Under the pieces are notes generated by a model. That model was not told the DNA's origin, ran no database searches, and saw only the letters and a program-made list of their open reading frames with translations. Made by a program: the position numbers and the translations under genes. A stretch of DNA of 64,000 bases from Lacipirellula parvula. Its GTDB lineage: Bacteria > Planctomycetota > Planctomycetia > Pirellulales > Lacipirellulaceae. Location of the stretch: contig NZ_AP021861.1 of NCBI RefSeq assembly GCF_009177095.1, positions 2,090,501-2,154,500 on the forward strand, read 5' to 3'. Below, piece after piece: positions 1 to 64,000 of the stretch. Positions within the stretch are counted from its first letter, which is position 1. Each line of letters starts with the position of its first letter.

Positions 1-2
1 TG

Positions 3-479
3 GGCCAGCTCCGCGGCATCGCCGGCTACGCCCTGAGCGAACGGTTTGAAGTCGGCGGTTTCGGCACCGTGCACCTGTGGCACGATCAAGCCGCCGTCAC
101 CGTCGCCGGCGCCCCCAGCGTCCGCCGCGAAGTTCGCGCGGCGAACCAAGCCAACCTCTACCTCCGCGGCAACACCGCCTCCGGCGGCTCGCTGATGGGT
201 TACGTCGGCGCCTTCGACCGCGCCGACATCCAGTCGTGGCAGTTCGGCTTCACCGGTGAAGCCCCGCTCAGCCGCTGGTTCTCGCTCTACGGCAACGCGA
301 ACTACGCCGTCCCCGGCGCCAGCGCCGGCCCCCGTGGCTCGGGCGAAGAACAGTTTGCCGCGCAGTTCGGCGTCGCCTACTACTTCGGCGGCAAGGCAGC
401 CAGCCCGACCGTCACCGGCCAAAAGGGCCTGCCGCTGCTCGACGTCGCGAACAACGGCTCGTTCCTGGTCACCGACTGA
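3..479 (+). CDS. C-terminal part of an outer-membrane beta-barrel protein (5' truncated by window)
   Basis: The reading frame is open from the left edge, so only the last 158 residues are visible; the GTG at 69 is internal, because coding continues upstream of it. The segment alternates hydrophobic and polar residues with aromatic girdles (FEVGGFGTVHLW, SLMGYVGAF, WQFGFTGE, QFAAQFGVAYYFGG), which is typical of transmembrane beta strands in an outer-membrane barrel. The strand ending YYFGG is followed by an extra tail of about 30 residues, so the barrel does not end on its last strand. I infer an outer-membrane or surface protein of the kind abundant in planctomycetes, but cannot name a family or substrate. 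A strong hairpin follows the stop codon. Confidence 0.6.
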   Translation, partial: GQLRGIAGYALSERFEVGGFGTVHLWHDQAAVTVAGAPSVRREVRAANQANLYLRGNTASGGSLMGYVGAFDRADIQSWQFGFTGEAPLSRWFSLYGNANYAVPGASAGPRGSGEEQFAAQFGVAYYFGGKAASPTVTGQKGLPLLDVANNGSFLVTD

Positions 480-529
480 TCGGCTTAGGATCGGGCCTGA
501 TCGAGATCGGATAGCTACGCGAAGCACGC

Positions 530-560
530 CCCCGGTCGCCGCCGCACGCGGCGACCGGGG
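530..560 (+). terminator. Hairpin terminator after the barrel gene
   Basis: A perfect 12-bp inverted repeat, CCCCGGTCGCCG at 530-541 and its complement at 549-560, with a 7-nt loop, lies about 50 bp after the stop codon. There is no clear T-run, so it may act as a transcript-end or stability hairpin rather than a classic intrinsic terminator. Confidence 0.65.
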
Positions 561-1157
561 CAGCGTCGCTGTATGACGAATTAAAACAAACTTGTCCCTA
601 AAGTGCCGAGCGCCATCGCTCAACCCTTTTCGCATCGTTTCGCCACCACAGCCCCCCCCACCGCAGCGAGCCGGGTCGTCCCGACCCCGGCGCATTTCGA
701 GGGTGGCAGAAACTGCCATCTACCCACGCAGTGTTTTCTCCGCTAGGTTGAAGAGCGTCGCGCCTGCGTGTGAAGATCGCACAAGCGTGCGAACAGCAAC
801 TCGGCTTCAGCGCCAACCACGTAGGTGAGCCGCCGCGCCGCAGCATCGCCGCCCGCGCAACGACCGGAGCGTTCCGTCCCAAAATGCGACTTCCAACGCG
901 TCAAAACATTCTGTCGCCACAACCGCCGCACCTAACAGCAGCCCCAACAACAACTTAGGATTCTGTCGCCAAAAACGCGTTTCGCGACAAAATAGATCGC
1001 AACGTTGAACGAACGAGGCGTACAAACTCTCTGGGCACGAGATCCAAAGCCGGAGACGTGAAAGTAGCTTGATGGAGCGCTGGCGGCAAGCCGCCGCTGG
1101 CCGCGAAATGTTCGCAACAAGCGCGAGGCACAACATGACTGTTGAGGTTGCACCGGG
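561..1157. other. Non-coding gap of about 600 bp
   Basis: I see no credible gene here. Short open frames on both strands lack a family resemblance, a ribosome-binding site and coding character. The only structure noticed is the 12-mer ATTCTGTCGCCA repeated at 908-919 and 960-971, 52 bp apart. The region separates the plus-strand barrel gene from the convergent end of the minus-strand operon. Confidence 0.4.
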
Positions 1158-2807
1158 CTAGGCGCCGGAAGCACGCAAGCTAGTGGTCTTGATGTCGCCT
1201 AAACGTTGACCCGCGGCTGCGCGGCGGGACAAATCGTCGGCAATGACCGCATCGACCTCGCGTTCATTGAGCCATTCGACTGTCGGCGCTCTGAGCTGGG
1301 CCAGGCTCCTGGCGTAGCGATAGGCGGAGTTGGCGGATAGGCCGCGGTCCAGCGACTCGCACAATTGGTCAGCGATTGAGGAGCGAGCACTCAGCGCGGG
1401 TTCGAACAGGCGGAGCACGTAGTTTGCATTCGCTTCGTCGGCGGCGAGTTGGGCAAATCGGGGGGCAAGGTTGAACTCGCAAAACAGTGATTGCAGAACC
1501 GACTCGACATGGGCCGCGTTGAGTTTTTCGCCGACCAGATCGCTTGTGGCATCGGTCTTGCCGACGAAGCGCAGCAGCGGCGTCTCGCGGAAGAAGCCCA
1601 CGACTTCGATTTGGTCGTGCAGTTGGTAGCGATAAAGTCCGCCCTGCGTGGTAACCAGCACTTCGTAGTGGCGTCCCGCTTCGAGTTCATGGGCCAGGAG
1701 CAAGCGAGCCGCTTCCAGCGGCGGGCGATCGATGGGGCGAAATTCGAAGAAGTGCGATCGAATCGCCAAGGCTGGCGCCGTCTGGCTTACGAGGGGGACG
1801 CTGACGAACGCCTCGGTTGCTAACAGCCCCTTGGGTTGAAGTTCAATGCCATTGAGATAAGTTTGTAGATGATTGGCGTAAGATCGCGACGGGCCGTCCG
1901 TCCAGCAGCTGACGAGCCGTAGCTTCGGCCAGATCGCGCGAATGCAATCGGCGATGCGATCGCTGTTGCCCAGCAGTTCGCGAAGTGCTTGGGCTCGCTG
2001 CGGTCGAGGTTCAAACGGCTGTTGCCATCGTGGGGCGTGACGGGGCGACGAGGGCGTTGAGATATTGCCTAGCTCGATGTCGCGGCAGAGTTCGTCCCAG
2101 TGAAGCCAGAGGAAATTCAACAGTTCCGTTAGAAACGTCGGACTCCACACCGATATCAAGCTGAGGCGCGGATCTCGAAGCAGAAAGAACAACGTTGCGT
2201 AACGGCACGAGGCAATATCAGGAGCCAGGGCGAGAGTCGACGGCACGGCCATCGTCCGCTCGACGAGCATTTTTTCGAACTTGCCGAGGTAGGCGGCGTC
2301 TTCATCGAAACCGATTGGAGTGCCGCCGCTCGTCTTGCGAGGTAATGACGCCAGCGGCGAGATAGACCAGTATGCAGTTCCCTGGCGTACGGCTGGGCGA
2401 GAGGAGAAGAGATCCCAAATCCAAACCTTAATCGCCCGCTGGAACGCGCGCCTCAGCGAGGCGGTGTAGGGGATCAGCTTGTCGCCCCGACTCGAACCGC
2501 CTGTAGGCTCGAGGAGGTCGACTCGCTCCGCCGTCAACACGCGAGACTCGCCATGGGAAATCCGATCGACTGGTCCGCGATAGTCGTCGTAATTTGAGAC
2601 CGGAACGGCGTCCTGGAATTCATCAACGCTGCTGATTGCTGAGAACCGATGCTGCTTGCCGAACCATGTCTGGCGATTGTCCTGCACGATGCGTCGCAGC
2701 AAGCGTGCCTGCGTCTGCTGCACGACGCCGGTCGATCGCCGATATGCTTGTGCTTCGCGGAAGCAGGCGGCCATCCAGAAGGTGTTGCAGAAACTCGGAC
2801 CAAACAC
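1158..2807 (-). CDS. GH3-family acyl-adenylating enzyme (acyl-acid amido synthetase-like)
   Basis: The 549-residue protein resembles the GH3 auxin-responsive superfamily, adenylate-forming enzymes that activate a carboxylic acid with ATP and transfer it to an amine. The ATP-binding motif EPTGGSSRGDKLIPYT lies near residue 100. A second conserved block around EVLVTTQGGLYRYQLHD and RFVGKTDATSDLVGEKL (residues 380-430) corresponds to the GH3 C-terminal nucleotide- and acyl-binding region. Length matches the family (about 550-600). It is the last gene of the minus-strand operon, only 3 bp after the preceding gene. In this context I infer that it activates a carboxyl group made or modified by the upstream enzymes, perhaps for amide formation with the neighbouring GNAT proteins. 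Substrate unknown. Confidence 0.8.
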   Translation of the reverse strand: MFGPSFCNTFWMAACFREAQAYRRSTGVVQQTQARLLRRIVQDNRQTWFGKQHRFSAISSVDEFQDAVPVSNYDDYRGPVDRISHGESRVLTAERVDLLEPTGGSSRGDKLIPYTASLRRAFQRAIKVWIWDLFSSRPAVRQGTAYWSISPLASLPRKTSGGTPIGFDEDAAYLGKFEKMLVERTMAVPSTLALAPDIASCRYATLFFLLRDPRLSLISVWSPTFLTELLNFLWLHWDELCRDIELGNISTPSSPRHAPRWQQPFEPRPQRAQALRELLGNSDRIADCIRAIWPKLRLVSCWTDGPSRSYANHLQTYLNGIELQPKGLLATEAFVSVPLVSQTAPALAIRSHFFEFRPIDRPPLEAARLLLAHELEAGRHYEVLVTTQGGLYRYQLHDQIEVVGFFRETPLLRFVGKTDATSDLVGEKLNAAHVESVLQSLFCEFNLAPRFAQLAADEANANYVLRLFEPALSARSSIADQLCESLDRGLSANSAYRYARSLAQLRAPTVEWLNEREVDAVIADDLSRRAAAGQRLGDIKTTSLRASGA

Positions 2808-2810
2808 GAG

Positions 2811-3545
2811 TTATCCTGCGAGTGGGACGGAAGCGGCGGGGTAGATGACGCGAAGAGCTGCAGCGGTAAAGTTGGCCTTCGACAGCGGAGCCACGCAGCA
2901 GAGTTCATCGCCCCGTTGATAGCCTGGATTGCGAGCAATGAAGTAACGAACGTGTCGATCGGATTGCGCTCGATGGCCGGGATCAGCGAGGGTTGCTCGG
3001 ACATATTCCTTGTCGGGCATCGCTCGGATCAATTGAGTATTGGCATCGTAACCGAGCGGAGCCACCTCCCTGGCGAGTGCGTCAATCACGGCGCGCTCGC
3101 GACTCGGCGTTGGTGCGTCGGCGCTAGGGAACCACTCGCGAAAGAACAACGGCAAGTATTTATAAGTGCGAAAACCCTTCGACGTAAGGAACCAGTAGAG
3201 AGGTTGCTCGGCGTGGCTTTCGATCAGCGACACTGCCAGTCGACCCCACTCGTGGGCGAGGGCAATGTCGCCCCAGTGCTGCGGATCGACGACGGTGTCT
3301 CCCGAGAACAATGCCCTGACAAGTTTTCCGTCGACTTCAGCTTGCAGCAGCGTCTGCGTCGAAAACCCAGCCAGACGTTCCGAGAGGGGATCGTGAACTT
3401 GGACCACCCACTCCTTGGCAGCCAAGTCGGCTTCGAACTGCTTTCGCTGAATATTCGCATACGCTCGCTGCATCAGGCCGAACATCGCATCGCGATCGCA
3501 TGCGACCAGATCGCTAACTTTGATAAGTGAACTGCGAAGTCTCAC
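2811..3545 (-). CDS. GNAT-like acyltransferase, unknown acceptor
   Basis: The 244-residue protein has the general look of an acyl-CoA or acyl-ACP N-acyltransferase: an N-terminal segment on recognising a surface (LMQRAYANIQRKQFEADLAAKEWVV), a central strand-rich part (GKLVRALFSGDTVVDPQHWG), then a helical part (WGRLAVSLIE) and a hydrophobic aromatic region (WFLTSKGFRTYKYLPLFFREW). I do not see a textbook GNAT Q/RxxGxG/A motif, so the fold call is tentative. It sits between a second GNAT-like gene (10-bp gap) and the GH3 gene (3-bp gap), which implies co-translation and a shared pathway, possibly acyl transfer to an amine or hydroxyl. It could equally be an uncharacterised planctomycete family. 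Confidence 0.5.
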   Translation of the reverse strand: MRLRSSLIKVSDLVACDRDAMFGLMQRAYANIQRKQFEADLAAKEWVVQVHDPLSERLAGFSTQTLLQAEVDGKLVRALFSGDTVVDPQHWGDIALAHEWGRLAVSLIESHAEQPLYWFLTSKGFRTYKYLPLFFREWFPSADAPTPSRERAVIDALAREVAPLGYDANTQLIRAMPDKEYVRATLADPGHRAQSDRHVRYFIARNPGYQRGDELCCVAPLSKANFTAAALRVIYPAASVPLAG

Positions 3546-3555
3546 GTCAACTTCC

Positions 3556-4677
3556 CTACAGGCAGCCGAGTTCCAAGTAGGGAACTCGTTGAGTTAGTTC
3601 GGCAAGGTCAGGCGGCTGGTCGGGCCAGAATACCAGATACAGCTGCGTCACGTACTCTCTGCCGCCGATGGTTCGAGCAATCGGCAGAAGCGGATCAGCA
3701 GCGTGCAACCCCAGGAATACCAGACGGTCGCCACGTTGAAGCAACTCGCGGCTCATCGCCCCGATCAAACGACGGCAGATTTCCGCATCGTTTTCAGCAA
3801 CGACTAAGATCGCACCATAGCGTGCAGCCAGGATGCTTCCGGGCGCTGGCAAGGTAGCTCGCTTTCTCATGTTGGCGACGACATTGTAAGCGGGACGAGT
3901 CAGCGCCAGCCACCTGCTGTAACTGTGAATAATCGTTTGCTTGAAGCGGCTTTGATCCCAGGCGCCCCAGACGCCAACAAGCTGATCGTCGCGGAAAGCG
4001 AGCATGACGTCACCGGGGGAAAGCCCTTGGAGCCAGCCTTGTTCGCTAAAGAGATCGGCGGCGGCGTACGCAGGGAAGAATTGCCGTCGCGGCCCGTGAG
4101 CGTTGAGAAAAGTAATGATCTGTTCTCGGTCATCGATCGTTGCGAGTCGCGTTGAAATCCTGGTTGAAGAATCTTGATCGATACGACTCGTCGCCGCTGG
4201 ATTCAGCGAGGTCGTGACGTAGTCGCCCAAGGAATGGTAAGTCGGCAGCCCGGCTCTGCCGGAGGTGATTGTCTTGAGTGCGACCACGTTGTCGGCAGCG
4301 ATTGTCGTCAGGTAGTAGGGGGCTGCTCGATCTGCATGCAGCTGGCGAAGAAAGCGATACCCGCGTGCAATCAGAGCTCCTTGCCCTCGGTATTCCGCAA
4401 GCAGCCGAAGTCCGCCGAGGTAGCCCACGTTGGTTGGTTGCTGGTTGACGTATCTTGGGCCGGCGGTGCGACTGCCCATGCCGACAATTCGGCCCTGCTC
4501 CACGTCTCTGCCGACGACAATTTGCACAAGTTTGCCGTCGACCGGCGTGGCGGCGAAGAAGTTCGGCTCACGAGCGAAGCTGATCGAGATCTGTCCAGTC
4601 ATCGGCGTCGATGAAAGCACCTCGCGCAGCTCGGCATCATCATCCGCCGTGGCGAGCGTGAACTCGAACTTTCCCAT
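3556..4677 (-). CDS. GNAT-family N-acetyltransferase-like protein (tandem domains)
   Basis: The 373-residue protein reads as two GNAT-like halves. Residues 1-150 contain AREPNFFAATPVDG, IVGMGSRTAGPRYVNQQ and then VGYLGGLRLLAEYRGQG, a good match to the GNAT motif A loop (R/QxxGxG/A) that binds the acyl-CoA pyrophosphate. The second half (about 170-350) repeats the pattern more weakly (LVGVWGAWDQSRFKQTII). The start at 4677 overlaps the end of the upstream radical SAM gene by 38 bp, consistent with translational coupling. Role within the operon is inferred: transfer of an acyl group onto an amine of the pathway intermediate. Tandem GNATs are also known in aminoglycoside and mycothiol-type enzymes, so substrate cannot be assigned. 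Confidence 0.65.
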   Translation of the reverse strand: MGKFEFTLATADDDAELREVLSSTPMTGQISISFAREPNFFAATPVDGKLVQIVVGRDVEQGRIVGMGSRTAGPRYVNQQPTNVGYLGGLRLLAEYRGQGALIARGYRFLRQLHADRAAPYYLTTIAADNVVALKTITSGRAGLPTYHSLGDYVTTSLNPAATSRIDQDSSTRISTRLATIDDREQIITFLNAHGPRRQFFPAYAAADLFSEQGWLQGLSPGDVMLAFRDDQLVGVWGAWDQSRFKQTIIHSYSRWLALTRPAYNVVANMRKRATLPAPGSILAARYGAILVVAENDAEICRRLIGAMSRELLQRGDRLVFLGLHAADPLLPIARTIGGREYVTQLYLVFWPDQPPDLAELTQRVPYLELGCL

Positions 4678-6019
4678 GACGTTTCACTTGGTGATTGGGG
4701 GCGAGTCCGAGCTGCAGTCCTTGGCGTAGATCGATGTCAAAGTGCGAGCCCAGGTTGAGGCCAAGGTAGACGCCCAGCATCGTGGCACTGCTGGCATTGG
4801 CTTCGCGGTCGAACAGGCGTCCGAAGATGGAGCTCCAACCGTAGAACTCTCGTCGTGCCCAAAGACATCCCGCTTCCAGCTCTGCAGGAGTCATCTTCTT
4901 CGGGTTAAAGACTACGTCGCCAACCCGACCCGACGGTTCGAGCCACCATTTTTCCTGGAGCAGCCGTCCTTCCGCCAGCAGTCGGCGGTAGAGCGGCGTG
5001 CCGGGGAACGGCACGAGGTGGTTGAACGCCGCCAAGAACAGTTGATGTTCCCGAGCGAAGTCGACGCTCTGTTTGATCACCGCCCAATCATCTTCGTCGT
5101 AGCCGAAGACGAAGGTACCGTAGACGGCGAGGCCATGCTTGCGAAACTGACGCAAGCTGGCTTCGTAAGTGGCGTGAGCCGTATTCCAGTCCTTGCCCAT
5201 CGCCTTGAGGTTCGCGGCGTTGATCGATTCCATGCCAATCAGCACGCCGCGACAACCGCTCGCGACCATCGCGGCCAAGAGGTCGTCGTCGTTGGCGACG
5301 TGGATGCTCGCCTGACCGACCCAGCTGATGTTCAGCGGCTGCAGTTCGCGGCAAAGTTCGCGGGCTTTACCCGGTTGGCTGACGATGTTGTCGTCGACGA
5401 TGAAGAATCGCTGGCTGCCAGTCTGCTCCATCTCTTCAGCGACGTCGCGAGCGGGCCGATGATTTTGAGCAGCGCCATGGACGGCCGTAATGGAGCAGAA
5501 ATCGCATTTGAAATTACACCCGCGGGCATACTCGACCAGCGTAATGTTCTGGTAGGGGCGGCCGGCAAAGATCCTGCGGTCAGGTCGCACATTCCCCAGT
5601 TCTCGACGGCCGCGTCCGTCGTACACCGGTTTCAATCGGCCCGACCTGGCATCGGCGAGCAATTGACTCCAGACCGGTTCCGCATCGCCGATGACGATCG
5701 CATCGGCGTGCTCTTGAACCTCCTCTGGAATCAATGTCGCGTGATAACCGCCCATCACCACGGTAACTCCGCGTTGCCGAAACTCCGCGGCGATTGCATA
5801 CGAACGGAGGGCAGTGAACGTTTCGACGCTAATGACGACCAGATCGGTTGAGTCGTCGTAGGGGATCGCTTCCATCCGGTCATCGTAGAAGCAAGTCTCC
5901 ACGTCTGGCGGCATCAAGCTGGCGAGCACCGCCATTGATAACGGCTGCATCTGCCAGGCCTTCACATAAGACTTCCCTTCTTTGCGGCCGACGGCTGGGT
6001 AGATGAGCGTGATCTTCAT
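4640..6019 (-). CDS. B12-binding-domain radical SAM enzyme (first of two)
   Basis: The 459-residue protein has an N-terminal cobalamin-binding Rossmann-like domain (residues 1-130, with VVMGGYHATLIPEE) followed by a radical SAM TIM-barrel. The cluster ligands are C168, C172 and C175 in ARGCNFKCDFCS, the CxxxCxxC motif. Further barrel landmarks are FIVDDNI near residue 205 and GVLIGMESI near 255. B12-radical SAM enzymes methylate unactivated carbons or rearrange skeletons; hopanoid C2-methylase HpnP is a lipid-acting example. The C-terminal extension of about 100 residues is typical of this lipid-type subgroup. It lies 35 bp after the second B12-radical SAM gene, and I infer successive carbon-centred modifications of one intermediate. 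Confidence 0.85.
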   Translation of the reverse strand: MKITLIYPAVGRKEGKSYVKAWQMQPLSMAVLASLMPPDVETCFYDDRMEAIPYDDSTDLVVISVETFTALRSYAIAAEFRQRGVTVVMGGYHATLIPEEVQEHADAIVIGDAEPVWSQLLADARSGRLKPVYDGRGRRELGNVRPDRRIFAGRPYQNITLVEYARGCNFKCDFCSITAVHGAAQNHRPARDVAEEMEQTGSQRFFIVDDNIVSQPGKARELCRELQPLNISWVGQASIHVANDDDLLAAMVASGCRGVLIGMESINAANLKAMGKDWNTAHATYEASLRQFRKHGLAVYGTFVFGYDEDDWAVIKQSVDFAREHQLFLAAFNHLVPFPGTPLYRRLLAEGRLLQEKWWLEPSGRVGDVVFNPKKMTPAELEAGCLWARREFYGWSSIFGRLFDREANASSATMLGVYLGLNLGSHFDIDLRQGLQLGLAPNHQVKRHGKVRVHARHGG

Positions 6020-6054
6020 GCGTAAGCGTTTGCCTTCCTGATCCGGTGCGGCCG

Positions 6055-7413
6055 CTAGACTGCGACGGGCTCAACCTGATGCGACTCAGTCAACGAGAGG
6101 TCGCGAAAAATCCCTTGAGCCTTCGAAGGCAAATGTTGAGCGAAGTAACGATACCCGAGATTCGTCGACAACCAAAGCGGAAGAATCGACCAAGGGGCGC
6201 CGCTGAGGCGTCGGAAGAATGACGGCCAACTGTAGCTTTGCTGCCAACTCCATTTAAGACCCTCCTGCAATCGCTCCGGGCTCATGCCCTTCGGCTGGAA
6301 AACGACGTGCTCGACGTCGTAGAGCGACCAGTTGCGATGGAGCAACCGGCCCTCGGCTTCCAGTCGGCGATAGAGCGGCGTTCCCGGAAACGGCGTCGCC
6401 ACAGCGTACCTCGGCAGATCGATCTTCGTCTTATCGACAAACTCTACGGTGCGTTCGAAGACCGATTCGTCTTCGTCGTCAAATCCAAATACGAAGCAGC
6501 CTTGAATGCCGATGCCGTGATCGTGCAGGCGACGGACATGCTCAGCGTAGCGAGAAGCGGCGTGAAATTGTTTGCGGGCGCCGTTGAGCGTCGCCTGGCT
6601 GACCGACTCGAAGCCGATCAGCACGCCTTTGCACCCGCTTTGAGCCGCGAGTTTCAAGAGTTCGGCGTCTTCTGCCAAACGAGTCGTCGCTAGTCCCAAC
6701 CAGCGGATCCGCAGCGGGATCATCGCCCGATACAACGCCTTCGCGTAATTCACGTCCTCGACGGGACTGAGGTCGATAAAAATTGCATGTCGACCTTCAA
6801 ACGTTTGTAGTTCCGCAATGACGTCATCGACCGGCCGATGAGCGTAGACTCCCTTCCAGGCCGTGGGAACGACGCAGAAGTCACACTGATGGGGACAGCC
6901 TCGCGTCGCCTCAATACTGTTGACGGTCGCGTATCCTTTCTTCCTCAGGAGCTCACGCCGTGCAATCGGAACGCCGCGTAGTTCACGGCCAGTCGGTGCA
7001 AAATAATGCGGCCGTAGGTTTCCCGCTGAATAATCTCGCAGCAGTTGCGGCCAAGTCTGTTCTGCGTACCCGGTGACGAGCGAATCAGCATGCCGGCTAG
7101 CTTCCTCCGGCATGAGCGTCGGGTGAACGCCTCCTAGGACGACCGTGTGACCGCGAGCCCGCAATTCATCCGCGATATTGTAGGCTCGTTGAGCGGTGCC
7201 GGTGATCGCCGTGATGCCCACGACGTCGGCGTCGAAATTAAGATCGAGCGGTTGCACCCCTTCGTCCTGGATCGTCACCTCGGCTCCCAACTCTTCCGGC
7301 ACCATGGCCGCGAGCGTTGTTAGCGTTAACGGTGCGTAGCGAAGCGATCGTTTGAAGATCCCCGTCGAATTGCGATGGATCTCTCCCGCCGGCGATAGCA
7401 GTTGGATTTTCAC
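6055..7413 (-). CDS. B12-binding-domain radical SAM enzyme (second of two)
   Basis: The 452-residue protein has the same architecture as its neighbour but is clearly divergent. The cobalamin-binding domain (residues 1-140) carries VVLGGVHPTLMPEE, and the radical SAM motif is TRGCPHQCDFC with C173, C177 and C180. Later barrel motifs are FIDLSPVEDV and GVLIGFESVSQ. The C-terminal portion (ATPFPGTPLYRRLEAEGRLL, then WSWQQSYSWPSFFRRL) parallels the first enzyme, so the two are old paralogues. It is encoded 15 bp downstream of the SnoaL-like gene and 35 bp upstream of the other radical SAM gene. Two related enzymes side by side suggest two sites or two steps on one substrate. Confidence 0.85.
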   Translation of the reverse strand: MKIQLLSPAGEIHRNSTGIFKRSLRYAPLTLTTLAAMVPEELGAEVTIQDEGVQPLDLNFDADVVGITAITGTAQRAYNIADELRARGHTVVLGGVHPTLMPEEASRHADSLVTGYAEQTWPQLLRDYSAGNLRPHYFAPTGRELRGVPIARRELLRKKGYATVNSIEATRGCPHQCDFCVVPTAWKGVYAHRPVDDVIAELQTFEGRHAIFIDLSPVEDVNYAKALYRAMIPLRIRWLGLATTRLAEDAELLKLAAQSGCKGVLIGFESVSQATLNGARKQFHAASRYAEHVRRLHDHGIGIQGCFVFGFDDEDESVFERTVEFVDKTKIDLPRYAVATPFPGTPLYRRLEAEGRLLHRNWSLYDVEHVVFQPKGMSPERLQEGLKWSWQQSYSWPSFFRRLSGAPWSILPLWLSTNLGYRYFAQHLPSKAQGIFRDLSLTESHQVEPVAV

Positions 7414-7428
7414 GACAGCGGGCTCGGG

Positions 7429-8040
7429 CTAGGTGATGGGGGCGACAGCGGGACGGCGGCGAGTGACTAGCCACAGCAGCAGGGCGCCGATGAAGATGCC
7501 GGCGACGCCGCCGATGACGCCCGAGTAGGTCGACGCGCGCTGGAGCGAAGTGATCGTGAACACATTCGTGAGTGCATCCATCGACCCGTGGATGCGAACG
7601 ATTTTCCACTGATCGCCATCTCGACGGCAGACGGCCGTCCAGAAACCTTCGAACGGGTATTCTTTACCATCGGACGTGACGGCCAAGTCCTTCGTCGTGC
7701 CCACGGCGTACGCGAGATCCCCAACGATGACTGCCGGTTGCGGGACTACCACCTCAACGGTGTACTTACCGCCTTGGCCGAGGTACCCCTGAACTTTCTG
7801 CCAGTAGGCATCCAAGCCAGCTAGATTCGTGACCTCTTCGCCTGTCACCATCACCCCGGTGAAATCGTCGGCCAGATGCGGCTTCAAACTATTAGGGTCG
7901 CCTGCGGCGATTGCCTGCTCGTAGGCAGTAACAAGCTCTTTCAATGCAGCATGGTCTGCATCCTCATCGGCAACCGCCGATCCTGATAGCGACCATCCGC
8001 TCAGCGTCACACAGAGGCAAAGTAAGAGAGGCCGAATCAT
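7429..8040 (-). CDS. Exported SnoaL/DUF4440-like protein with C-terminal membrane anchor
   Basis: The 203-residue protein starts with a signal peptide (LLLCLCVTLSGWSLSG, cleavage likely near AVADE). A SnoaL/DUF4440-type cone domain covers about residues 28-155 (ELVTAYEQAIAAGDPNSLKPHLADDF, then FEGFWTAVCRRDGDQWKIVRIHGS). A single C-terminal transmembrane helix (GVIGGVAGIFIGALLLWLV, about 172-190) ends in an RRR stop-transfer signal. SnoaL-like domains isomerise, cyclise or bind small molecules. The double targeting places it on the outer face of the inner membrane. Its start overlaps the upstream acyltransferase stop by 4 bp (ATGA), so it belongs to the operon; its exact job is unknown. Confidence 0.65.
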   Translation of the reverse strand: MIRPLLLCLCVTLSGWSLSGSAVADEDADHAALKELVTAYEQAIAAGDPNSLKPHLADDFTGVMVTGEEVTNLAGLDAYWQKVQGYLGQGGKYTVEVVVPQPAVIVGDLAYAVGTTKDLAVTSDGKEYPFEGFWTAVCRRDGDQWKIVRIHGSMDALTNVFTITSLQRASTYSGVIGGVAGIFIGALLLWLVTRRRPAVAPIT

Positions 8041-8762
8041 TCGAATTCCTTTCTGAACCGCTGCGTGCGGCGATGCGAGCCGTTACGAAACTCAGTGAAC
8101 GGAGCAAACGGACGACCGCCGGGCGTCTGTTCGCAGGCGTCAACGACGACGCCCGCAGGCAGCAGCGTGCAGCCGCCGACCAGTGCATCAGAACCAACAG
8201 TGATCGGCGCCAAAATGAGCTTCGTCGAGCCAGATGAAAGCTTGGCGAGAAAATGCGGGTAGAGCTTCGCATCGATCCCGAATACGACGCGATCCCCAAT
8301 ATGCAAGTAGGGCCGATCGGTCACCCGCACGCCCGGTGACCAGTAGACTAGGCGTCCGATTTTAGCTCCCCACAATCGCAACCATGCCGAGTAGAGGCTC
8401 GGGACAAGTCTCAAAACTTCTTCCAAGATTGGAAGGCGATTGAAGACGACTTGCCACTGAGTTGCGTACCACCAGGCGAGAAAGCCGCGTGAACCTAGCT
8501 CATGCGAAATAGGTTGAGTTGAGCCGGCCGATTGACCAATAACCCGAACCGCCAGAGGCGGGAGCAAGTAAAGAACTCCCACGGCAGCCACCGCGAGCCA
8601 GGATGAACCTCCTGCCAATTGCGAAAGTACCAACAAGCCGATTACCGTGCCGACGTGCAGCAGCGGCACATAGCCGAGCAGGACCATGCCGAGGCGATAG
8701 CTATTGGTGACGACGATTGCGGGTTGCGTGGCGGGTTGGCTAGCGGATAACTCGGCCGGCAT
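8037..8762 (-). CDS. Left-handed beta-helix (hexapeptide) acyltransferase-like membrane protein
   Basis: I place the start at the ATG at 8762, which gives 241 residues; an upstream start at 8801 would overlap the desaturase gene more deeply. The N-terminal 80 residues hold two hydrophobic segments (GMVLLGYVPLLHVGTVIGLLVL and WLAVAAVGVLYLLPPLAV). The C-terminal 130 residues contain hexapeptide-repeat turns typical of left-handed beta-helix transferases (IGRLVYWSPGVRVTD, IGDRVVFGID, LILAPITVGSDALVGG, CTLLPAGVVVD). Such folds transfer acyl groups to sugars, lipids or small molecules. It overlaps the next gene by 4 bp. A membrane-bound acyltransferase or isomerase acting on a lipid intermediate is the likely role; donor and acceptor are unknown. 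Confidence 0.65.
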   Translation of the reverse strand: MPAELSASQPATQPAIVVTNSYRLGMVLLGYVPLLHVGTVIGLLVLSQLAGGSSWLAVAAVGVLYLLPPLAVRVIGQSAGSTQPISHELGSRGFLAWWYATQWQVVFNRLPILEEVLRLVPSLYSAWLRLWGAKIGRLVYWSPGVRVTDRPYLHIGDRVVFGIDAKLYPHFLAKLSSGSTKLILAPITVGSDALVGGCTLLPAGVVVDACEQTPGGRPFAPFTEFRNGSHRRTQRFRKEFE

Positions 8763-9657
8763 AGCGGTTCTCCACTCGTTCGGTTGCCTGTCGCGGACCA
8801 CGCCACATCCGTAGATAGTGCCAGATCAAGAACTCGCGAGTCGCCCCTTGTTCCCGCGAAAGCCGCGGCAGGTAGTACCACGAGACCGTCGGCCGCTGGT
8901 GATGCGTGTGATGCCAGTTGTGATGGAGCCACATCCAGTCGATGGGCTTCCATATCCACAGATTTCTTGAACCGTTGACGACGTCTCGTTCCGTCCCGAA
9001 ATGGTGGACGTATTGCATCGCCGACCAAGTGACGCCGAAGCCGACATAGACGCAGAGGTACGACAGCACCGGAATGCCAAATCCCCAGACAATCGCCGCG
9101 TGAAACGCGATGGCCGCTCCCCCTTCGCAGCGGATCCGTCGCAGCACGCTGCGGTTGAGCGAATCCATGAACGCCGCGGATGGACGGTCGAACTCAAAGA
9201 ATCGACGCTTCAATACTGACGGGATAAGCACGACGATCACATTCGAAAAGACGATCGTCAACCAGAAGAAGCCGGACAAGATGCCGTAGAGTTGGAGCCA
9301 CTTCCATAACGGCGTTTCGCCTTCGAAATAAAAATCGAAGGCTTCGTCGTCGGACCGATTTCGCAGGTGATGCCCGAGATGCCCCTGACGCAGCAGATGA
9401 AATGACGCCGGAAAGAACAAAGCCAGAAACGTGCCCATGCCGTCGTTGAGACGCCGCGATGGGCAGAAAATGCCATGTTCTGCTTCGTGCATCATCGCGT
9501 AGATCGAGTTGCCGATCAGTGCGAAGCTCAATGCGAGAAGCGCGAGCTGCCACCACTGCGTCGCGAATGCAGCCAGCCGAAAGATGGCGAAGGCGACAGT
9601 AACCTGAACGGCGGCGATCGTAAAATTCAGTCGCCATGGAATAGGGAATTCGCTCAT
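8740..9657 (-). CDS. Fatty-acid desaturase-type di-iron membrane enzyme
   Basis: The 305-residue protein carries the three histidine boxes of the membrane desaturase/hydroxylase family: HEAEH (residues 57-61), HLGHH (93-97) and HHNWHHTHH near residue 245. Hydrophobic stretches between them are the membrane hairpins. These enzymes use O2 and electrons from ferredoxin or cytochrome b5 to desaturate, hydroxylate or oxygenate an acyl or isoprenoid chain. The start ATG at 9657 overlaps the stop of the Rieske oxygenase gene by 4 bp, so the two oxygen-dependent enzymes are translationally coupled. I infer that they act in sequence on the cluster product. Position of the modification cannot be deduced. 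Confidence 0.85.
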   Translation of the reverse strand: MSEFPIPWRLNFTIAAVQVTVAFAIFRLAAFATQWWQLALLALSFALIGNSIYAMMHEAEHGIFCPSRRLNDGMGTFLALFFPASFHLLRQGHLGHHLRNRSDDEAFDFYFEGETPLWKWLQLYGILSGFFWLTIVFSNVIVVLIPSVLKRRFFEFDRPSAAFMDSLNRSVLRRIRCEGGAAIAFHAAIVWGFGIPVLSYLCVYVGFGVTWSAMQYVHHFGTERDVVNGSRNLWIWKPIDWMWLHHNWHHTHHQRPTVSWYYLPRLSREQGATREFLIWHYLRMWRGPRQATERVENRYAGRVIR

Positions 9658-10682
9658 TTTGCCGCCTCGTACTCACTGCGAGGCAGGGTCGTGAGCCACT
9701 CAAAGAACGCGATCATATCGCGATCCTGGGGAGTGAACCCCGACGGTTGGTAGCGGACGCCGCTCAGCTTGTCGATGTCGTATCGCATGAACGCCTGCGT
9801 GAACCGGCGTCGCACTCGGAGGTTGAGTCGGTCGACGAACGCTGCCTGCAAAGGGTTGCGGCTTCGCTTGGCAAACACGATAACGTCCGACAGCGTCCGG
9901 TTCTCGCCAAGGGGTTGGCTGATGATCAGGATCCGACTGTGAGCTCGCCCAAACACTCCTTCAACCAGTACGTGCGGACCGCCCCAGCTGGTAATGCTGA
10001 TCTGCACGTCCCTACCGACGAAACGTTTGAGCAGCCGATCGTAGATAGAAGTTCCGGTGATCTCCGCATCGAATCGCATGCGCCGAGCGTACTCGTGCGG
10101 GCAATCAACCTGCGGAGCTCCCTTCAACTTCCTGTCGTGCACGGCATAAAAGTGCTGGGTATCGAAGCCATTGCCGGGGAGCATGTACCAGGGGCAGTCC
10201 ATTTCAAATCGAAACGGCGAGCTGGCGGACATTTCATTGGGATCGCTTCCGGGAAAGAACGGCAGCGGAAATAACGCCCGTGGGCCGAAGAAGAAAAAGA
10301 TATAGCCGTGTCGCTCGACGACAGGATAAGATCGGAGGCACGCCGATCGCGGCACGTCGCGGTGATTAGGAACTGAGACGCACTTGCCGTTCGCGTCGTA
10401 GTTCCAGTGATGGAACGGACATTGGATCGATTCGCCGACGACTTCGCCTCGTCCAAGGTCCGCCCCCAGGTGAGCACAGTTGGCGTCGAGCACGGCAACC
10501 CGACCTGCGGCGGTGCGGTAAGCGACCAGTCGCCGCTGCAGAATGGATTTGGAGAGAGGTTTTCCGGCGACATCCGTAGACCGACTGAATAGATACCACG
10601 TCGCCGGGAGCGTAGCGAAATCCGCCGAATCAGCAACGATCGGCGTGATCGCAGCGGCAGGTTGGTCTGCGGTGTGAATCAT
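9654..10682 (-). CDS. Rieske non-haem iron oxygenase (PaO/DAF-36-like)
   Basis: The 342-residue protein has an N-terminal Rieske [2Fe-2S] domain with ligands C69 and H71 (NCAHLGADLG) and C88 and H91 (QCPFHHW). The catalytic domain supplies a mononuclear-iron site with H177 and H182 (DTQHFYAVHDR). This layout and length match the Rieske oxygenases that act on hydrophobic substrates, such as pheophorbide a oxygenase, choline monooxygenase relatives and sterol 7-desaturase. It is the promoter-proximal gene of the nine-gene minus-strand operon; transcription must start in the 93-bp gap before the divergent PAP2 gene. Substrate is unknown, but the neighbouring genes argue for a lipid. Confidence 0.85.
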   Translation of the reverse strand: MIHTADQPAAAITPIVADSADFATLPATWYLFSRSTDVAGKPLSKSILQRRLVAYRTAAGRVAVLDANCAHLGADLGRGEVVGESIQCPFHHWNYDANGKCVSVPNHRDVPRSACLRSYPVVERHGYIFFFFGPRALFPLPFFPGSDPNEMSASSPFRFEMDCPWYMLPGNGFDTQHFYAVHDRKLKGAPQVDCPHEYARRMRFDAEITGTSIYDRLLKRFVGRDVQISITSWGGPHVLVEGVFGRAHSRILIISQPLGENRTLSDVIVFAKRSRNPLQAAFVDRLNLRVRRRFTQAFMRYDIDKLSGVRYQPSGFTPQDRDMIAFFEWLTTLPRSEYEAAK

Positions 10683-10775
10683 CCTTGTTCCGTCGCAGGG
10701 TTGCCGATCGTGGCGTGCTCCTTCGCGGCGGCATTATACAGCATTTAGGACGAAGGCGAGTACATACTCTTCCCC

Positions 10776-11414
10776 ATGCCTTTAAAAGCCACGCGATTCA
10801 CTTGGCCCGATCGAGACCGCGTCGCCGCTTTTCTCGGCTACGGATCGCTGCTCTGCGTCTTGTGGGTCGTTGTCTACGGCGGTGTGTCGTGGCTCACCGG
10901 GTTGCACGGCTATCGAATTGACTTCGGGTGGAACGAGGAGTCGTACATCCCCTTCTTGCCGGAAATGGCGGTGATTTACCTGTCGCTGTTTCCCATGATC
11001 TGGCTCTCGCTGTTTATTCTGCCGACCCCCGCTGATATTAAACAGTTCGCGGTGGCGCTGGCTTGTCTCTTTGTGGTTTCAGGGATCGGTTTCGTGATCT
11101 TGCCCGGCCGGACATACTCCCCAGCTGAATCGGCAAGAGGACCGATTCAGCCTGTGTTTGAGTTCGCCGACTGGATTAATCTGGAACACAACTACTTGCC
11201 ATCGCTTCACGTTGGGATGGCTGTCGTCTGTGCGTACGCTTATGGGCGGCAACTCCGCCGAGGCGTCGCACTTTTCTTCTGGGCATGGGCCACGGCGGTC
11301 GCACTTTCGACCTTACTCACGCATCAGCATTACATCGCCGACGTCGTTGCCGGCGGGGTAGTCGGCTGGTTGGTCGGTTCTATTTCATACTCGAAACTGA
11401 ACCTCTCCGCGTGA
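10776..11414 (+). CDS. PAP2-family membrane phosphatase
   Basis: The 212-residue protein has about five or six transmembrane helices and the PAP2 active-site blocks: PSLHVGMAVV (residues 142-151), where the histidine protonates the leaving group, and LLTHQHYIADVVAGG (about 182-196), the C3 motif with the nucleophilic His-Asp pair. The first lysine/arginine block is weak. PAP2 enzymes dephosphorylate lipid phosphates such as phosphatidate or isoprenyl diphosphates, or act in inositol-phosphoceramide-type transfer. It is divergent from the oxygenase operon across 93 bp and might share its regulation and act on a lipid head-group of the same pathway, but that is inference. Confidence 0.75.
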   Translation: MPLKATRFTWPDRDRVAAFLGYGSLLCVLWVVVYGGVSWLTGLHGYRIDFGWNEESYIPFLPEMAVIYLSLFPMIWLSLFILPTPADIKQFAVALACLFVVSGIGFVILPGRTYSPAESARGPIQPVFEFADWINLEHNYLPSLHVGMAVVCAYAYGRQLRRGVALFFWAWATAVALSTLLTHQHYIADVVAGGVVGWLVGSISYSKLNLSA

Positions 11415-11464
11415 GCCGTGTCATCAATGGCAAGGTTGGCACGATTTAGAAAAGGAGGTGTCCC

Positions 11465-11672
11465 ATGGCACGCAATCAGCAAGAAGAACCGTCCTTTCGT
11501 GCCCATGAGCAAACGGCGACGAGGCTACCCTTCTGAAACGAAGGTGAAGGTCGGTGTTCGCGTTGTTCACGGCGAGAAGCTCTTGGAAGAGAAGCTCGGT
11601 CGCAACGACCTCTGCCCTTGCGGCAGCGGTAAGCTGTTCAAAGGCTGTTGCCTGCGATCGGGCCGCTTTTGA
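11465..11672 (+). CDS. SEC-C motif mini-protein with an apparent +1 frameshift near its start
   Basis: The C-terminal residues [17 protein letters not shown] form a complete SEC-C zinc-binding motif. The best ribosome-binding site (AAAGGAGGTG) serves the ATG at 11465, but that frame stops after 23 codons. The SEC-C motif is in another frame, whose first ATG is at 11505 and has no clear Shine-Dalgarno. Skipping one base (C at 11480) joins the 11465 start to the SEC-C frame and gives a basic protein of about 68 residues, starting [18 protein letters not shown]. Either a sequencing or real one-base insertion broke the gene, or the ribosome shifts frame, or a short leader precedes a gene starting at 11505. 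SEC-C modules bind zinc and contact protein or RNA partners. Confidence 0.6.
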
Positions 11673-11724
11673 CGGGGGCGCTCGCGACCACTATTTTTAG
11701 AGATCAATAATCGCTTCAATTGCG

Positions 11725-11756
11725 GGGCCGCGTCCTACGGGCGTTGGCCCTTTTTT
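11725..11756 (+). terminator. Intrinsic terminator after the SEC-C gene
   Basis: GGGCC (11725-11729) pairs with GGCCC (11746-11750), with an inner CGTCC/GGGCG stem, and is followed at once by TTTTTT (11751-11756). It lies upstream of, and argues against, any start before about 11760 for the next gene. Confidence 0.7.
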
Positions 11757-11806
11757 GTTACAACTCATCGTCAGGCGACGAACTGCGGGGGAGCGGGAGT
11801 ACAACC

Positions 11807-12757
11807 TTGAAAAACCGCGTTCATCACAGCGACAACCTTATTTACTCCGTCGGTACGCAGGTTGTCGCACTGAAACACATTCAGGGGACTGACGGCCAAA
11901 CCGTTCACCCCGCCGGTGCTGTGGGCGTGATCATCCGCTCACCGCAGGATCGGGCCCATTCTTACCACATCCGCTTCGTCGATGGATTTGAAGCCGCGAT
12001 TCATCATGATGGGCTGGCTTTGCTGGCTGAGTACAAGCTGGGGACGATCAACGATTCTCAGCAAGTGTTGGCAACGCACGGGCTCTTTCATCGAGTGATT
12101 CTGCGATGCGTCATCGGATCGAGAGCGTATGGACTCGACACGGAAAATTCAGACACCGATCGCCGAGGGATCTACCTGCCGCCGGCTGATCTCCACTGGT
12201 CGCTTTACGGAGTGCCCGAACAGCTAGAGGACGAAGCCACTCAGGAGGCTTATTGGGAGCTGCAAAAGTTCCTCATCATGGCCCTGAAGGGAAACCCAAA
12301 CGTATTAGAGTGCCTCTACACGCCGCTGGTGGAGTTCGCCTCGCCGCTGGCTCAAGAGCTGCTCGACATGCGGTCGATCTTCTTGTCGCGGCTGGTCTAC
12401 CAAACTTACAACGGCTACGTCATGTCGCAATTCAAGCGGATGCAAGCCGATGAGCGAAATCAAGGCCAGGTGAAGCCGAAGCATGTGATGCACCTGATCC
12501 GGCTCCTGCTTTCCGGCATTCACGTGCTACGAGAAGGTTTTGTGCCGGTGGAGGTGGGCGAGCACCGACCCCAACTACTGGCGATAAAGTCTGGTGAAAT
12601 GCCCTGGCACGACGTGGAGGCGTGGCGATTGCGGCTCCATCAGGAGTTTGATCGAGCGTTGGAAACGACCAGCTTGCCGGAACGCCCGGACTACGAGCGA
12701 GTCAACGAATTCTTGGTAAAGGCCCGTCGGCAGGCAGTCGAAGAGGTCCTGCCGTGA
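11807..12757 (+). CDS. Polymerase-beta-type nucleotidyltransferase (COG3541-like) with N-terminal SH3-like domain
   Basis: The likely start is the TTG at 11807, which has GGGAG 8 bp upstream; earlier starts would run through the terminator. This gives 316 residues. Residues 10-75 (VGTQVVALKHIQG to HIRFVDGFEAAI) look like a small beta-barrel, KOW/SH3-type domain. The nucleotidyltransferase core follows with RCVIGSRAYGLDTENSDTDRRG: the GS...DxD signature of the fold, whose two acidic residues bind Mg2+. The rest is helical. Its stop overlaps the next gene by 4 bp. Members of this family are uncharacterised predicted nucleotidyltransferases, often near RNA-modifying or conflict genes. Target is unknown. 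Confidence 0.75.
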   Translation: MKNRVHHSDNLIYSVGTQVVALKHIQGTDGQTVHPAGAVGVIIRSPQDRAHSYHIRFVDGFEAAIHHDGLALLAEYKLGTINDSQQVLATHGLFHRVILRCVIGSRAYGLDTENSDTDRRGIYLPPADLHWSLYGVPEQLEDEATQEAYWELQKFLIMALKGNPNVLECLYTPLVEFASPLAQELLDMRSIFLSRLVYQTYNGYVMSQFKRMQADERNQGQVKPKHVMHLIRLLLSGIHVLREGFVPVEVGEHRPQLLAIKSGEMPWHDVEAWRLRLHQEFDRALETTSLPERPDYERVNEFLVKARRQAVEEVLP

Positions 12758-13128
12758 ACGATGCCGTGACGCTATTTCGACCCGTCGGCCAGCAAGAGCT
12801 GGATCTCATCCGCGATGCCCAGTGGCGAGCGTTCCCGCCCCGGCTCGTCGGCCAGCCGATCTTCTACCCAGTGCTCACTGAAGATTACGCCGTTCGCATC
12901 GCTCGAGAGTGGAATACAAAGGATCCCAACTCCGGTTTCGTCGGCTATGTGCTGCAGTTTGAGGTGAACGCCGAGTTTCTAGGGCGGTACGACGTTCAAG
13001 AGGCGGGCGGCCGTGAGTTGCTGGAGTACTGGATCCCAGCGGAGGAACTCACGGTTTTCAATGCGAACATTGTCGGACCGATTCGCGTCCTTCATGAATT
13101 CCGACCGAGTGGTGAAAATTCCTCATGA
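12754..13128 (+). CDS. ADP-ribosylation/crystallin J1-like small protein
   Basis: The 124-residue protein begins TLFRPVGQQELDLI and contains FPPRLVGQPIFYPVLTEDYAV, IAREWNTKD and LEYWIPAEELTVFNANIVGPI. This pattern is that of the short bacterial proteins labelled ADP-ribosylation/crystallin J1; that label is historical and no catalytic activity is established. The R-x-V...F-P-P-R segment and the GFVGYVLQFEV strand are reminiscent of ADP-ribosyl-binding or transferase folds, but this is weak. The gene overlaps both neighbours by 4 bp (ATGA each time), between two nucleotidyltransferases, so the three products are probably made in fixed proportion and work together. Confidence 0.65.
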   Translation: MNDAVTLFRPVGQQELDLIRDAQWRAFPPRLVGQPIFYPVLTEDYAVRIAREWNTKDPNSGFVGYVLQFEVNAEFLGRYDVQEAGGRELLEYWIPAEELTVFNANIVGPIRVLHEFRPSGENSS

Positions 13129-13877
13129 TCGATTACGCCAAACTTCGCCGACAAGTCGACGCCCATCCTTTTCCGCTGGTCTTCGCGACTATCAGCGGAG
13201 CACATTTGTATGGCTTCCCGTCGCCTGATTCCGACTTCGATCTGCGAGGCGTCCACCTGTTGCCGCTGCAGCAAGTCGTCGGCATGACGCCTGGCGAGGA
13301 GACGGTCGAGAAATCCGGCGTTTACGACGGCATGGAAGTCGACTTGGTGACGCACGACGCCAAGAAGTTCTTCGGACTGATGCTAAAGCAGAACGGTTAC
13401 GTCCTCGAACAGCTCCTTTCGCCATTGGTCGTTCACGCGACGCCGGAGCATGAGGAGCTGAAGGAACTCGCCAGGCAGTGCGTCACTCGCTACCACGGTC
13501 ATCACTACCTGGGATTCGCAGCGACCCAGTGGAAGCTCTTTCGGAAGGAGGAACCGCCGCGGGTAAAACCGCTTCTTTACGTTTACCGGGTGCTGTTGAC
13601 CGGAATCCACCTCGTGAGGTCCGGAGAAGTCGAGGCCAACCTGTTGACGCTCAATGAATCGGCCAAGCTGCCGTACATCGACGAATTGGTGGAGCGGAAG
13701 CGATCTGGCCCTGAGAAGGGAAAGCTCGACGCAGCGGACGTGGCGTTCCACGAGCAGGAATACTTGCGACTCGTGGCTGCTCTCGAAGCCGCGGGAGGAA
13801 TGTCCACGTTGCCGGAGCAACCAAGCTGTGCGGAGCAGCTGAACGATCTGTTGGTACGGCTTCGCCTCAGCAAGTGA
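13125..13877 (+). CDS. Polymerase-beta-type nucleotidyltransferase (second copy)
   Basis: The 250-residue protein carries ISGAHLYGFPSPDSDFDLRGVH (residues about 20-41), the GS/A...DSDxD nucleotidyltransferase signature, with an aspartate pair for metal binding. It lacks the N-terminal SH3-like domain of its neighbour. Helical C-terminal segments resemble the first protein (YVYRVLLTGIHLVRSGEV against HLIRLLLSGIHVLREGFV), so the two are paralogues that have diverged. It is third in an overlapping operon. The paired enzymes might act as a heterodimer or on two related substrates; a role in RNA end processing is a guess from the fold only. Confidence 0.75.
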   Translation: MIDYAKLRRQVDAHPFPLVFATISGAHLYGFPSPDSDFDLRGVHLLPLQQVVGMTPGEETVEKSGVYDGMEVDLVTHDAKKFFGLMLKQNGYVLEQLLSPLVVHATPEHEELKELARQCVTRYHGHHYLGFAATQWKLFRKEEPPRVKPLLYVYRVLLTGIHLVRSGEVEANLLTLNESAKLPYIDELVERKRSGPEKGKLDAADVAFHEQEYLRLVAALEAAGGMSTLPEQPSCAEQLNDLLVRLRLSK

Positions 13878-14130
13878 GGAGCGAACAGATGATCCCGTCG
13901 CCTGGAAGCCGCTGAAGGCGACTTTAGTCAGTCCCGCGTCAGTCGAGCATCTTATGCAGCATCAGTTCGACTACTACGACGACATACTCAAGGAGCTCGC
14001 TCTCACCAAGCCCGAGGAGATTGATTTCGGCGATATGTAGTACTACCACCACGATCTTGCCTATATGCTAGGCGGCGGGTGTAACAGACTCTACTCGGCT
14101 AGCAGGCGACAACCAAATTCCCTGAGATGA
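13873..14130 (+). pseudogene. Possible decayed reading frame interrupted by TAG
   Basis: One frame stays open from inside the end of the second nucleotidyltransferase gene to 14037 and encodes a protein-like stretch (VAWKPLKATLVSPASVEHL, then FDYYDDILKELALTKPEE). A TAG follows at 14038-14040, and the same frame continues to a TGA at 14128-14130, 4 bp before the next gene. There is no convincing start codon or ribosome-binding site except an internal ATG. I read this tentatively as the remains of a small gene between the nucleotidyltransferase operon and DUF6940; it may be chance. Confidence 0.25.
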
Positions 14131-14134
14131 TGTT

Positions 14135-14722
14135 ATGTGGTCTCGTCGAGAAGAATCGCTTCCTGAAGCGTCAGGCGTCCACTACGAAATTGCGTTCAAC
14201 GAGCAGCCAGCCACATTCGGCAATGTCGCGCACGCATGGCGGGAGGACGAGAATTTCCGCTTATGGTTCAACTCTCTGTTAGCAGCTTCTCCCTTCACTG
14301 CTTTCCGCTGGGAGACGCCGGGAGTCTGCTTAGCAACGCTTCAGCGACCGTTCGAATTTGTCTTACTCGATGCTCCGCGATTGGCTCGTCAACCTGACGC
14401 AAACGCCTTTTCAAAGCATTTCCCGAGCGCGAGCGAGGGCATCGCAACGTTTGCCAATCTGGGCGGCGACGCTGTACTGGTCGTCCCAACTCCGTTGACG
14501 GAGCACAACGCCTACGGACACTTGGCGGCCTTCGTACGACAAGCTCCCCAGCGACAATGCCATGCCTTATGGCAAGCGGTCGGAAGGGCAATGGATGCTC
14601 GACTCAATCATCAGCCTGTCTGGCTGAGCACGGCTGGGGCTGGCGTCTCTTGGCTGCACGTCCGACTCGACGACGCCCCGAAATACTATGCACATCGTCC
14701 GTATCAGCAAGCATCGGTCTAA
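14135..14722 (+). CDS. DUF6940-like protein of unknown function
   Basis: The 195-residue protein resembles the DUF6940 family: an N-terminal segment YEIAFNEQPATFGNVAHAWRED, then FRLWFNSLLAASPFTAFRWE, a central PFEFVLLDAP and a C-terminal stretch with WLSTAGAGVSWLHVRLDDAPKYY near residue 165. The glycine-rich GAGVSWLHVR-YY end is the most conserved-looking part. No catalytic motif is evident. It is on the same strand as the nucleotidyltransferase operon, about 250 bp after it, and is the last gene before the tRNA fragment, so it probably belongs to the ancestral chromosome side of the island junction. Confidence 0.6.
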   Translation: MWSRREESLPEASGVHYEIAFNEQPATFGNVAHAWREDENFRLWFNSLLAASPFTAFRWETPGVCLATLQRPFEFVLLDAPRLARQPDANAFSKHFPSASEGIATFANLGGDAVLVVPTPLTEHNAYGHLAAFVRQAPQRQCHALWQAVGRAMDARLNHQPVWLSTAGAGVSWLHVRLDDAPKYYAHRPYQQASV

Positions 14723-14807
14723 ACCACGGCATTTTCCGGCATTCGGGTCACTTCCGATCCACTTGGTAAAACGCGGCGAAAAGGCTGAAAAATGCGAGAA
14801 AAGCAAG

Positions 14808-14850
14808 CGCCCCCGGCAGGAATCGAACCTGCGACCAACGGTTTAGGAAA
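14808..14850 (-). other. 3' half of tRNA-Arg(CCT): probable attachment site (att) of an integrated element
   Basis: On the minus strand, 14850 to 14808 reads as the 3' part of a tRNA. It has the anticodon loop TTCCTAA (anticodon CCT), stem ACCGT, variable loop TGGTC, a perfect 5-bp T stem (GCAGG/CCTGC) around the loop TTCGATT, then acceptor strand CGGGGGC and discriminator G. No CCA is encoded. Upstream of the anticodon loop the sequence no longer pairs (GCACT where ACGGT is needed) and there is no D arm or 5' acceptor strand, so identity stops at the anticodon loop. This is the footprint left when a tyrosine integrase inserts at the 3' half of a tRNA gene. Confidence 0.8.
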
Positions 14851-14909
14851 GTGCGCGCGGGCTCAACTGTAGGGCTTTTCTCAAGCTGCGCACCACCGGC
14901 GCACCAAAT

Positions 14910-16115
14910 CTAGCCAACTTCTTCTTCTTCTTCTTCGTCGTCGTCTTCGTAGAAGTATCTGAAGTCGTCTTCGTCAGCAGGGCTACCTGGGAATCGTTCG
15001 GGCTCAGCGGCGACGCCAGCTTGGGCAATCCCGATAATCTCGCGCATGTCCGCTAAGTACGGTTGACCCAGGATCGACCGGTTTAGCAGCTCATGGAAGA
15101 CCATCGCACTAACCGCTACGTCGGGGCGTGTTAAATCGGCGAATTCCAGCTGCGGAACAACGCTGTCAACGTGCACGAACTTCTCTGAGTGTTCAAACCA
15201 AACGTTTGAAAGTTCGTGCCCAGGATTATTCAGGGCGAACGTAGTGGCACTGGCGAAAATGTCCGCCAACTGCACGCCAGGATACGCGCGCGAATCCACC
15301 ATCTCAATCTTTCTGTCTAGATTGAATGTCACTTGGTGCATGCGCCCGGCGAACGGAACTTTCCTCACGTCAGTGCGTCCGACCATCACATCAAATATGA
15401 GTGTCTGGTCAGCGATTGGTTTCGATTCGTCGCAGTAGACTTCCATTGGCTCCATGTCCGCGCCAAACGCCACTAGAATACTTCGGAGTGAAGTAGTGGA
15501 GAGTTCTAACATCCAGCCGCCTGCGCGCTGCGGCTCATCCAATATGACTTCCTCTGCAATCTTCTTTCGATTGCATACAAGAAACGTGATGATGTTGTCT
15601 ACGAAATCGTTCAGGTCAATTGCAGTGACAGCAGACGCACCCGGGATTGCAATAAGCTGCCGATCAGTACGTCCGCGCAGTGCGTCCTCAAATCGCCCAA
15701 ACACACTCTCAGCTGATGCTTTCTCCGCAATCATGAAGGCATACAGCACGTTAGCGACGAACTTATGAAACTTGATGTTGTAGAGTAGGCTGTTCACCGG
15801 CGACACAGCGGGCTCAATCAAGTACTCAAACATCTTGCAGCACAACGCGTACTTCTTGTTGGCGAACGCAACTTGTGCATGATCGGCCAGTTCCTCTATT
15901 ACTTGCCGCACAACGGCTTGCCCTCGTTGACGCTTACACAGCGACCCACCCTTAAATTCCGTCGCCTTCAGTTTGTGCTTTTCAGCCAACTCGCGCTCAT
16001 ACGCTTCCGCGCGATCAGGGGCCATGCAGACCCCTGCGAAGGCGAAGATCGGTTGATCCTCGTCCATTAACCGATTGCCGGTGAAGCCTGATTCATCACA
16101 ATAGACTGTTCGCAT
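14910..16115 (-). CDS. DUF3800-domain protein
   Basis: The 401-residue protein opens with VYCDESGFTGNRLMDEDQPIFAFAGV, the DUF3800 signature, in which the DESG motif is thought to belong to an RNase H-like fold; a second acidic patch is METMEVYCDES-like near residue 230 and a third is QLADIFAS near 290. The protein ends in a strongly acidic run (EDDDEEEEEEV) encoded by a repeated GAA/TTC tract at about 14915-14945, a slippage-prone sequence. DUF3800 proteins are frequent on phages, plasmids and defence islands; their activity is not established, although nuclease action is suspected. It is the first gene inside the tRNA-flanked region and seems to be transcribed alone. Confidence 0.75.
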   Translation of the reverse strand: MRTVYCDESGFTGNRLMDEDQPIFAFAGVCMAPDRAEAYERELAEKHKLKATEFKGGSLCKRQRGQAVVRQVIEELADHAQVAFANKKYALCCKMFEYLIEPAVSPVNSLLYNIKFHKFVANVLYAFMIAEKASAESVFGRFEDALRGRTDRQLIAIPGASAVTAIDLNDFVDNIITFLVCNRKKIAEEVILDEPQRAGGWMLELSTTSLRSILVAFGADMEPMEVYCDESKPIADQTLIFDVMVGRTDVRKVPFAGRMHQVTFNLDRKIEMVDSRAYPGVQLADIFASATTFALNNPGHELSNVWFEHSEKFVHVDSVVPQLEFADLTRPDVAVSAMVFHELLNRSILGQPYLADMREIIGIAQAGVAAEPERFPGSPADEDDFRYFYEDDDEEEEEEVG

Positions 16116-16250
16116 ATTCGATCACTTCCCTGAAAGTCTACGACAGCTTTACATGATCGAAGGTTCGCACCGACCTACCCGTCTAGCACTTGCACGAAAT
16201 TCAGCCGGGGCAAGCATGGATAAGACTTAGAGAAGGGGCTCAGAGGCCGT

Positions 16251-16805
16251 TCACGACGATAACAGATCGGCGCCCGGCGGCTTCGGTGGCAATAGCTCAA
16301 GCAGGACATCCTCGCAGAACGCCTGATACCTTTCAGCGGCCATCTGCCTATTGGCTTCTTTGTTATTCGCAGCCTCTTCAGCCATGCGAATCATCTTGTC
16401 TGCCGAGTCCTGCGGCAACTCTTCGTCGCCTGCCCTTTCAGCGAAGTGAGCAGCTGCGCCCCGCAGCCAGTCGCGGCTCGCGGCAGCATGAGCGGGGTCG
16501 CTTTCTAATCGCATGTAGTTAAGCATGAGCGAGACTACAAAGAACGTGACTGCGAAGTCTTCGACTTCCGCATTCCTGAGCTTGTAGCATCGCTCCCGAA
16601 ACGCCGAATACAAATCCTCTGCTACATCTTCCTCAGTAGGCAGGTCAGTGTCGTATGTGCCGCCAATGGACGACAGCGTTAGCCCAATTAAGTGCTGCCG
16701 TTCCAGTGGATCAACGGCATCAAGCTTGGTAAACAATCGCTCAAGCGAATTGCGACCACCAAACGGCTCGCAGATCAAATACATCACATGATACGGGTGC
16801 ATCAT
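16251..16805 (-). CDS. Unknown helical protein, partner of the trypsin-like protease
   Basis: The 184-residue protein is predicted to be almost entirely helical (LERLFTKLDAVDPLERQHLI, VEDFAVTFFVVSLMLNYMRL, then a charged C-terminal helix). I see no signal peptide, membrane segment or known motif. Its ATG overlaps the stop of the upstream protease gene by 4 bp, so the two form a coupled pair and should be made together. A helical companion next to an intracellular trypsin-like protease may be a substrate, inhibitor, adaptor or effector. Family unknown to me. Confidence 0.55.
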   Translation of the reverse strand: MMHPYHVMYLICEPFGGRNSLERLFTKLDAVDPLERQHLIGLTLSSIGGTYDTDLPTEEDVAEDLYSAFRERCYKLRNAEVEDFAVTFFVVSLMLNYMRLESDPAHAAASRDWLRGAAAHFAERAGDEELPQDSADKMIRMAEEAANNKEANRQMAAERYQAFCEDVLLELLPPKPPGADLLSS

Positions 16806-17812
16806 TTTATATCTTCCGTTGGCAGTTCCAACAGGCGCGGGAAGGCGTCAATCAACTCTTCCCGTAAGTCTTGATAGGTGTCCGCGACGAGCCGCAACCA
16901 ATGAATCACCTGAATTGCCTTAACATGCTCCTGACTCACATTCCACGCTGAGATAATCGCGAATAGGCAGAGATCGTGCGGATACCAGTTGCGGCCTTCA
17001 GCCGACTGACGGCACTGCCAGATTCCGCCGCCACTCATACCGTGCGGTTTGGCCGCGAACTCATCGCGACAAGGATTCTCTGAGTGGATGAACAAGGGTT
17101 CCGAGATGTTGTAGTAGAACATCGCATGAGCTTCTGGGTCTAACGCCTCATCGTCGCGGCCAAGCTGTATACGATGCCACGCGATGGGGTCGATCGGTTC
17201 ACACCCGAGCGAGTTGCCACGGAATCCCACCACGCCGGGCGCGGATGCGAGCCTCATTTGATTAGCGCCGGGATAGCCGATCATCCACGACTTACAGTAA
17301 TGGCGGCCCGATTGCAGGTCCGCGATACGGTCAATACCGATCGGCTCCATTCCGATAAGCCGGGGCGTATCGGTCTCGACTTCGATCAGACCAACGTCGT
17401 GATACTCTGACTTCGCGACGTGGAGAATCTTGGGAGCGCGCTCCACACGATCGGGCGCAATCTTGGTCACGAGTGTGATACGATTGGCACTCTTAGGAAC
17501 CGTGTGTTCCGCCGTGGCAATCAGCAAGCGATTACCAATTTTGACTAGGGTTCCACTCCCCGCGTGGTCTTTCACGCCCTTGTTGTAAACGAACGCCAGC
17601 GATTGATTCGCGAGGTTCTGCGCTGCGGCCGTGCTGAGATTGTGGCCGATGTCGAGCGCCTTGGGGTCTAAGTCCGGGTGGCGTAGTGCGCCGAACGAAG
17701 GCGTCTCAGGACAGCCGGGGCACTGAATCGGGAAAGCTCCGTCCCGTGGGTCTACTTCAAACTCAGTCTTACACCACGGGCATGTAACAGCTTCAAGCAT
17801 CCGTTTTCGCAA
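16802..17812 (-). CDS. Trypsin-like serine protease with N-terminal zinc ribbon
   Basis: The TTG at 17812 is chosen because GGAGGG sits 6 bp upstream; the next ATG (17800) would be too far from it. The 336-residue protein has no signal peptide, so it should act in the cytoplasm. Residues 11-34 form a four-cysteine zinc ribbon (CPWC and CPGC). The protease domain has all three catalytic residues in context: H103 (LLIATAEHTVP), D139 (YHDVGLIEV) and S260 (HGMSGGGIW). The region between D and S is long. Cytoplasmic trypsin-like proteases fused to sensor modules occur in anti-phage systems and in quality control; the zinc ribbon could sense nucleic acid or protein. It is the first gene of a two-gene operon in mobile DNA. 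Confidence 0.75.
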   Translation of the reverse strand: MRKRMLEAVTCPWCKTEFEVDPRDGAFPIQCPGCPETPSFGALRHPDLDPKALDIGHNLSTAAAQNLANQSLAFVYNKGVKDHAGSGTLVKIGNRLLIATAEHTVPKSANRITLVTKIAPDRVERAPKILHVAKSEYHDVGLIEVETDTPRLIGMEPIGIDRIADLQSGRHYCKSWMIGYPGANQMRLASAPGVVGFRGNSLGCEPIDPIAWHRIQLGRDDEALDPEAHAMFYYNISEPLFIHSENPCRDEFAAKPHGMSGGGIWQCRQSAEGRNWYPHDLCLFAIISAWNVSQEHVKAIQVIHWLRLVADTYQDLREELIDAFPRLLELPTEDIK

Positions 17813-17949
17813 GGATCGCCCTCCGAGTTGGCAGGTGATAAATTCCTCGCGGGATTGTAGGCATTAGCTGTGCCGGAATATCCCGATGGCACTTAACTCA
17901 AATGCCTGAAGCCGCTTACGATGTTATTAGACACTCAAGTCATGGCGGC

Positions 17950-18138
17950 TCATGCCATTTTGACATGCGGCTTCCGCCACCAAGAATACAGAGCCCCAAC
18001 CGCCAGCCCCAGTGCGCCGTAGAGCGGCCGCCCGACGCCAATCAGCGCACGTTTCGGGTTTTCTAGGCTCGGCAAGATTTTCCAAACTTTTTCCGTTCTC
18101 GAATTGCAGTCCGCTCGCCTGCAATCGTCGAGATTCAT
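17950..18138 (-). CDS. Possible small membrane protein
   Basis: A 62-codon frame encodes a polar N-terminus followed by one hydrophobic segment (GRPLYGALGLAVGALYSWW) and a basic tail (RKPHVK), the pattern of a single-pass inner-membrane protein with the C-terminus in the cytoplasm. There is no strong ribosome-binding site before the ATG at 18138, and an overlapping alternative frame exists, so this call is weak. Confidence 0.3.
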   Translation of the reverse strand: MNLDDCRRADCNSRTEKVWKILPSLENPKRALIGVGRPLYGALGLAVGALYSWWRKPHVKMA

Positions 18139-18271
18139 AGGCTCAACGCGGTGGCGAGCTAGCTAGTCATGCTAGCTAGGATGTACGCATCTTATTTTGT
18201 TCTTGCTTCGCCGAAAACATGATGCATGATTCAGGTAGTTCGCTACTTACACCTTTCTTGAGGACGCAACC

Positions 18272-18520
18272 ATGACCACCTGCAATCTGATCGAAGCTGC
18301 TGACGAACTGCTTGAGGCTGGGGACGTTGACGCCATTCGCTTCGCCTACGTTTTCGCCCTGCTCAAGTTAGACGCAATGGACCCGCGGAGTGATCGGTTC
18401 GGCGACCGTGTCGAGTCGACCGACAGCGAGCTGCTGACGCTGCTCAGCAGCGAGCCCGACGACTTCACCTTGATGGTGTTCGTTGACCATGTTGAGGAAC
18501 GTCTGCAAATCGCTGCCTAA
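18272..18520 (+). CDS. Small acidic protein of unknown function
   Basis: An 82-residue acidic, helical protein (IEAADELLEAGDVDAIRFAYVF, then SEPDDFTLMVFVDHVEERL). GAGG lies about 9 bp before the ATG at 18272 and a strong intrinsic terminator follows 8 bp after the stop, so this is a self-contained transcription unit. I do not recognise a family. It is followed by a second orphan gene with its own terminator, a layout common in prophage or plasmid-derived accessory DNA. Confidence 0.55.
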   Translation: MTTCNLIEAADELLEAGDVDAIRFAYVFALLKLDAMDPRSDRFGDRVESTDSELLTLLSSEPDDFTLMVFVDHVEERLQIAA

Positions 18521-18528
18521 ACACGTTT

Positions 18529-18558
18529 GGCCCGGCCAGCAACGTCGCTGGCCGGGCC
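18529..18558 (+). terminator. Strong hairpin terminator
   Basis: A perfect 12-bp stem, GGCCCGGCCAGC (18529-18540) with its complement (18547-18558), closes a 6-nt loop and is followed by CTTGTCTTT. It separates the two small plus-strand genes. Confidence 0.75.
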
Positions 18559-18579
18559 CTTGTCTTTGGAGTCTCTTCT

Positions 18580-19065
18580 ATGCTGTACAACATGAGTGAC
18601 AACGAACTGGTCGCCGCTGAACGCGAGGGCAACGAGCGAGCTGGAATCGAGCTGGCAATCCGCCATCGTGCGGCCCTGCTCAAGTCGATCGGCAGGCGGA
18701 TTGGGTTCGGTGAAGCCGCCGAGCGTGTCACTGACGCTGCGTTTGGCAGCGCCCGCGAGCACTTCGACCCGGCGGACGATGCCTACTTCTCTTGCTTGCT
18801 GCGGTTCGCCTATAAGCATTCAGCGGACTTAATGCCGCCGATTATCAAGATCGCGGAAAAATACAGCGTCCCGGGTTACGACACCCGCGACGCCGCAATG
18901 AGCGCCACTCTCAAGGCAAAGCTTCTGCAAACGCCGGAGGGCCGCGACAGCGTCGCCAAGTGGAAGACAGACGATGACCACCCGTTGCGGGAGCTGCTCG
19001 CTGCGATCAACGCCAACGATGATCCGGCCGAGCTTAGGCTGGTCGCTAACTACCTAGCTGCATAA
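18580..19065 (+). CDS. Unknown protein with a sigma-region-2-like helical start
   Basis: The 161-residue protein starts MLYNMSDNELVAAEREGNERAGIELAIR, and its first 90 residues have the helix spacing of an ECF sigma factor region 2 (LVAAEREG, then a helix pair and YFSCLLRFAYKHSADL). There is no recognisable region 4 helix-turn-helix, so if it derives from a sigma factor it has lost promoter -35 recognition. The rest is charged and helical. It could be an anti-sigma-like decoy, a phage regulator or simply an unrelated helical protein. It is framed by two strong terminators, so it is transcribed independently. Confidence 0.5.
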   Translation: MLYNMSDNELVAAEREGNERAGIELAIRHRAALLKSIGRRIGFGEAAERVTDAAFGSAREHFDPADDAYFSCLLRFAYKHSADLMPPIIKIAEKYSVPGYDTRDAAMSATLKAKLLQTPEGRDSVAKWKTDDDHPLRELLAAINANDDPAELRLVANYLAA

Positions 19066-19070
19066 ATAAA

Positions 19071-19105
19071 AAGGGCCGGTAGCGGATAATCCGCTACCGG
19101 CCCTT
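19071..19105. terminator. Perfect 16-bp hairpin, bidirectional terminator
   Basis: AAGGGCCGGTAGCGGA (19071-19086) and its exact complement (19090-19105) enclose a 3-nt loop. A-rich sequence on the left (AATAAAA) supplies a T-run for the minus strand, so it may stop transcription from both sides. Confidence 0.75.
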
Positions 19106-19406
19106 AGTCGTTTATCGAATTCGGTTTGTGCCCTGCCGCTGGGTGCGGTTGATCAATCGAACGATCTCTTTGCCCGTGGCGGACGGGTCTCAGCGTAGCT
19201 CGTCGCGCTGGACCAAGCGTCACGCCAAGTCAGGGGCGGACGCCGGGGGACCGCGCCGAAAAACGGGGACCCGTGGTCGTTCCGGAGGATAACATCTCGA
19301 TCCATGTTGTTTTAGCGCAGCGTTTGCGCAGTTGAGCTTTCTGAGAGAGTGGCGCAGAGGTGCGAGAGGAGACGCCCGGCTCACGCAGAGCCCGGGCGTG
19401 TGGATA
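19106..19406. other. Non-coding gap of about 300 bp
   Basis: Nothing supported is visible between the terminator and the end of the minus-strand scaffold-like gene: no good frame, ribosome-binding site or obvious structural RNA. The sequence is GC-rich with purine-rich patches (GGGGCGGACGCCGGGGGACC). Confidence 0.3.
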
Positions 19407-20087
19407 CTAGAGATCGAGCTTAGAGCGGTTGGTTTTCCACAACCTCATGAATTCGTCAGTGCTGATTGTGGTAACGTCGACCTTACCGTTTTTGTTGGTG
19501 GGCAAGGCGGCTTTGCTAGCCACGAAGTCCGCAAAGAGTCCACCCCAGCGATCAGGTTGAGCTTTCATGCGTTTGACCGCATCGATAGGCGATACGCGTT
19601 CGACGATGTCGTTGCCGTCCTCGTCTTTTCCAGCGACTTCCACGACGACATTGCCTTCAGGCGTCAACGTCGTGCGCTCACGCAGGACTTGCGACAAAAT
19701 GGAAGGATTGAACGCGCCACCAGCGACTGCTGCTTCGCTTAGCGCGACAGCGATCGTTGATTCGCGCTGCTTCGCCTCGGCTTCGTCTGCACGCTTTCGG
19801 AGCGTGGTCAGTTCCTTCTGCAGCTTCTTTTTTTCGATGGCTTCATTTTCTTCTTTCGATCGAAGCTGACGGCGAGTCTCTTCGAGCGATTCTCGCAACT
19901 GTTCACGCTCTGCTTCTGTAAGGCTCTTGCTCTCTGATAGCTCAGCGAGCTGACGCTCAGTGTTCGCAAGCTGCGAACGCAGCCCTCGCTTGTCCTCGGC
20001 GAGAAGCGAATTCAGCTTTTCCTGCTGAGCGGGCGTGAACTCAACGTCGTCGCCGAAGCAAACAATAGACGGTACGGAACGATACAT
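19407..20087 (-). CDS. Phage scaffold-like coiled-coil protein
   Basis: I place the start at the ATG at 20087, which has AGAGGA about 8 bp upstream, giving 226 residues; the longer frame is unlikely. The sequence begins FTPAQQEKLNSLLAEDKRGL, then a long charged coiled coil (residues about 35-110, LANTERQLAELSESKSLTEAE and RQLRSKEENEAIEKKKLQ) and a globular C-terminal part (VLRERTTLTPEGNVVVEV to WGGLFADFV). The FTPEQQ start, early coiled coil and length fit phage or prophage scaffolding proteins of the GP20/DUF4355 kind, which guide capsid assembly. No capsid, portal or terminase gene is visible nearby, so it is probably a remnant of a virion module. Confidence 0.5.
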   Translation of the reverse strand: MYRSVPSIVCFGDDVEFTPAQQEKLNSLLAEDKRGLRSQLANTERQLAELSESKSLTEAEREQLRESLEETRRQLRSKEENEAIEKKKLQKELTTLRKRADEAEAKQRESTIAVALSEAAVAGGAFNPSILSQVLRERTTLTPEGNVVVEVAGKDEDGNDIVERVSPIDAVKRMKAQPDRWGGLFADFVASKAALPTNKNGKVDVTTISTDEFMRLWKTNRSKLDL

Positions 20088-20227
20088 AAATAAATCCTCT
20101 GTGCCCCCAAAACGGTTGATCGCGCAGACCTGGGGTGCGGTCGTCGCGATGAGAAAACAGAAGAGGGCGGCGACGGAGTAAGAAAATCCGTCGCCGCCGC
20201 AGCTCGACACCCACCCTGTAGGCGGAG

Positions 20228-20638
20228 TTAAGATGGAAGCTTGTAGATTTCTGACAGAGTCAGATCGCGCGGGAGTAAGATTTGCGCATCTAGATCGAGG
20301 ATCAACGACATTACGCTAATGAACCGCGACCTTGGTCCAGACAAATTGCCCACATAGAGTGAATCGATTTGATCGGGACGCGCGCCGAGCGTTGCGGCCG
20401 GACCGATCGGGAAGCCGGCCTTGATCAGAGTGCGTTCGATGCGACGACTCTGGAGCCAAAAAAGAACCTTCTCTTCGTCGCCGAGCCGCGCTAGGAACTG
20501 TTCGACCAAGAATGAGTACGGAGAGATCGCGCCGGAGACCTCGACGTACCCTGCGGCGTCGATGAAGTCGAAGAGATCGCTAATCGAATGTTCTCCACGC
20601 GATGCCGGGAATGATCTTCCTGTTGCCTGTGGCGGCAA
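20228..20638 (-). CDS. Unknown protein of a phage-like minus-strand cluster
   Basis: The 136-residue protein contains ISDLFDFIDAAGYVEVSGAIS and FLARLGDEEKVLFWLQSRRIERTLIKAG, a mix of helices and a hydrophobic middle, and ends with FISVMSLILDLDAQILL. No family recognised. Its start lies inside the end of the upstream gene by about 59 bp, which is a long overlap and suggests that one of the two starts is different from the one given here. It precedes the scaffold-like gene in the same direction. Confidence 0.4.
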   Translation of the reverse strand: MPPQATGRSFPASRGEHSISDLFDFIDAAGYVEVSGAISPYSFLVEQFLARLGDEEKVLFWLQSRRIERTLIKAGFPIGPAATLGARPDQIDSLYVGNLSGPRSRFISVMSLILDLDAQILLPRDLTLSEIYKLPS

Positions 20639-20960
20639 CGGTCCGATGCTCAGTCGGAAGGGCGCGAGTCACCGCCGCACGGGTCCATCGATACTGCAAA
20701 TGCTTTGGCGCGAAGTGCTGAAAGCGGCGGAAGAAATCCGCGAACGGAATCCCATCTTCGCCCAGCACGCAATGCAGCGAGACGAACTCTCGCATCGCAT
20801 TGCTGCGATCGATTGCCTCTGCCGCCCGCCTAATCGTGGCAGCGGTGCGCACCGCATCGTGTCGTGAGAGGCCATGCTCCGCTAAGTAGATAGCCGCATC
20901 ATCTTCGCAAGCGGGCTGGGGGAGAAGAAATCCACGGTGAGGGCAATAGGTGATCTGCAT
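20580..20960 (-). CDS. Unknown protein of a phage-like minus-strand cluster
   Basis: The start at the ATG at 20960 gives 126 residues; the reading frame is open further upstream, but MQITYCPHRGFLLPQPACEDD looks like a natural N-terminus. The body is helical (AAIYLAEHGLSRHDAVRTAATI, then FADFFRRFQHFAPKHL), with histidines and basic residues suggesting nucleic-acid contact. No known family. It overlaps the downstream gene and belongs to the same minus-strand group as the scaffold-like protein. Confidence 0.45.
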   Translation of the reverse strand: MQITYCPHRGFLLPQPACEDDAAIYLAEHGLSRHDAVRTAATIRRAAEAIDRSNAMREFVSLHCVLGEDGIPFADFFRRFQHFAPKHLQYRWTRAAVTRALPTEHRTVAATGNRKIIPGIAWRTFD

Positions 20961-21130
20961 AGCGACCTTTCTGGGTGCGACCACTAAGAAAAATAATGCC
21001 GACGGCGGCAACAGCACGCGGGTCGCAAGCGCACGCTGTAGATGCGAGCCGCCGTCGGCAAAGATTGAGAAAGCCGAGGGCGCAGCACGGCGGACCATGC
21101 TGCACACGAGAAGTGCCCTCGGCCGCGGAT

Positions 21131-21361
21131 TTAGGTGGGGACTTCCGACGAAGTCAACGAGAGGCCGAATACAGCGATTCGGCGATCGACGAGCCCAAGC
21201 TCGTAACCACGTCGAGTCAGCTCGGAGACGATTCTGGTGCGGGTCCAGGCTGGGCGGTCAGCAGGCAGGATGGCCTGTTGTAGCTTTCGCACGAAGGCCT
21301 TTAGCCGAATGGAATCGGACGGAGAGGCGACGCACTGCGTCGCCAAGAAATCATCGAACAC
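21131..21361 (-). CDS. Small protein with winged-helix-like end
   Basis: The 76-residue frame encodes SDSIRLKAFVRKLQQAILPA followed by TRTRIVSELTRRGYELGLVDRRIAV, the second part having a helix-turn-helix rhythm that could bind DNA. It is on the minus strand like the three genes to its left. There is no clear ribosome-binding site, and an overlapping frame on the same strand (to 21711) is less convincing. Perhaps a small regulator of the phage-like cluster. Confidence 0.4.
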   Translation of the reverse strand: MFDDFLATQCVASPSDSIRLKAFVRKLQQAILPADRPAWTRTRIVSELTRRGYELGLVDRRIAVFGLSLTSSEVPT

Positions 21362-21717
21362 TGAAGAAATACCTGTGGGATGCGACCACGGTAGGATGGG
21401 TGCAGGCCTCTATGCAGACGACTGAGAGCGTCCATCGGGCCTTCGAGCTTAGCGAGCTTCCGCCGGTGGTCGACCCGCGCGAGCAGGAAGGAGCGGACCT
21501 CCTCCTGGTTCTTGGTACTGACCCCGCCGCAGCCGCGGCAGAAATCGGAGCCGTGCTCCTGGCGATTAGGGCATTGGCCGTGCTTCCCGGTGCCCTGGCC
21601 AGGAGGAACTCGATCCATTCGGGCGCTCGCGGGAGACAAGTCTTGACATAGATAGACTAGGGGCGTTTTGGCGATTATTTCAGAAATCGAGAACTTTTGT
21701 CCGTAATACACGTCCGG

Positions 21718-22025
21718 GAGTTACCGAGTTACTCAGCGAAAACGGTGCTGAGTAACTCGATTTCACGCACACGCCCACAGCAGAAACGCGTAAAACCCTT
21801 ATTTATTTAGAAGATAGATAAATAGAAGCAAGAAAATATCATAAGCAGTTACCGAGTTACCGAGTTACTCACCACTTCACGTATAGGAGAGTGAATTATT
21901 TTTTCCTATATAGCGATGTGGGGCCGAGTAACTCAGTAACTCAGTAACTTTTCAGATTCTTCTCGGATTTTCTCGATTAAGCTGGCCCTCGCCACCCGTT
22001 AGGGCTGAGTAACTCAGTAACTTTG
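21718..22025. repeat. Iteron-like array of GAGTTACY octamers on both strands around AT-rich DNA
   Basis: The octamer GAGTTAC(C/T) or its complement recurs in four blocks. Block 1 (21718-21759) contains a perfect 13-bp inverted repeat CGAGTTACTCAGC, 9-nt spacer, and its complement. Block 2 (21847-21873) has three direct copies at 8-bp spacing. Block 3 (21924-21950) has three copies in the other orientation. Block 4 (22003-22025) has two more in that orientation. Between blocks 1 and 2 lies an AT-rich stretch (about 21790-21850). Phased direct repeats flanking an easily melted tract are the hallmark of a replication origin or of a multi-site recombinase or regulator target. No Rep gene is recognised next to it. 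Confidence 0.65.
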
Positions 22026-22679
22026 TAGTGCTGAACTTCGCGCCACAGGCCAAAATAGGCCCTGAGAGAAAACCGCCTCTCAGGAGCCGCACCCGCGCCT
22101 CGCATCGCACGAGCGGCCCTCGTAGGCGTCATGGTGGCATTCTGCGACTCAGAGGATCATGTCGTCATCAATAAAGCGATCGCCGCGTGGGCTGGTGACG
22201 ACGGACGCGGCGATCGCCAACTCCACGACTGAGCGACGCGTTAGCGGGTTCGTAAGCACCGCCTTAAGAGTGACGAGGTTGGCTCGCGCGAAAGCGACAG
22301 CCAAGTCGGTATTCCTTCGCTCATTCACGGCGCGCCGAACGTCACATCACGGCGCCAATTTCCGACGCACTGCGCGAATGCACCACTCTCGCGCGGTTGT
22401 GCGCGGTTGACTCAAACCGAAGGTTTAAGCCGCTATCGCTCCGCCGCCCAATCGACCAGCCGCTCTCATCGCTCAGCTCGGCATCGGCGCCTCGACCGTC
22501 GCAGACCGCCATCGGACGATGGTCGTGCCGACGCTGGCGCCAATCGTGGTCAACGCGGCAACTCCGATCGTGGCGCCGATATCGTACCGATGACTCCTGT
22601 ATCGCGACAATTCTCTCGTTACATCGCTTCAACGTTCGTTGATGCGATGTAAAATTGAGTATCACCAAGGGGAGGTAAC
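22026..22679. other. Intergenic region before the serine recombinase
   Basis: Several short frames exist on both strands (for example a plus-strand one from 22159 and a minus-strand one from 22668), but none has a ribosome-binding site or a recognisable sequence. I do not call a gene here. The 40 bp before 22680 carry the recombinase leader, with GGGGAGG as ribosome-binding site. Confidence 0.3.
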
Positions 22680-23324
22680 ATGAAGATCATCGTCTATTGC
22701 CGTGTTAGTACCCGCAAGCAGGAAGCCTCAGGCCTCGGTCTGGAGGCTCAGCAAGCCGCTGTCGTTGCTTACGCTCAGTCCAACGCGGCAACCATCGCGT
22801 CAGAGTTCATCGAAGTAGAAACTGGCAAGCGAGCCGATCGACCCGAGCTGGCCCGAGCTATTGCCGCGTGTCGCCGCCAACGAGCGACGCTTGTGATTGC
22901 TAAGCTCGATCGACTGGCGAGAAACGTCGCGTTCGTGGCGAATCTGATGGAGGCACGTGTGTCCTTCGTCTGCTGCGACAATCCGAATGCTACGCCTTTA
23001 ACGATTCATATCCTCAGCGCTGTGGCCGAAGACGAGGCCAAACGTATCAGCCAGCGGACCAAGGACGCGCTGGCCCGAGCTAAGGCCAGAGGAACAGTGC
23101 TCGGCAAACCTGCCAACCTGAATGGGATCGCACGGTGCAAGGGAACGGCGGCCAACATACAGGCAGCTCAAAGGCACGCAAGTCTAGCTCTACCTCTCGC
23201 ACGTAAACTCCGTGACGCAGGTGAGACGCTCGCAGCGATTGCGAATCGATTGACGGATGATGGTATCCTCACACGCACAGGCAGAGCGTGGAGTGCGACG
23301 AGCGTGATGAGGTTGCTTGCGTGA
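22680..23324 (+). CDS. Serine recombinase (resolvase/invertase family)
   Basis: The 214-residue protein starts MKIIVYCRVSTRKQ, where S10 in the YxRVST motif is the nucleophile that attacks DNA. The arginines of the catalytic pocket are in KLDRLARNVAFV (about residues 78-90), and a long E-helix (ILSAVAEDEAKRISQRTKDAL) follows. The C-terminal 80 residues (NRLTDDGILTRTGRAWSATSV) form a helix-turn-helix DNA-binding domain. Its size fits resolvases and invertases rather than large phage integrases. A clean GGGGAGGTAAC leader precedes it. It probably catalyses resolution or inversion within the element; its target sites may lie in the nearby repeat array. Confidence 0.85.
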   Translation: MKIIVYCRVSTRKQEASGLGLEAQQAAVVAYAQSNAATIASEFIEVETGKRADRPELARAIAACRRQRATLVIAKLDRLARNVAFVANLMEARVSFVCCDNPNATPLTIHILSAVAEDEAKRISQRTKDALARAKARGTVLGKPANLNGIARCKGTAANIQAAQRHASLALPLARKLRDAGETLAAIANRLTDDGILTRTGRAWSATSVMRLLA

Positions 23325-23526
23325 CGGGAGGGGGTGGGGTCAAATTAGACAACGACAACCGAATAGTAAAGGCCCGCTTTCGCCCAGCCCCTTCCTCGCT
23401 GATTGCGCAACTTCCCAGAGCACTGACGCGTCAAATGACGATGGGTTCTCCCACCCATCTGCTCGCCATCGAGTAAGCCATCATCGTTTGCAATGCTTTC
23501 GTCGAAGCGGCGTGGCGCACGGTCCA

Positions 23527-24231
23527 TTAGCCCCCCAACGGCCCGAGTAAGTTGTTATATTGCCGTTGGATCGTGCGAAAACACTCGCATGACGCGGATT
23601 TCAGGCCAGCAGCGTTGATGATCCGCATACTCCTACGGCCGCGGTGGATCAGTCCGCGTTGCTGCAACCCTGCGGACGCTTCAGTGATTCCCGCTCGCCG
23701 AACGCCCAGCATCTCAGCGATGAACTCGTGCGTTATTTCAAAGTCATCTGACTGCATGCGATCGCGACACTCCAGCAGCCAACGCGCCAATCGCTGTTCG
23801 ATGGTGTGGAGGCGATTACACGCCACGTTCTGCGAGAGCTGGGCGATATAAGCCTCAGTGTATTTGAGCATGATATTCCGCACCGCTTTGTCATTGTCAA
23901 ACTCTGCCAGCAGACGCTGGGCGTCGATGACAATGGCAGTTCCCGCGAGTTGGCAGATGTACATCGTCTGAGTGGTCTCATGTCCTCCCATGAAGGCGTT
24001 GAGTCCCACCATTTCCCGGCTTCCGACGATTGCCACCTCGACCGTCTGCAACTCCATCATCGTTATAGTGACGGATATCAGGCAATCCAACGGGAAGTAA
24101 GCCTTTAGTATCTCTGCGCCAGGCTGTTGGAGAATCTCACCGTGCGCAAGTTTTAACGTACGCGCGGTATCTGTCAGTCGAGTACGAGCGACGCCGGGCA
24201 AAGCGGCCAGCAATTGATTGTCTGGGGCCAT
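23527..24231 (-). CDS. Crp/Fnr-family transcription regulator
   Basis: The 234-residue protein has an N-terminal cyclic-nucleotide-binding-type beta roll (residues 20-130, AHGEILQQPGAEILKAYFPLDC), a dimerisation helix (LSQNVACNRLHTIEQRLARWLL) and a C-terminal winged helix (FEITHEFIAEMLGVRRAGITEASAGLQ), as in the Crp/Fnr superfamily. The N-terminal part lacks the four cysteines of Fnr, so it does not bind an oxygen-sensing cluster; the effector may be a nucleotide, haem or redox signal. It is divergent from the gene at 24407 across a 175-bp region that holds a perfect palindrome. It is the most likely local regulator of the stress genes to its right. Confidence 0.8.
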   Translation of the reverse strand: MAPDNQLLAALPGVARTRLTDTARTLKLAHGEILQQPGAEILKAYFPLDCLISVTITMMELQTVEVAIVGSREMVGLNAFMGGHETTQTMYICQLAGTAIVIDAQRLLAEFDNDKAVRNIMLKYTEAYIAQLSQNVACNRLHTIEQRLARWLLECRDRMQSDDFEITHEFIAEMLGVRRAGITEASAGLQQRGLIHRGRRSMRIINAAGLKSASCECFRTIQRQYNNLLGPLGG

Positions 24232-24329
24232 CGAAGTGTCTTGAGGTGTGTGACCGCGTGATCAAACTACGTCTTCTTACGAATGTAACGTCACGCGCGA
24301 TGAACAGGAGGCTCTGGCATTGCGTTTCC

Positions 24330-24374
24330 GTACGATATCGTACTAAGTATTAAACTGAGTTGGACTAAACTGAG
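24330..24374. promoter_or_regulatory. Palindrome and tandem repeat between divergent genes: probable operator
   Basis: GTACGATATCGTAC (24330-24343) is a perfect 14-bp palindrome. Directly after it, TAAACTGAG occurs twice (24351-24359 and 24366-24374), 15 bp apart. This lies between the Crp/Fnr gene (minus) and the gene at 24407 (plus), where a regulator controlling both would bind. Autoregulation by the Crp/Fnr protein is a guess; the palindrome does not match the classic Crp or Fnr half-site. Confidence 0.45.
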
Positions 24375-24406
24375 CAGTTAACTGATTGCTCGTAACACCG
24401 ACCTAA

Positions 24407-24748
24407 GTGATGTTGGAGAGGAGAATCGGACGCACTGGACTTAAGCCAATGAAGGCCGCCGACCCTGTCGATATCGTCGCTTCAAACGAGTCAGATGTCT
24501 CCGCTGAACAATCCGTCGCCTCGGATTCCCCGCCCGAACATTCCGCCGATGTTGGCGGGAGATTGATCGAGGCGCGCAGCGTAACCGAGGCGGCGGCGCT
24601 CAATATGGCTGGTGCAATTCTCGACGAAACCGAGCCAAAGACCCATAAAAGAGAGTTGATACAGTCACTGTCGGAATTGCTCGAAGCTTATGGACTTCTC
24701 AGAGCCGCTCGTACGTTACGAGAAAGATATATTAGAGAGACTGACTGA
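24407..24748 (+). CDS. Unknown small protein with a helical C-terminus
   Basis: The 113-residue protein has a low-complexity polar N-terminal half (ASNESDVSAEQSVASDSPPEH) and a helical C-terminal half (LIQSLSELLEAYGLLRAARTLRERYIR). That C-terminal segment is similar in spacing to the end of the protein at 32123-32467 (YLERLVRVLLGYGRVRAACLL), so the two may share a small helical module. No ribosome-binding site is obvious for the GTG at 24407; the ATG at 24449 is an alternative start. Function unknown. Confidence 0.45.
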   Translation: MMLERRIGRTGLKPMKAADPVDIVASNESDVSAEQSVASDSPPEHSADVGGRLIEARSVTEAAALNMAGAILDETEPKTHKRELIQSLSELLEAYGLLRAARTLRERYIRETD

Positions 24749-24989
24749 AACGGCCCGCCGAAATCGAACGCCACTGGCTCTCGTCTCACAAGAGGCGATG
24801 TTCAACCACGAGCGAATCAGACTTCAGCACTCTCCTGATTTGTTGACGGTCTCAGGTAGACGCTTTTCCACCTGGGAATTTGAAGGCATTGGTCGGACTA
24901 TGCCCAAGTTGTTCTCTCACTGTTATATACCTCCCATGTCTTCACTGGATCGAGAGTAGTAGGCAACTCACGGTGCGCCTTAGGCAGCT

Positions 24990-25250
24990 TCAGCGCGGCC
25001 CTGACGCATGAAGTCTCCTGATCACCTCGTTCAAAAGCCGTTGATGCCTTCCTAGCGAATACCGTTGGCACGCGTCCTTAATGAGGTGCAGCCGGCCGAT
25101 CGTCATCGTACTGGCATTTGATGGATCCACCTCTATCGACTGTGCATCAGTCAGCAGTGCGCGGTCTTCATCTGAAGCACAGGCGATCTTCCTATCGCCA
25201 ATGTGAATCTGGTGGAGATGGAAGTTGTTTGACATCAGTCTGTCCATCAT
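24990..25250 (-). CDS. Small conserved protein, paralogue of the one at 50579
   Basis: The 86-residue protein contains ALLTDAQSIEVDPSNAS, then TIGRLHLIKDACQRYSLGRHQRLLNEVI. The protein at 50579-50818 shares the core almost exactly: IGRLH, then IKDACQKYSLGKHQRLV, plus the preceding SVEINPAFAATL. They are paralogues of about 80 residues, located at the two ends of the stress region. The basic, helical C-terminus suggests nucleic-acid or partner binding. I do not recognise a named family. Confidence 0.6.
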   Translation of the reverse strand: MMDRLMSNNFHLHQIHIGDRKIACASDEDRALLTDAQSIEVDPSNASTMTIGRLHLIKDACQRYSLGRHQRLLNEVIRRLHASGPR

Positions 25251-25641
25251 AGATGCGGCTATGGGTGCGTAACCAATTGCCGTACTCCCTTTAACGGAGG
25301 GCCTGAAGCCGCGAGCGATAATCTAAAAAAGGAGGTAACAGTCGAAGGACAATTTCTTCCTTCCACGATGCAGCCGCTAGTTGTCGTACAATTGACGTTT
25401 GTCGTCGAGTCACCCAGGAACTCATGAGTTCCTTTTAGCAGAATTCGGGGCGCCATAGCGATGGGTTTGACCGTATCGAGAACGGACGAATGAAAGATGG
25501 GCGTCGCACAACTCAAGGTCATGCGACGCCCGAGCACCCCTTCGCCAGTAGCCGCGGGCCTCGGAAGCAGGCCCCGGCGGTTGCTCCTGCGATGAAGGGG
25601 TATGAGACTTATTATTCGGAAAGGCGGGGCGTTACACATCA
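25251..25641. other. Intergenic gap of about 390 bp
   Basis: A minus-strand frame crosses this gap but shows no family resemblance or ribosome-binding site, and I do not call it. No structural RNA or repeat family was recognised; a GC-rich patch with several GGCC steps lies at about 25540-25590. Confidence 0.3.
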
Positions 25642-26010
25642 TCAGGCGCCACTCTTGAGCCAACGCATCGCATTGTCGTACTCGGATTCCGAAAAGTGCT
25701 TGACTTCGGGATGCACGAGTTGGGCAATGAGCTTCGACATGCCGGTTAAGAATTCGCTATCGCTGACGAGAGCGAGCCTCCGGACCTTTTGATGATGGTC
25801 CTCAATAAAGCGGATGTGTGCGACAAATGAATCAAGGCTGGCCCAACCCGGAAAACTTTCCGCGTGGATCATCAGACCGGCTAGTGAGCCATGCATCGCG
25901 ATGTACGTTTCGACTTCGCGGGCGAGGATTGAAAAATCATTTAATTCGAGCGGGCCCGACGGAGTGAGAATTAAAATGCCCTCGGCTGTCATCAACTGAT
26001 GCTTGATCAT
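25642..26010 (-). CDS. SpoIIAA-like (STAS-fold) protein
   Basis: The start ATG at 26010, with AGGAA upstream, gives 122 residues. GILILTPSGPLELNDFSIL, EVETYIAMHGSLAGLMIHAESFPGWASLDSFVAHIRF and HQKVRRLALVSDSEFLTGM match the SpoIIAA-like family (formerly DUF3478), small STAS-fold proteins related to anti-sigma antagonists. These families act in lipid binding or in partner switching; the conserved FPGW motif is the family signature. It is 10 bp downstream of the ROK-kinase gene on the same strand, probably one operon. Its role in the stress island is inferred from context. Confidence 0.7.
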   Translation of the reverse strand: MIKHQLMTAEGILILTPSGPLELNDFSILAREVETYIAMHGSLAGLMIHAESFPGWASLDSFVAHIRFIEDHHQKVRRLALVSDSEFLTGMSKLIAQLVHPEVKHFSESEYDNAMRWLKSGA

Positions 26011-26020
26011 CGAAGCTTTC

Positions 26021-26662
26021 CTACCATAATCGAAAGCCGCCAATAAATGCGCCATTGCTGTCGCCAGCCCGGCAACCTGGTGGAAGCTTTTTTAGCTTAT
26101 GGACGTTGCCGCCTCCGAGCACCACGTCATCTGGTTCAAGTGCGTCGACGAGCCGAGGTACTATGTCCCGTACATAATGTTGCCAATTCTCATCTCCTAG
26201 ACGTTCGTATCCGCGGATGCCTAAGTAGTCTTCGTACGTTGTTGATTCATACGGAAGGCGGCCTAGCTCCATTGGTTCAACGATGCCGTTCACGATCATG
26301 GCGGAGCCGAGGCCTGTTCCTAATCCCAGGAAGAGCATCTTGCCGCCCTGGTAATCGCCGATCGCTTGCATGGCCGCGTCATTAATCACTTTGACAGGAC
26401 GCTGGAATGCGGCTTGAAAGTCGAAGCCGACCCACCCTTCGCCGAGATTATGCGGCTCTGAAACAGGCTTTCCTTGGCTTATGACACCGGGGTAGCCGAT
26501 TGATACTGCCTCGTACTTCCAACCCTCGGCTGCTTGCAATACGCCAGCGACCATTTGATTAGCGGTCATTAAGGGGCCAGAGGCAAACGATCGCGGCGCC
26601 TGCTCTCCCGTGGCAAGTATCTTCACCTGATTTCCGCCTATATCGACGACCAGAATTTTCAT
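26021..26662 (-). CDS. ROK-family sugar kinase, polyphosphate-glucokinase-like
   Basis: The 213-residue protein begins MKILVVDIGGNQVKI, the ATP/phosphate-binding loop of the ROK/ASKHA fold, with FLGLGTGLGSAMIVNG (about residues 110-125) as the second phosphate loop and VVLGGGNVHKLKKLP (about 180-195) near the end. The length and the absence of the ROK zinc site (no CxCGxxGC) fit the short polyphosphate/ATP glucokinase branch, which phosphorylates glucose using polyphosphate. Polyphosphate-driven glucose phosphorylation would spare ATP under energy stress. Sugar preference is not proven by sequence. Confidence 0.65.
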   Translation of the reverse strand: MKILVVDIGGNQVKILATGEQAPRSFASGPLMTANQMVAGVLQAAEGWKYEAVSIGYPGVISQGKPVSEPHNLGEGWVGFDFQAAFQRPVKVINDAAMQAIGDYQGGKMLFLGLGTGLGSAMIVNGIVEPMELGRLPYESTTYEDYLGIRGYERLGDENWQHYVRDIVPRLVDALEPDDVVLGGGNVHKLKKLPPGCRAGDSNGAFIGGFRLW

Positions 26663-26716
26663 GATCCGACACTCGACTCTCCATCGGTTATCTGGGGAAA
26701 AGCTGAGTAGCTTGCC

Positions 26717-27067
26717 TTAGGCGAGGTCGTCCCCCGTCGCATTGTCAATATAATGTTGCGAAGCGGGCGATTTGGCGCAATCCGCCGGACGGTCCCCGCT
26801 CAATCCATCGCAACTCACTACTTTCACGCGATTATCGATTCGCTGAATGTCGTGAAGACTGCCGATCAACTGCTGCAGCAGCTGCTTGAGGTAGTAGGTC
26901 GGCACGACGCCTTCGATGACGAGGAGATCGTCTGCGTGACTGAACGTGAACCCATCGACTCGACCCGCAAAGTGAACCGAGTTGGACAAAAGGTTCCGCA
27001 CCTCATCTTCCACATGATGCGAACTGTGTTCCGATAATTGCGATTGGGCGATTGCTTTTGTATCCAT
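26717..27067 (-). CDS. Single BON-domain protein
   Basis: The 116-residue protein contains one BON domain (EDEVRNLLSNSVHFAGRVDGFTFSHADDLLVIEGVVPTYYLKQLLQQLI, then RIDNRVKVV), an alpha-beta module of about 60 residues that binds phospholipid or other envelope components. It has no signal peptide, so its cellular site is unclear. The last 25 residues are polar. It is transcribed toward the ROK gene after a 55-bp gap. BON proteins accumulate in osmotic and envelope stress. Confidence 0.7.
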   Translation of the reverse strand: MDTKAIAQSQLSEHSSHHVEDEVRNLLSNSVHFAGRVDGFTFSHADDLLVIEGVVPTYYLKQLLQQLIGSLHDIQRIDNRVKVVSCDGLSGDRPADCAKSPASQHYIDNATGDDLA

Positions 27068-27154
27068 CGAGCTTCCTATATTCGAGTGCCCTGACAGACT
27101 GCAAATAAACGACTCCGGCCGCAGGCTAGACCTTTGCGGCCGGAGGAGCAGCGT

Positions 27155-27874
27155 CTAAGACTTGGCGACTTTTGCCGCTTTGACCATCTGTTCTCCCAGA
27201 TCGTGAATCGCTTTCTCGATCTGCTGCAGGTCCTTACCCAGATTGTCATGCTGAACGGTAGCCGATTCGGAAGTTAATTTGCCGTGCCTGTAGGTTCTCG
27301 TGATGACTTCCTGAACATCGGGACCAAACTCAACGTGCGCCGAGTTCGCGGCATGCTGAAGATAGGCTGCCGCCAACTCCAGATCGTGCCCTGCGTCCGC
27401 ATCATTGTTCTTTCCTTGCGCGTCCTTAGCGCGACTGTAGTGCCAACCGGCGAGTGCCTGAGCCGCCTTTCCAAGTTCTCCGTCGAGTTTCTCCGCCGCC
27501 ACGATATCCCCGGATCGGATGTCCTTCGCCAACGTCGATAGCTCACTGGCAACGCTGGTCAACTTTTCCTTATCAGCGGGGGAGGCAGTGCTTTCGGCTA
27601 ATTTCAACCAACTGGTCGCTTTGTCGATTTCGTTTGCCGCCGCGGATTCCTCATTACGACGATAGTGAGATCGCGCCATATCGAGGGAGCGAAGCGGCTC
27701 AAAGCGCAAAGGGCGCCAAACTTCCTCTTCAACAATGATCCATCCCGGCGAGGCTGGCGGCTTTTCGCCTTTCGTCGCAGTCGCTGCCGGAGCCTTGGGC
27801 GCCTCGGCCGCCGAGCATAGGGTGCTGCTCGCGATAAGGGTGAATACCGTCAACGTCAACTTTGTCGAGTTCAT
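27155..27874 (-). CDS. YfdX-family periplasmic stress protein
   Basis: Starting at the ATG at 27874 (CAGGAG upstream), the 239-residue protein has a signal peptide (LTLTVFTLIASSTLCSAAEA) and a mature domain rich in helices. EEEVWRPLRFEPLRSLDMARSHYRR and ASEL then LAAAYLQHAANSAHVEFGPDV match the YfdX family, whose E. coli member is acid-stress induced by EvgA and resides in the periplasm. The family is thought to act as a small chaperone or pH-dependent oligomer; function is not fully established. It lies between BON and YflT-like genes and is in line with an envelope-stress role. Confidence 0.75.
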   Translation of the reverse strand: MNSTKLTLTVFTLIASSTLCSAAEAPKAPAATATKGEKPPASPGWIIVEEEVWRPLRFEPLRSLDMARSHYRRNEESAAANEIDKATSWLKLAESTASPADKEKLTSVASELSTLAKDIRSGDIVAAEKLDGELGKAAQALAGWHYSRAKDAQGKNNDADAGHDLELAAAYLQHAANSAHVEFGPDVQEVITRTYRHGKLTSESATVQHDNLGKDLQQIEKAIHDLGEQMVKAAKVAKS

Positions 27875-27932
27875 CACGTTCTCCTGATAGATGTGGAGGA
27901 AACGACCGCGATTGGCCACTCAAAAGGTTCGA

Positions 27933-28496
27933 CTAGCCCATAACAGCGATGGGTTCAGCATGGACTTTGAGTTCCGATTTCCTGAGGCGACTCCTGGCTG
28001 ACGCCACCTCGTTCGGAGTGCCGTGGACGATCAAGAGGTACCTGCCGGCCTTGAGGTCCAACTCGTATTGCAGGACGCTATCCTTCGGAATCCCTATGCT
28101 GACGAGCGCAGCTCCTAGAGCGCTCAAGCCCCCGACGACCACGGCGCCCTCCAAACCGGCAACGATCCAACCGACTAACGGTCCTGCGATCAGCACCGGC
28201 CCTAGGCCGGGAATGATCAAAAAGGCCCAACCGAGAAGCATTCCCCAGATCCCTCCCCAGAATGCGCCCATCGCCCCCCAGGCTTTCATGCGATTGCCTA
28301 CGTTGTAGTAGCCGACGACATGCTCATCCGTGGCATAATCTTTGCCGATGATCGAGAGCTTCTTCATGTCGAAGCCGCTTCTCTGAAGTTCGCGAACCGC
28401 TTCTTCCGCTCTTTCGTGCGAGCGGAACACGGCTACGGCCGTTTCCGCATCAGAAGCTGCGATCTGTTCTGGCTGTTCTGGATTTCGAAGGACCAT
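27933..28496 (-). CDS. YflT-like general stress protein (GSP17M domain) with membrane helix
   Basis: The 187-residue protein has an N-terminal domain VAVFRSHERAEEAVRELQRSGFDMKKLSIIGKDYA that matches the general-stress-protein-17M/YflT family, then a glycine-rich hydrophobic middle (GGIWGMLLGWAFLIIPGLGPVLIAGPLVGWIVAGLEGAVVVG in outline, residues 78-130) forming two membrane segments. The C-terminal RYLLIVHGTPNEVASARS half resembles a second copy of the ferredoxin-like domain. In Bacillus this family is under sigma-B stress control. It sits next to the YfdX gene on the same strand. Confidence 0.7.
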   Translation of the reverse strand: MVLRNPEQPEQIAASDAETAVAVFRSHERAEEAVRELQRSGFDMKKLSIIGKDYATDEHVVGYYNVGNRMKAWGAMGAFWGGIWGMLLGWAFLIIPGLGPVLIAGPLVGWIVAGLEGAVVVGGLSALGAALVSIGIPKDSVLQYELDLKAGRYLLIVHGTPNEVASARSRLRKSELKVHAEPIAVMG

Positions 28497-28520
28497 CTGA
28501 TCGTCTCCTTATTTCCATGA

Positions 28521-28937
28521 TTATTGTGCGCACTCTACCTTCGCCGAATATGGCGAATCGAAAGGCAGATACTCGTCAACGCCTCGCTCACATGCGTGGG
28601 TGATCATCCCTTCTAACAGGGCCAGTACGCATGGCTTCGTGATAACTCCGAACGCCCCTTCTTCTCTGGCTCTCCACAAGGGATAGTCATAGCCTGAGAG
28701 AATAATGACCTGGAGGTCAGGCTGCATTCGTTTCATCCGCCGCATCAATTCGATGCCATCCATTCCCGTGAGACTCAGATCGAGCAAGGCGATTTGAATC
28801 TCGCGCCGACTGATGACGGCTAGAGCTTGTTGCGGAGTAGACGCCCCCGCGACTCGGTAGCCTCGTCGATGAAGAAGTTGCGTCATCGCGAATAGCAGAT
28901 CAGGTTCGTCATCCACAACTAACAATGAACAGGTCAT
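28521..28937 (-). CDS. Receiver-domain-only response regulator
   Basis: The 138-residue protein is a single receiver domain: acidic pocket DDE at residues 9-11, phospho-acceptor D53 in LLDLSLTGMDGIE, conserved S/T at ILSGYD and lysine at about 102 in VITKPCVL. There is no output domain, so it works by contacting partners in phosphorelays or as a phosphate sink. Its ATG overlaps the stop of a pseudogene upstream by 4 bp (28934-28937), so it once was translationally coupled to that gene. No histidine kinase is in the window. Confidence 0.8.
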   Translation of the reverse strand: MTCSLLVVDDEPDLLFAMTQLLHRRGYRVAGASTPQQALAVISRREIQIALLDLSLTGMDGIELMRRMKRMQPDLQVIILSGYDYPLWRAREEGAFGVITKPCVLALLEGMITHACERGVDEYLPFDSPYSAKVECAQ

Positions 28938-29200
28938 TCGATTTTCCCTTCGATGATTTTTCCGTTAATCCAGAAACAGGCGTTGCGCACCTCTACCGCG
29001 ACCAACTCCCTCAGTCGCTTGACGTTCTCCTGCTCTTGCAACTTCATGTCGCTCCACAACTTCTTCAATCCCTCTCGCTATTCGGCGTTGGCAAGATACT
29101 GGTCATAGCGACTCATCGAATTGCGGCGACGGCTCAGCTCGTGGATCAGGTCATGATCGTGATCGCTGCAGCCAAATGATTCGCCCAAGTGAAAATGGGC
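28934..29200 (-). pseudogene. Amber-interrupted small conserved gene
   Basis: On the minus strand one frame reads LGESFGCSDHDHDLIHELSRR, then SMSRYDQYLANAE, then TAG, then REGLKKLWSDMKLQEQENVKR and LRELVAVEV. It ends at the TGA that overlaps the response-regulator ATG. The HELSRR...YDQYLANAE...LKKLWSDMKLQEQENVKRLREL pattern is that of a short helical protein often met in this kind of stress island. The interior TAG comes after the YDQYLANAE helix, and no ATG, GTG or TTG start is visible upstream in the frame. Hence it appears inactive, or the TAG is misread or suppressed. Confidence 0.6.
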
Positions 29201-29233
29201 CTGGCTTCCCTGCCGACGCGGCGAGAGAAGCGA

Positions 29234-29800
29234 CTATTTCTTGACGACGATGGAGTTCTCAGCCGCTGCTTTGGGCGGCGTCACGCCTTGCGACTTCATA
29301 ATTGAATCGTGAGCTTCGCCGGCCGTTGCGGCGGCCTTCTGCACCGCCTCGGCCTGCTCGGCAACTTTGGCGGGTGCTGGTTTCGGCTTGGCAATCTCCG
29401 ACTTCAATTCAGCGACGTGCTTGGCGGCTAGCGCATGCTGCTGATGAATGGCCGCCAGATGATCCTTCGCTGCTGCTTTCTCGGCGGCGGTAAGGGAGGC
29501 CTCAAGCTCGGTGAGCTGCTTTTCCGCTGCCTGGAGTTGGTGTTCAATCTCGTTCACTTGATCGATCGCGACCGGCTGGGAGATCTCGGTGTTGCTCGCC
29601 GCATGATACATGGCATGCTCATGAAGAGTTCCGGCGTACTCTCCAGTGTGGCGATGCCGCAAGTACATCGCGTGGTGACGATACTCTTGCGAGGTACCCT
29701 TAATGGCTTGACCAGGCTTGCTCAGAGGGTCCACGGCGTTCGCACTGGCGCATGCAGTAACGCAGAACGCGGCCGCGAGTAGGTACGAAAGGTGTCGCAT
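29234..29800 (-). CDS. Secreted, alanine/glutamate-rich helical protein
   Basis: Starting at the ATG at 29800 (AGGAG 9 bp upstream), the 188-residue protein has a signal peptide (LSYLLAAAFCVTACASANAVDP). The mature part is helical and coiled-coil-like: EYRHHAMYLRHRHTGEYAG, then VNEIEHQLQAAEKQLTELEA and LTAAEKAAAKDHLAAIHQQHA, KPKPAPAK linker, and EQAEAVQKAAATAGEAHDS. Histidine-rich start (HHAMYLRHRHTG) could bind metal. Family not recognised; it would lie in the periplasm as an extended protein. It is transcribed in the direction of the pseudogene and response regulator. Confidence 0.55.
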   Translation of the reverse strand: MRHLSYLLAAAFCVTACASANAVDPLSKPGQAIKGTSQEYRHHAMYLRHRHTGEYAGTLHEHAMYHAASNTEISQPVAIDQVNEIEHQLQAAEKQLTELEASLTAAEKAAAKDHLAAIHQQHALAAKHVAELKSEIAKPKPAPAKVAEQAEAVQKAAATAGEAHDSIMKSQGVTPPKAAAENSIVVKK

Positions 29801-29953
29801 GTTAGTTTCTCCTAAAGAACTATGGTTCTGGAACACATCGATTGAAGGGTATGACACGGCTGCAACGCTTAGCGTGCGATGGTCGTCTGTGTCGAATTCC
29901 GTCGTGAGACGCTTGGGCAGCACCTGAGCGGCGGCATCTAGGGCCTCACTACA

Positions 29954-30037
29954 CTAATGACTTGAGTCGCCAATGCTGACCAACGCGGCGACAAAAATCC
30001 CAACCAGCAAGATCAAGACTAATGGCAGAATGCTCAT
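29954..30037 (-). CDS. 27-residue single-helix membrane microprotein
   Basis: Too short for routine gene calling. The frame encodes 27 residues, almost all hydrophobic (ILPLVLILLVGIFVAALVS) with a polar SIGDSSH tail, so one transmembrane helix. A second 27-residue protein of the same design (FVATLVAI core) is encoded at 34380-34463. Both follow directly after a three-BON-domain gene, on the same strand and with a gap of 26 bp each. Exact length match, shared FVA-LV-I core and conserved position support a real pair. A weak purine stretch is the only ribosome-binding site. A membrane partner for the BON protein is an inference. Confidence 0.6.
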   Translation of the reverse strand: MSILPLVLILLVGIFVAALVSIGDSSH

Positions 30038-30063
30038 AATGTGTTCGAGGTTCTTAAGGTGCA

Positions 30064-30729
30064 TCATCCGTAGCTCGCAGCGCCGATGTTCAACTCATTG
30101 TCGACCCAAGTTACTCCCGCCGCTCCCCAGGCGATTCGCTCCGCCTCGCTAGACTCCGACCAAGAATCAACATCGCCTTGAAGTGTGATTGCGCCGCTTT
30201 CAGCGCCCACGCGCACATGATCGTCCGCTAACCATGCCCTTCTCCGGAAGGCGGCTTCAATCTTCTCTTTGATATCCGTCGAATGAGGAAGAAGGTGAAG
30301 CTCGATGCGATTGATAATTCCTTGCACGCCGATTAGGTTGCACACCGCTTGATGAGCTTCCCGCCGCTGGAACTGCCAATCAACGCATCCTTTCAAGGTG
30401 ATCCAGCCGCTGCGAACTGCCGCTTGAACGTTGCCGACAAGTAGCGAAGCTCGCCATCTAATCGCATCTGCCGCGGCGCCAGAGATTTCTCGGTCGCTTC
30501 GCCAATCTACCTGCGACAGTCGCACCTCAAGGTCATTAATGACTCCCATGACTCCAGCTATCGATTTTGCAAGACGCTCGGCCGCCATATTCTCTGCGTA
30601 CGTTGGCGAATCTCCCGTCAGCTTTACCACGCCGCCGATAGACGCGACGCCAATGCGATCAGCGCGTACGCTCGGGTCCCAATCCAATTCGTCCCTCACA
30701 TCCTGGCGCAGCTGTGAATCGCAACGCAT
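30064..30729 (-). CDS. Three-BON-domain protein (first copy)
   Basis: Start chosen at the ATG at 30729 because it aligns with the paralogue at 33685 (MRCDSQLRQDVRDELDWDPSV against MKTDSQLKRDVIDELEWEPSI); an upstream ATG at 30762 is possible. The 221-residue protein has three consecutive BON domains (residues about 5-70, 80-150, 155-218), each with the pattern IGVASIGGVVKLTGDSPTYAENMAAERLAKSIAGV or its variant. No signal peptide. BON modules bind membrane lipid or carbohydrate in osmotic and envelope stress proteins (OsmY). It precedes the 27-residue microprotein by 26 bp. Confidence 0.75.
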   Translation of the reverse strand: MRCDSQLRQDVRDELDWDPSVRADRIGVASIGGVVKLTGDSPTYAENMAAERLAKSIAGVMGVINDLEVRLSQVDWRSDREISGAAADAIRWRASLLVGNVQAAVRSGWITLKGCVDWQFQRREAHQAVCNLIGVQGIINRIELHLLPHSTDIKEKIEAAFRRRAWLADDHVRVGAESGAITLQGDVDSWSESSEAERIAWGAAGVTWVDNELNIGAASYG

Positions 30730-30794
30730 CGAGTGATTCCATTCACAATTGATATAACGCATCTTTCACCATGCCGAATTCGGATCGCTCAGCA

Positions 30795-31235
30795 TCAATT
30801 CGCAGGAGTTTGTACTTCGTTGCCAGCGACCGGCGGAGCAAGCAAGTAGACTTGCACCATCGCACCCGACGTAAATGCATGAATCACGGTTCCCGTTGAC
30901 GTATCGACCTCGGCGGCTGCCTCGCGCACTTCTCGCCCCGTGATACGGGCAATTTCGCGTCGCATTTCGTCGTCACTGCTCGCGAATAGCCTGCGGTGAT
31001 ACTCCTGCACCTGCGCCATTCCCTCTGGAGTTTGCGCCAATGTCTTCTCCGCCGGCGACAGCGCGTCGAGTAGCGTCACCACGAGCGTGTCCTCTCCCAT
31101 CACGACGGTAACAGCCTTGGGAGCGTAGCCGGTACGCTGCTGTTGCATGGCCTTGGCTAGTTGCGCGATCTGTTCTGCAGCTGATAATTCGGACGGGGGC
31201 ACGGTGGAGCATCCCTTGGTTATTGGCCGCGTCAT
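30795..31235 (-). CDS. MpsC/DUF2294-like protein, preceded by a leader hairpin
   Basis: The frame is open to 31292, but the hairpin at 31254-31300 would then lie inside the coding sequence, so I take the ATG at 31235 (146 residues). SELSAAEQIAQLAKAMQQQRTGYAPKAVTVVMGEDTLVVTLLDALSPAEKTLA and VQEYHRRLF match the DUF2294 family, called MpsC for Na+-translocating, membrane-potential-generating systems. The N-terminal segment is polar, with no signal peptide. It is divergent from another MpsC-like gene at 31599 across about 360 bp. Function in bacteria outside Staphylococcus is not established. Confidence 0.65.
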   Translation of the reverse strand: MTRPITKGCSTVPPSELSAAEQIAQLAKAMQQQRTGYAPKAVTVVMGEDTLVVTLLDALSPAEKTLAQTPEGMAQVQEYHRRLFASSDDEMRREIARITGREVREAAAEVDTSTGTVIHAFTSGAMVQVYLLAPPVAGNEVQTPAN

Positions 31236-31253
31236 TGCGGTTAATAACGAAAA

Positions 31254-31300
31254 AAGCCGACGTGCCCGAATGCCACGAAGGCATTCCAACACGTCGGCTT
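31254..31300 (-). terminator. Nested hairpin with T-run in the leader of the MpsC-like gene (attenuator or small RNA end)
   Basis: On the minus strand the outer stem GCCGACGTG (complement at 31290-31298) and CACGTCGGC (complement at 31256-31264) closes an inner stem GAATGCC/GGCATTC with a TTCGT loop, and is followed by TTTTTT. There is no gene upstream on the minus strand that needs terminating (the next is plus). Hence this is either a transcription attenuator in the 5' leader of the MpsC-like gene or the terminator of a small RNA started near 31480. Confidence 0.65.
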
Positions 31301-31598
31301 ACTGGTTAACGAGCCTTTCGGGCCTACCCGAACTGCTCTTTATCTAGTCTTCCGATGACTGAGTTCATTCACTTGGCAGGCGAAACGCTGTGCGCGAGAT
31401 CGGTGCTTGTGCGATTGACTCAACGAACGAACTGTAGACCAGGTGACACATAATAGATACCCCCCAACTAGTTATACTTTCTTGTAACCTGGCGCTTTGA
31501 TTCCCTTAGTCCGGCGTGTAGTCTGCATTATTCGATTGTCCGACCGCCGACGAGAGCGATGAAACGACGCAGAACGGCAGTCATCTGTGAGTGTTATC
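31301..31598. promoter_or_regulatory. Divergent leader region between two MpsC-like genes
   Basis: About 300 bp hold promoters for both divergent genes. On the minus strand, TTCGGGTAGGCCCGAA (31316-31331) forms a 6-bp stem with a TAGG loop just upstream of the attenuator-type hairpin, so the leader RNA has at least two adjacent stems. This is the arrangement of a ligand-responsive leader, but I do not recognise a known riboswitch class. No sigma-factor box stands out by eye. Confidence 0.4.
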
Positions 31599-31979
31599 AT
31601 GAAATCGATCGGAGAAATCGAAGCAGGGATTTGCGAAGGAATCTCGCGTTTTGAACTGGAATACATGGGGCGTGGCCCGAAGGACATTCGCGCACATCTA
31701 TTGGGAGATGTCGTTATCGTTCGACTTCAAGGCGTACTAACCGCTGCGGAGCAGCATCTGGTGGCATCGCTTCCTGCTGAGAAAGGACGGGACCTGCTGA
31801 AGCAGGTCCGCACACACTTAATCGAGACTGCGCGACCAGTGATGGAGGCGATGATTGAGACAGTGACTGAAGTGAAAGTGGTGTCTTTGCACCACGATAT
31901 CAGCACAAAGACGGCTGAGGAGATTCTCGTTTTCACCCTCGTCACTGCTCCTGAATGCCGCGAATCGAAGAAGCGATAG
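31599..31979 (+). CDS. MpsC/DUF2294-domain protein
   Basis: The ATG at 31599 gives 126 residues. SIGEIEAGICEGISRFELEYMGRGPKDIRAHLLGDVVIVRLQGVLTAAEQHLVASL covers the N-terminal two thirds; then VRTHLIETARPVMEAMIETVTEVKVVSLHHDISTKTAEEILVFTL. This is a clear match to the DUF2294/MpsC pattern (GRGP, then D-x-R-x-x-L...VVxLHxDIS). It differs from the neighbour at 30795, which has a longer polar N-terminus. In Staphylococcus, MpsC is linked to Na+ export and membrane potential; here the role is unknown. It lies opposite the other MpsC-like gene. Confidence 0.75.
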   Translation: MKSIGEIEAGICEGISRFELEYMGRGPKDIRAHLLGDVVIVRLQGVLTAAEQHLVASLPAEKGRDLLKQVRTHLIETARPVMEAMIETVTEVKVVSLHHDISTKTAEEILVFTLVTAPECRESKKR

Positions 31980-32122
31980 GCTCGTCACTCGCTAACCCTC
32001 GATAATTACTCGGACGAGTTGCATTAAATAGATGCAATGTGGCTGATTAGTACTTACGCCCCGAAGAAGCGAGCGTGACAATCAGCGTTGTCTCATGTCC
32101 CCCGTGATGGAGGGTCGTCGAC

Positions 32123-32467
32123 ATGCATCAGAACCACTTGATTTGCGCTAGCGATGAATTTGAAGTGTTCTTAACCGGTGAGATGGTCGCCTGCAGGTCG
32201 CTCGAAGACGCCGTGGCCGTAAAAGCCGCTGATGACATCCTGTCCGGCAATGATCTTACCGCGTATCAAGCGGTCTATCTGGAACGTTTGGTTCGGGTTC
32301 TACTCGGATACGGCCGGGTGCGCGCCGCATGCTTGCTGAGCGGCAGCTTCATTGGCCTGCTCTCTCAGTGCCTCACGGCTCTGCCATATGCCGAAGTGAC
32401 AACCTGCGAGTTGGCGCCGTCATCTGAGCAAGCGGTTCTTGCCGATGCCGTGAAGAGCATCATCTGA
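32123..32467 (+). CDS. Unknown small helical protein
   Basis: The 114-residue protein starts at an ATG with GGAGGG upstream (GATGGAGGGTCGTCGAC). It contains EFEVFLTGEMVACRSLEDAVAVKAADDILSGN, then the helical YLERLVRVLLGYGRVRAACLLSGSFIGLLSQ, which resembles in rhythm the end of the protein at 24407. No known family. It is an orphan in a plus-strand run of stress genes. Confidence 0.55.
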   Translation: MHQNHLICASDEFEVFLTGEMVACRSLEDAVAVKAADDILSGNDLTAYQAVYLERLVRVLLGYGRVRAACLLSGSFIGLLSQCLTALPYAEVTTCELAPSSEQAVLADAVKSII

Positions 32468-32760
32468 TCGTCTAAAGATCATTGCGACTCGCTTCGCATC
32501 ACATCGCGTTTCGGATGTGCACTCTATTTCGCTTAGCGACATGGAGCTATGAGTCGTCTATAGATTCGCTCGCCAACAGCAAAGGCACGTGCATTGCGGA
32601 GTCTGTCATCGCGGCAAGGCTTGTCTCATATCGTTACCGCCAGAAGCACGATGTTACAACTTCACGCGGTAGATTGCGATGTCAATGAAAGGAGTTGCTA
32701 AGGATGAGCTGTTGCTAATTGATACGAAACACCCTAGTAAATCAGTGGAGTTCAATCGAA

Positions 32761-33393
32761 ATGAGAATCACAGCCATAGCGGTATTGGGATCGTTACTAT
32801 GCTTCGCAGGCGCATTGAAGGCGACGGCAGCTGACGAGACGGGACATGAGGGCCTAAGTCACGAGATTGCGGCGTGCATGCTGCTTGGAAATCAGGAAGA
32901 AGTCGCGCTCGCCCAGTTCGCGGAGCAGCATGCCGATCATGCTCAAGTGAAGGAGTTTGCCAAGGCATTGGCCGCCGCGCATACCAGTGCGATTGCGAGC
33001 ATCAAGAAGGCGGTTCCTGAGGTTGCAGATCTGCAGCTCACGGCCAATAAGGGCGGCAAGGCGACGGCGGCGCATCAACATCAGGCCCTCGCACTATTGC
33101 AGCAAGTCAAGAGCGAATGCCTAGCTCTTACTGAGAAGGAACTCAGCGAATACAAGGGCAATGAGTTTGACCAGGCCTTTATCGGCCAGCAAGTTGGGGC
33201 TCATATTGGCATGCTCGCCCACCTGCGGGGTAGCAAGAACTTTGCTTCGCCTGAACTCCAGAAGGTGATCTCGGAGGCCGAGAAGACGACCGAGGCTCAC
33301 ATGGCCGAAGCAAAAAAGATCATGAGTCAGCTTAGAGCGAATGCGGCGACTACGGCTCGCGTGGGTCAGCGTCCCGCAGCGCGGGCACGTTAG
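32761..33393 (+). CDS. Secreted DUF4142-domain protein
   Basis: The ATG at 32761, with GGAG about 9 bp upstream, gives 210 residues with a signal peptide (ITAIAVLGSLLCFAGALKATAADE). The mature part matches DUF4142, a ferritin-like four-helix bundle: ACMLLGNQEEVALAQFAEQHADHAQVKEFAKALAAAHTSA, then HQHQALALLQQVKSECLAL and FIGQQVGAHIGMLAHLRG. Such proteins often carry histidine and glutamate residues in the core (H near AEQHADH and HIGML) and are induced under desiccation and oxidative stress; metal binding is not proven. It is followed 290 bp later by the BON gene. Confidence 0.75.
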   Translation: MRITAIAVLGSLLCFAGALKATAADETGHEGLSHEIAACMLLGNQEEVALAQFAEQHADHAQVKEFAKALAAAHTSAIASIKKAVPEVADLQLTANKGGKATAAHQHQALALLQQVKSECLALTEKELSEYKGNEFDQAFIGQQVGAHIGMLAHLRGSKNFASPELQKVISEAEKTTEAHMAEAKKIMSQLRANAATTARVGQRPAARAR

Positions 33394-33684
33394 ACGAAGG
33401 CGATGAATTTCCGGTGCGGCGCTAGCGCGTCGCATCGGGCTTTTACACAATCAAGGTCGCGCCGCCGAAGGATGATGAAGCATTGGCGATCGTGCGGATG
33501 CGACCACAATCAGCGTTCTGCGTGCGTAATCGCTCTGCCTCTAGTGGGGGGGCGCGAGATGATGCAAGTTGCGATTGCCGGGAAACAAGAAGATCGCTGC
33601 GATTGCAACCTTCCAGGTATGCAATTTGCCGCTCACCTAAGTGGATCGCACGAAACAACTCACGCTTTAATGAAGGACCATACG

Positions 33685-34353
33685 ATGAAGACCGACTCTC
33701 AACTGAAACGCGACGTAATCGATGAATTGGAATGGGAACCAAGCATCGAATCGTCGCACATCGGAGTCGCCGCCAGCCAAGGGGTGATCGCACTGACAGG
33801 CACGGTTTCGCGTTATGAGGAGAAGACGGAAGCAGAAAAACTCGCCAAGTCGATTGCTGGCGTCAAGGCGGTCGCCAATGACCTAGAGGTGAGGCTTCCG
33901 GGGGCAAGTGAACGTAACGACCCGGAGATTGCGGCCGCAGCGCTAAATGCTCTTAAGTGGAGCACCTCAGTTCCCAACGACAAAGTGCAAGTCACGGTCC
34001 GAGATGGATGGGTTACGCTCGACGGAGCCCTTGATTGGCAGTATCAGCGGCAAGCCGCGCAAGAAGCCGTGTGCTGCCTGATTGGGGTCAAGGGCGTCAC
34101 TAATAACACGACAATCGAAAGCAAGCTGAAACCCAAGGCCGCTGACGTAAAGAGCAAGATTGAAGCGGCCTTCAAACGCAAGGCAGAGATCGACGCCGGG
34201 CACGTTCGCGTCGATACGACCGGCGGCCTCGTGAAGCTCAAAGGCAACGTCGACAACTGGTCGGAGTTCACCGAAGCGGAGCGAATCGCTTGGGCCGCCC
34301 CTGGCGTCGTTGCAGTCGACAATGAACTGACAGTAGGGGCGGGCAACGTTTAG
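33685..34353 (+). CDS. Three-BON-domain protein (second copy)
   Basis: Start at the ATG at 33685 (AAGGACC 5 bp upstream), 222 residues. The sequence is collinear with the minus-strand copy at 30064-30729, beginning MKTDSQLKRDVIDELEWEPSIESSHIGVAAS and carrying the same three domains, the third ending SEFTEAERIAWAAPGVVAVDNELTVGAG. Lysine content is higher than in the first copy, so the two have diverged. It is followed 26 bp later by the second 27-residue membrane microprotein, exactly the spacing of the first pair. Predicted to bind envelope lipid in osmotic stress. Confidence 0.75.
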   Translation: MKTDSQLKRDVIDELEWEPSIESSHIGVAASQGVIALTGTVSRYEEKTEAEKLAKSIAGVKAVANDLEVRLPGASERNDPEIAAAALNALKWSTSVPNDKVQVTVRDGWVTLDGALDWQYQRQAAQEAVCCLIGVKGVTNNTTIESKLKPKAADVKSKIEAAFKRKAEIDAGHVRVDTTGGLVKLKGNVDNWSEFTEAERIAWAAPGVVAVDNELTVGAGNV

Positions 34354-34379
34354 AGGCAGGAGCCGTGGGCGAGGTGCAC

Positions 34380-34463
34380 ATGTTCAGTCCTCAGATTGTG
34401 ATGTTTCTAATCGTGGCGAGCTTCGTCGCCACGCTGGTCGCGATCGCCCAGTCGTGTCGCTAA
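34380..34463 (+). CDS. 27-residue single-helix membrane microprotein (second copy)
   Basis: ATG at 34380 preceded by GAGG (GGGCGAGGTGCAC); 27 residues, hydrophobic core IVMFLIVASFVATLVAIAQ and a basic tail SCR. Same length and design as the microprotein at 29954-30037 (core FVAALVSI), and the same 26-bp gap after its three-BON-domain gene. The conserved FVA(A/T)LV(S/A)I core and shared genomic position make both more likely to be real than either alone. Confidence 0.6.
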   Translation: MFSPQIVMFLIVASFVATLVAIAQSCR

Positions 34464-34532
34464 TAATTTCAGTTTGGGTCAACCAACGGCGCGAGCAGAA
34501 GAAGCTGCGTCAGCTACTTTAAGGAAAAAACG

Positions 34533-34991
34533 ATGACAACTGCAATTTCGAAGAGAGAGCCTCGCGCGGTGAAAGCATGGGAGCCGATGCAGGCTGTACG
34601 CGAAGAGTTCGAAGGGCTATGGAACCAACTTATAGGCGAACGCGCCCCCGGATGGTTCGCCATGCAAATGGCGCCCGCGCTTGATCTTACCGAGACGGCA
34701 AAGACCGTCGAGGTGCGAATGGATTTGCCCGGATTTACGACCGATGAGATCAACGTCCAGCTGAACAACAATGTCCTCACCATCAGCGGCGCCCGCGAAG
34801 AAGAACAGAAAGAAGATGTGGCGACGTTCCATCGCATCGAGCGCCGCAGCGGCAGTTTCTCCCGATCCGTCGCACTACCGACTCACGTCGTCGAGGAGAA
34901 GGTCGACGCCAAGTTCCGAAACGGCGTCCTCGCCGTCACGCTGCAGAAGTGCGCCGATGAAAAGTGTCGCAAGATCAAGGTACATGAGTAG
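34533..34991 (+). CDS. Hsp20-family small heat-shock protein
   Basis: The 152-residue protein has an alpha-crystallin domain from about residue 50 to 143 (PALDLTETAKTVEVRMDLPG, TISGAREEEQKEDV and the conserved FRNGVLAVTLQK near the end), typical of small heat-shock proteins that form oligomers and hold unfolded protein. The N-terminal 45 residues are the variable region. AAGGA upstream serves the ATG. It follows the BON and microprotein module by 70 bp and may share a transcript. Confidence 0.9.
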   Translation: MTTAISKREPRAVKAWEPMQAVREEFEGLWNQLIGERAPGWFAMQMAPALDLTETAKTVEVRMDLPGFTTDEINVQLNNNVLTISGAREEEQKEDVATFHRIERRSGSFSRSVALPTHVVEEKVDAKFRNGVLAVTLQKCADEKCRKIKVHE

Positions 34992-35088
34992 GATGCCAAC
35001 CGTCGCTGCGACGTGCCACCGCAGCGACGGTCCTTTCTGGCGTGAGTTATAGAGTGGGAGTAATGACGCTACGACGGAGGCTTGAACG

Positions 35089-35487
35089 ATGACGCAGAAC
35101 CTATAGGAAACGACGCATCAAGAGCACCTCGACTGGCGTTCCGAAAACGCCCTGAGGCGAGACGAAGTACGAGCGTGGCAATACGAATTCTACCTTGTCA
35201 AGACGGAAGTACCTCGATTGGAATCGGCGTTGACGGCTCATGACCGGGCGTTGACTGAACAAGCAACGGCCATCTTTCAGTACGACGAACTGCTCAGCAA
35301 GGAAGAACATATCGTCGCAGTGAAGCAGGGTGACTGCGACGAGCAGCCTCCCTTCGCTGATCACCATGCTCACGAAGTGACAGTGCATCAGGTCCAGGAA
35401 GAACGGCATGAGCGGGTCAAGCGGCATCATCGCGCCGTGATGCTGCAGTGGCTGAAGCTCATGAAAGCCTTAGAGTCGCCGATGTGA
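35089..35487 (+). pseudogene. Amber-interrupted small conserved gene (or short form from an internal start)
   Basis: A good ribosome-binding site (GGAGG, 12 bp upstream) precedes ATG at 35089, but codon 6 is TAG (MTQNL, stop). The frame then runs to a TGA at 35485-35487 without interruption: ETTHQEHLDWRSENALRRDEVRAWQYEF, then the helical YLVKTEVPRLESALTAHDRALTEQAT and HHAHEVTVHQVQEERHERVKRHHRAVMLQWLKLMK. The HLDWRSENALRRDEVRAWQYE pattern resembles short helical proteins of stress islands. No good start codon exists between the TAG and 35218. It is thus either inactive or read through at the amber codon. Confidence 0.6.
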
Positions 35488-35545
35488 ATCGCATCCGCGC
35501 CCGTGGTTTCAATTCAAATAGCGCCAGTGCAGTTGGACGAATCAC

Positions 35546-35974
35546 ATGAGGGATTTTCATGACTGTCAGATCATTGCACCTGTCGATTTCTCCGAAGAAT
35601 CAGACAGGAGCCTGAGAACAGCGATTGAACTCTCGGGCGATTCGACTCACGTCACCGTCGTTCACGTGATGGCGCCTTTTGTGTTTGCCGAGCCGCTCAT
35701 CATCGGCGATGCGATGAGCGATGAGGCAAATCGCCACGAACTGCTAACTGCATTAAAAGCGAGGTACGCGGACTCCATATATCACGGCGTCAACCTGAGA
35801 GTGATTACGGGAAATCCTGGAATCGAGATTGTCCGAATCGCGGCGGACCTAAAAGCAGGGCTGATCGTCATGCCGTCGCATGGCTGGACCGGGCTCAAGC
35901 ATCTCCTGTTGGGTTCGGTCGCCGAACGAGTGGTTCGTACCGCGAATTGCCCGGTGCTGATACTGCGAAAGTGA
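35546..35974 (+). CDS. Universal stress protein (UspA family)
   Basis: The 142-residue protein starts IIAPVDFSEESDRSLRTAIELS and ends with the nucleotide-binding signature GLIVMPSHGWTGLKHLLLGSVAERVVRTANCPVLILR, in which the G-2x-G-9x-G(S/T) motif binds ATP in the MJ0577 branch. Length fits a single Usp domain. Such proteins bind ATP and respond to starvation, oxidative and acid stress. It is in the plus-strand group with Hsp20. Confidence 0.9.
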   Translation: MRDFHDCQIIAPVDFSEESDRSLRTAIELSGDSTHVTVVHVMAPFVFAEPLIIGDAMSDEANRHELLTALKARYADSIYHGVNLRVITGNPGIEIVRIAADLKAGLIVMPSHGWTGLKHLLLGSVAERVVRTANCPVLILRK

Positions 35975-36129
35975 CGGCCTATCACGAGCGTGATCAAGAG
36001 GCGCCACGGCCCTTGGGCTGCGTCTGAATGATTTCCGATTGTCCAAAACAGACGGAATAAAAAACCTAAAATCCCAATCAAGAATGAACAGAAGGCGCCC
36101 GTCGAGGCTGCCAGAGAGGAAGCATTGCC

Positions 36130-36558
36130 ATGTCAACTCAAGCAGGGCTGTGGATTGATCATCAACGCGCCGTCGTCGTCTTGCACTCCGACGCTGAGCA
36201 GACGATTCAAACGATCCCCTTCGACATTGGACAGCAGATCCGAACTGTGCGGGGGTCGCATCCTCAACACCCTTGCAAGCCGGGGGTGTTCGTTGCCGAA
36301 GATAAGCTTCAACGAAGGCAGGAGAGGGACCTTAACGCATTCTATGATGATGTGATTGACGCGATTCGAGGCCGTGAATCCGTCTTGATCTTCGGCCCTG
36401 GCGAGGCGAAGAGCGAACTCTTGAAGCGACTTCACGCCAAGAAGCTCAATGTCTTGGTTGAGCTGGAATCAGCTGATGACATGACCGAACATCAGATTGC
36501 TGCGAAGGTGAAAAGTCACTATTCGAGAGCTTCAGCAACCAAAGCTAGAACCCCGTAG
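36130..36558 (+). CDS. Small conserved protein, possibly eRF1-like domain
   Basis: The 142-residue protein reads TQAGLWIDHQRAVVVLHSDAEQTIQTIPFDI, then FVAEDKLQRRQERDLNAFYDDVIDAIRGRESVLIFGPGEAKSELLKRLHAKKLN and DMTEHQIAAKVKSHY. The pattern LWIDHRxAVVV and FGPGEAKxELxxRL is found in small proteins widespread in stress islands of soil and aquatic bacteria. The second half resembles an L7Ae/eRF1 domain-3 fold, as in bacterial archaeo-eukaryotic release-factor-like families. That assignment is tentative. GAGAGG precedes the ATG. Confidence 0.6.
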   Translation: MSTQAGLWIDHQRAVVVLHSDAEQTIQTIPFDIGQQIRTVRGSHPQHPCKPGVFVAEDKLQRRQERDLNAFYDDVIDAIRGRESVLIFGPGEAKSELLKRLHAKKLNVLVELESADDMTEHQIAAKVKSHYSRASATKARTP

Positions 36559-36649
36559 TCTAGCACGGCATTCGGTGTTCCGTCATTGGAATCACTTTAC
36601 CGAGCGATTGGCGCGGCATACGAAGGACGCTTTGGCTTCATTGAACTGC

Positions 36650-37354
36650 TCATCGCTTGTTCTTGCTGCAGATCTCCGTCATCAGTTCGACCTCCATCTG
36701 CTGGATCTCCATCATTCGCTCCCATTGGTGAGACATCAGTTCATCCAGTTTCACGTGAAGATGGCGAATTTCGAGTTCCGCTTTGAGATTGATGCGGTAG
36801 TCGTGTTCAGCACGCATCCGATCTCTCGCCTCTTGGCGGTTTTGGCTCATCATAATCACCGGAGCCTGGATCGCGGCGATGAAGGAGAGAACAAGGTTAA
36901 GGAGGATAAAAGGGTAAGCGTCAAACGCCTCGTTGCGAAGGACAACGGCATTGACGCCGATCCACGTGGCCATGCCGGCTGCAAATACAATCAGAAACGT
37001 CCAGCTGCCTCCGAAGGCAGCGAGCTGATCGGAAAGCCTGTCGCCGAGCGTTCGCTGTCCTGCAAACTCTTCATCGACGTTCTCTGTAAGCAGTTCATGC
37101 TCACGCAGGCTATCGACCACCTCCTGCTCCAGCGCTGACAATTCGCCCCGTTCTGCCGTCAGCGATTTCTCGATTTGAGTCGCGCGATAGCGATTCAGGT
37201 CGTCCAGGCAGATATACTGATCCGTGCTCCATTGCGGATGGTCGGCCGTAATGAGGGCTGCGATGGGGGCTCTAACGAGATCTCCTGGCATCATATGCGA
37301 AGTTGGTTTTGAAAGACCGCAGGCGACGCATTTCTTGAGCGAGGGATGATTCAT
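36650..37354 (-). CDS. DUF1003 membrane protein with N-terminal cysteines
   Basis: The ATG at 37354 gives 234 residues (an ATG at 37378 is also possible). The N-terminus has KKCVACGLSKPTSHMMPG, a short cysteine pair like a zinc or redox site, and later YICLDDLNRYRATQIE. Residues about 110-230 match DUF1003: LGDRLSDQLAAFGGSWTFLIVFAAGMATWIGVNAVVL, then FDAYPFILLNLVLSFIAAIQAPVIMMSQNRQEARDR, two membrane helices, and a C-terminal helix with LEIRHLHVKLDELM. DUF1003 proteins are uncharacterised membrane proteins often next to stress genes. It is divergent from the next gene by about 90 bp. Confidence 0.75.
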   Translation of the reverse strand: MNHPSLKKCVACGLSKPTSHMMPGDLVRAPIAALITADHPQWSTDQYICLDDLNRYRATQIEKSLTAERGELSALEQEVVDSLREHELLTENVDEEFAGQRTLGDRLSDQLAAFGGSWTFLIVFAAGMATWIGVNAVVLRNEAFDAYPFILLNLVLSFIAAIQAPVIMMSQNRQEARDRMRAEHDYRINLKAELEIRHLHVKLDELMSHQWERMMEIQQMEVELMTEICSKNKR

Positions 37355-37466
37355 GTCGGAGACTTTCAGTTTGAACAACGAGGTCTGGAGTCCGCAACGC
37401 GCGCGATTGAAGTAGACGGCGCGAGTAGATCGACGACATTTACGAATGTGCAGGGGTGACGTGCCG

Positions 37467-38225
37467 ATGAATCAAGGCGATCGATCTCGATCATTGTCAA
37501 AGAGTATGCTTGCGATCGTTCTGACGAAAGTCGTGGTCACGATCATCGTAGTTGTTGGTGGTGAGCGATTCGCCCCCGCCGGCGAATCGGGCGATCAACG
37601 ATGTTGCGTCTCAAGTTCGGCCTGGGTCCTGATGTCGCCGGCGGGATCGTCGCTCGCGGCCACACTTGATCAACTTGATGTCGAACATCGGTGGCTTCGC
37701 AGCGACTTGCGAATCGCTTGGCGTACAGGCAAGCCAATAGCCAGTGATTTGGAAAAGGACCAGACTCCTCTCGCGGAAAACGAAACCCATTGCAGTGCCT
37801 TTGCGGCAGCTGCCGCCGACCACTTGGGCGTTTATCTACTGCATCCGCCGGAGCACTCGCACGTCCTCTTGGCCGACGCACAATTCGATTGGATTTTGAG
37901 TCCTGGCGGCCGAAAAGCTGGCTGGCAATCCGTGAGCGGTCCGCTTGCCGCACAAAAACTGGCCAACTCTGGTTCGCTCGTCGTTGCCGTATTCAAGAAC
38001 TCGGATCCCAAACTGCCTGGGCACATTGCTGTCGTGAGGCCGAACGAAAAGCGAGTCATATGCGTCGAAGCCTGCGGGCCACAGATTACGCAAGCGGGTT
38101 TTGACAACTATCGCTCAACTGATCTGGCCACTGGTTTCGACCGGCACTCAGGTGCGTGGTTGCCTGAGGGAAAGGGACAAGTGCGGTTCTTCTCGCATCC
38201 GCTCGATCGCGCTCGACGGCCATAG
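37467..38225 (+). CDS. Exported cysteine-peptidase-like (CHAP/NlpC-like) protein
   Basis: The ATG at 37467 (AGGGG upstream) gives 252 residues with one N-terminal hydrophobic segment (MLAIVLTKVVVTIIVVVGG), a signal peptide or anchor. The catalytic look comes from ENETHCSAFAAAAADHLGVYLL, with a cysteine after a short hydrophilic turn (CHAP nucleophile), followed by LPGHIAVVRPNEKRVICVEA, in which GHIAVV carries the histidine. The pattern Cys...His is that of CHAP and NlpC/P60-type amidases that cut peptidoglycan or modify peptides. The middle is rich in Gly/Ser. I rate the fold likely and the substrate unknown. Confidence 0.5.
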   Translation: MNQGDRSRSLSKSMLAIVLTKVVVTIIVVVGGERFAPAGESGDQRCCVSSSAWVLMSPAGSSLAATLDQLDVEHRWLRSDLRIAWRTGKPIASDLEKDQTPLAENETHCSAFAAAAADHLGVYLLHPPEHSHVLLADAQFDWILSPGGRKAGWQSVSGPLAAQKLANSGSLVVAVFKNSDPKLPGHIAVVRPNEKRVICVEACGPQITQAGFDNYRSTDLATGFDRHSGAWLPEGKGQVRFFSHPLDRARRP

Positions 38226-38289
38226 CTCGGAACGTCGCTCTCACTGTCGCGGACAATACGCCGCGGACCACACGCAAACGTAACACGTA

Positions 38290-40827
38290 ATGAACGATAA
38301 TCCGCAAGACACAGCTTTCTGGGCTTCGACAGTTGATCAGCAGATGCTGTGGCTGCAAAGCACTCGCTACGGGCTTTCGGCACTCGTTGCAGAGGATCGC
38401 TATCGATCACAAATAGCGCGACGACCCGTGCGGAAGAGACATCGGCGCCTGAGGCTGTTTCTTTCACAATTTAAGAGCCCCATCACACTTCTTTTGATTG
38501 GAACAGCGACGCTTTCGATCCTCTTGCATGATCATGTTGACGCCCTCATCGTCTTGATAATTGTTTTTGCAGGAGCCTTTTTAGGTTTCTGGCAAGAGTG
38601 GGGGGCGGCCGGCGCGTTGGAGAAACTCTTAGCGCTCGTGTCGACGAAAAGCGTTGTTCTCAGAGACAGCCGACGAATCGAGATTCCGACCGATCAGGTC
38701 GTGCCAGGAGACGTGGTTGAATTGTCGGCCGGGACGACGATTCCTGGTGACTGTCTGCTCATCGAATGCAGTGAACTGCATGTCGACGAAGCGACCCTCA
38801 CCGGCGAATCGTTTCCTGTAGAGAAGCGGGCCGGAGTTGTTCCCGCCGATGCCTTACTTTCTCAGCGAAGCAATACGCTCTTAGCGGGAACCCATGTGGT
38901 TAGCGGGTTTGCTCAGGCGCTGGTGATCCAGAACGGATCTGCCACCGAGTTCGGCCGCATCTCTCAACGGCTTGAACTTCGTCCTCCCGAGACGGAGTTC
39001 GAGCGAGGCATTCGTCATCTTGGAAATCTACTTCTTGAAGTCACGATGGCATTACTCGTCGTGATTTTCGCCGCCAATGTTTTGTTCAAGCGCGACGTAC
39101 TCGAAGCATTGATGTTCGCCTTAGCGCTCGCTGTCGGGCTCACGCCCCAGTTGCTCCCGGCGATCATCAGCGTCAATCTCGCACAAGGCGCTCGACAAAT
39201 GGCCAAGCTCAAAGTGATTGTCAAGCGATTATCGTCCATCGAGAACTTCGGCAGCATGAACGTACTTTGCAGCGACAAGACAGGAACGTTGACGACGGGA
39301 ATTATTAGCGTCCACTCAGCGCTAGATCCTGCCGGAACCCCCTGCGACGCCACTCTTCGCGCTGCTGCCATCAATGCATGGCTGCAGGCCGGCTTCGCCA
39401 ACCCAATCGATGAAGCCATCCGCAAGCAACAGACTCTCGACGCCACTTACCGAAAAGTTGACGAGTTCCCGTACGACTTTATTCGTAAGCGGCTCAGCGT
39501 TCTCGTAGAGTCTGACGGGGAATACTTGCTCATTAGCAAAGGCGCAGTTGATAACGTGCTTAGCGCCTGTTCGAGCGTGAAGCTGAGCGATGAGTCGTGC
39601 GGTGAACTGTCGACTTACGAGGGGGCCGTCCACCGTCAGTATTGTGAATTGAGCGCACAGGGCTTTCGCACGTTGGGCATCGCCGAATGCCGCTATGGCG
39701 CGAGTTTGCCTGGCGGCGAGCGGACCAACCAGATGGAACGCGAGATGACCTTTCTGGGGTTTCTGGTGCTACAGGATCCACCCAAGGAAGGGATCGCGGA
39801 TACGATCTCTCAAATCAATGGGCTAGGGATCACACTTAAGATGGTCACTGGCGACAATTCCCACGTGGCGGAACATGTTGCGAAGCAGGTGGGGCTCGCC
39901 ACGTCGTCCATACTGACCGGCGGCGATCTACGCCAACTTAGCGACGAAGCACTGTTGAGTCGTGTTCGCGACACGGATGTCTTCGCAGAAATTGAGCCAA
40001 ATCAGAAGGAGCGAATCATTCTGGCGCTTCAGAAGGCCGGTGAAGTCGTCGGTTATTTGGGGGATGGGATCAATGATGCGACCGCCTTGCATGCCGCGGA
40101 CGTTGGCATTTCGGTAGATCAGGCGGTCGATGTCGCCAAGGAAGCGGCCGACATCGTCCTCCTAGAACGCGACCTAAATGTATTGGTGCAGGGAGTCCGT
40201 GCGGGGCGAGAGACATTCGCCAATACGCTGAAGTACGTCTTCATGGCAACGAGCGCCAACTTCGGCAACATGTTCAGTATGGCCGGAGCATCGCTGTTCC
40301 TGCCATTTCTACCGCTCTTGCCCAAACAGATTCTGCTGCTGAATCTGATGACCGACTTTCCCGAAATGGCGATTGCCAACGACCGCGTGGACGATGAGCT
40401 TCTTGCCGTTCCCCGTCGCTGGGATATCGCGTTTATCCGGAGATTCATGATTGTCTTCGGACCGCTAAGCTCTCTCTTCGATTTCGTGACGTTTTGCGTT
40501 CTATTGAAGATGGGCGGTAACAAAGAACTGTTTCGTACGGCGTGGTTCTTTGAATCACTCATCTCCGCATGCCTTGTCGTTGTAGTCGTACGCACGCGGC
40601 GTCCATTCTGGAAAAGCCAACCTGGTCGGCTCTTGTCGTTGGCCAATGCGTTGATGATCAGTGCCGCTTTCATCTTGCCATTCTTGGCGTGGACAGGCAC
40701 GCTAGGCTTCGTGCCGCTTCCGCCCACTCTCATTGTTGTGCTAATGACAATTGTTGCTGCCTATGTCGGCTCAGTTGAAGTTGCCAAACGCTGGTTCTAT
40801 CGCTCGGCAATCAACGCCAACAGTTAG
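38290..40827 (+). CDS. mgtA: Magnesium-translocating P-type ATPase (MgtA-like)
   Basis: The 845-residue protein has the full P-type ATPase set: actuator-loop TGES at residue 171, phosphorylation site DKTGTLT at D329, nucleotide-binding FPYDFIRKRLSVLVE, and hinge motif GDGINDATAL from about D592. About ten membrane helices are visible (for example LLLIGTATLSILLHDH, LALAVGLTPQLLPAIIS). The arrangement VGLTPQLLPAI in helix 4 and an N-terminal arginine-rich tail are typical of the MgtA/MgtB group, which imports Mg2+ under limitation. Length (845) is near MgtA (about 900). It follows the CHAP-like gene by 65 bp. No regulatory leader of the mgtA type was recognised upstream. Confidence 0.85.
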   Translation: MNDNPQDTAFWASTVDQQMLWLQSTRYGLSALVAEDRYRSQIARRPVRKRHRRLRLFLSQFKSPITLLLIGTATLSILLHDHVDALIVLIIVFAGAFLGFWQEWGAAGALEKLLALVSTKSVVLRDSRRIEIPTDQVVPGDVVELSAGTTIPGDCLLIECSELHVDEATLTGESFPVEKRAGVVPADALLSQRSNTLLAGTHVVSGFAQALVIQNGSATEFGRISQRLELRPPETEFERGIRHLGNLLLEVTMALLVVIFAANVLFKRDVLEALMFALALAVGLTPQLLPAIISVNLAQGARQMAKLKVIVKRLSSIENFGSMNVLCSDKTGTLTTGIISVHSALDPAGTPCDATLRAAAINAWLQAGFANPIDEAIRKQQTLDATYRKVDEFPYDFIRKRLSVLVESDGEYLLISKGAVDNVLSACSSVKLSDESCGELSTYEGAVHRQYCELSAQGFRTLGIAECRYGASLPGGERTNQMEREMTFLGFLVLQDPPKEGIADTISQINGLGITLKMVTGDNSHVAEHVAKQVGLATSSILTGGDLRQLSDEALLSRVRDTDVFAEIEPNQKERIILALQKAGEVVGYLGDGINDATALHAADVGISVDQAVDVAKEAADIVLLERDLNVLVQGVRAGRETFANTLKYVFMATSANFGNMFSMAGASLFLPFLPLLPKQILLLNLMTDFPEMAIANDRVDDELLAVPRRWDIAFIRRFMIVFGPLSSLFDFVTFCVLLKMGGNKELFRTAWFFESLISACLVVVVVRTRRPFWKSQPGRLLSLANALMISAAFILPFLAWTGTLGFVPLPPTLIVVLMTIVAAYVGSVEVAKRWFYRSAINANS

Positions 40828-40864
40828 TGACACGCCAAATTCGCCTCGTGTTAGCGGCGAACTT

Positions 40865-41503
40865 TCAGTGTGGGCGGTAATTCTTATCAACGAAAGCCGA
40901 TACAATCGCTCCTAGCATAAATGCGATGAGGTGCGCGAGATCGGCAGGAAGGCTTTCCGCCAGATCGCTTGACGAGTGGAGCGACCACGCGATGCGCAAC
41001 GCAGTCACTAGCAGAACGATGGAAATGGCAAGCGTGCGATACCTCATCGGCCGAGCCAGCAATACTCCCAGGCAGCCGTAGTAGCCGGCAGACGGCCCGA
41101 TGTCATGCGCTGCGTGCAGCGAGTCACCGATCGGATGCCCTATCGACCTCAACGGTGCGATCACTAGCAGATACTCAGAAAACAGCGTCGCTACATGGAC
41201 GCCAAAGAATACAGCAGCTGTCCTGAGGGAACCAATGTACCGTTCCGTCGTTCCGACGATCGCTGTGAGCATTAGAAGCGACGCCCAGAACGCACTGGCG
41301 CCTTTCGTGAAAAATATCGAGGTCAAGAAACGCGGCCACTGAAAGAAGTCGGGCAGATGACGAGGCGCATAACCGAAGCGGTGGAGCAGATCGTCAGACA
41401 ACGCCAAACGATGCGTGTTCGAGTACCAAGCGACAGTAAGCAATGCGACAGCGGTCACCAAGGTGAACGGGTAGCGTCGCACTACTTTTTGAGGGGATGT
41501 CAC
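40865..41503 (-). CDS. Rhomboid-family intramembrane protease-like protein
   Basis: The 212-residue protein has about six hydrophobic segments. The serine signature GPSAGYYGCLG (GxSx, residue about 143) in helix 4 and the histidine in ADLAHLIAFMLGAI (about 193) in helix 6 match the catalytic dyad of rhomboids. The N-terminus is shorter than in GlpG and there is no clear WR motif, so substrate recognition may differ. Rhomboids cleave membrane proteins within the bilayer. Its start lies 76 bp from the MprF gene, on the opposite strand. Confidence 0.6.
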   Translation of the reverse strand: MTSPQKVVRRYPFTLVTAVALLTVAWYSNTHRLALSDDLLHRFGYAPRHLPDFFQWPRFLTSIFFTKGASAFWASLLMLTAIVGTTERYIGSLRTAAVFFGVHVATLFSEYLLVIAPLRSIGHPIGDSLHAAHDIGPSAGYYGCLGVLLARPMRYRTLAISIVLLVTALRIAWSLHSSSDLAESLPADLAHLIAFMLGAIVSAFVDKNYRPH

Positions 41504-41578
41504 AAGCTAAAGTGTACCATGAGGCGGCGAGATGTCGCCGGCGGCTCACGAGCCGCCAATCGAGACGCAAGGTACTCC

Positions 41579-44203
41579 ATGTCATTGACAGTTAAGGATG
41601 CTGCAACGGTAGACGCTCCACTGCCGGATCAACGGCATGTTTGGGTACGTCGAAGTCGCAGATTGGCGCCGATTTTGGCTGTCGTGATCTTCGTCACCGT
41701 TGCTTGGCTACTCTACCGTAATCTTCGTTCATATAGCATTGAAGAAATCCGCCAATCTTTTCTGCAAATCCCCCGCAGCAAGATCTATCTCGCAGCGGCA
41801 TTAACGGTTGCCAACTACCTTTGCCTAGCGCTATTCGACCGACTGGCATTCAAAGCAGCCGGCGTTAAGTTATCGACGGGCAAGATTGCTGGCGCCTCGC
41901 TGGCGGGCTATGCCGCATCGTACAGCTTTGGGGCACTCTTGGGCGGCGCGTCGATTCGGTACCGCCTCTACTCGACGTGGCGACTGACGGCAAGCGACAT
42001 CTTAAAAGTGATGTTGATGATTGCGATCGGCGGCTGGAGTGGAATGCTTACTGTCGCGGCGGCGGCGTTCTTGGGCACGCCACTCAGTTCGGGCAGCTAC
42101 GCCACGTCGTTGCGTCTAGTAGGCGTCTGTTGCGCCAGCCTCGTCGTTGCCTATCTTGTGACAACGCTCGTTCGTAAGCAACCTATTCGATTTGGGCACT
42201 ACGCAGTGCAACTTCCTCGCTTTCGCGTGGCTGTGGCCCAAGCAGTGGTCTCCACGACTGAATTAACTCTCGCGGCGGCCGCCTTGTGGATCCTGCTCCC
42301 GGACGAATTGAGCATTCCCTTTCGCGTCCTCCTAGCCGGTTACATGATGGCGGTATTCGCCACGATTGCTTCCCACGCGCCAGGGGGACTAGGGGTTTTT
42401 GAGCTGGTCGTATTAAGTTATGTCATCCCGACGAAATCACCCGCCGCGGTCGCGGCCCTCGTTCTCTATCGAATTATCTACTACTTCATGCCATTAGCAA
42501 TTGCCGCAGTAGGCTACATAGCATTCGAATGGCGTAGACAGAAGGAGCGCTTGCTGAGAACGACAGCGAAAGCGTCGCGATTGATATCGCCCGTTGCGCC
42601 CTGGATGTTGTCGGCGCTCGTCTTTCTTTGTGGACTGATTCTGCTGCTCAGCGGCGCGACTCCAGTCGAGCATTCGCGTCTCACGCTTATTTCTCAGTGG
42701 CTGCCCATCCATGCGGTAGAGATGGGCCACCTCATCGGCAGCGTCGTCGGCACGCTACTGCTCGTGTTGTCGCACGGTCTTTCGCGACGATTCGATTCGG
42801 CATGGTGGACTTCGATGGTGCTCGTGAGCATTGGAGTCGTGGCCTCGCTAATGAAGGGAATCGATTGGGAAGAAGCAGGCATACTCGTAGTGGTGCTGAT
42901 ACTGTTGGCGATGTCGCGATCCAGATTTTACCGTCGCGGGGCAATGCTGCACTCGGTTCCTTCCGCCAAGTGGTGGGTAGCGGTTGCCTTAACCCTGACG
43001 GCTACCATTTGGCTGGGCTCGTTCGCTTACAAGCACGTCGAATACTCCAATGATCTATGGTGGCATTTTGCGTACGACGCGAACGCTCCCCGATTCCTGC
43101 GCGCCAGCCTGGTCGCCGCAACAATTCTGCTTGTGCTCGCGTCCATATCTCTGCAAGGAAAGTCACGAGAGATCCCGCCGCTTCCGACAGTCGATGAGAT
43201 CTCACGAGCGACAGAGGTGGTCGCGCATCAGTCTTCTACAGAAGCTAATTTGGCCTTACTGGGCGACAAATCGTTATTGTGGAGCGATGACCGAACTGCT
43301 TTCGTGATGTTCGCCGTGCGCGGGGCGTCATGGATTGCGCTTGGCGACCCCGTAGGCCCCATTGAGCAGCATGAAGAACTTGTGTGGCGTTTCCGAGAAC
43401 TCGCCGATAGTCACGGCGGGCGGACGGTCTTCCATCATGTGCCCGCAATGAGTCTCCCGAGCTATCTTCAGGTGGGATCGGTTCCGCTAAAGATCGGTGA
43501 CGCCGGACAGGTCGCCTTAGAGTCCTTCTCATTGGACGCTCCTAAGCTAAAGTCGCTTCGACGCGTTCACATGCGTTTTGAACGACAAGGGTTCCAGTTT
43601 CACGTTGTTCCGGCTCATGAAGTGCGATTGTGGTTACCGCAGTTGCGGCTTATCTCCGAGGAATGGCTGGCCGCCAAACACACGGCTGAGAAGCGGTTCT
43701 CTCTGGGCTTCTTCTCGGAGGATTATCTTTGCCGATTACCAATCGCCCTGGTTACGAAGAACGGCGACGCGCTTGCGTTTGCCAATGTGCTCGTGACTAA
43801 CGGCCGAGAAGAGCTGTCGATCGACATGATGCGGCATTGCAACTCCGTTCCAAATGGCATCATGGACTACCTATTCGGAAGCCTGATGTTGTGGGGGAAA
43901 GAGCAAGGTTATAAGTGGTTCTCGCTCGGAGTCGCGCCGCTTTCTGGATTAGACAGCCGGCCTCTGTCGCCACTCTGGAATAAGATTGGCAATGCGCTTT
44001 ATGAGCATGGCGAGCATTTCTACAATTACGAGGGGCTGCGTCAGTACAAAGAAAAGTTCTCCCCTCAGTGGCAGCCAATGTATCTTTGCTATCCGGGCGG
44101 GTTTTGCCTTCCGCAAGTACTCATCGATTTCGCGGCGTTGAACTCTGGAGGCATTAGGGGCGTGGTGAGTCATCGTGGCAGCAATCACAATCAGCGTGAA
44201 TGA
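41579..44203 (+). CDS. mprF: Phosphatidylglycerol lysyltransferase/flippase (MprF-like)
   Basis: The ATG at 41579 (AAGG upstream) is preferred over the longer frame starting at 41357, because the upstream part overlaps the divergent rhomboid gene and has no MprF resemblance. The resulting 874-residue protein matches MprF (840-870). The N-terminal half has some 12-14 membrane helices (flippase-type DUF, with FGALLGGASIRYRLYSTWRLT and FATIASHAPGGLGVFELVVLSY), and the C-terminal 330 residues form the lysyl-transferase domain (FVMFAVRGASWIALGDPVGP, RRVHMRFERQGFQFHVVPAH, FSLGVAPLSGLDSR). It transfers lysine from tRNA-Lys to phosphatidylglycerol and moves it to the outer leaflet, reducing surface charge. 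Confidence 0.85.
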   Translation: MSLTVKDAATVDAPLPDQRHVWVRRSRRLAPILAVVIFVTVAWLLYRNLRSYSIEEIRQSFLQIPRSKIYLAAALTVANYLCLALFDRLAFKAAGVKLSTGKIAGASLAGYAASYSFGALLGGASIRYRLYSTWRLTASDILKVMLMIAIGGWSGMLTVAAAAFLGTPLSSGSYATSLRLVGVCCASLVVAYLVTTLVRKQPIRFGHYAVQLPRFRVAVAQAVVSTTELTLAAAALWILLPDELSIPFRVLLAGYMMAVFATIASHAPGGLGVFELVVLSYVIPTKSPAAVAALVLYRIIYYFMPLAIAAVGYIAFEWRRQKERLLRTTAKASRLISPVAPWMLSALVFLCGLILLLSGATPVEHSRLTLISQWLPIHAVEMGHLIGSVVGTLLLVLSHGLSRRFDSAWWTSMVLVSIGVVASLMKGIDWEEAGILVVVLILLAMSRSRFYRRGAMLHSVPSAKWWVAVALTLTATIWLGSFAYKHVEYSNDLWWHFAYDANAPRFLRASLVAATILLVLASISLQGKSREIPPLPTVDEISRATEVVAHQSSTEANLALLGDKSLLWSDDRTAFVMFAVRGASWIALGDPVGPIEQHEELVWRFRELADSHGGRTVFHHVPAMSLPSYLQVGSVPLKIGDAGQVALESFSLDAPKLKSLRRVHMRFERQGFQFHVVPAHEVRLWLPQLRLISEEWLAAKHTAEKRFSLGFFSEDYLCRLPIALVTKNGDALAFANVLVTNGREELSIDMMRHCNSVPNGIMDYLFGSLMLWGKEQGYKWFSLGVAPLSGLDSRPLSPLWNKIGNALYEHGEHFYNYEGLRQYKEKFSPQWQPMYLCYPGGFCLPQVLIDFAALNSGGIRGVVSHRGSNHNQRE

Positions 44204-44237
44204 GCGACACCGCGCGCTGAAATGACTGGTATAGACG

Positions 44238-45434
44238 CTAATCCCTCGTCATTGCCCTTTCGCTAGAAGAAAGTTGGACTTGAAACTCGCTCGGATCGAC
44301 GTGAATGACCTTAAGATCAGAAGGGTAGATGCAATTCTTCGAGGTCAGGGCAATATTGGATGTGCCTGCTTCGAATCCCTGTAGATTGACTCGTACTTCC
44401 AAAGTTTTGGGCGTCAGCAGGGCGAACGCTGGTTCTGAGCCGGTGTGCATCACCCGGACGCTATCCGGAGCGTCGTCATTCACAACCAAGTTTGTGGGGA
44501 CATTGCGAAACTCTAGCGGAACGGCAAAGCTCCTCTCGATCGTATCAGCGTGACTCGCGTAGAGTGCCCACGCAATCGCAGCAATCGCCACTGCGGCGAC
44601 TTTCAACCCCAGTCGGCCAACGAGTGGCCCCGCAAATCGAGGGCGATTTGGCGCAGGGTATTTCTCCTTGAGAAAGGCATCGATTCGCTGCTTTAGTTCG
44701 ATCGGGGTGGTCACCGGGTGAAGTGCTCCGCCATAGGCAACGCAGATCGCTCCTCGTTCCTCCGAAACGATGACGACCAAGGCATCGGCGATCTCGCTGA
44801 GCCCGAGACCTGCGCTGTGCCTCGTTCCGCGGCTTCGAAGTTCACGCAGATTGTTTGACAGCGGCAGATGCGCAGACATGCGTACAATTCGGCCATCTTG
44901 CACGATGACGGCGCCATCATGACCTGGCGTGCGGGGGTCAAAGATGCTTTGCAACAGCATGACATTCACGGGCGCAGAGAGGTTGATTCCTCCCTTCAGT
45001 ACAGAATCGAGAGCATCACGACCCTGAATCACGACCAGGACGCCAACTCGCTGTTCTGCGCTCTTGGCAATGAAATCAATTAGCTCGTCGATCGGTCCGC
45101 TCGTCAACCAATTCTCGGCGCGCCCGCTGCCTCTCCATCGCCAACGCAAGAGGATCGCGCGACGAATGTCTTCCTGGAATGCGATCCCGAAGAGGACCAG
45201 GAGGCCCAGCGCTGCCGAGCGCAACGCCAATTCCGTCAGATAGAGTTCAAAAGCACTTGCCGCCAGGTAGACGCCAACGAGCCCAGCCGCCGCGAGCAGC
45301 AGGGTTCGATTATGTGTTGTCCACAGCAGGTAGAGCACCGCGTAGACGAGGACCGAGGCAATGGCAATATCGACGGCATCCATCGCCCCAAACGACTCGA
45401 TCGACTTCTCAATAGATAGCGCAAACCCGAGCAT
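44238..45434 (-). CDS. Diadenylate cyclase (CdaA-type) fused to a YbbR/CdaR-like domain
   Basis: The 398-residue protein has three N-terminal membrane helices, as in CdaA, then a DAC domain (about 110-250) with DGA at 173-175 (GHDGAVIV) and, in place of the RHR motif, GTRHSAGLG with R205-H206-S207. A further membrane helix (about 283-300) is followed by one YbbR-type beta domain (VPLEFRNVPTNLVVN to VQLSSSERA). In Bacillus the cyclase CdaA and its regulator CdaR (YbbR) are separate neighbouring genes; here one chain contains both. It makes cyclic di-AMP from two ATP and would act at the inner membrane. The RHS variant is unusual, since RHR is strongly conserved. Confidence 0.8.
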   Translation of the reverse strand: MLGFALSIEKSIESFGAMDAVDIAIASVLVYAVLYLLWTTHNRTLLLAAAGLVGVYLAASAFELYLTELALRSAALGLLVLFGIAFQEDIRRAILLRWRWRGSGRAENWLTSGPIDELIDFIAKSAEQRVGVLVVIQGRDALDSVLKGGINLSAPVNVMLLQSIFDPRTPGHDGAVIVQDGRIVRMSAHLPLSNNLRELRSRGTRHSAGLGLSEIADALVVIVSEERGAICVAYGGALHPVTTPIELKQRIDAFLKEKYPAPNRPRFAGPLVGRLGLKVAAVAIAAIAWALYASHADTIERSFAVPLEFRNVPTNLVVNDDAPDSVRVMHTGSEPAFALLTPKTLEVRVNLQGFEAGTSNIALTSKNCIYPSDLKVIHVDPSEFQVQLSSSERAMTRD

Positions 45435-45630
45435 ACCGCCTCGAATGGCCGATGTACCAAAACTACCGGTCTAGGTAATTGTGCGCACTGGCGGTTACAG
45501 ACAGATCTGATCGCAATTAATGAGGCAGCACTGTTGTTGGACAGCTTTCTTGGAACGGACTTCCGCGGTTTGTGCGATAGGTTGCACTGCGGCAAGCACG
45601 ATCGGATAGAATCAGTCGAGCGAAAGGACA

Positions 45631-48003
45631 ATGCTTATGGAGTCTTTCGGCCCCACACCTGAATTGCTAGGCAAGTTGGACGCCTACTGGCGTGCGACCA
45701 ACTATCTCTCGGTAGGTCAGATTTACCTTCGCAGCAATCCGCTGCTGCGCGAACCGCTCGCTCAGGAACACATCAAAGCAAGACTCTTAGGACATTGGGG
45801 GACTACGCCCGGACAGAACTTCGTCTATGTGCATCTCAACCGGTTGATCAAGCAGTACGATCTGAACATGATCTACATCTCGGGGCCGGGACATGGCGGA
45901 CCGGCGTTGGTAGCCAACACCTATCTGGAAGGATCGTACACCGAGTTTTATCCTGACGTGACCCAGGATGAGGCTGGCATGGCCAAGCTGTTCAAGCAGT
46001 TCTCCTTTCCAGGCGGCATTCCGAGTCACGTGGCGCCCGAGACTCCCGGATCGATCCACGAAGGAGGCGAGTTGGGCTATTCGCTGAGCCATGCGTTTGG
46101 AGCCGTCTTCGACAATCCAGAGCTGATCGTGGCCTGCGTCATTGGCGATGGCGAGGCAGAGACCGGACCGCTCGCTACAGCGTGGCACTCCAACAAGTTC
46201 CTCAATCCCACATCGGACGGGGCCGTCTTGCCGATCCTGCACCTCAACGGTTTCAAGATCGCCAATCCCACCATCTTGGCTCGAATCGCGCCTGATCAAT
46301 TGGCAGCGTTAATGAGGGGATATGGCTACGAGCCATTTTTTGTCGAGGGAGATAATCCGGCGACAATGCATCTCCTCATGGCGTCGACTCTAGATACGGT
46401 AGTGGGCAGAATCAAAGAGATTCAGCGCGCCGCGCGAACTGACGGCTGCTCAGGCGTCCCGGCGTGGCCGATGATTGTGTTGCGATCTCCCAAGGGCTGG
46501 ACGGGCCCAAAGGTGGTCGACGGCCTCCAAATTGAAGGGACGTGTCGGTCGCATCAAGTCCCCCTCACCGAAGGTCCCGAGGCGCCCGGTCACGTTCCGC
46601 TCCTAGAAGCATGGATGAAGAGTTATCGCCCAGAAGAGTTGTTCGACGAGTCGGGCCGTCTCCTCGCCGAATTGGCCGAGTTGGCGCCTCGCGGTGAGCG
46701 GAGAATGGGCGCCAATCCTCATGCCAACGGCGGCATTCTCTTGAAGGCGCTGCGGATGCCTGACTTCCGAGAATATGCCGTTAGCGTTGCGTCGCCCGGC
46801 TCCGTCGATCGGTCAGATACGCAGATGCTTGGGCAATTTCTCCGGGACGTGATCAAGCTTAATGAGGCGCAACGCAATTTTCGCATCTTCTCCCCCGATG
46901 AAACGGCGTCGAACCGGCTTTCCGCCGTCTTCGAGGCTACATCAAAGCAGTGGCTTGCGCCCATCGAAGCGAACGACGAGCATCTGGCCGCCGAAGGTCG
47001 AGTGATCGAGATGCTCAGCGAGCACCAATGCGAGGGTTGGCTAGAGGGCTATTTGTTGACGGGCCGGCACGGACTGCTTAATTCGTATGAAGCCTTCATT
47101 CACATCGTCGACTCGATGTTCAATCAGCATGCCAAATGGCTGAAGGAAACGCGCGATATTCCCTGGCGCCGACCAATCGCCTCCCTCAACTACCTACTGG
47201 CGTCGCATGTCTGGCGTCAGGATCACAATGGGTTTACGCATCAAGATCCTGGGTTCATCGATCACGTCGTCAACAAGAAGGCCGAGATAGTTCGCGTCTA
47301 TTTGCCGCCGGATGCAAACTGCCTTCTCTCGGTGATGGACCATTGCTTGCGTAGCACGCACTACGTGAACGTCGTCGTCGCCGGCAAGCATCCGGCTCCG
47401 CAATGGCTTGGGATCGACACCGCTGTCGCACATTGTTCCGCGGGAATCGGAATGTGGGAGTGGGCAAGCAACGACCAGGATGGCGAGCCTGACGTGGTGA
47501 TGGCCTGCGCCGGAGACGTGCCGACGCTCGAAACGCTCGCGGCTGTCCAGTATCTACGACAAGCATTGCCCGAACTCAAGATTCGCGTCATCAATGTCGT
47601 CGACCTCATGAAGCTCCAGCCTGCGAGCGAACATCCACATGGTTTGAGCGATTATGACTTTGATACGCTCTTCACGAAAAACAAGCACGTGATCTTCGCA
47701 TTCCACGGTTATCCGTGGCTGATCCACCGACTCACGTACCGTCGTACGAATCACGCCAATATGCACGTTCGCGGCTATAAAGAAGAAGGGACGATCACAA
47801 CTCCGTTTGATATGGCAGTGCTGAACGATCTTGATCGCTTTCACTTAGCTACTGATGTCATCGATCGCCTGCCCCAACTTGGCTCGCGAGCAGCACACCT
47901 AAAGCAGGCTCTCCGAGATAAGCTGTTCGAGCATCGGCAGTACATCAACGAACACGGCGAGGACATGCCGGAGATTCAGAACTGGAAGTGGGAACTGAGT
48001 TGA
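45631..48003 (+). CDS. xfp: Phosphoketolase (xylulose-5-phosphate/fructose-6-phosphate)
   Basis: The 790-residue protein matches the XFP family length (about 790-825) and motifs: N-terminal [19 protein letters not shown] and [64 protein letters not shown] and [24 protein letters not shown] for the TPP site (GDGEAETGP). It uses TPP and phosphate to split xylulose 5-phosphate or fructose 6-phosphate into acetyl phosphate and a shorter sugar phosphate. AAAGGA precedes the ATG. The acetate kinase gene follows by 34 bp, so the acetyl phosphate is turned into ATP at once. Confidence 0.93.
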
Positions 48004-48037
48004 AAGTTATGCTTAGAGCAAACCGAAGGACTTAAAC

Positions 48038-49237
48038 TTGTCCGAACTATTCAGCACATTCCCGATCCAGCGTCTGATCCTGGCCGTCAACGCCGGCTCG
48101 TCGAGTCTCAAGATCGCCGTCTTCGAAGCAAATTCGCCTCCAGTTCGACTTGCATCGGCGAAGGTCGAACGCATCGGCGCGTCCGACGCCAAGATCACCC
48201 TTGCGATCGGCGGCGAGGCGTCACGCTCCGAAGCAGTGGTCGCAAGCTCTCACGATGACGCACTTGCTGCGATCATGTCTGGCCTACGGGGCAAGATTAA
48301 CGATACCTCGATCGCAGGCGTTGGTCACCGTCTCGTTCATGGCGGGCCCAACCATTCGGCTTCGGAGGTGATAACGCCGAAATTGCTGGACGAAATCCGC
48401 CAGCTCGAAATCTACGACCCAGAGCATTTGCCGTCCGAGTTGCGGGTAATTGAGACATTGAAACGGCGGCTGCCAAATATCCCGCATGTTGCTTGCTTCG
48501 ACACGGCCTTCCATCACGATCTTCCGGCGGTTGCGCGGCGACTGCCGCTACCGCGACGATTTGACGAACTGGGCGTGCGGCGCTACGGGTTTCATGGGCT
48601 TTCCTATGCCTACCTAATAGACCATTTGGCGCGATTGGATCACGAGGAAGCGCGGGGACGAATCGTTCTTGCGCATTTGGGCAACGGCGCAAGCTTGGCG
48701 GCGGTGCGAGACGGCAAACCCATTGACACCAGCATGGCATTCACGCCTGCGGCCGGCATTCCGATGAGCACCCGATCGGGTGACATTGATCCTGGGTTGA
48801 TTGAATATCTTCTGCGGGCCGCGAGCATGACCGTTCAGGAATTCAACCGCACTGTCCATCTGGAATCAGGCCTGTTAGGAGTTTCGGAGACTTCCGGCGA
48901 CATGGAGTTGCTTCTGGAACGCGAATCGCAGGATGTGCGGGCAGAGGAGGCAGTGGCAATTTTTTGCTACCATGTCCGCAAATGTATCGGAGCGTACGCC
49001 GCCGCCATGGGAGGACTCGATACGCTCGTTTTTACTGGAGGAATCGGCGAACGTGCAGCGAAGGTTAGACATCGGGTCTGCGTAGATCTTCAGTTTTTCG
49101 GGGTCGAACTCGATCCGACGCTAAACGAAATCAACGCCGAGGTGATATCAAGCGGAATCCTTCCAGTAAAAGTACGAGTCATTGCAACCGACGAGGAACA
49201 GATGATTGCACGGGATGTGATCGCAGCGATTGAGTAA
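48038..49237 (+). CDS. ackA: Acetate kinase
   Basis: The 399-residue protein begins at a TTG with GAAGGA upstream, 34 bp after the phosphoketolase stop. ASKHA-fold motifs are present: VNAGSSSLKIAVF (adenosine/phosphate 1), GHRLVHGG, RYGFHGLSYAY (catalytic His near residue 178) and HLGNGASLAAVRDG, with MGGLDTLVFTGGIGERAAKVR near the end. It makes ATP and acetate from acetyl phosphate. Forming an operon with phosphoketolase gives a compact route from sugar phosphates to acetate with one ATP per acetyl unit, without using the lower glycolytic steps. Confidence 0.93.
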   Translation: MSELFSTFPIQRLILAVNAGSSSLKIAVFEANSPPVRLASAKVERIGASDAKITLAIGGEASRSEAVVASSHDDALAAIMSGLRGKINDTSIAGVGHRLVHGGPNHSASEVITPKLLDEIRQLEIYDPEHLPSELRVIETLKRRLPNIPHVACFDTAFHHDLPAVARRLPLPRRFDELGVRRYGFHGLSYAYLIDHLARLDHEEARGRIVLAHLGNGASLAAVRDGKPIDTSMAFTPAAGIPMSTRSGDIDPGLIEYLLRAASMTVQEFNRTVHLESGLLGVSETSGDMELLLERESQDVRAEEAVAIFCYHVRKCIGAYAAAMGGLDTLVFTGGIGERAAKVRHRVCVDLQFFGVELDPTLNEINAEVISSGILPVKVRVIATDEEQMIARDVIAAIE

Positions 49238-49406
49238 AAGCGATTCGGCCACAAGCATCGTGCCGCTTAAGTTCGCGGCCAGCGCCCATGGATAGACGAT
49301 TTTTGGCAGCTGATTGACGGTTGAAGTCGGCAATAGGCGTCGTGGACTAGCGTCACTCTCGCACGGTGATTTGCGATTTGGTAGCGTGGATGGGTATAGT
49401 GGGGCG

Positions 49407-50102
49407 ATGACAATTCGCCACCGAGAGGTTCATCGGATCACGCGCATAGGATGGCTTCGCGCCGCCGTGCTTGGGGCTAACGATGGAATTGTCTCTACCG
49501 CGAGTCTAATCGTCGGCGTCGCTGCGGCCGATTCCACGCGGAACGCAATCGTCCTCGCCGGCGTTGCGGGACTAGTGGCTGGCTCCGCGTCAATGGCGGC
49601 GGGCGAGTATGTTTCGGTTAGTTCGCAAGCCGACACGGAGCAATCGGATCTCGCTCGCGAGCGAGAAGAATTGGCTGCGGATCCCGCCGGCGAACTCGCC
49701 GAGCTAACCAGTATCTATATGGGGCGTGGCTTGGACCGGGAAGTTGCCGTCCGCGTCGCCGAGCAATTGACGGCGCATGACGCTCTCTCTGCCCACGCCC
49801 GAGAAGAATTGGGTATTACCGCGGGCATGGAAGCGAAGCCAGTTCAAGCCGCATTAACGTCGGCAGCAGCGTTCGCCGCGGGGGCGATGTTGCCGCTGAC
49901 CACTGCCGTTACATCACCATCTTCCGTGCTACTGGCAGCGGTCGTCGCGTCATCGTTGTTTTCCCTAGCTCTGCTAGGCGGGGTAGCCGCGAAGATCGGC
50001 GGGTCAAAGCTTAGCGTCGGTGTGGTTAGAGTCACCGTATGGGGTGCCATTGCAATGGCGCTTACGGCCGCTGTAGGACGGGCGTTTGGCGTCAATGCGT
50101 AA
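49407..50102 (+). CDS. VIT1/CCC1-family iron/manganese transporter
   Basis: The ATG at 49407 (GTGGGG upstream) gives 231 residues with five hydrophobic segments. WLRAAVLGANDGIVSTASLIVGVAAAD is the first VIT helix with the conserved DGIVST, and AGVAGLVAGSASMAAGEYVSVSSQAD the second, with GEYVSVSSQ diagnostic. ELAELTSIYMGRGLDREVA is the cytoplasmic metal-binding insert, and later helices are AALTSAAAFAAGAMLPL and SVLLAAVVASSLFSLALLG. The family exports Fe2+ or Mn2+ from the cytoplasm. It is near the phosphoketolase operon but lies 170 bp after acetate kinase, probably on its own transcript. Confidence 0.85.
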   Translation: MTIRHREVHRITRIGWLRAAVLGANDGIVSTASLIVGVAAADSTRNAIVLAGVAGLVAGSASMAAGEYVSVSSQADTEQSDLAREREELAADPAGELAELTSIYMGRGLDREVAVRVAEQLTAHDALSAHAREELGITAGMEAKPVQAALTSAAAFAAGAMLPLTTAVTSPSSVLLAAVVASSLFSLALLGGVAAKIGGSKLSVGVVRVTVWGAIAMALTAAVGRAFGVNA

Positions 50103-50206
50103 TGCTTAACTCACGCCACTTGCGCAAACGTTAAGTCCGCAAACGTGACGTTGGTGCGTCGCTTTCGAGCATCAGCGGCGATGGTGGATATACGGACTTG
50201 GGCGAG

Positions 50207-50527
50207 CTATCCCTGAACGGATTGAATCAGTCTTGCCACGACCCAATTCGGTAACGCATGAAGTTCGCCGAACCGGCTGATCGCTTCCTCGACCTCGGCC
50301 GCCCCTGACGGCAACAGATCGCCTTGAACCAGCGGTCCCTCGCCTGGGTTAGCGTCGATGTAAAGAAAGACTCGGCCATCGGAGTGGCGCCGTACGACCA
50401 CGTGCGCCTGCACGACGCCGCCCTCTCGTTGGCTAGTCCACTGGGCGTCACCAATCTCGGGCCATTCGGTTGGGTCAATCTCGATTTGCATTCCGCTGGA
50501 AAGGCGGACGTAAAGCAGGGATAGCAT
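50207..50527 (-). CDS. Unknown small protein
   Basis: The 106-residue protein is rich in beta-strand (LSLLYVRLSSGMQIEIDPTEWPEIG, VVQAHVVVRRHSDGRVFLYIDANPG) and a helical end (AAEVEEAISRFGELHALPNWVVARLIQ). No motif or family is recognised, and no signal peptide is evident. It could be a short stress-related protein given its position, but this is guesswork. GGAGAG precedes its start. Confidence 0.5.
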   Translation of the reverse strand: MLSLLYVRLSSGMQIEIDPTEWPEIGDAQWTSQREGGVVQAHVVVRRHSDGRVFLYIDANPGEGPLVQGDLLPSGAAEVEEAISRFGELHALPNWVVARLIQSVQG

Positions 50528-50578
50528 CAGTAACTCTCCTAGTTTGGCACTTCACAGGAGAATTATAGCTATGCAGGC

Positions 50579-50818
50579 CTAACGCTCGTAACGTTCGATA
50601 GCGAGTCTTACAAGTCGCTGATGCTTTCCTAACGAGTATTTCTGGCATGCGTCCTTGATCATATGGAGCCGACCGATGGTCAAAGTTGCAGCGAAGGCCG
50701 GGTTAATCTCGACCGACTTCGCTTGCATCAGCATGGCGCGATCTTCCGTGGAGTCGCAGCGTACGTTTCGGCCGGCAATCTGAATTTGCCGCGGGTGATT
50801 TTCATCGAACATGGCCAT
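50579..50818 (-). CDS. Small conserved protein, paralogue of the one at 24990
   Basis: The 79-residue protein contains ALMQAKSVEINPAFAATL, then TIGRLHMIKDACQKYSLGKHQRLVRLAIERYER. The core IGRLH, KDACQ, SLG(K/R)HQRL is shared with the protein at 24990-25250. The basic helical C-terminus is common to both. It has no signal peptide or membrane segment. The two copies lie about 25 kb apart near either end of the stress region. Confidence 0.6.
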   Translation of the reverse strand: MAMFDENHPRQIQIAGRNVRCDSTEDRAMLMQAKSVEINPAFAATLTIGRLHMIKDACQKYSLGKHQRLVRLAIERYER

Positions 50819-51500
50819 ATTCTAGCGACTCGGCGATTACGTGTTGAGTTAGCTTAGATAGGATAGCGGTCCTTGTTTTGCCGTGCAGCGAAGCGCTCGC
50901 CTGGAAGAGAAGACGCAATACGCTTCAGCCCTGCATTCCATCGCGCCGCCGCCATTAGCGACGAACTACGTAACCGATGCAATTGAGCGACACTTTGGAC
51001 AATGGTAAGCTTAGTGCCAACATTCACGAGGCTCTTGCATGCCTGCGCTCCAGAAGACCCTGACGACGGCGATAGCGCTACTGGCGTTTACACAGCCTTT
51101 TGGTCACGGCCATTCTCATGCAGAGCTTGCCGGTCCCGAATTGCGATGGCATCTGGTTCTCTACCATGGCAGCCAGCCCGCGAACGCTACCGCTGGATGG
51201 CACTATCATCCCGTCTTACTATCAGGTCAGTGTTCGCCGAGCCCGCAGGCCGACCAAACTGACGAGTTGGATCAGCCAAGTGTGAGTATTTGGAACGTAC
51301 TTGAAAGTTCCTGTCTCCCACGCCGCACCGATTGTCGACATCGACTCCGTGTCGATCGCGGGCGTACTCATCACGAAATGCCCTGCGTGTTATTGATTTG
51401 AGCCTGCGCTGAGATCAACTTAGCGCGGTTTACTTCAGGGCCATAGGCGTAGTTGCACGAGCCTCGCCGCCCTCTTTCTTCATTGGAAGGATTAATCACC
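50819..51500. other. Gap of about 680 bp with a weak gene
   Basis: Most of this stretch has no supported gene. The only frame worth listing starts at 51039 (see separate entry). The region separates the minus-strand small genes from the cytochrome gene. No terminator or structural RNA is evident. Confidence 0.3.
51039..51401 (+). CDS. Doubtful small secreted protein
   Basis: A 120-residue frame begins MPALQKTLTTAIALLAFTQPFGHGHSHAE, a possible signal peptide, followed by LRWHLVLYHGSQPANATAGWHYHPVLLSG. The C-terminal half (PRRTDCRHRLRVDRGRTHH) looks like a shadow of non-coding DNA. It may be a short real gene cut by a frameshift near residue 70, or nothing. Confidence 0.3.
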   Translation: MPALQKTLTTAIALLAFTQPFGHGHSHAELAGPELRWHLVLYHGSQPANATAGWHYHPVLLSGQCSPSPQADQTDELDQPSVSIWNVLESSCLPRRTDCRHRLRVDRGRTHHEMPCVLLI

Positions 51501-51974
51501 ATGAGTGCTATTCGCTGCGCTGTATGCGCATTGTTTGCGTTGGGAGTATTTTTGCTGAGCTTCAACCAACTCGTCGGCTGGGCGGCAGAGCCAATCAAAG
51601 CGCCGGCCGGAACGCCGGAACCGGTCGAAGATGATATGCACGAGTTTATGGAGTACGTGTTTCAGCCGAATTATGGCTTACTCAAGAAATCATTGGCGAA
51701 AGCGCCTGCGACCAAAGAAGAATGGTTTAATGTGAAAGTGGGGTCGCTAGTCCTGGCCGAAGGGGGCAACCTCATTCTCCTACGCGGTCCCAATGAGGAT
51801 CGGAAGGAATGGATCGAGTATGCGACAGCGGTGCGCGACTTAGGGGGCAAAACGTATCGCGCTGCTCAGGCGCAAGATTTCGATGTAGCTCGATCGCATT
51901 ACGAAGCGATGATTACCAAGTGCAATGCGTGCCACCAGCACTATGCGGATGGCGAGCATCAACTGACGCCGTAG
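51501..51974 (+). CDS. Small periplasmic c-type cytochrome-like protein
   Basis: The ATG at 51501 (GGAAGG upstream) gives 157 residues with a signal peptide (CALFALGVFLLSFNQLVGWAAEP). The C-terminal end carries CNACHQHY, a CxxCH haem-c attachment site, and the body is a helical bundle (MHEFMEYVFQPNYGLLKKSLAKAP, then WIEYATAVRDLGGKTYRAAQ), as in class II cytochromes c' and b562-like proteins, where the haem site also lies near the C-terminus. It would carry electrons or bind NO in the periplasm. A strong terminator follows. Confidence 0.7.
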   Translation: MSAIRCAVCALFALGVFLLSFNQLVGWAAEPIKAPAGTPEPVEDDMHEFMEYVFQPNYGLLKKSLAKAPATKEEWFNVKVGSLVLAEGGNLILLRGPNEDRKEWIEYATAVRDLGGKTYRAAQAQDFDVARSHYEAMITKCNACHQHYADGEHQLTP

Positions 51975-51982
51975 TTAAGCAG

Positions 51983-52019
51983 GAGCTTGGGGCTCGGTTT
52001 TCGGCCGGGCCCCAAGCTC
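51983..52019. terminator. Bidirectional terminator between cytochrome and cation-efflux genes
   Basis: GAGCTTGGGGC (51983-51993) pairs perfectly with GCCCCAAGCTC (52009-52019). It lies between convergent genes, 9 bp after the cytochrome stop and directly before the end of the efflux gene. Confidence 0.75.
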
Positions 52020-52020
52020 G

Positions 52021-52887
52021 TTAGAAGGGCTCCATGTGCACCAGAACTTCTTGAGCCGCGGGTAATGCCTCGCGGATAGCGGTTTTCACCTTCCCGCTAA
52101 CCACATGGGCCGCGTCCAGGGCGAGATTCCGATCGGCTTGAACATGGAGGTCGACAAGATAGGCCACGCCGAACTTTCGCGCGCGCACTTTCTCAGTAGC
52201 GAGAACTCCAGCGACGGAGCGTGCTGCGGCGTCAACTGTCGAAATGACGGAATCGTCCGGCGATCGGTCCATTAATTCGCTCGCCGCGGTCGTCATAAAT
52301 CGAAGCCCGTTGGCGGCGATGATGACGGAAGCCACTAGTGCAGCCCAATCGTCCGCCGGCTCCCACCCGGGACCTCCCCAAATGGCCAGTGCGATTCCAA
52401 TAAAGGCCGCGGCTGACGTGATCGCGTCACTTCGATGGTGCCATGCGTCCGTCTTGACGGACGTACTTCCAATAGAATCGCCGACCTTGAAAACAGTTCG
52501 GAACAGCGACTCTTTGATGATCACGACGCCGGCGACCACAGCCAATGTGAATGGCATTGGAGCGTGGTGGGGCGTAATGATCTCACGGACGGCGACGATT
52601 GCAATGCTGACCGCCGCGCCGAGCAGCATTAGGGCGACGATGGCTGCCGCGAGGGATTCGGCCTTGCCGTGTCCGTAGGGATGATCGTCGTCGGCCGGGC
52701 GCGACGCCACTCGCAGGCCGCCCCAAACAATCAAGGAAGAGAAGATATCCGTCGACGATTCGATCGCGTCAGCTACCAAGGCATAGGAGTGGCCGACAAT
52801 CCCAGAAACTAATTTCACAATGACCAGCAGGCAATTGACGAGCAATCCGGTTTGAGCCGCCTTTATTCCTTGTTCGAGACTTGCCAT
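52021..52887 (-). CDS. Cation diffusion facilitator (CDF) family metal efflux protein
   Basis: Starting at the ATG at 52887 (GGAGGG upstream), the 288-residue protein has six membrane helices and a C-terminal cytoplasmic domain. Metal-binding residues typical of CDF are visible: YALVADAIESSTDIFSS in helix 2 (D and D/E), DDDHPYGHGKAES in the cytoplasmic loop, and WHHRSDAITSAAAFIG in helix 5. The C-terminal part (VLATEKVRARKFGVAYLVDLHVQAD) is the dimeric CDF domain with HVQAD and DAAHVVSGKVKTAI. It exports Zn2+, Co2+ or Fe2+/Mn2+ in exchange for protons. Exact metal cannot be assigned. Confidence 0.85.
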   Translation of the reverse strand: MASLEQGIKAAQTGLLVNCLLVIVKLVSGIVGHSYALVADAIESSTDIFSSLIVWGGLRVASRPADDDHPYGHGKAESLAAAIVALMLLGAAVSIAIVAVREIITPHHAPMPFTLAVVAGVVIIKESLFRTVFKVGDSIGSTSVKTDAWHHRSDAITSAAAFIGIALAIWGGPGWEPADDWAALVASVIIAANGLRFMTTAASELMDRSPDDSVISTVDAAARSVAGVLATEKVRARKFGVAYLVDLHVQADRNLALDAAHVVSGKVKTAIREALPAAQEVLVHMEPF

Positions 52888-53197
52888 TATTCGCCCTCCA
52901 TGCTGACAGTTCGAATACGAGTATGAGCTGCAAAAAAAAGAAGTAAGGGTGATTCTCCAGCCACCCGATTCCGGCCTGAGAGATAGTGGCCGCTGAACCC
53001 TCAATGATAACCATTCATTTGGCAAAAAGTGCGAATCGTCTCGTCGTCAGTTACCTCTTTCCCATCAACAGGGCCCGCGAATCCGCCCGAGCAATGGACT
53101 TCGCTGATATGTGTCGGAGGCCTGGCCTGTTTATTCGCCAAACGGTGTCGCTTACATTTTAAGAAGGCAGGAATTGAATGCGCTGCGAGAAAGGGCC

Positions 53198-53911
53198 ATG
53201 AGTAAAGATAAGTCTCAGCGGATTGCACTCGTTACCGGCTCGAATCGAGGCATCGGATTGGAAACGGCTCAACAGCTAGGGCGGCGGGGATTTCACGTCG
53301 TCATTGCTGCGCGTGACGGTGTCAGCGGGAATCAGGCGGTTGCTGCCATTGTGGCTGAGGGTGGGAACGCGGCGTTTCTCGCACTTGATGTTAGCAGCTC
53401 CGAAAGCATCCGAATGGCCGCAGTCGAATTCGCAACGATCGCTGATCGTCTGAACGTGCTTGTCAACAATGCCGGCATTTACCCAGACGGAGGCCAAAAC
53501 ATCTTGACCATCCCACGCGGTCGCATGGTTGACACGTTTCAAACGAACACCTTTGCTCCGCTGGAGGTTACTCAGGCGTTTCTTCCGTACTTGCGGCGAG
53601 CAGAATCTGCGCGGGTAATTAATGTTTCAAGCGGATACGGCCAGCTAGACGATCTCTCGCCTGGCGTCCCGAGCTATTGCCTTTCCAAGCTTGCCCTCAA
53701 CGGATTAACGATCATGTTGGCTAAAGCATTGGAGGATGATCGCATCGCCGTGAATTCGATGTGTCCTGGCTGGGTGCGTACAGACATGGGCGGACCAAAC
53801 GCGACACGATCCCTGGAAGAAGGCGCTGATACGGTTGTCTGGCTCGCTGATGAGGCTCCGCACAGCCTTACGGGGAAGTTTTTCCGCAGTCGTGAAGAGA
53901 TTTCTTGGTAG
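53198..53911 (+). CDS. Short-chain dehydrogenase/reductase
   Basis: The ATG at 53198 (GAGAAAGGG upstream) gives 237 residues. The cofactor site is ALVTGSNRGIGLE (TGxxxGIG), NNAG appears near residue 90 (LVNNAGIYPDG), the catalytic serine is in NVSSGYGQL and the YxxxK pair is SYCLSKLAL at about Y159-K163. The ending CPGWVRTDMGGPNATRSLEEGADTVVWLA is characteristic of carbonyl-reductase-like SDRs. It reduces a ketone or aldehyde with NADPH. The substrate is unknown; it is followed by a second oxidoreductase 34 bp later. Confidence 0.85.
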   Translation: MSKDKSQRIALVTGSNRGIGLETAQQLGRRGFHVVIAARDGVSGNQAVAAIVAEGGNAAFLALDVSSSESIRMAAVEFATIADRLNVLVNNAGIYPDGGQNILTIPRGRMVDTFQTNTFAPLEVTQAFLPYLRRAESARVINVSSGYGQLDDLSPGVPSYCLSKLALNGLTIMLAKALEDDRIAVNSMCPGWVRTDMGGPNATRSLEEGADTVVWLADEAPHSLTGKFFRSREEISW

Positions 53912-53945
53912 TCCTTGCACACGACTCTATTGGTGGTACTTGCCA

Positions 53946-54500
53946 ATGCGCCCCCTACGCTATTCGATCAACGTCATGTTAGATGGATGCTGCGATCACC
54001 GAGCAGGGTCCACGGACGAAGAGCTTCATCGTTACTGGGCCGAGAAACTCGCGCAGGCCGACGCCTTACTTTTTGGCCGGATCACCTACAAGATGATGGA
54101 GTCGGCATGGCGACTGCCGGTGACCGGCGTGAGGCCTGATGGGATGGCCGAGTGGATGGAACCGTTCGCTCGCACGATTGACGCCGCGAAGAAGTACGTC
54201 GTGTCGAGCACCCTGGATCGCGTTGATTGGAACGCGGAACTCTTACCTGAAGATTTTGGGAAGGCCGTTCACCAACTCAAGCAGGAGCCTGGCAATGGGC
54301 TATTCCTGGGAGGAGTGAAGCTTCCGCTGGCGCTCGCGGAGCTGGGGTTGATCGATGAGTACGAATTCGTGGTGCACCCTAGACTGGCTGGCCATGGGCC
54401 GACGCTGTTCGCGGGGCTATCGAAGTATATCGACTTAAAGCTCCTGAGCCGGCGGGAGTTCGGATCGGGCGCAGTGGCGATGCGGTATGAGCCGAGGTAA
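53946..54500 (+). CDS. RibD C-terminal-type dihydrofolate reductase-family protein
   Basis: The ATG at 53946 gives 184 residues. SINVMLDGCCDHRAGSTDEELHRYWAEKLAQADALLFGRITYKMMESAW is typical of the RibD C-terminal/DHFR-like family (YfjB/YyaP type), with KYVVSSTLDRVDWNAELL, and GNGLFLGGVKLPLALAELGLIDEYEFVVHPRLAG for the NADPH-binding C-terminal part. Members are uncharacterised reductases sometimes with nitroreductase or dihydrofolate reductase activity. It follows the SDR gene by 34 bp and ends with an intrinsic terminator, so the two form one transcript. Confidence 0.8.
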   Translation: MRPLRYSINVMLDGCCDHRAGSTDEELHRYWAEKLAQADALLFGRITYKMMESAWRLPVTGVRPDGMAEWMEPFARTIDAAKKYVVSSTLDRVDWNAELLPEDFGKAVHQLKQEPGNGLFLGGVKLPLALAELGLIDEYEFVVHPRLAGHGPTLFAGLSKYIDLKLLSRREFGSGAVAMRYEPR

Positions 54501-54546
54501 GTACAGATCGCCGCTGGAAGTGACTTGAAGAGATGCGACACAAATA

Positions 54547-54576
54547 CTTCGCCGAGTGATCGGCGAAGTGTTTTTT
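54547..54576 (+). terminator. Intrinsic terminator
   Basis: CTTCGCCGA (54547-54555) and TCGGCGAAG (54560-54568) enclose a 4-nt loop and are followed by TGTTTTTT (54569-54576). This ends the SDR and reductase transcript. Confidence 0.85.
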
Positions 54577-54607
54577 ATGCGCCAGGTGCAATAAGGAATG
54601 GTTCACG

Positions 54608-54877
54608 ATGTCCCTCGAATCGGACTATCAGAAGTATTTGAAGCTTACTGGCCATGAAGTTGCCGCCGCCGTACTTGCCGTCGGCGCATCGTTGACGAGT
54701 CATCGCGACGACGCCCTGCTAACACCCAAGCAAGCCGCCGCCAAGCTGGGAGTTAGCATCGATCTTATCTATGAGCTTTGCGCATCGGGACGGCTGCGCT
54801 CCAGAAAGATTGGGCGTGCCGTGCGTATTCATCCTGACGATCTAAGGGACTTGGACGAGGATTCGATTGCACATTAG
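54608..54877 (+). CDS. Excisionase-type helix-turn-helix DNA-binding protein
   Basis: The 89-residue protein contains LLTPKQAAAKLGVSIDLIYELCASGRLRSRKIGRAVRIHPDDLR, the helix-turn-helix-17/excisionase (MerR-like) fold of about 50 residues that binds DNA through the SGRLRSRKIGR wing. The N-terminal third (SDYQKYLKLTGHEVAAAVLAVGASL) is helical. Such proteins often regulate excision of phages and islands, but also act as plain regulators. There is no integrase beside it. Confidence 0.7.
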   Translation: MSLESDYQKYLKLTGHEVAAAVLAVGASLTSHRDDALLTPKQAAAKLGVSIDLIYELCASGRLRSRKIGRAVRIHPDDLRDLDEDSIAH

Positions 54878-54961
54878 CTATCTAGACTGACTTCCTCCAA
54901 AAAGCGGGCGACTCGTGCGAATCGGAATGCCACGTTAACCGGTGCACCCCAGTGCATCTCA

Positions 54962-55474
54962 CTATTCGCTGGCGAAATTAGGCATTTCATCGCCACTCGG
55001 TCCATAGCTGGATGGAACAGCCACACCGAGAAGCCGGAGATAAACTCCTAGCTGCCCTCGATGGTGATACCAGTGGTTGAGCATAATACTTCTCAGAAAA
55101 GCGGCGCGTGGTAGCGACACTACGATACGTCCTCCCTGAGTGACACGGAACGTCTCGTTCATGCGCTCGTCGTTTATCGTAGGTAGAGTTTGCCGAAGGT
55201 ACGCGGCGCTCTGGTTGAGCGCATCGAGAATCTCGCGTAGCGCTGCGGGCTGCGGTCGCTCGCGGCTCAAATCTGGTACTGGCGCCTCGTCAGGCTCTGA
55301 CAATCGCAGGACGCCCTCGGGGACTTGGGCAATATGGAGCGCGAGTTGCCCGGCGGTCATCGACTTTTCATGCGGCCGCCAAGTGAGCTGACCTTCGGGC
55401 ACGCGTTCGAGGTACTTTCGCGTTGTGCCGAGTTCCTGCTCGAACTCAGCAAGGAGCGACGTTGCAATCTTCAT
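54962..55474 (-). CDS. DinB-family protein
   Basis: The 170-residue protein matches DinB: a four-helix bundle with three conserved metal-binding histidines. FEQELGTTRKYLERVPEGQLTWRPHEKSMTAGQLALHIAQ provides the first, and SIMLNHWYHHRGQLGVYLRLLG the last two (NHWYHHRGQ). Members bind Ni or Zn and are often thiol S-transferases. It is in an operon with an SRPBCC protein and an ArsR regulator: 12 bp and 18 bp gaps. Substrate unknown. Confidence 0.85.
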   Translation of the reverse strand: MKIATSLLAEFEQELGTTRKYLERVPEGQLTWRPHEKSMTAGQLALHIAQVPEGVLRLSEPDEAPVPDLSRERPQPAALREILDALNQSAAYLRQTLPTINDERMNETFRVTQGGRIVVSLPRAAFLRSIMLNHWYHHRGQLGVYLRLLGVAVPSSYGPSGDEMPNFASE

Positions 55475-55486
55475 GGCAGTCTTCCT

Positions 55487-55936
55487 TCAGCGTGATTTGG
55501 TTTCCGCACGTTCGCGAATTTGATCGAGCCAGTTCTTCCAGCCTTCGGGCATGCCATCGCGATGCTCTGGCAGGATGAGGCCCATGGCGCGATGGGAGAA
55601 CGTTAAGAGCGTTCCATTGCCATTTGCCTTCAAGCGATATTGAACGTGGTTCACTGCCGGGTAAGACATCGGCATCGGCCCGGTGATTTCGAGGAGCGTC
55701 GGCGGCTTGATGACTTGGACATGGCCCCACAGATGTCCCGCGTCATTGCCGAGATCACGAAACCACCGACCGCCGGGCCATGGCTCGATCTTCATGGAGA
55801 GCGACTTGCCGTCTGGCATCTGCGCATCTGCGCCCAGTTCGTCTAGCACGGCGTCAAAGGCGATCTCGATTGGCGCTGCAATTTCAATCTCTTTGCGAAT
55901 TGTAAATGCATGAACCTCTTCGTGTTCAGTTGTCAT
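55487..55936 (-). CDS. SRPBCC (AHSA1-like) protein
   Basis: The 149-residue protein has AFTIRKEIEIAAPIEIAFDAVLDELGADAQMPDGKSLSMKIEPWPGGRWFRDLGNDAGHLWGHVQVI, and LTFSHRAMGLI later, the pattern of an AHSA1-type START-related domain (SRPBCC) that binds hydrophobic ligands. It is in the middle of a three-gene operon with an ArsR repressor upstream, which is a very common pairing in soil bacteria, likely responding to an organic or stress signal. Confidence 0.85.
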   Translation of the reverse strand: MTTEHEEVHAFTIRKEIEIAAPIEIAFDAVLDELGADAQMPDGKSLSMKIEPWPGGRWFRDLGNDAGHLWGHVQVIKPPTLLEITGPMPMSYPAVNHVQYRLKANGNGTLLTFSHRAMGLILPEHRDGMPEGWKNWLDQIRERAETKSR

Positions 55937-55954
55937 ACATACCTCGGTTGTGAT

Positions 55955-56305
55955 TTAACGTGTACCGTCCCGTCCCGCCTTGGACTTGCGCTCAGCGCGC
56001 TCCTTAATCCGATCTAGTTGATGGCTCCAGTGCCGCTCAAATTTATTGGCCCAATCGTGCACCGCTTTTAGCTCCTTCGCCTCTAACTGGTAGAGACGCT
56101 GCTGGCCCTGCTTAGTCACCGAGACGATGCCGACCTTGCGCAGCACGCCCAGGTGCTTTGAAACTGCCGGCTGCGGCATTCCTAACGTCAGGACCAGGGC
56201 TCCGACGGCAAGCGCGCCCCGACGGGCGAGCACTTCAATGATCTGGCGCCGCTTGGGCTCGGCAATGGCGTTGAACACGTCGGTGGTGGTAGAAGCACGA
56301 GGCAT
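55955..56305 (-). CDS. ArsR/SmtB-type winged-helix regulator
   Basis: The 116-residue protein is a single winged helix: VFNAIAEPKRRQIIEVLARRGALAVGALVLTLGMPQPAVSKHLGVLRKVGIVSVTKQGQQRLYQLE. Recognition helix QPAVSKHLGVLRKVG is typical. It has no visible metal-binding cysteines, so it belongs to the branch that pairs with SRPBCC (YdfF-like) and senses something other than metal. It is the first gene of the minus-strand operon and probably represses it. Confidence 0.9.
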   Translation of the reverse strand: MPRASTTTDVFNAIAEPKRRQIIEVLARRGALAVGALVLTLGMPQPAVSKHLGVLRKVGIVSVTKQGQQRLYQLEAKELKAVHDWANKFERHWSHQLDRIKERAERKSKAGRDGTR

Positions 56306-56513
56306 GGCGCCAATATATTCCCATAACGGAATATGTCAAGAATCCAATGGAATCTGCTGCTTCACGGACGAAGTCATCCTTAGCGGCGAGGCCTGCAGTC
56401 CCAGGCGAAATGATGGGTTAGTCGCACGTCGTCACGCATTTTGGAGGAGAAAATTCGCCAAGCTCGGGGATTCGCTTAGAATCTATGGCGGAACTAATCG
56501 CATTGGGTGATCC

Positions 56514-57890
56514 ATGTTTGGCAGACTCGTCGCCATTTCTCTGCTCGGTGCCGGATTGTGGAGCGCGGCTTGCGTCCAAGCCGCCGATCTGCCGCCTGAT
56601 GCCACGGTGCTCGATCCGGACATTGTCTGGGACGTGGCTAACCCTCATAGCTTCGCCATTTCGCCCGACGGCAAACAGATCGCCTACATCAGCAAAGGCG
56701 CAATCTGGGTTTGTCCGGTTGACGCCGGACCGCCGTCGAAGTTGGCCGAGTTGCCCAATACGATTACCGCGATTCTGGCGGAACCGGGCAACCAAGAGCA
56801 ACGCGAGAATGCGGCCGCCTCCCCGCAAAACCTCGGCTTCCGAGCCTTCTATGGTCCAGTTCATCTCGACAAACACTATGTGTTCAGCCTGGCTTGGACG
56901 CCGGACCAGCGCGGCGTGGTCTACGCCGTGCGAAAGCGAGTTCGCGAGAACTCTCCGGTGGCGGCCTACCATGTGATGCACGCGCCGCTAGGCGGAGCCG
57001 TTGAGACGGTCGCGATCATCGAAGGCGAATTCGGCGTACCGGACGAATACACGACTTCGTTTCATGTCACCCCCGACCGCAAGTTTGTCATCGCCTCTGC
57101 TTACGTTCCACTCATTTGGGATGTCGTTCGCGCTCATCCGCAAACGACGCCTTACGACCTCCTCGTGCCGTCGTCAACGAGCGGGCGCTTCCTCGGCGTC
57201 GAGATCGACACCCGCCAACTCGTGCTGGTCGACGAACAATTCCACGTCATCAAACGATTCGACGTTTCGTTCCTCGGGGAGCGCAGGGTTGATCTGACCT
57301 GGTCGCAGAACGAACGTTTCGCCATCTGCCGGATGCGCAACGAGTATCCCTCGTACGGCGCTGTCGCCTTTCGCATTGACCTCGAAACGGGCCAGAAATC
57401 GCCGGAAGTCAAATGCAACGTCAGTGATCGCTTTCTGTTCATTAACCAGGAAGGGAAGTTACTTCACCTGCGCATTGCCAATTCCGGAGTTTACGGATAC
57501 TTCAATGGAGAGGCTGGCACGCGAGTCACGGTGGTTGATCCGGACGGCACGGCAAGAAACTTGTTCACCACGAAAGGGTTTCGGAAGCCGGAAAAGGGGC
57601 AGCGAGGCACTGTCTTTCCTCCCATGGTTGCAGCTCCTGACGGCAGTCACATCGCGTTCGCGCAGCCGCGGCCGGAAGGTCAACTGCCTGGTGCGCAATA
57701 TCATCTGATCGACCTCGATGGACGCACGACGCCGCTGGCGCCGGTGAGCGACGACCGGTACATCACTCCGTACTACCCGATTGCATTCGCCGACGGCGAC
57801 GGTCGGCTGATTGCACGATTGGGCTCGACATTGTTTTCTCTGCCTACAGATGCAGTTGCCAAGGACGAGGAAACGAACTATGACGAGTAG
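56514..57890 (+). CDS. Secreted beta-propeller-like protein (first of a tandem pair)
   Basis: The 458-residue protein has a signal peptide (VAISLLGAGLWSAACVQAADLPP) and then a repetitive beta structure with TolB/WD40-like blades (FAISPDGKQIAYISKGAIWVC, FSLAWTPDQRGVVYAV, FHVTPDRKFVIASAYVPLIWDV, DLTWSQNERFAICRMRNEY, APDGSHIAFAQPRPEGQ). The SPDGK...IA patterns mark TolB-like propeller blades. The second gene at 57880 encodes the same architecture, with PSSTSGR-(F/W)-(L/I)-GVE-DTRQLV in both, so they arose by tandem duplication. No peptidase domain follows. Function: likely an extracytoplasmic interaction platform. Confidence 0.65.
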   Translation: MFGRLVAISLLGAGLWSAACVQAADLPPDATVLDPDIVWDVANPHSFAISPDGKQIAYISKGAIWVCPVDAGPPSKLAELPNTITAILAEPGNQEQRENAAASPQNLGFRAFYGPVHLDKHYVFSLAWTPDQRGVVYAVRKRVRENSPVAAYHVMHAPLGGAVETVAIIEGEFGVPDEYTTSFHVTPDRKFVIASAYVPLIWDVVRAHPQTTPYDLLVPSSTSGRFLGVEIDTRQLVLVDEQFHVIKRFDVSFLGERRVDLTWSQNERFAICRMRNEYPSYGAVAFRIDLETGQKSPEVKCNVSDRFLFINQEGKLLHLRIANSGVYGYFNGEAGTRVTVVDPDGTARNLFTTKGFRKPEKGQRGTVFPPMVAAPDGSHIAFAQPRPEGQLPGAQYHLIDLDGRTTPLAPVSDDRYITPYYPIAFADGDGRLIARLGSTLFSLPTDAVAKDEETNYDE

Positions 57891-59256
57891 ACTTCTTCGT
57901 CTGACGCCGGCGATTCTGTTAGTCGTCGTAGCGATACTTCAAGGCCCGATTACAGCGGCTGGAGAAGTTCCCGCGGCAGCGAAGGTGCTTGCCGATAGAA
58001 CGATCAGGAACCTGCGCCCGGTTCCGCTGGTTTCTCCGAACGGCCGGTATGTCGCGTTCGTCAATCGCGGATATGTCTGCGTCGCCGACGTGGAGGCGGG
58101 TACATCGCGCCGTTTGGTTGAGGTTCCGTGCATTTGGACGCATGTGTTCGCGAAGGAGACGAGCGAGGGCGGAAGCCCCGACTCGCTGGTGCGCACCCTG
58201 AATCGAGAACGGTATAAGGAGTTGGAATCCAGCGTCAAGGACGAGATCGGTGAGTTCGCATGGACCGTCGATTCCAGCGCGATCGTCTTTAGCGTTCATT
58301 CACACGATGCTGTCAAGGCGACGACCCAGGTTCATATCTGGCGTGCCCCGCTGGAGGGCGAGGCGAAGGTAATCGCCAGCAACGAACGATCGCTGACTTC
58401 GCGGCGCGGCCCCGGCGGCGTCCTGACGCGCGACGGCCGATTCCTCGTTGGAAATTTTGGCCGAGAGCGCGCCTTTATCTGGGACGTGACGGCAAACAAG
58501 CCTCGCGCCACGCCATTTAATTACTTGGCGCCTTCGTCGACGAGCGGGAGATGGATTGGCGTCGAGAAGGATACGCGGCAATTGGTCGTCGTTGACGACG
58601 ATTTCGAGATCATTCGTCGCTATGAGGAAATCCTGCCGGAGAACCAGTTTGGGTTCGACATGATCTGGTCGCCAGACGAACGTTTCGTCTTATGGCGTCA
58701 GCAAGTCGGATTCGACTATTACAGCAATTGGGTCGGCTGCCGGTACGATCTAGAGACGAGAGAGCGAAACATCTTCACCGGCGACTACATGGGCGAAAAG
58801 CTCGCTTTTACTGGGAACCGCGGCGAGTTTGTCCGCGTTGGTGCTGCCGGCGTGCAGGGAAATGACTCCGGCTTGAAATTGACCGAGCAGTACGTGGGCA
58901 TCGTTCCCGACGGTCGGTTGCATCTCCAGCGCTTCTGGTATCAACGCTCCGATCCCTCTGATATGGTCAGTGATGTCCGCATAGCAAGCATGTCCAACGT
59001 CATTTGGTCGCCTGACTTACAGCTATTCACGATCGGTCTGCCGCGGCAGGAAGGACCCCACGGCGAGATCATTCATTTGGCGGACCGTCACCGGCATTTG
59101 TGGAAGCTGCCGGGCGACGACACCGGGCGATACGTTTCGCCATGCCATGTCGCCGGCTTCGCGCTCGACGGCAAAGCCATCATCGCCTACGACGAGACGC
59201 GACTCTTCTCGCTGCCAGTCGCTGCAATTCAATCTTCAGAAAACAAGGTTCGTTGA
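57880..59256 (+). CDS. Secreted beta-propeller-like protein (second of a tandem pair)
   Basis: The ATG at 57880 overlaps the previous stop by 11 bp and gives 458 residues, identical in length to the upstream paralogue. Signal peptide LLRLTPAILLVVVAILQGPITAAGEV. Blades include LVSPNGRYVAFVNRGYVCVADVEAG, FAWTVDSSAIVFSVHSHDAV, GGVLTRDGRFLVGNFGRERAFIWDV, DMIWSPDERFVLW and VIWSPDLQLFTIGLP. Shared PSSTSGRWIGVEKDTRQLVVVDDDF links it to its neighbour. Because the two overlap and have equal size, they may form a hetero-oligomer. Confidence 0.65.
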   Translation: MTSRLLRLTPAILLVVVAILQGPITAAGEVPAAAKVLADRTIRNLRPVPLVSPNGRYVAFVNRGYVCVADVEAGTSRRLVEVPCIWTHVFAKETSEGGSPDSLVRTLNRERYKELESSVKDEIGEFAWTVDSSAIVFSVHSHDAVKATTQVHIWRAPLEGEAKVIASNERSLTSRRGPGGVLTRDGRFLVGNFGRERAFIWDVTANKPRATPFNYLAPSSTSGRWIGVEKDTRQLVVVDDDFEIIRRYEEILPENQFGFDMIWSPDERFVLWRQQVGFDYYSNWVGCRYDLETRERNIFTGDYMGEKLAFTGNRGEFVRVGAAGVQGNDSGLKLTEQYVGIVPDGRLHLQRFWYQRSDPSDMVSDVRIASMSNVIWSPDLQLFTIGLPRQEGPHGEIIHLADRHRHLWKLPGDDTGRYVSPCHVAGFALDGKAIIAYDETRLFSLPVAAIQSSENKVR

Positions 59257-59452
59257 GAGTAACGGCGTACTTTTCTTGCTACGATGACCCCGCCCGACGA
59301 TCAAAGCGGCGTGAATCCGTATGGTCGGTGGCTGTGCGGCCTGTGCTCGGGCTCCAAGAGACACACTAGCTTGGAGACGAGAGTCTCTTCACAAGCAGCG
59401 TAGAAACCTTACCGAGCAATTTTGACAGACATGAGATAACGAGCGAGATCAA

Positions 59453-60652
59453 TCACGACATAGCAGCGTCCAGAACTGAGGACAGAGCGGACAGCGCAGA
59501 ACCAAGGCTTGCCGGAGGTAGATAGCCAAAGCCCAACCGAAACACACGGTTGGTTTCGCCAAACCATGTTCCGGATGCGAGTTGCAAGTCGTGGTGAGGC
59601 AATAGCCCCCAGAATCGCGAGGTTGCCGTCTCGTCCCACGCATCTCCGCGCAGGCGCATACAACATAGTGCACCGGCGTCTGGCTGCACCCATTCAACGC
59701 GCTTGCGCTCCGCGTCACACCAAGCCGCCACTTGCTCAAGAGCGCTGCCGAGCAATTGTCGTCGTGGCGCAAGCACCTTTTCTTTATTACGCAGCAGAAC
59801 CGTAGCGAGCGCCTCATCCAGCACCGCCCCAGAGATCACGGTGTTCATCTTAGCGACTGTCAGACGCGATCGAAGGTCGGGCTCCGCTACAGTGAGCCAC
59901 CCTGTACGCAAGCCTGGGGCACCGAGAGCCTTCGATACCGATGCGCCGGTGACGATGCGAGCATCGAGCCCTGCAAAGCTGTCCACGGCCCTAGCGTCTC
60001 CATACGTTGCCTCTCGATAGGTTTCGTCGATGAAGAGCAAGGCTTCGGGCGAGCGCCTTTCAATCAGGCCGAGCAGTCTCTCGATATCCGCACGAGAGGT
60101 CTGAACGCCAGTTGGATTCTGAGGTGAAGCAATGCTTACCAGTCTGGTCTTTGGAGACAACTCCGCCTCAATCCCGTCCACGTCCAGTCGATAGCTCCGC
60201 TCAAATGTCAGTTTAACTTCGCGAACGTTAACGCCGGCACCGATGAGGCAGTCACGGCTCGGCGGGAAGCATGGCGTTGCGAGAACGGCTTCGTCACCAG
60301 GACGGCAAACTTCAAAAGCGAGGAGGAAGAGTCCCAGCGCGACGCCGTGCGTTGTGATCACCTTCTCGGAAGAGACTTTACAAGCATCTGCGATGGCCTC
60401 GCGAAGCTCTAATCCGCCTGCGGACTTACCATACCCCAGCGTCAATCCCCGGATACTTTCTAGATCGGCCAAATCTAGAAGTTCGCCAACCGTCAAATCT
60501 TGGGACGTGCTCTCCGCCAGATTGAACGATCGGTTCACATCGAGCAATGAGATGATCTCGTTGTATGGAAATCTCCCACTCCATTCACGAGTATTGGCGA
60601 TATCGGAGCCAGGTCGCTTTCGTTCTTCAGAACTAACTTGGAGAGCGCTCAT
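59453..60652 (-). CDS. PLP-dependent class I/II aminotransferase
   Basis: The 399-residue protein has the fold-type I layout: GYGKSAGGLELREAIADACKVSSEKVITTHGVALGLFLLAFEVCRPGDEAVLATPCFPPSRDC, then LVSIASPQNPTGVQTSRADIERLL (NPTG), the D-x-T-Y at ALLFIDETYREATYG, and SVSKALGAPGLRTGWLTV with the PLP lysine (K in SKALG, about residue 240) and R in GLRTGW. C-terminal FRLGFGYLP. It belongs to the aspartate-aminotransferase group; the specific substrate is unclear. It is transcribed alone on the minus strand. Confidence 0.85.
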   Translation of the reverse strand: MSALQVSSEERKRPGSDIANTREWSGRFPYNEIISLLDVNRSFNLAESTSQDLTVGELLDLADLESIRGLTLGYGKSAGGLELREAIADACKVSSEKVITTHGVALGLFLLAFEVCRPGDEAVLATPCFPPSRDCLIGAGVNVREVKLTFERSYRLDVDGIEAELSPKTRLVSIASPQNPTGVQTSRADIERLLGLIERRSPEALLFIDETYREATYGDARAVDSFAGLDARIVTGASVSKALGAPGLRTGWLTVAEPDLRSRLTVAKMNTVISGAVLDEALATVLLRNKEKVLAPRRQLLGSALEQVAAWCDAERKRVEWVQPDAGALCCMRLRGDAWDETATSRFWGLLPHHDLQLASGTWFGETNRVFRLGFGYLPPASLGSALSALSSVLDAAMS

Positions 60653-61173
60653 GCCCTTACCTTACGTTTTCGAGTGCTACCATCGCAACCCGCCTTGCGC
60701 ACCTCTGGCAGACGGAAGGAGTTTGAGAACGAACATTCGAGCGTGACGCTTTAGAACCTGATCAACACCCCACATGGCCAACATAGGGTGTTTTGACCGG
60801 CAGGCTTGCCGCAGTTTCATTCAGGGACGGTTAGGCGCCTCTGTGGAAGCGGCCACCAAGCTGCCCCATCCAAATAGCCGGGCGACTCTCATCCTAGCAG
60901 CGGGCATCTCCGATCGGCGTAACCGAGGTCCGATTATGCGGGCAATTGAGTAGGAATTATTTCGCTGGCTACCTTATAGCGCCGCCACTGAGCTTCTTCG
61001 AGCGAATTAACTCTTGCCGACCCGAATCGATTAACAAGGGCCGACTGTAACGCGTCCTGCAGCCGGAATTGTGCCGGTTGCGGTGACGGTTTGCGCCGCC
61101 ACTTCAGGTGGTCGAGCGTATTACTCACATCGCCGATAGGTACTCGGCCGTAACAAATTCTGAGGGGACAACA
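60653..61173. other. Gap of about 520 bp
   Basis: No gene is supported here. A minus-strand frame (60934-61209) contains FRLQDALQSALVNRFGSARV and SLEEAQWRRYKVA, which is only mildly protein-like; I do not call it. The gap divides the metabolic genes from the mobile-type genes to its right. Confidence 0.3.
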
Positions 61174-61602
61174 TTGAGTACGAACAATCGATCCACTACG
61201 AAGCCTCACGTCCGCCAGACGCCCAGAGGCGACGAATCGTCGGCCGTTATTCCATTAAACCGCACCGATGCGGAGTCTATCGACGGTCTTGTCGACAAGA
61301 TCATCGAATCGATTCCGGCTGAGATGCTCGCCGTCGCTGCCAAGGCATTGGCCGAGCGTATGCGAGAGCGTTTATCAGTTGAACAAATCCGCCAGCGGCT
61401 TACAGACAACGCTGCGGAGCTGATCGCCGGTCGGCTCGACGAGTTTGCATACGAAATCCGCGAAGAACTTGATGAAGAACTCCGTTATCTTGCGCTGTCG
61501 CTTGCAGACGAAGACGCAGAAACGGCAATCGAGGACGGTGAGCTGGACGATTTCATCTACGACCTCGCCGATAACACGGTGCACGAAGAGCTGAACTACT
61601 AA
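61174..61602 (+). CDS. Unknown acidic helical protein
   Basis: The TTG at 61174 with GAGGGG 6 bp upstream gives 142 residues. The sequence is acidic and helical (IDGLVDKIIESIPAEMLAVAAKALAERMRERLSVEQIRQRL, then DEFAYEIREELDEELRYLALSLADEDAETAIEDGELDDFIYDLADN). No family recognised. It leads a plus-strand group that ends with an integrase, so it may be a small regulator or a conflict-related protein of the element. Confidence 0.5.
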   Translation: MSTNNRSTTKPHVRQTPRGDESSAVIPLNRTDAESIDGLVDKIIESIPAEMLAVAAKALAERMRERLSVEQIRQRLTDNAAELIAGRLDEFAYEIREELDEELRYLALSLADEDAETAIEDGELDDFIYDLADNTVHEELNY

Positions 61603-61788
61603 TCCTCTTAGGCTGAGGCGGGGAGATGTTAGCCGGCTCCGCAAGCGACGCTAGGCATCCCTCGGTCACGTCCGGTTATGCAGTCCAGTTGATGCGGAAT
61701 ATTCTGCAATCTTATCGCTGCGCGCCCCTATTGATAGCGGTGGATCGTAGTACCAGTGTCAGCCGAGTACAAAGAGGGAGAAACACGA

Positions 61789-62208
61789 ATGAAGAAAGCT
61801 GAGTTATCGAAACGACTGAAGCCCTACATCCTTCGATGCGAACGCAAGTATCGTTGCCGCGAGCACGATTACTTCATCGGTGAGTGCAATTGGTTGGAGC
61901 GCCCCGCATCACTTCTCAAATACAAGCGGGGTGGAAGACGCTGGCGTGAGAATATCGGACGCATTGAACCATGCAATGGCCCGAAATGGTTGAACCATTA
62001 CACAGGTGCCATCATCGTCACGCAAAAGGAAGACGATTTGTACTACGAGGATCGGTACGCCGAGACGTTCTACGAAAAGATCAGGGACTATGCCATCGGG
62101 ATTCATGGCAAGCCTCAAGTCGTGTTCAACAACTTTGAACGTTTCGAATCTACCATCTTCGACATTATCGTCGAGGTCTACCCGGAATTCGCAGAAGCCA
62201 GCGACTAA
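61789..62208 (+). CDS. Unknown basic/aromatic protein
   Basis: The ATG at 61789 (GAGGGAG upstream) gives 139 residues: AELSKRLKPYILRCERKYRCREHDYFIGECNWLERPASLL, then RRWRENIGRIEPCNGPKWLNHYTGAIIVTQKEDDLYYEDRYAETFYEKIRDYAIGIHGK and STIFDIIVEVYPEF. Cysteines and aromatic residues are numerous but not in a known zinc motif. No family recognised. It is in a plus-strand row with the Gp37-like gene. Confidence 0.5.
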   Translation: MKKAELSKRLKPYILRCERKYRCREHDYFIGECNWLERPASLLKYKRGGRRWRENIGRIEPCNGPKWLNHYTGAIIVTQKEDDLYYEDRYAETFYEKIRDYAIGIHGKPQVVFNNFERFESTIFDIIVEVYPEFAEASD

Positions 62209-62277
62209 TCTCCAATAGCAACTTGGTCGGGGTGTTCGCTCCCACGTTCGTCTCTTCTTTTCTTCGAGTAATCACCA

Positions 62278-63012
62278 ATGGCAGAAATTTCTGAAATCCA
62301 GTGGACCGACGCCACATTCAACCCATGGATCGGCTGCACACAAGTTAGCCCAGCGTGCGACAATTGTTACGCGATGGTGATGATGGACCGTCGTTATCAT
62401 CGCGCCGAGTGGGGCGCAGGCAAGCTGCGGGTGCGGACTTCACACGCGAACTGGCGAAAACCCCTCGCATGGAATCGCAAGGCAGAGCGCGAAGGCAAAC
62501 GGATCAAGTTGTTCTGCGCGAGCCTTGCCGATGTTTTCGACTCTGAAGTCAACGACTCTTGGCGATCAGATTTGTGGCGGCTGGTCGAGCAAACTCCGAA
62601 CTTGGATTGGCTGCCGCTGACGAAGCGAACTGCCAGTGTTGCGGGGATGATTCCTTGGGGCGACCACTGGCCTGATAATGTTTGGATTGGCACGTCGGTC
62701 GAGAATCAAAAGTACGCAGACTTGCGGTTGCCGATACTTTCGGCACTGCCGGCGAAAGTGCGGTTCATCTCGGCTGAACCATTGCTGAGTGACTTTTCAC
62801 TCGACGGCTACAACGTCGACTGGGTGATCGTAGGCGGCGAAAGCGGCAAGGGCTGGCGGCCGCTCAATCTTGACCATGCCCGCGTCCTGCGCGACCAGTG
62901 CCAGGAGCGTGGGATTCCATTCTTCTTCAAGCAGCATGCCGCATTCAACCCTCATAAACTTGGCCGAGAACTCGACGGCCGCGAATGGAATCAGTTTCCA
63001 GTGGCGGCGTAA
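62278..63012 (+). CDS. Phage Gp37/Gp68-like protein (DUF5131), radical-SAM-type cysteine motif
   Basis: The 244-residue protein starts EISEIQWTDATFNPWIGCTQVSPACDNCYAMVM. CTQVSPACDNC has cysteines spaced C-x7-C-x2-C like an iron-sulfur cluster site near the N-terminus. WTDATFNPWIGCTQVSPACDNCYA is the family hallmark of DUF5131, formerly phage Gp37/Gp68. Later motifs are WLPLTKRTASVAGMIPWGDHWPDNVWIGTSVENQ and WVIVGGESGKGWRPLNLDHARVLRDQCQERGIPFFFKQHA, the latter typical of the same family. These proteins are carried by phages and islands; radical SAM chemistry has been proposed. Confidence 0.8.
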   Translation: MAEISEIQWTDATFNPWIGCTQVSPACDNCYAMVMMDRRYHRAEWGAGKLRVRTSHANWRKPLAWNRKAEREGKRIKLFCASLADVFDSEVNDSWRSDLWRLVEQTPNLDWLPLTKRTASVAGMIPWGDHWPDNVWIGTSVENQKYADLRLPILSALPAKVRFISAEPLLSDFSLDGYNVDWVIVGGESGKGWRPLNLDHARVLRDQCQERGIPFFFKQHAAFNPHKLGRELDGREWNQFPVAA

Positions 63013-63030
63013 GATCGTACTTAAGCTGCT

Positions 63031-63372
63031 ATGGTCGTTGATCTATCTAAACTACCGCCGATGCTCGCGGCGACCATCGCCGAAGTTGTCCCGCAACTCG
63101 TTGGCGGCCGTGACACAGTCCATCTGGCTCGGAAGTTGATGGACTATCTGATCGCGTACGCCAATGACTGGGAGCGATTGCCGGCCGAGGAGATTGTTAA
63201 TCTCGCCTTACCGGCCCACTTGGGACTTGTCGCCCTCGCCCGCGAGCAACCGTGGAAGTTGCGAGCCGCCATCGAAAGCTACGTGGAAAGCCGGTGTGAT
63301 TACGAGGCGCTGGACGGCGACCTCGACCCGGTCATCGAACGGCTGGTCGCCGAGGCGATGGAACTTGCGTAA
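63031..63372 (+). CDS. Unknown helical protein
   Basis: The 113-residue protein is helical (LPPMLAATIAEVVPQLVGGRDTVHLARKLMDYLIAYANDWERLPAEEIVNLALPAHLGLVALAREQPWKLRAAIESYV, then DLDPVIERLVAEAMEL). It is acidic and lacks known motifs. It is 18 bp after the Gp37-like gene and followed 66 bp later by the excisionase-like gene, so likely part of the same unit. Confidence 0.5.
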   Translation: MVVDLSKLPPMLAATIAEVVPQLVGGRDTVHLARKLMDYLIAYANDWERLPAEEIVNLALPAHLGLVALAREQPWKLRAAIESYVESRCDYEALDGDLDPVIERLVAEAMELA

Positions 63373-63438
63373 CAGACTTTTTTCCCACTTTCTTTTCATT
63401 TCGGATTTGGCGCCGACGATCGGCGCCTGCATAGTTGA

Positions 63439-63699
63439 GTGAACGATCTCCAATCTCTCGCCAAACAACTCGGACTGAAGCTGGTGGTCCAGCAGCCCGA
63501 GCCAGAGTTCATCAACATCCAGCAAGTCGCGTCGATGTTTGGCGTTTCCACTCGAACTATTAGGCGCCTATGGTCCAAAGGCGAGCTGCCGGAGCCGATG
63601 CGGATCGGCCGGTCTGTCCGCTGGCGGAAGCTGGACATCGAGAATCACAACTATGGCAGCAATCTTCAAACGCAACGGTCGGGACGGCAAGCCGGCTAA
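63439..63699 (+). CDS. Excisionase-like helix-turn-helix protein
   Basis: The GTG at 63439 gives 86 residues. EFINIQQVASMFGVSTRTIRRLWSKGELPEPMRIGRSVRWRKLDIENH is an HTH-17/excisionase domain: the helix-turn-helix followed by a GEL-x-G-(R/S)-x-R-W wing. The stop lies inside the integrase start region: the frame overlaps the integrase gene from 63653. Overlap of a small HTH gene with an integrase gene is the classic excisionase-integrase layout, so it likely controls direction of integration. Confidence 0.8.
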   Translation: MNDLQSLAKQLGLKLVVQQPEPEFINIQQVASMFGVSTRTIRRLWSKGELPEPMRIGRSVRWRKLDIENHNYGSNLQTQRSGRQAG

Positions 63700-64000
63700 G
63701 AAGTGGTCCTACAAGTTCAAGGACGAACGTGGTAAGTGGGTCACAAAGACCGGCCATCGGTTGAAAGAAAAAACCGAGCGGATGGCCGAAGCCGATGAGG
63801 ATCGGGCCAAGCGGATTCGGAAGGGCGAACTGACGCCAACTTCTGAAGTGATTCTGGTCGAGCTACTCGAAATCTTCCGCACGAATCTGGAAGTCGCTGC
63901 CAACAGCAAACGCTACGTTACGCAGACGGTCAATCGGGTGAAGCGCATCTTCGATGCGTGCCAGTTCACCACTCTCGCTGATCTCCGCGCACCAGCCGCG
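63653..64000 (+). CDS. Tyrosine integrase, N-terminal part (3' cut by window edge)
   Basis: The ATG at 63653 opens a frame that reaches the end of the window without a stop: 116 residues. Residues 1-60 (FKRNGRDGKPAKKWSYKFKDERGKWVTKTG, then ERMAEADEDRAKRIRKGEL) form the N-terminal arm-binding domain with its beta-hairpin. Residues about 65-116 (SEVILVELLEIFRTNLEVAANSKRYVTQTVNRVKRIFDACQ) are the core-binding helical domain (SAM-like, phage_int type). The catalytic domain would be beyond the window. It overlaps the HTH gene by 47 bp in a different frame. Confidence 0.8.
   Translation, partial: MAAIFKRNGRDGKPAKKWSYKFKDERGKWVTKTGHRLKEKTERMAEADEDRAKRIRKGELTPTSEVILVELLEIFRTNLEVAANSKRYVTQTVNRVKRIFDACQFTTLADLRAPAA

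What the first reader, a model, noticed from the sequence alone, without database searches (positions are those of the whole stretch)
1158..10682. Nine-gene operon for an unidentified oxygenated lipid or N-acyl compound
Nine minus-strand genes lie with gaps of 35 bp or less and several 4-bp overlaps, from a Rieske oxygenase and a desaturase through an acyltransferase, a SnoaL-like protein and two B12-radical SAM enzymes to two GNAT-like proteins and a GH3-type adenylating enzyme. Seen directly: order, overlaps, motifs. Known: Rieske and desaturase enzymes oxidise lipids, B12-radical SAM enzymes methylate or rearrange carbon chains (HpnP), GH3 joins acids to amines. Inferred: a single pathway that modifies a lipid and ends in amide or ester formation. 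I know of no described cluster with this exact set.
Basis: partly seen in the sequence, partly recalled or inferred. Interest (0 to 1): 0.72.

Follow-up and report, generated by a model that had tools for sequence, protein, structure and literature searches.

The report
Portable radical-SAM/GH3 lipid-amide gene cluster
Nine (really ten) neighbouring genes in a planctomycete form a recurring, apparently portable pathway that probably builds an unusual fatty amide or amino-lipid using radical enzymes; the same core turns up in distant bacteria and on a plasmid, and its product is unknown.

Summary
The nine minus-strand genes are real and tightly packed, and a divergent membrane PAP2 gene (10776-11414, +) belongs with them. 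The core is two cobalamin-type radical-SAM proteins (E, F), two GNAT-fold proteins (G, H) and a GH3 ligase (I). All five lie together in 29 of 40 distinct loci fetched by homology to E, in Planctomycetota, Chloroflexota, Verrucomicrobiota and Pseudomonadota, and on a mobilizable Citrobacter plasmid. Oxygenase, desaturase, SnoaL-like, PAP2, acyltransferase/hydrolase-like, AurF-like and extra radical-SAM genes come and go around it. AlphaFold shows H as a single GNAT and G as a tandem GNAT resembling N-myristoyltransferase; all 35 G proteins read end in Leu or Met, where NMT has its catalytic C-terminal carboxylate. The nearest characterised logic is planctomycete OlsH/OlsI, but this GH3 scores 62 bits against OlsH's 620, and none of seven radical-SAM proteins scanned reaches a named family. 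Best reading: an undescribed lipid-amide pathway with radical editing of the chain. Conservation is shown; chemistry and product are inferred. Four open-access paper searches pairing GH3 with radical SAM listed no such cluster.

The parts
9654..10682 (-). A: Rieske non-haem iron oxygenase, 342 aa
   Evidence: Pfam Rieske 1.3e-18; C69/H71, C88/H91, H177, H182, D320 conserved in 14 sequences from the clusters; PDB relatives 3-ketosteroid 9alpha-hydroxylase, SxtT, DdmC
8740..9657 (-). B: membrane fatty-acid desaturase/hydroxylase family protein, 305 aa
   Evidence: Pfam FA_desaturase 5.7e-27; His boxes H57/H61, H93/H96/H97, H252/H253 conserved in 10 sequences
8037..8801 (-). C: protein with two hydrophobic segments and a hexapeptide-repeat (LbH) acyltransferase-like part; probable start near 8762
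   Evidence: weak NCBIfam matches to WcaF-type acetyltransferases and the Pls/PosA terminal domain; homologues next to B in L092, L097, L099, L100
7429..8040 (-). D: SnoaL-like domain with hydrophobic N- and C-terminal segments (probably exported and membrane-anchored), 203 aa
   Evidence: Pfam SnoaL_3 4.8e-9; hydrophobic segments 5-23 and 171-189; in 19 of 40 relatives
6055..7413 (-). E: cobalamin-type radical SAM enzyme, core gene
   Evidence: Radical_SAM 2.8e-14, B12-binding 5.1e-13, DUF4070 5.3e-6; C173xxxC177xxC180 conserved (>=93%) in 27 sequences
4640..6019 (-). F: second radical SAM enzyme, core gene
   Evidence: Radical_SAM 9.9e-11, B12-binding 1.9e-6 (under its cut-off); C168xxxC172xxC175 conserved (>=93%) in 24 sequences; directly after E on the same strand in 36 of 40 loci
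3556..4677 (-). G: tandem-GNAT acyltransferase with N-myristoyltransferase-like architecture, core gene
   Evidence: AlphaFold pLDDT 92.7; Foldseek first hit MAB_4324 E 1.9e-12, NMTs just behind; VIA-align NMT Z 23.8, rmsd 3.5, 304 aligned, MAB_4324 Z 22.7; C-terminal Leu/Met in 35 of 35 sequences read
2811..3545 (-). H: single-GNAT protein, core gene
   Evidence: AlphaFold pLDDT 92.4; Foldseek best E 3.4e-6; NatD Z 12.8, rmsd 3.0, 153 aligned; invariant SGDT (81-84) and Cys217 in 23 sequences
1158..2807 (-). I: GH3-type acyl-adenylating ligase, core gene, the only GH3 found in this genome
   Evidence: Pfam GH3 4.7e-50 and GH3_M 3.8e-19, GH3_C below cut-off; plant GH3 PDB matches, best 1.7e-24; T331 E332, Y392 R393 Y394, D398 and G426 E427 K428 L429 conserved (>=93%) in 18 sequences; single hit in the genome
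10776..11414 (+). Z: divergent integral-membrane PAP2-superfamily protein, part of the cluster
   Evidence: PAP2_3 7.5e-10; H145 and H185 conserved in 13 sequences; present in 18 of 40 relatives

Best explanation
The operon is a self-contained pathway for an undescribed lipid amide or amino-lipid. Proposed order: (1) E and F, a pair of cobalamin-type radical-SAM enzymes, alter unactivated carbons of a long-chain precursor (C-methylation, or non-methylating C-C/C-O chemistry of the BchE or HpnJ kind); (2) GH3 (I) activates a carboxylate with ATP and joins it to an amine, as OlsH does with ornithine; (3) G, an N-myristoyltransferase-shaped tandem GNAT possibly using its own C-terminal carboxylate as base, adds a long acyl group to an amine, and H, a single GNAT, makes a second acyl or aminoacyl transfer; (4) Rieske (A) and desaturase-family (B) enzymes oxidise the chain; (5) C (here) or the probably alpha/beta-hydrolase-like protein Y (9 of 13 other Rieske-bearing clusters) may O-acylate the new hydroxyl; (6) PAP2 (Z) and SnoaL-like D act at or outside the membrane. 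Shown: the gene set, its linkage, intact motifs, the predicted folds of G and H. Inferred from families: every reaction, their order and the lipid nature of the substrate.
For: Core E-F-G-H-I complete in 29 of 40 loci from several phyla, E then F adjacent in 36 of 40. Control: 17 loci of more distant E-like proteins (26-44% identity), plus 13 planctomycete loci with only about 4 kb held, contain none of G, H, I or the other accessory families at E 1e-6. G is an NMT-like tandem GNAT; NMT acylates amines with long-chain acyl-CoA and uses its C-terminal carboxylate as base (PMC7048800, passages), and G ends in Leu/Met at the equivalent structural end in 35 of 35 sequences. The planctomycete GH3 enzyme OlsH makes N-acyl ornithine and an alpha/beta-hydrolase, OlsI, O-acylates it (PMC12493201, abstract and two result sections). 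Clustering of the remaining ORFs found no other family specific to the clusters, and the set sits on a mobilizable Citrobacter plasmid, so the precursor should be a common metabolite such as a fatty acid (inference). B, C, D and Z carry hydrophobic segments.
Against: No substrate or product is known and no gene has been tested. GNAT and GH3 folds also serve non-lipid amines. The usual GNAT pyrophosphate-loop pattern (recalled) looks weak in G and H by eye, so acyl-CoA may not be the donor. Y and C have no confident family match. Accessory genes vary so much that different clusters may make different products. Five of 40 loci lack part of the core although at least 8 kb is held on one side (L004, L071, L076, L093, L102). 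NMT entries are very numerous in the PDB, which favours them in ranked lists; an uncharacterised tandem GNAT, MAB_4324, is Foldseek's first hit.
Confidence: 0.5

Rival explanations
1. A diffusible specialised metabolite (antibiotic- or signal-like fatty amide or hydroxamate), not a membrane lipid, built by the same core and diversified by exchangeable oxygenases.
For: Patchy distribution (18 of 397 genomes of the class carry E at about 48% identity or more, read), plasmid carriage in Citrobacter, highly variable tailoring genes including an AurF-type protein in 5 of 40 loci (the Pfam match was tested on the L003 copy only). An ABC-transporter-like group (by eye) occurs in three loci.
Against: No transporter or resistance family recurs in most loci; several products are membrane proteins.
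Confidence: 0.3
2. A plain ornithine-lipid pathway: I is OlsH and Y or C is OlsI, and the rest modify the ornithine lipid.
For: OlsH/OlsI is a planctomycete GH3 plus alpha/beta-hydrolase pathway (PMC12493201); OlsH is the only NCBIfam match of I at E <= 0.01.
Against: 62 bits against a 620-bit cut-off; no Y was found in the window's cluster; G and H have no role in OlsH/OlsI.
Confidence: 0.08
3. A hopanoid, ladderane or tetrapyrrole modification cluster using HpnJ/HpnR, ladderane-type or BchE-type radical-SAM enzymes.
For: Nearest NCBIfam models of E and F are BchE, HpnJ, MJ_1487, PhpK and the ladderane-associated rSAM.
Against: Best score of seven cluster rSAMs is 97.3 bits; the cut-offs of BchE, HpnJ, HpnR and the ladderane rSAM are 360-650. 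The other ORF groups seen beside the core do not look like such genes, by eye; the rest of the genome was not searched for them.
Confidence: 0.05
4. A chance neighbourhood of unrelated genes.
For: None beyond the variability of accessory genes.
Against: 29 of 40 loci keep the five-gene core together across phyla.
Confidence: 0.01

Closest known systems
OlsH/OlsI ornithine-lipid pathway of Singulisphaera (PMC12493201)
   Same: Planctomycete GH3-family ligase next to an acyltransferase candidate; amino-lipid logic; OlsI and probably Y (judged by eye) are alpha/beta-hydrolase-like
   Different: GH3 scores 62 of the 620 bits needed; two radical-SAM enzymes, an NMT-like GNAT, a second GNAT, oxygenases and PAP2 added; in the window C is present and Y is not found in the cluster
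Eukaryotic N-myristoyltransferase (fold of G)
   Same: Tandem GNAT, Z 23.8 over 304 residues, protein ends at the equivalent structural position
   Different: About 11-12% identity; bacterial; inside a biosynthetic operon; Mycobacterium MAB_4324 is about as close (Foldseek rank 1; Z 22.7, level with many NMT rows)
Cobalamin-dependent radical-SAM enzymes BchE, HpnJ, HpnR and the ladderane-associated TIGR04072
   Same: B12-binding plus radical-SAM domains, CxxxCxxC; DUF4070 match in E
   Different: Far below all curated cut-offs; present as an E+F pair, sometimes with two further ancient paralogues
Plant GH3 acyl-acid amido synthetases
   Same: GH3 N-terminal and central domains and conserved motifs
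   Different: Bacterial, linked to lipid-type enzymes; C-terminal domain below cut-off; substrate unknown

Membership tests
OlsH (NF052613, lyso-ornithine lipid synthetase) | Score at or above the equivalog cut-off of 620 bits | tested here: not met
   62 bits for window I, 54.9 for L070 I
OlsH (NF052613, lyso-ornithine lipid synthetase) | Ornithine as amine substrate | not testable with these tools
   needs enzyme assay
GH3 ligase superfamily | Pfam GH3 above cut-off with conserved motifs | tested here: met
   171 bits against 23.6; T331 E332, Y392 R393 Y394, D398, GEKL 426-429 conserved (>=93%) in 18 sequences
N-myristoyltransferase-like tandem GNAT (G) | Tandem GNAT fold over the whole chain | tested here: met
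   Z 23.8, rmsd 3.5, 304 aligned
N-myristoyltransferase-like tandem GNAT (G) | C-terminal carboxylate in the active site | tested here: inconclusive
   Aligned range ends at residue 373 of the model and 496 of HsNMT1; 35 of 35 proteins end in Leu/Met; no residue-level superposition made
N-myristoyltransferase-like tandem GNAT (G) | Long-chain acyl-CoA donor and amine acceptor | not testable with these tools
   needs assay
BchE / HpnJ / HpnR / ladderane rSAM / PhpK families | Score at or above the curated cut-off | tested here: not met
   E best 92.6, F best 88.6 bits; cut-offs of these families 360-650; five further cluster rSAMs likewise, best 97.3
Cobalamin-dependent radical SAM superfamily | B12-binding domain plus radical-SAM CxxxCxxC | tested here: met
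   E: both Pfam domains above cut-off; F: radical SAM above, B12-binding below its cut-off (28.1 against 32.1); cysteines conserved
Rieske non-haem iron oxygenase | CxH/CxxH cluster ligands and 2-His-1-carboxylate site | tested here: met
   C69, H71, C88, H91, H177, H182, D320 conserved in 14 sequences; assignment of roles is recalled

The most novel reading that the evidence does not exclude
A new class of bacterial lipid amides: a phylum-crossing, plasmid-borne pathway in which two to five cobalamin-type radical-SAM enzymes rebuild a fatty chain, a bacterial N-myristoyltransferase-like enzyme and a GH3 ligase form amide bonds, and oxygen-dependent (Rieske) and oxygen-independent (paired extra radical-SAM) modules replace one another for the same oxidation.
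Probability: 0.3. Interest if true: 0.82.

Novelty: new variant of a known kind. Interest (0 to 1): 0.62.

Why it matters
It is an orphan pathway with a defined minimal core, found in several phyla and on a mobilizable plasmid, whose product is unknown. It links three little-understood enzyme groups in bacteria: orphan cobalamin-type radical-SAM enzymes, bacterial GH3 ligases (only recently tied to amino-lipids) and NMT-shaped GNATs. Clusters with a Rieske oxygenase and clusters with an extra radical-SAM pair would let one ask directly whether aerobic and anaerobic enzymes do the same step.

Tried and rejected
Exclusion of Rieske (A) and the extra radical-SAM pair: 14 and 7 of 37 tree rows, 0 with both; uncorrected P 0.024, but 0.14 on the 22 rows with at least 6 kb held on each side (8 and 4 rows), and the tree-based independent-pairs test has too few informative pairs (median p 0.5). 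Neither label is clustered on the E tree beyond shuffles (5 changes each; 122 and 123 of 500 shuffles as low). Kept only as a hypothesis.

C and Y as alternatives: 5 and 10 of 37 rows, 0 with both, P 0.19; the one pair compared (window C, L003 Y) shows no sequence similarity. Kept as a weak hypothesis.

Substrate from neighbouring genes: clustering of the other ORFs (70 aa or more, groups in at least three loci) gave only four groups: sensor-kinase-like (5 loci), methyltransferase-like (4), response-regulator-like (3) and ABC-transporter-like (3), all named by eye and not domain-scanned (earlier round). Small carrier proteins could have been missed. ORFs around ten of the more distant E-like or E-only loci were listed and read by eye without a consistent substrate clue.

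Known-family route: NCBIfam, Pfam and PDB sequence searches gave no specific family for E, F, G, H, C or Y (C and Y were not compared with the PDB). Literature: ten searches in all. Four paired GH3 with radical SAM: 1 paper, a root-nodule study; 1 paper each, GH3 term absent; 12 of 784 shown, GH3 phrase absent in those. None listed this cluster. Only open-access PMC papers are held, so absence from print is not proven.

E. coli genomes: no match to the Budvicia F gene in distant mode. PADLOC, PHROGs and the phage collection were not searched.
Full report
Observation. The nine ORFs exist at the stated coordinates on the minus strand, with spacings of -4, -62 (about -23 with the likelier start of C), -4, 15, 35, -38, 10 and 3 bp. 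Pfam supports Rieske (A), desaturase (B), SnoaL (D), two radical-SAM proteins with B12-binding domains (E, F; the B12 match of F is below its cut-off), GNAT (G) and GH3 (I); H and C have no Pfam match. The divergent PAP2 gene at 10776-11414 belongs to the unit because homologues recur in 18 of 40 relatives. The window lies in a single-contig 6.92-Mb genome of the same family group as G221, whose contig has the same length and genes as the Aeoliella straminimaris locus L003 (Lacipirellulaceae). This GH3 is the only one found in the genome.

Recurrence. One scan of GTDB species genomes with E gave 31 loci. Of 397 genomes of the class, 121 have some match at E <= 1e-40 and 18 (own included) carry E at about 48% identity or more, by my reading of the table; of 294 genomes of the phylum, 12, own included, match at E <= 1e-110. 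Neighbourhoods were fetched and scored with several members per family. Of 40 distinct loci, not counting the window, and with E present by construction, F is in 37, G in 33, H in 32, I in 29; all five in 29; E is followed directly by F on the same strand in 36. Of the 11 incomplete loci six have the cluster running into or near a contig end; five (L004, L071, L076, L093, L102) lack core genes although at least 8 kb is held on one side. Accessory genes among the 40: D 19, Z 18, B 16, A 13, Y 11, extra radical-SAM (F2) 8, X (AurF-type) 5, C 4, two membrane proteins 4 each. As a control, 17 loci of more distant E-like proteins and 13 planctomycete loci with about 4 kb held show none of G, H, I or the accessory families. 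Carriers of the full core include Planctomycetia, Phycisphaerales, Chloroflexota, Opitutales, Mariprofundaceae, a Chromatiales bin and Budvicia aquatica. Some of the 40 are close relatives (L073/L077, L074/L075), so they are not 40 independent events.

Mobility. A 159-kb IncFIB/IncFII plasmid of Citrobacter portucalensis, typed as mobilizable, carries H-I-E-F-G, two further F-type and one further E-type radical-SAM genes, PAP2, SnoaL-like and desaturase genes; its copies are 50-82% identical to Budvicia's for the ten shared genes. It is the only one of nine matching plasmid records above 36% identity. This points to transfer as a unit, and to a common metabolite as precursor; the second point is inference.

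Radical-SAM enzymes. E and F are two separate groups. The extra copies fall into two further ancient groups (7 sequences each, SH-aLRT 99 and 97 in a quick tree) found together in six of the eight loci; in the other two a contig end cuts the cluster. None of the seven cluster rSAMs scanned reaches a named NCBIfam family. BchE, one of the nearest models, is a non-methylating cobalamin radical-SAM enzyme (PMC13142503, abstract), so methylation cannot be assumed. Rieske and the extra pair never occur together in the 37 tree rows (14 and 7), but this is not significant after allowing for completeness or relatedness.

Acyltransferases. AlphaFold models of G (pLDDT 92.7) and H (92.4) are confident. 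H is a single GNAT (best Z 12.8). G is a tandem GNAT: Foldseek ranks the uncharacterised Mycobacterium MAB_4324 first (E 1.9e-12) with N-myristoyltransferases just behind; in the second look NMT entries fill 49 of the 50 rows shown (best Z 23.8, 304 aligned), MAB_4324 being the other (Z 22.7). NMTs are over-represented in the PDB. Alignments run to the last residue of G and, in most NMT rows, to the chain end. In human NMT1 that terminal carboxylate is the catalytic base (PMC7048800, passages). All 35 G proteins read, the window's and the plasmid's included, end in Leu (33) or Met (2). This is consistent with an NMT-like mechanism but not proof. A shared fold shows no function.

GH3 and the nearest pathway. 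I keeps GH3 domains and motifs but scores 62 bits against 620 for OlsH. OlsH with the alpha/beta-hydrolase OlsI makes ornithine lipids in Singulisphaera (PMC12493201; abstract and the sections on discovery and on distribution read); the paper itself suggests that OlsH homologues outside planctomycetes may make other N-acyl amino acids. Y is in 9 of the 13 other Rieske-bearing loci, in six of them between SnoaL and E (one of these with the desaturase gene in between); it looks alpha/beta-hydrolase-like by eye (no family match). C looks like a hexapeptide acyltransferase. Either may supply an O-acyl step; this is conjecture. C and Y are never together, but not significantly so.

Verdict. A real, conserved unit, undescribed in the papers searched, with known enzyme kinds in a new combination. 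The most likely product is a lipid amide or amino-lipid with a radically edited, oxidised chain; a diffusible specialised metabolite is the main rival. No chemistry was tested here.

Noticed in passing
L104 (Citrobacter portucalensis plasmid NZ_CP134684.1), 11720-23815: The cluster sits on a mobilizable IncFIB/IncFII plasmid, a few genes from an alpha-2-macroglobulin-like gene set.
   Followed up: partly
window 11720-12757 and 13125-13877 (+): Two nearby RlaP-family (RNA-repair nucleotidyltransferase) genes, Pfam 6.8e-45 and 1.5e-53.
   Followed up: no
window 14135-14722 (+), 14910-16115 (-), 16251-17812 (-): DUF6940, DUF3800 and a weak trypsin-like protein next to a protein without Pfam match.
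   Followed up: no
window 22680-23324 (+): Resolvase-type recombinase (Pfam 1.6e-28), a possible mobile-element remnant.
   Followed up: no
window 30064-30762 (-) and 33403-34353 (+): The first has three BON-domain stretches; the second looks similar by eye and was not scanned.
   Followed up: no
L003 6139-7116 and 3202-4458; L079 10401-11285: AurF-type di-iron oxygenase inside (Pfam 1.5e-13) and a nitrilase-like gene beside the Aeoliella cluster; a match to that nitrilase also lies beside the L079 cluster.
   Followed up: partly
L002 1966-3342 and 5217-6038: The F gene of this MAG is interrupted by an in-frame stop and its GH3 lies on the opposite strand, unlike its relatives; sequencing error, chimera or decay not distinguished.
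   Followed up: no
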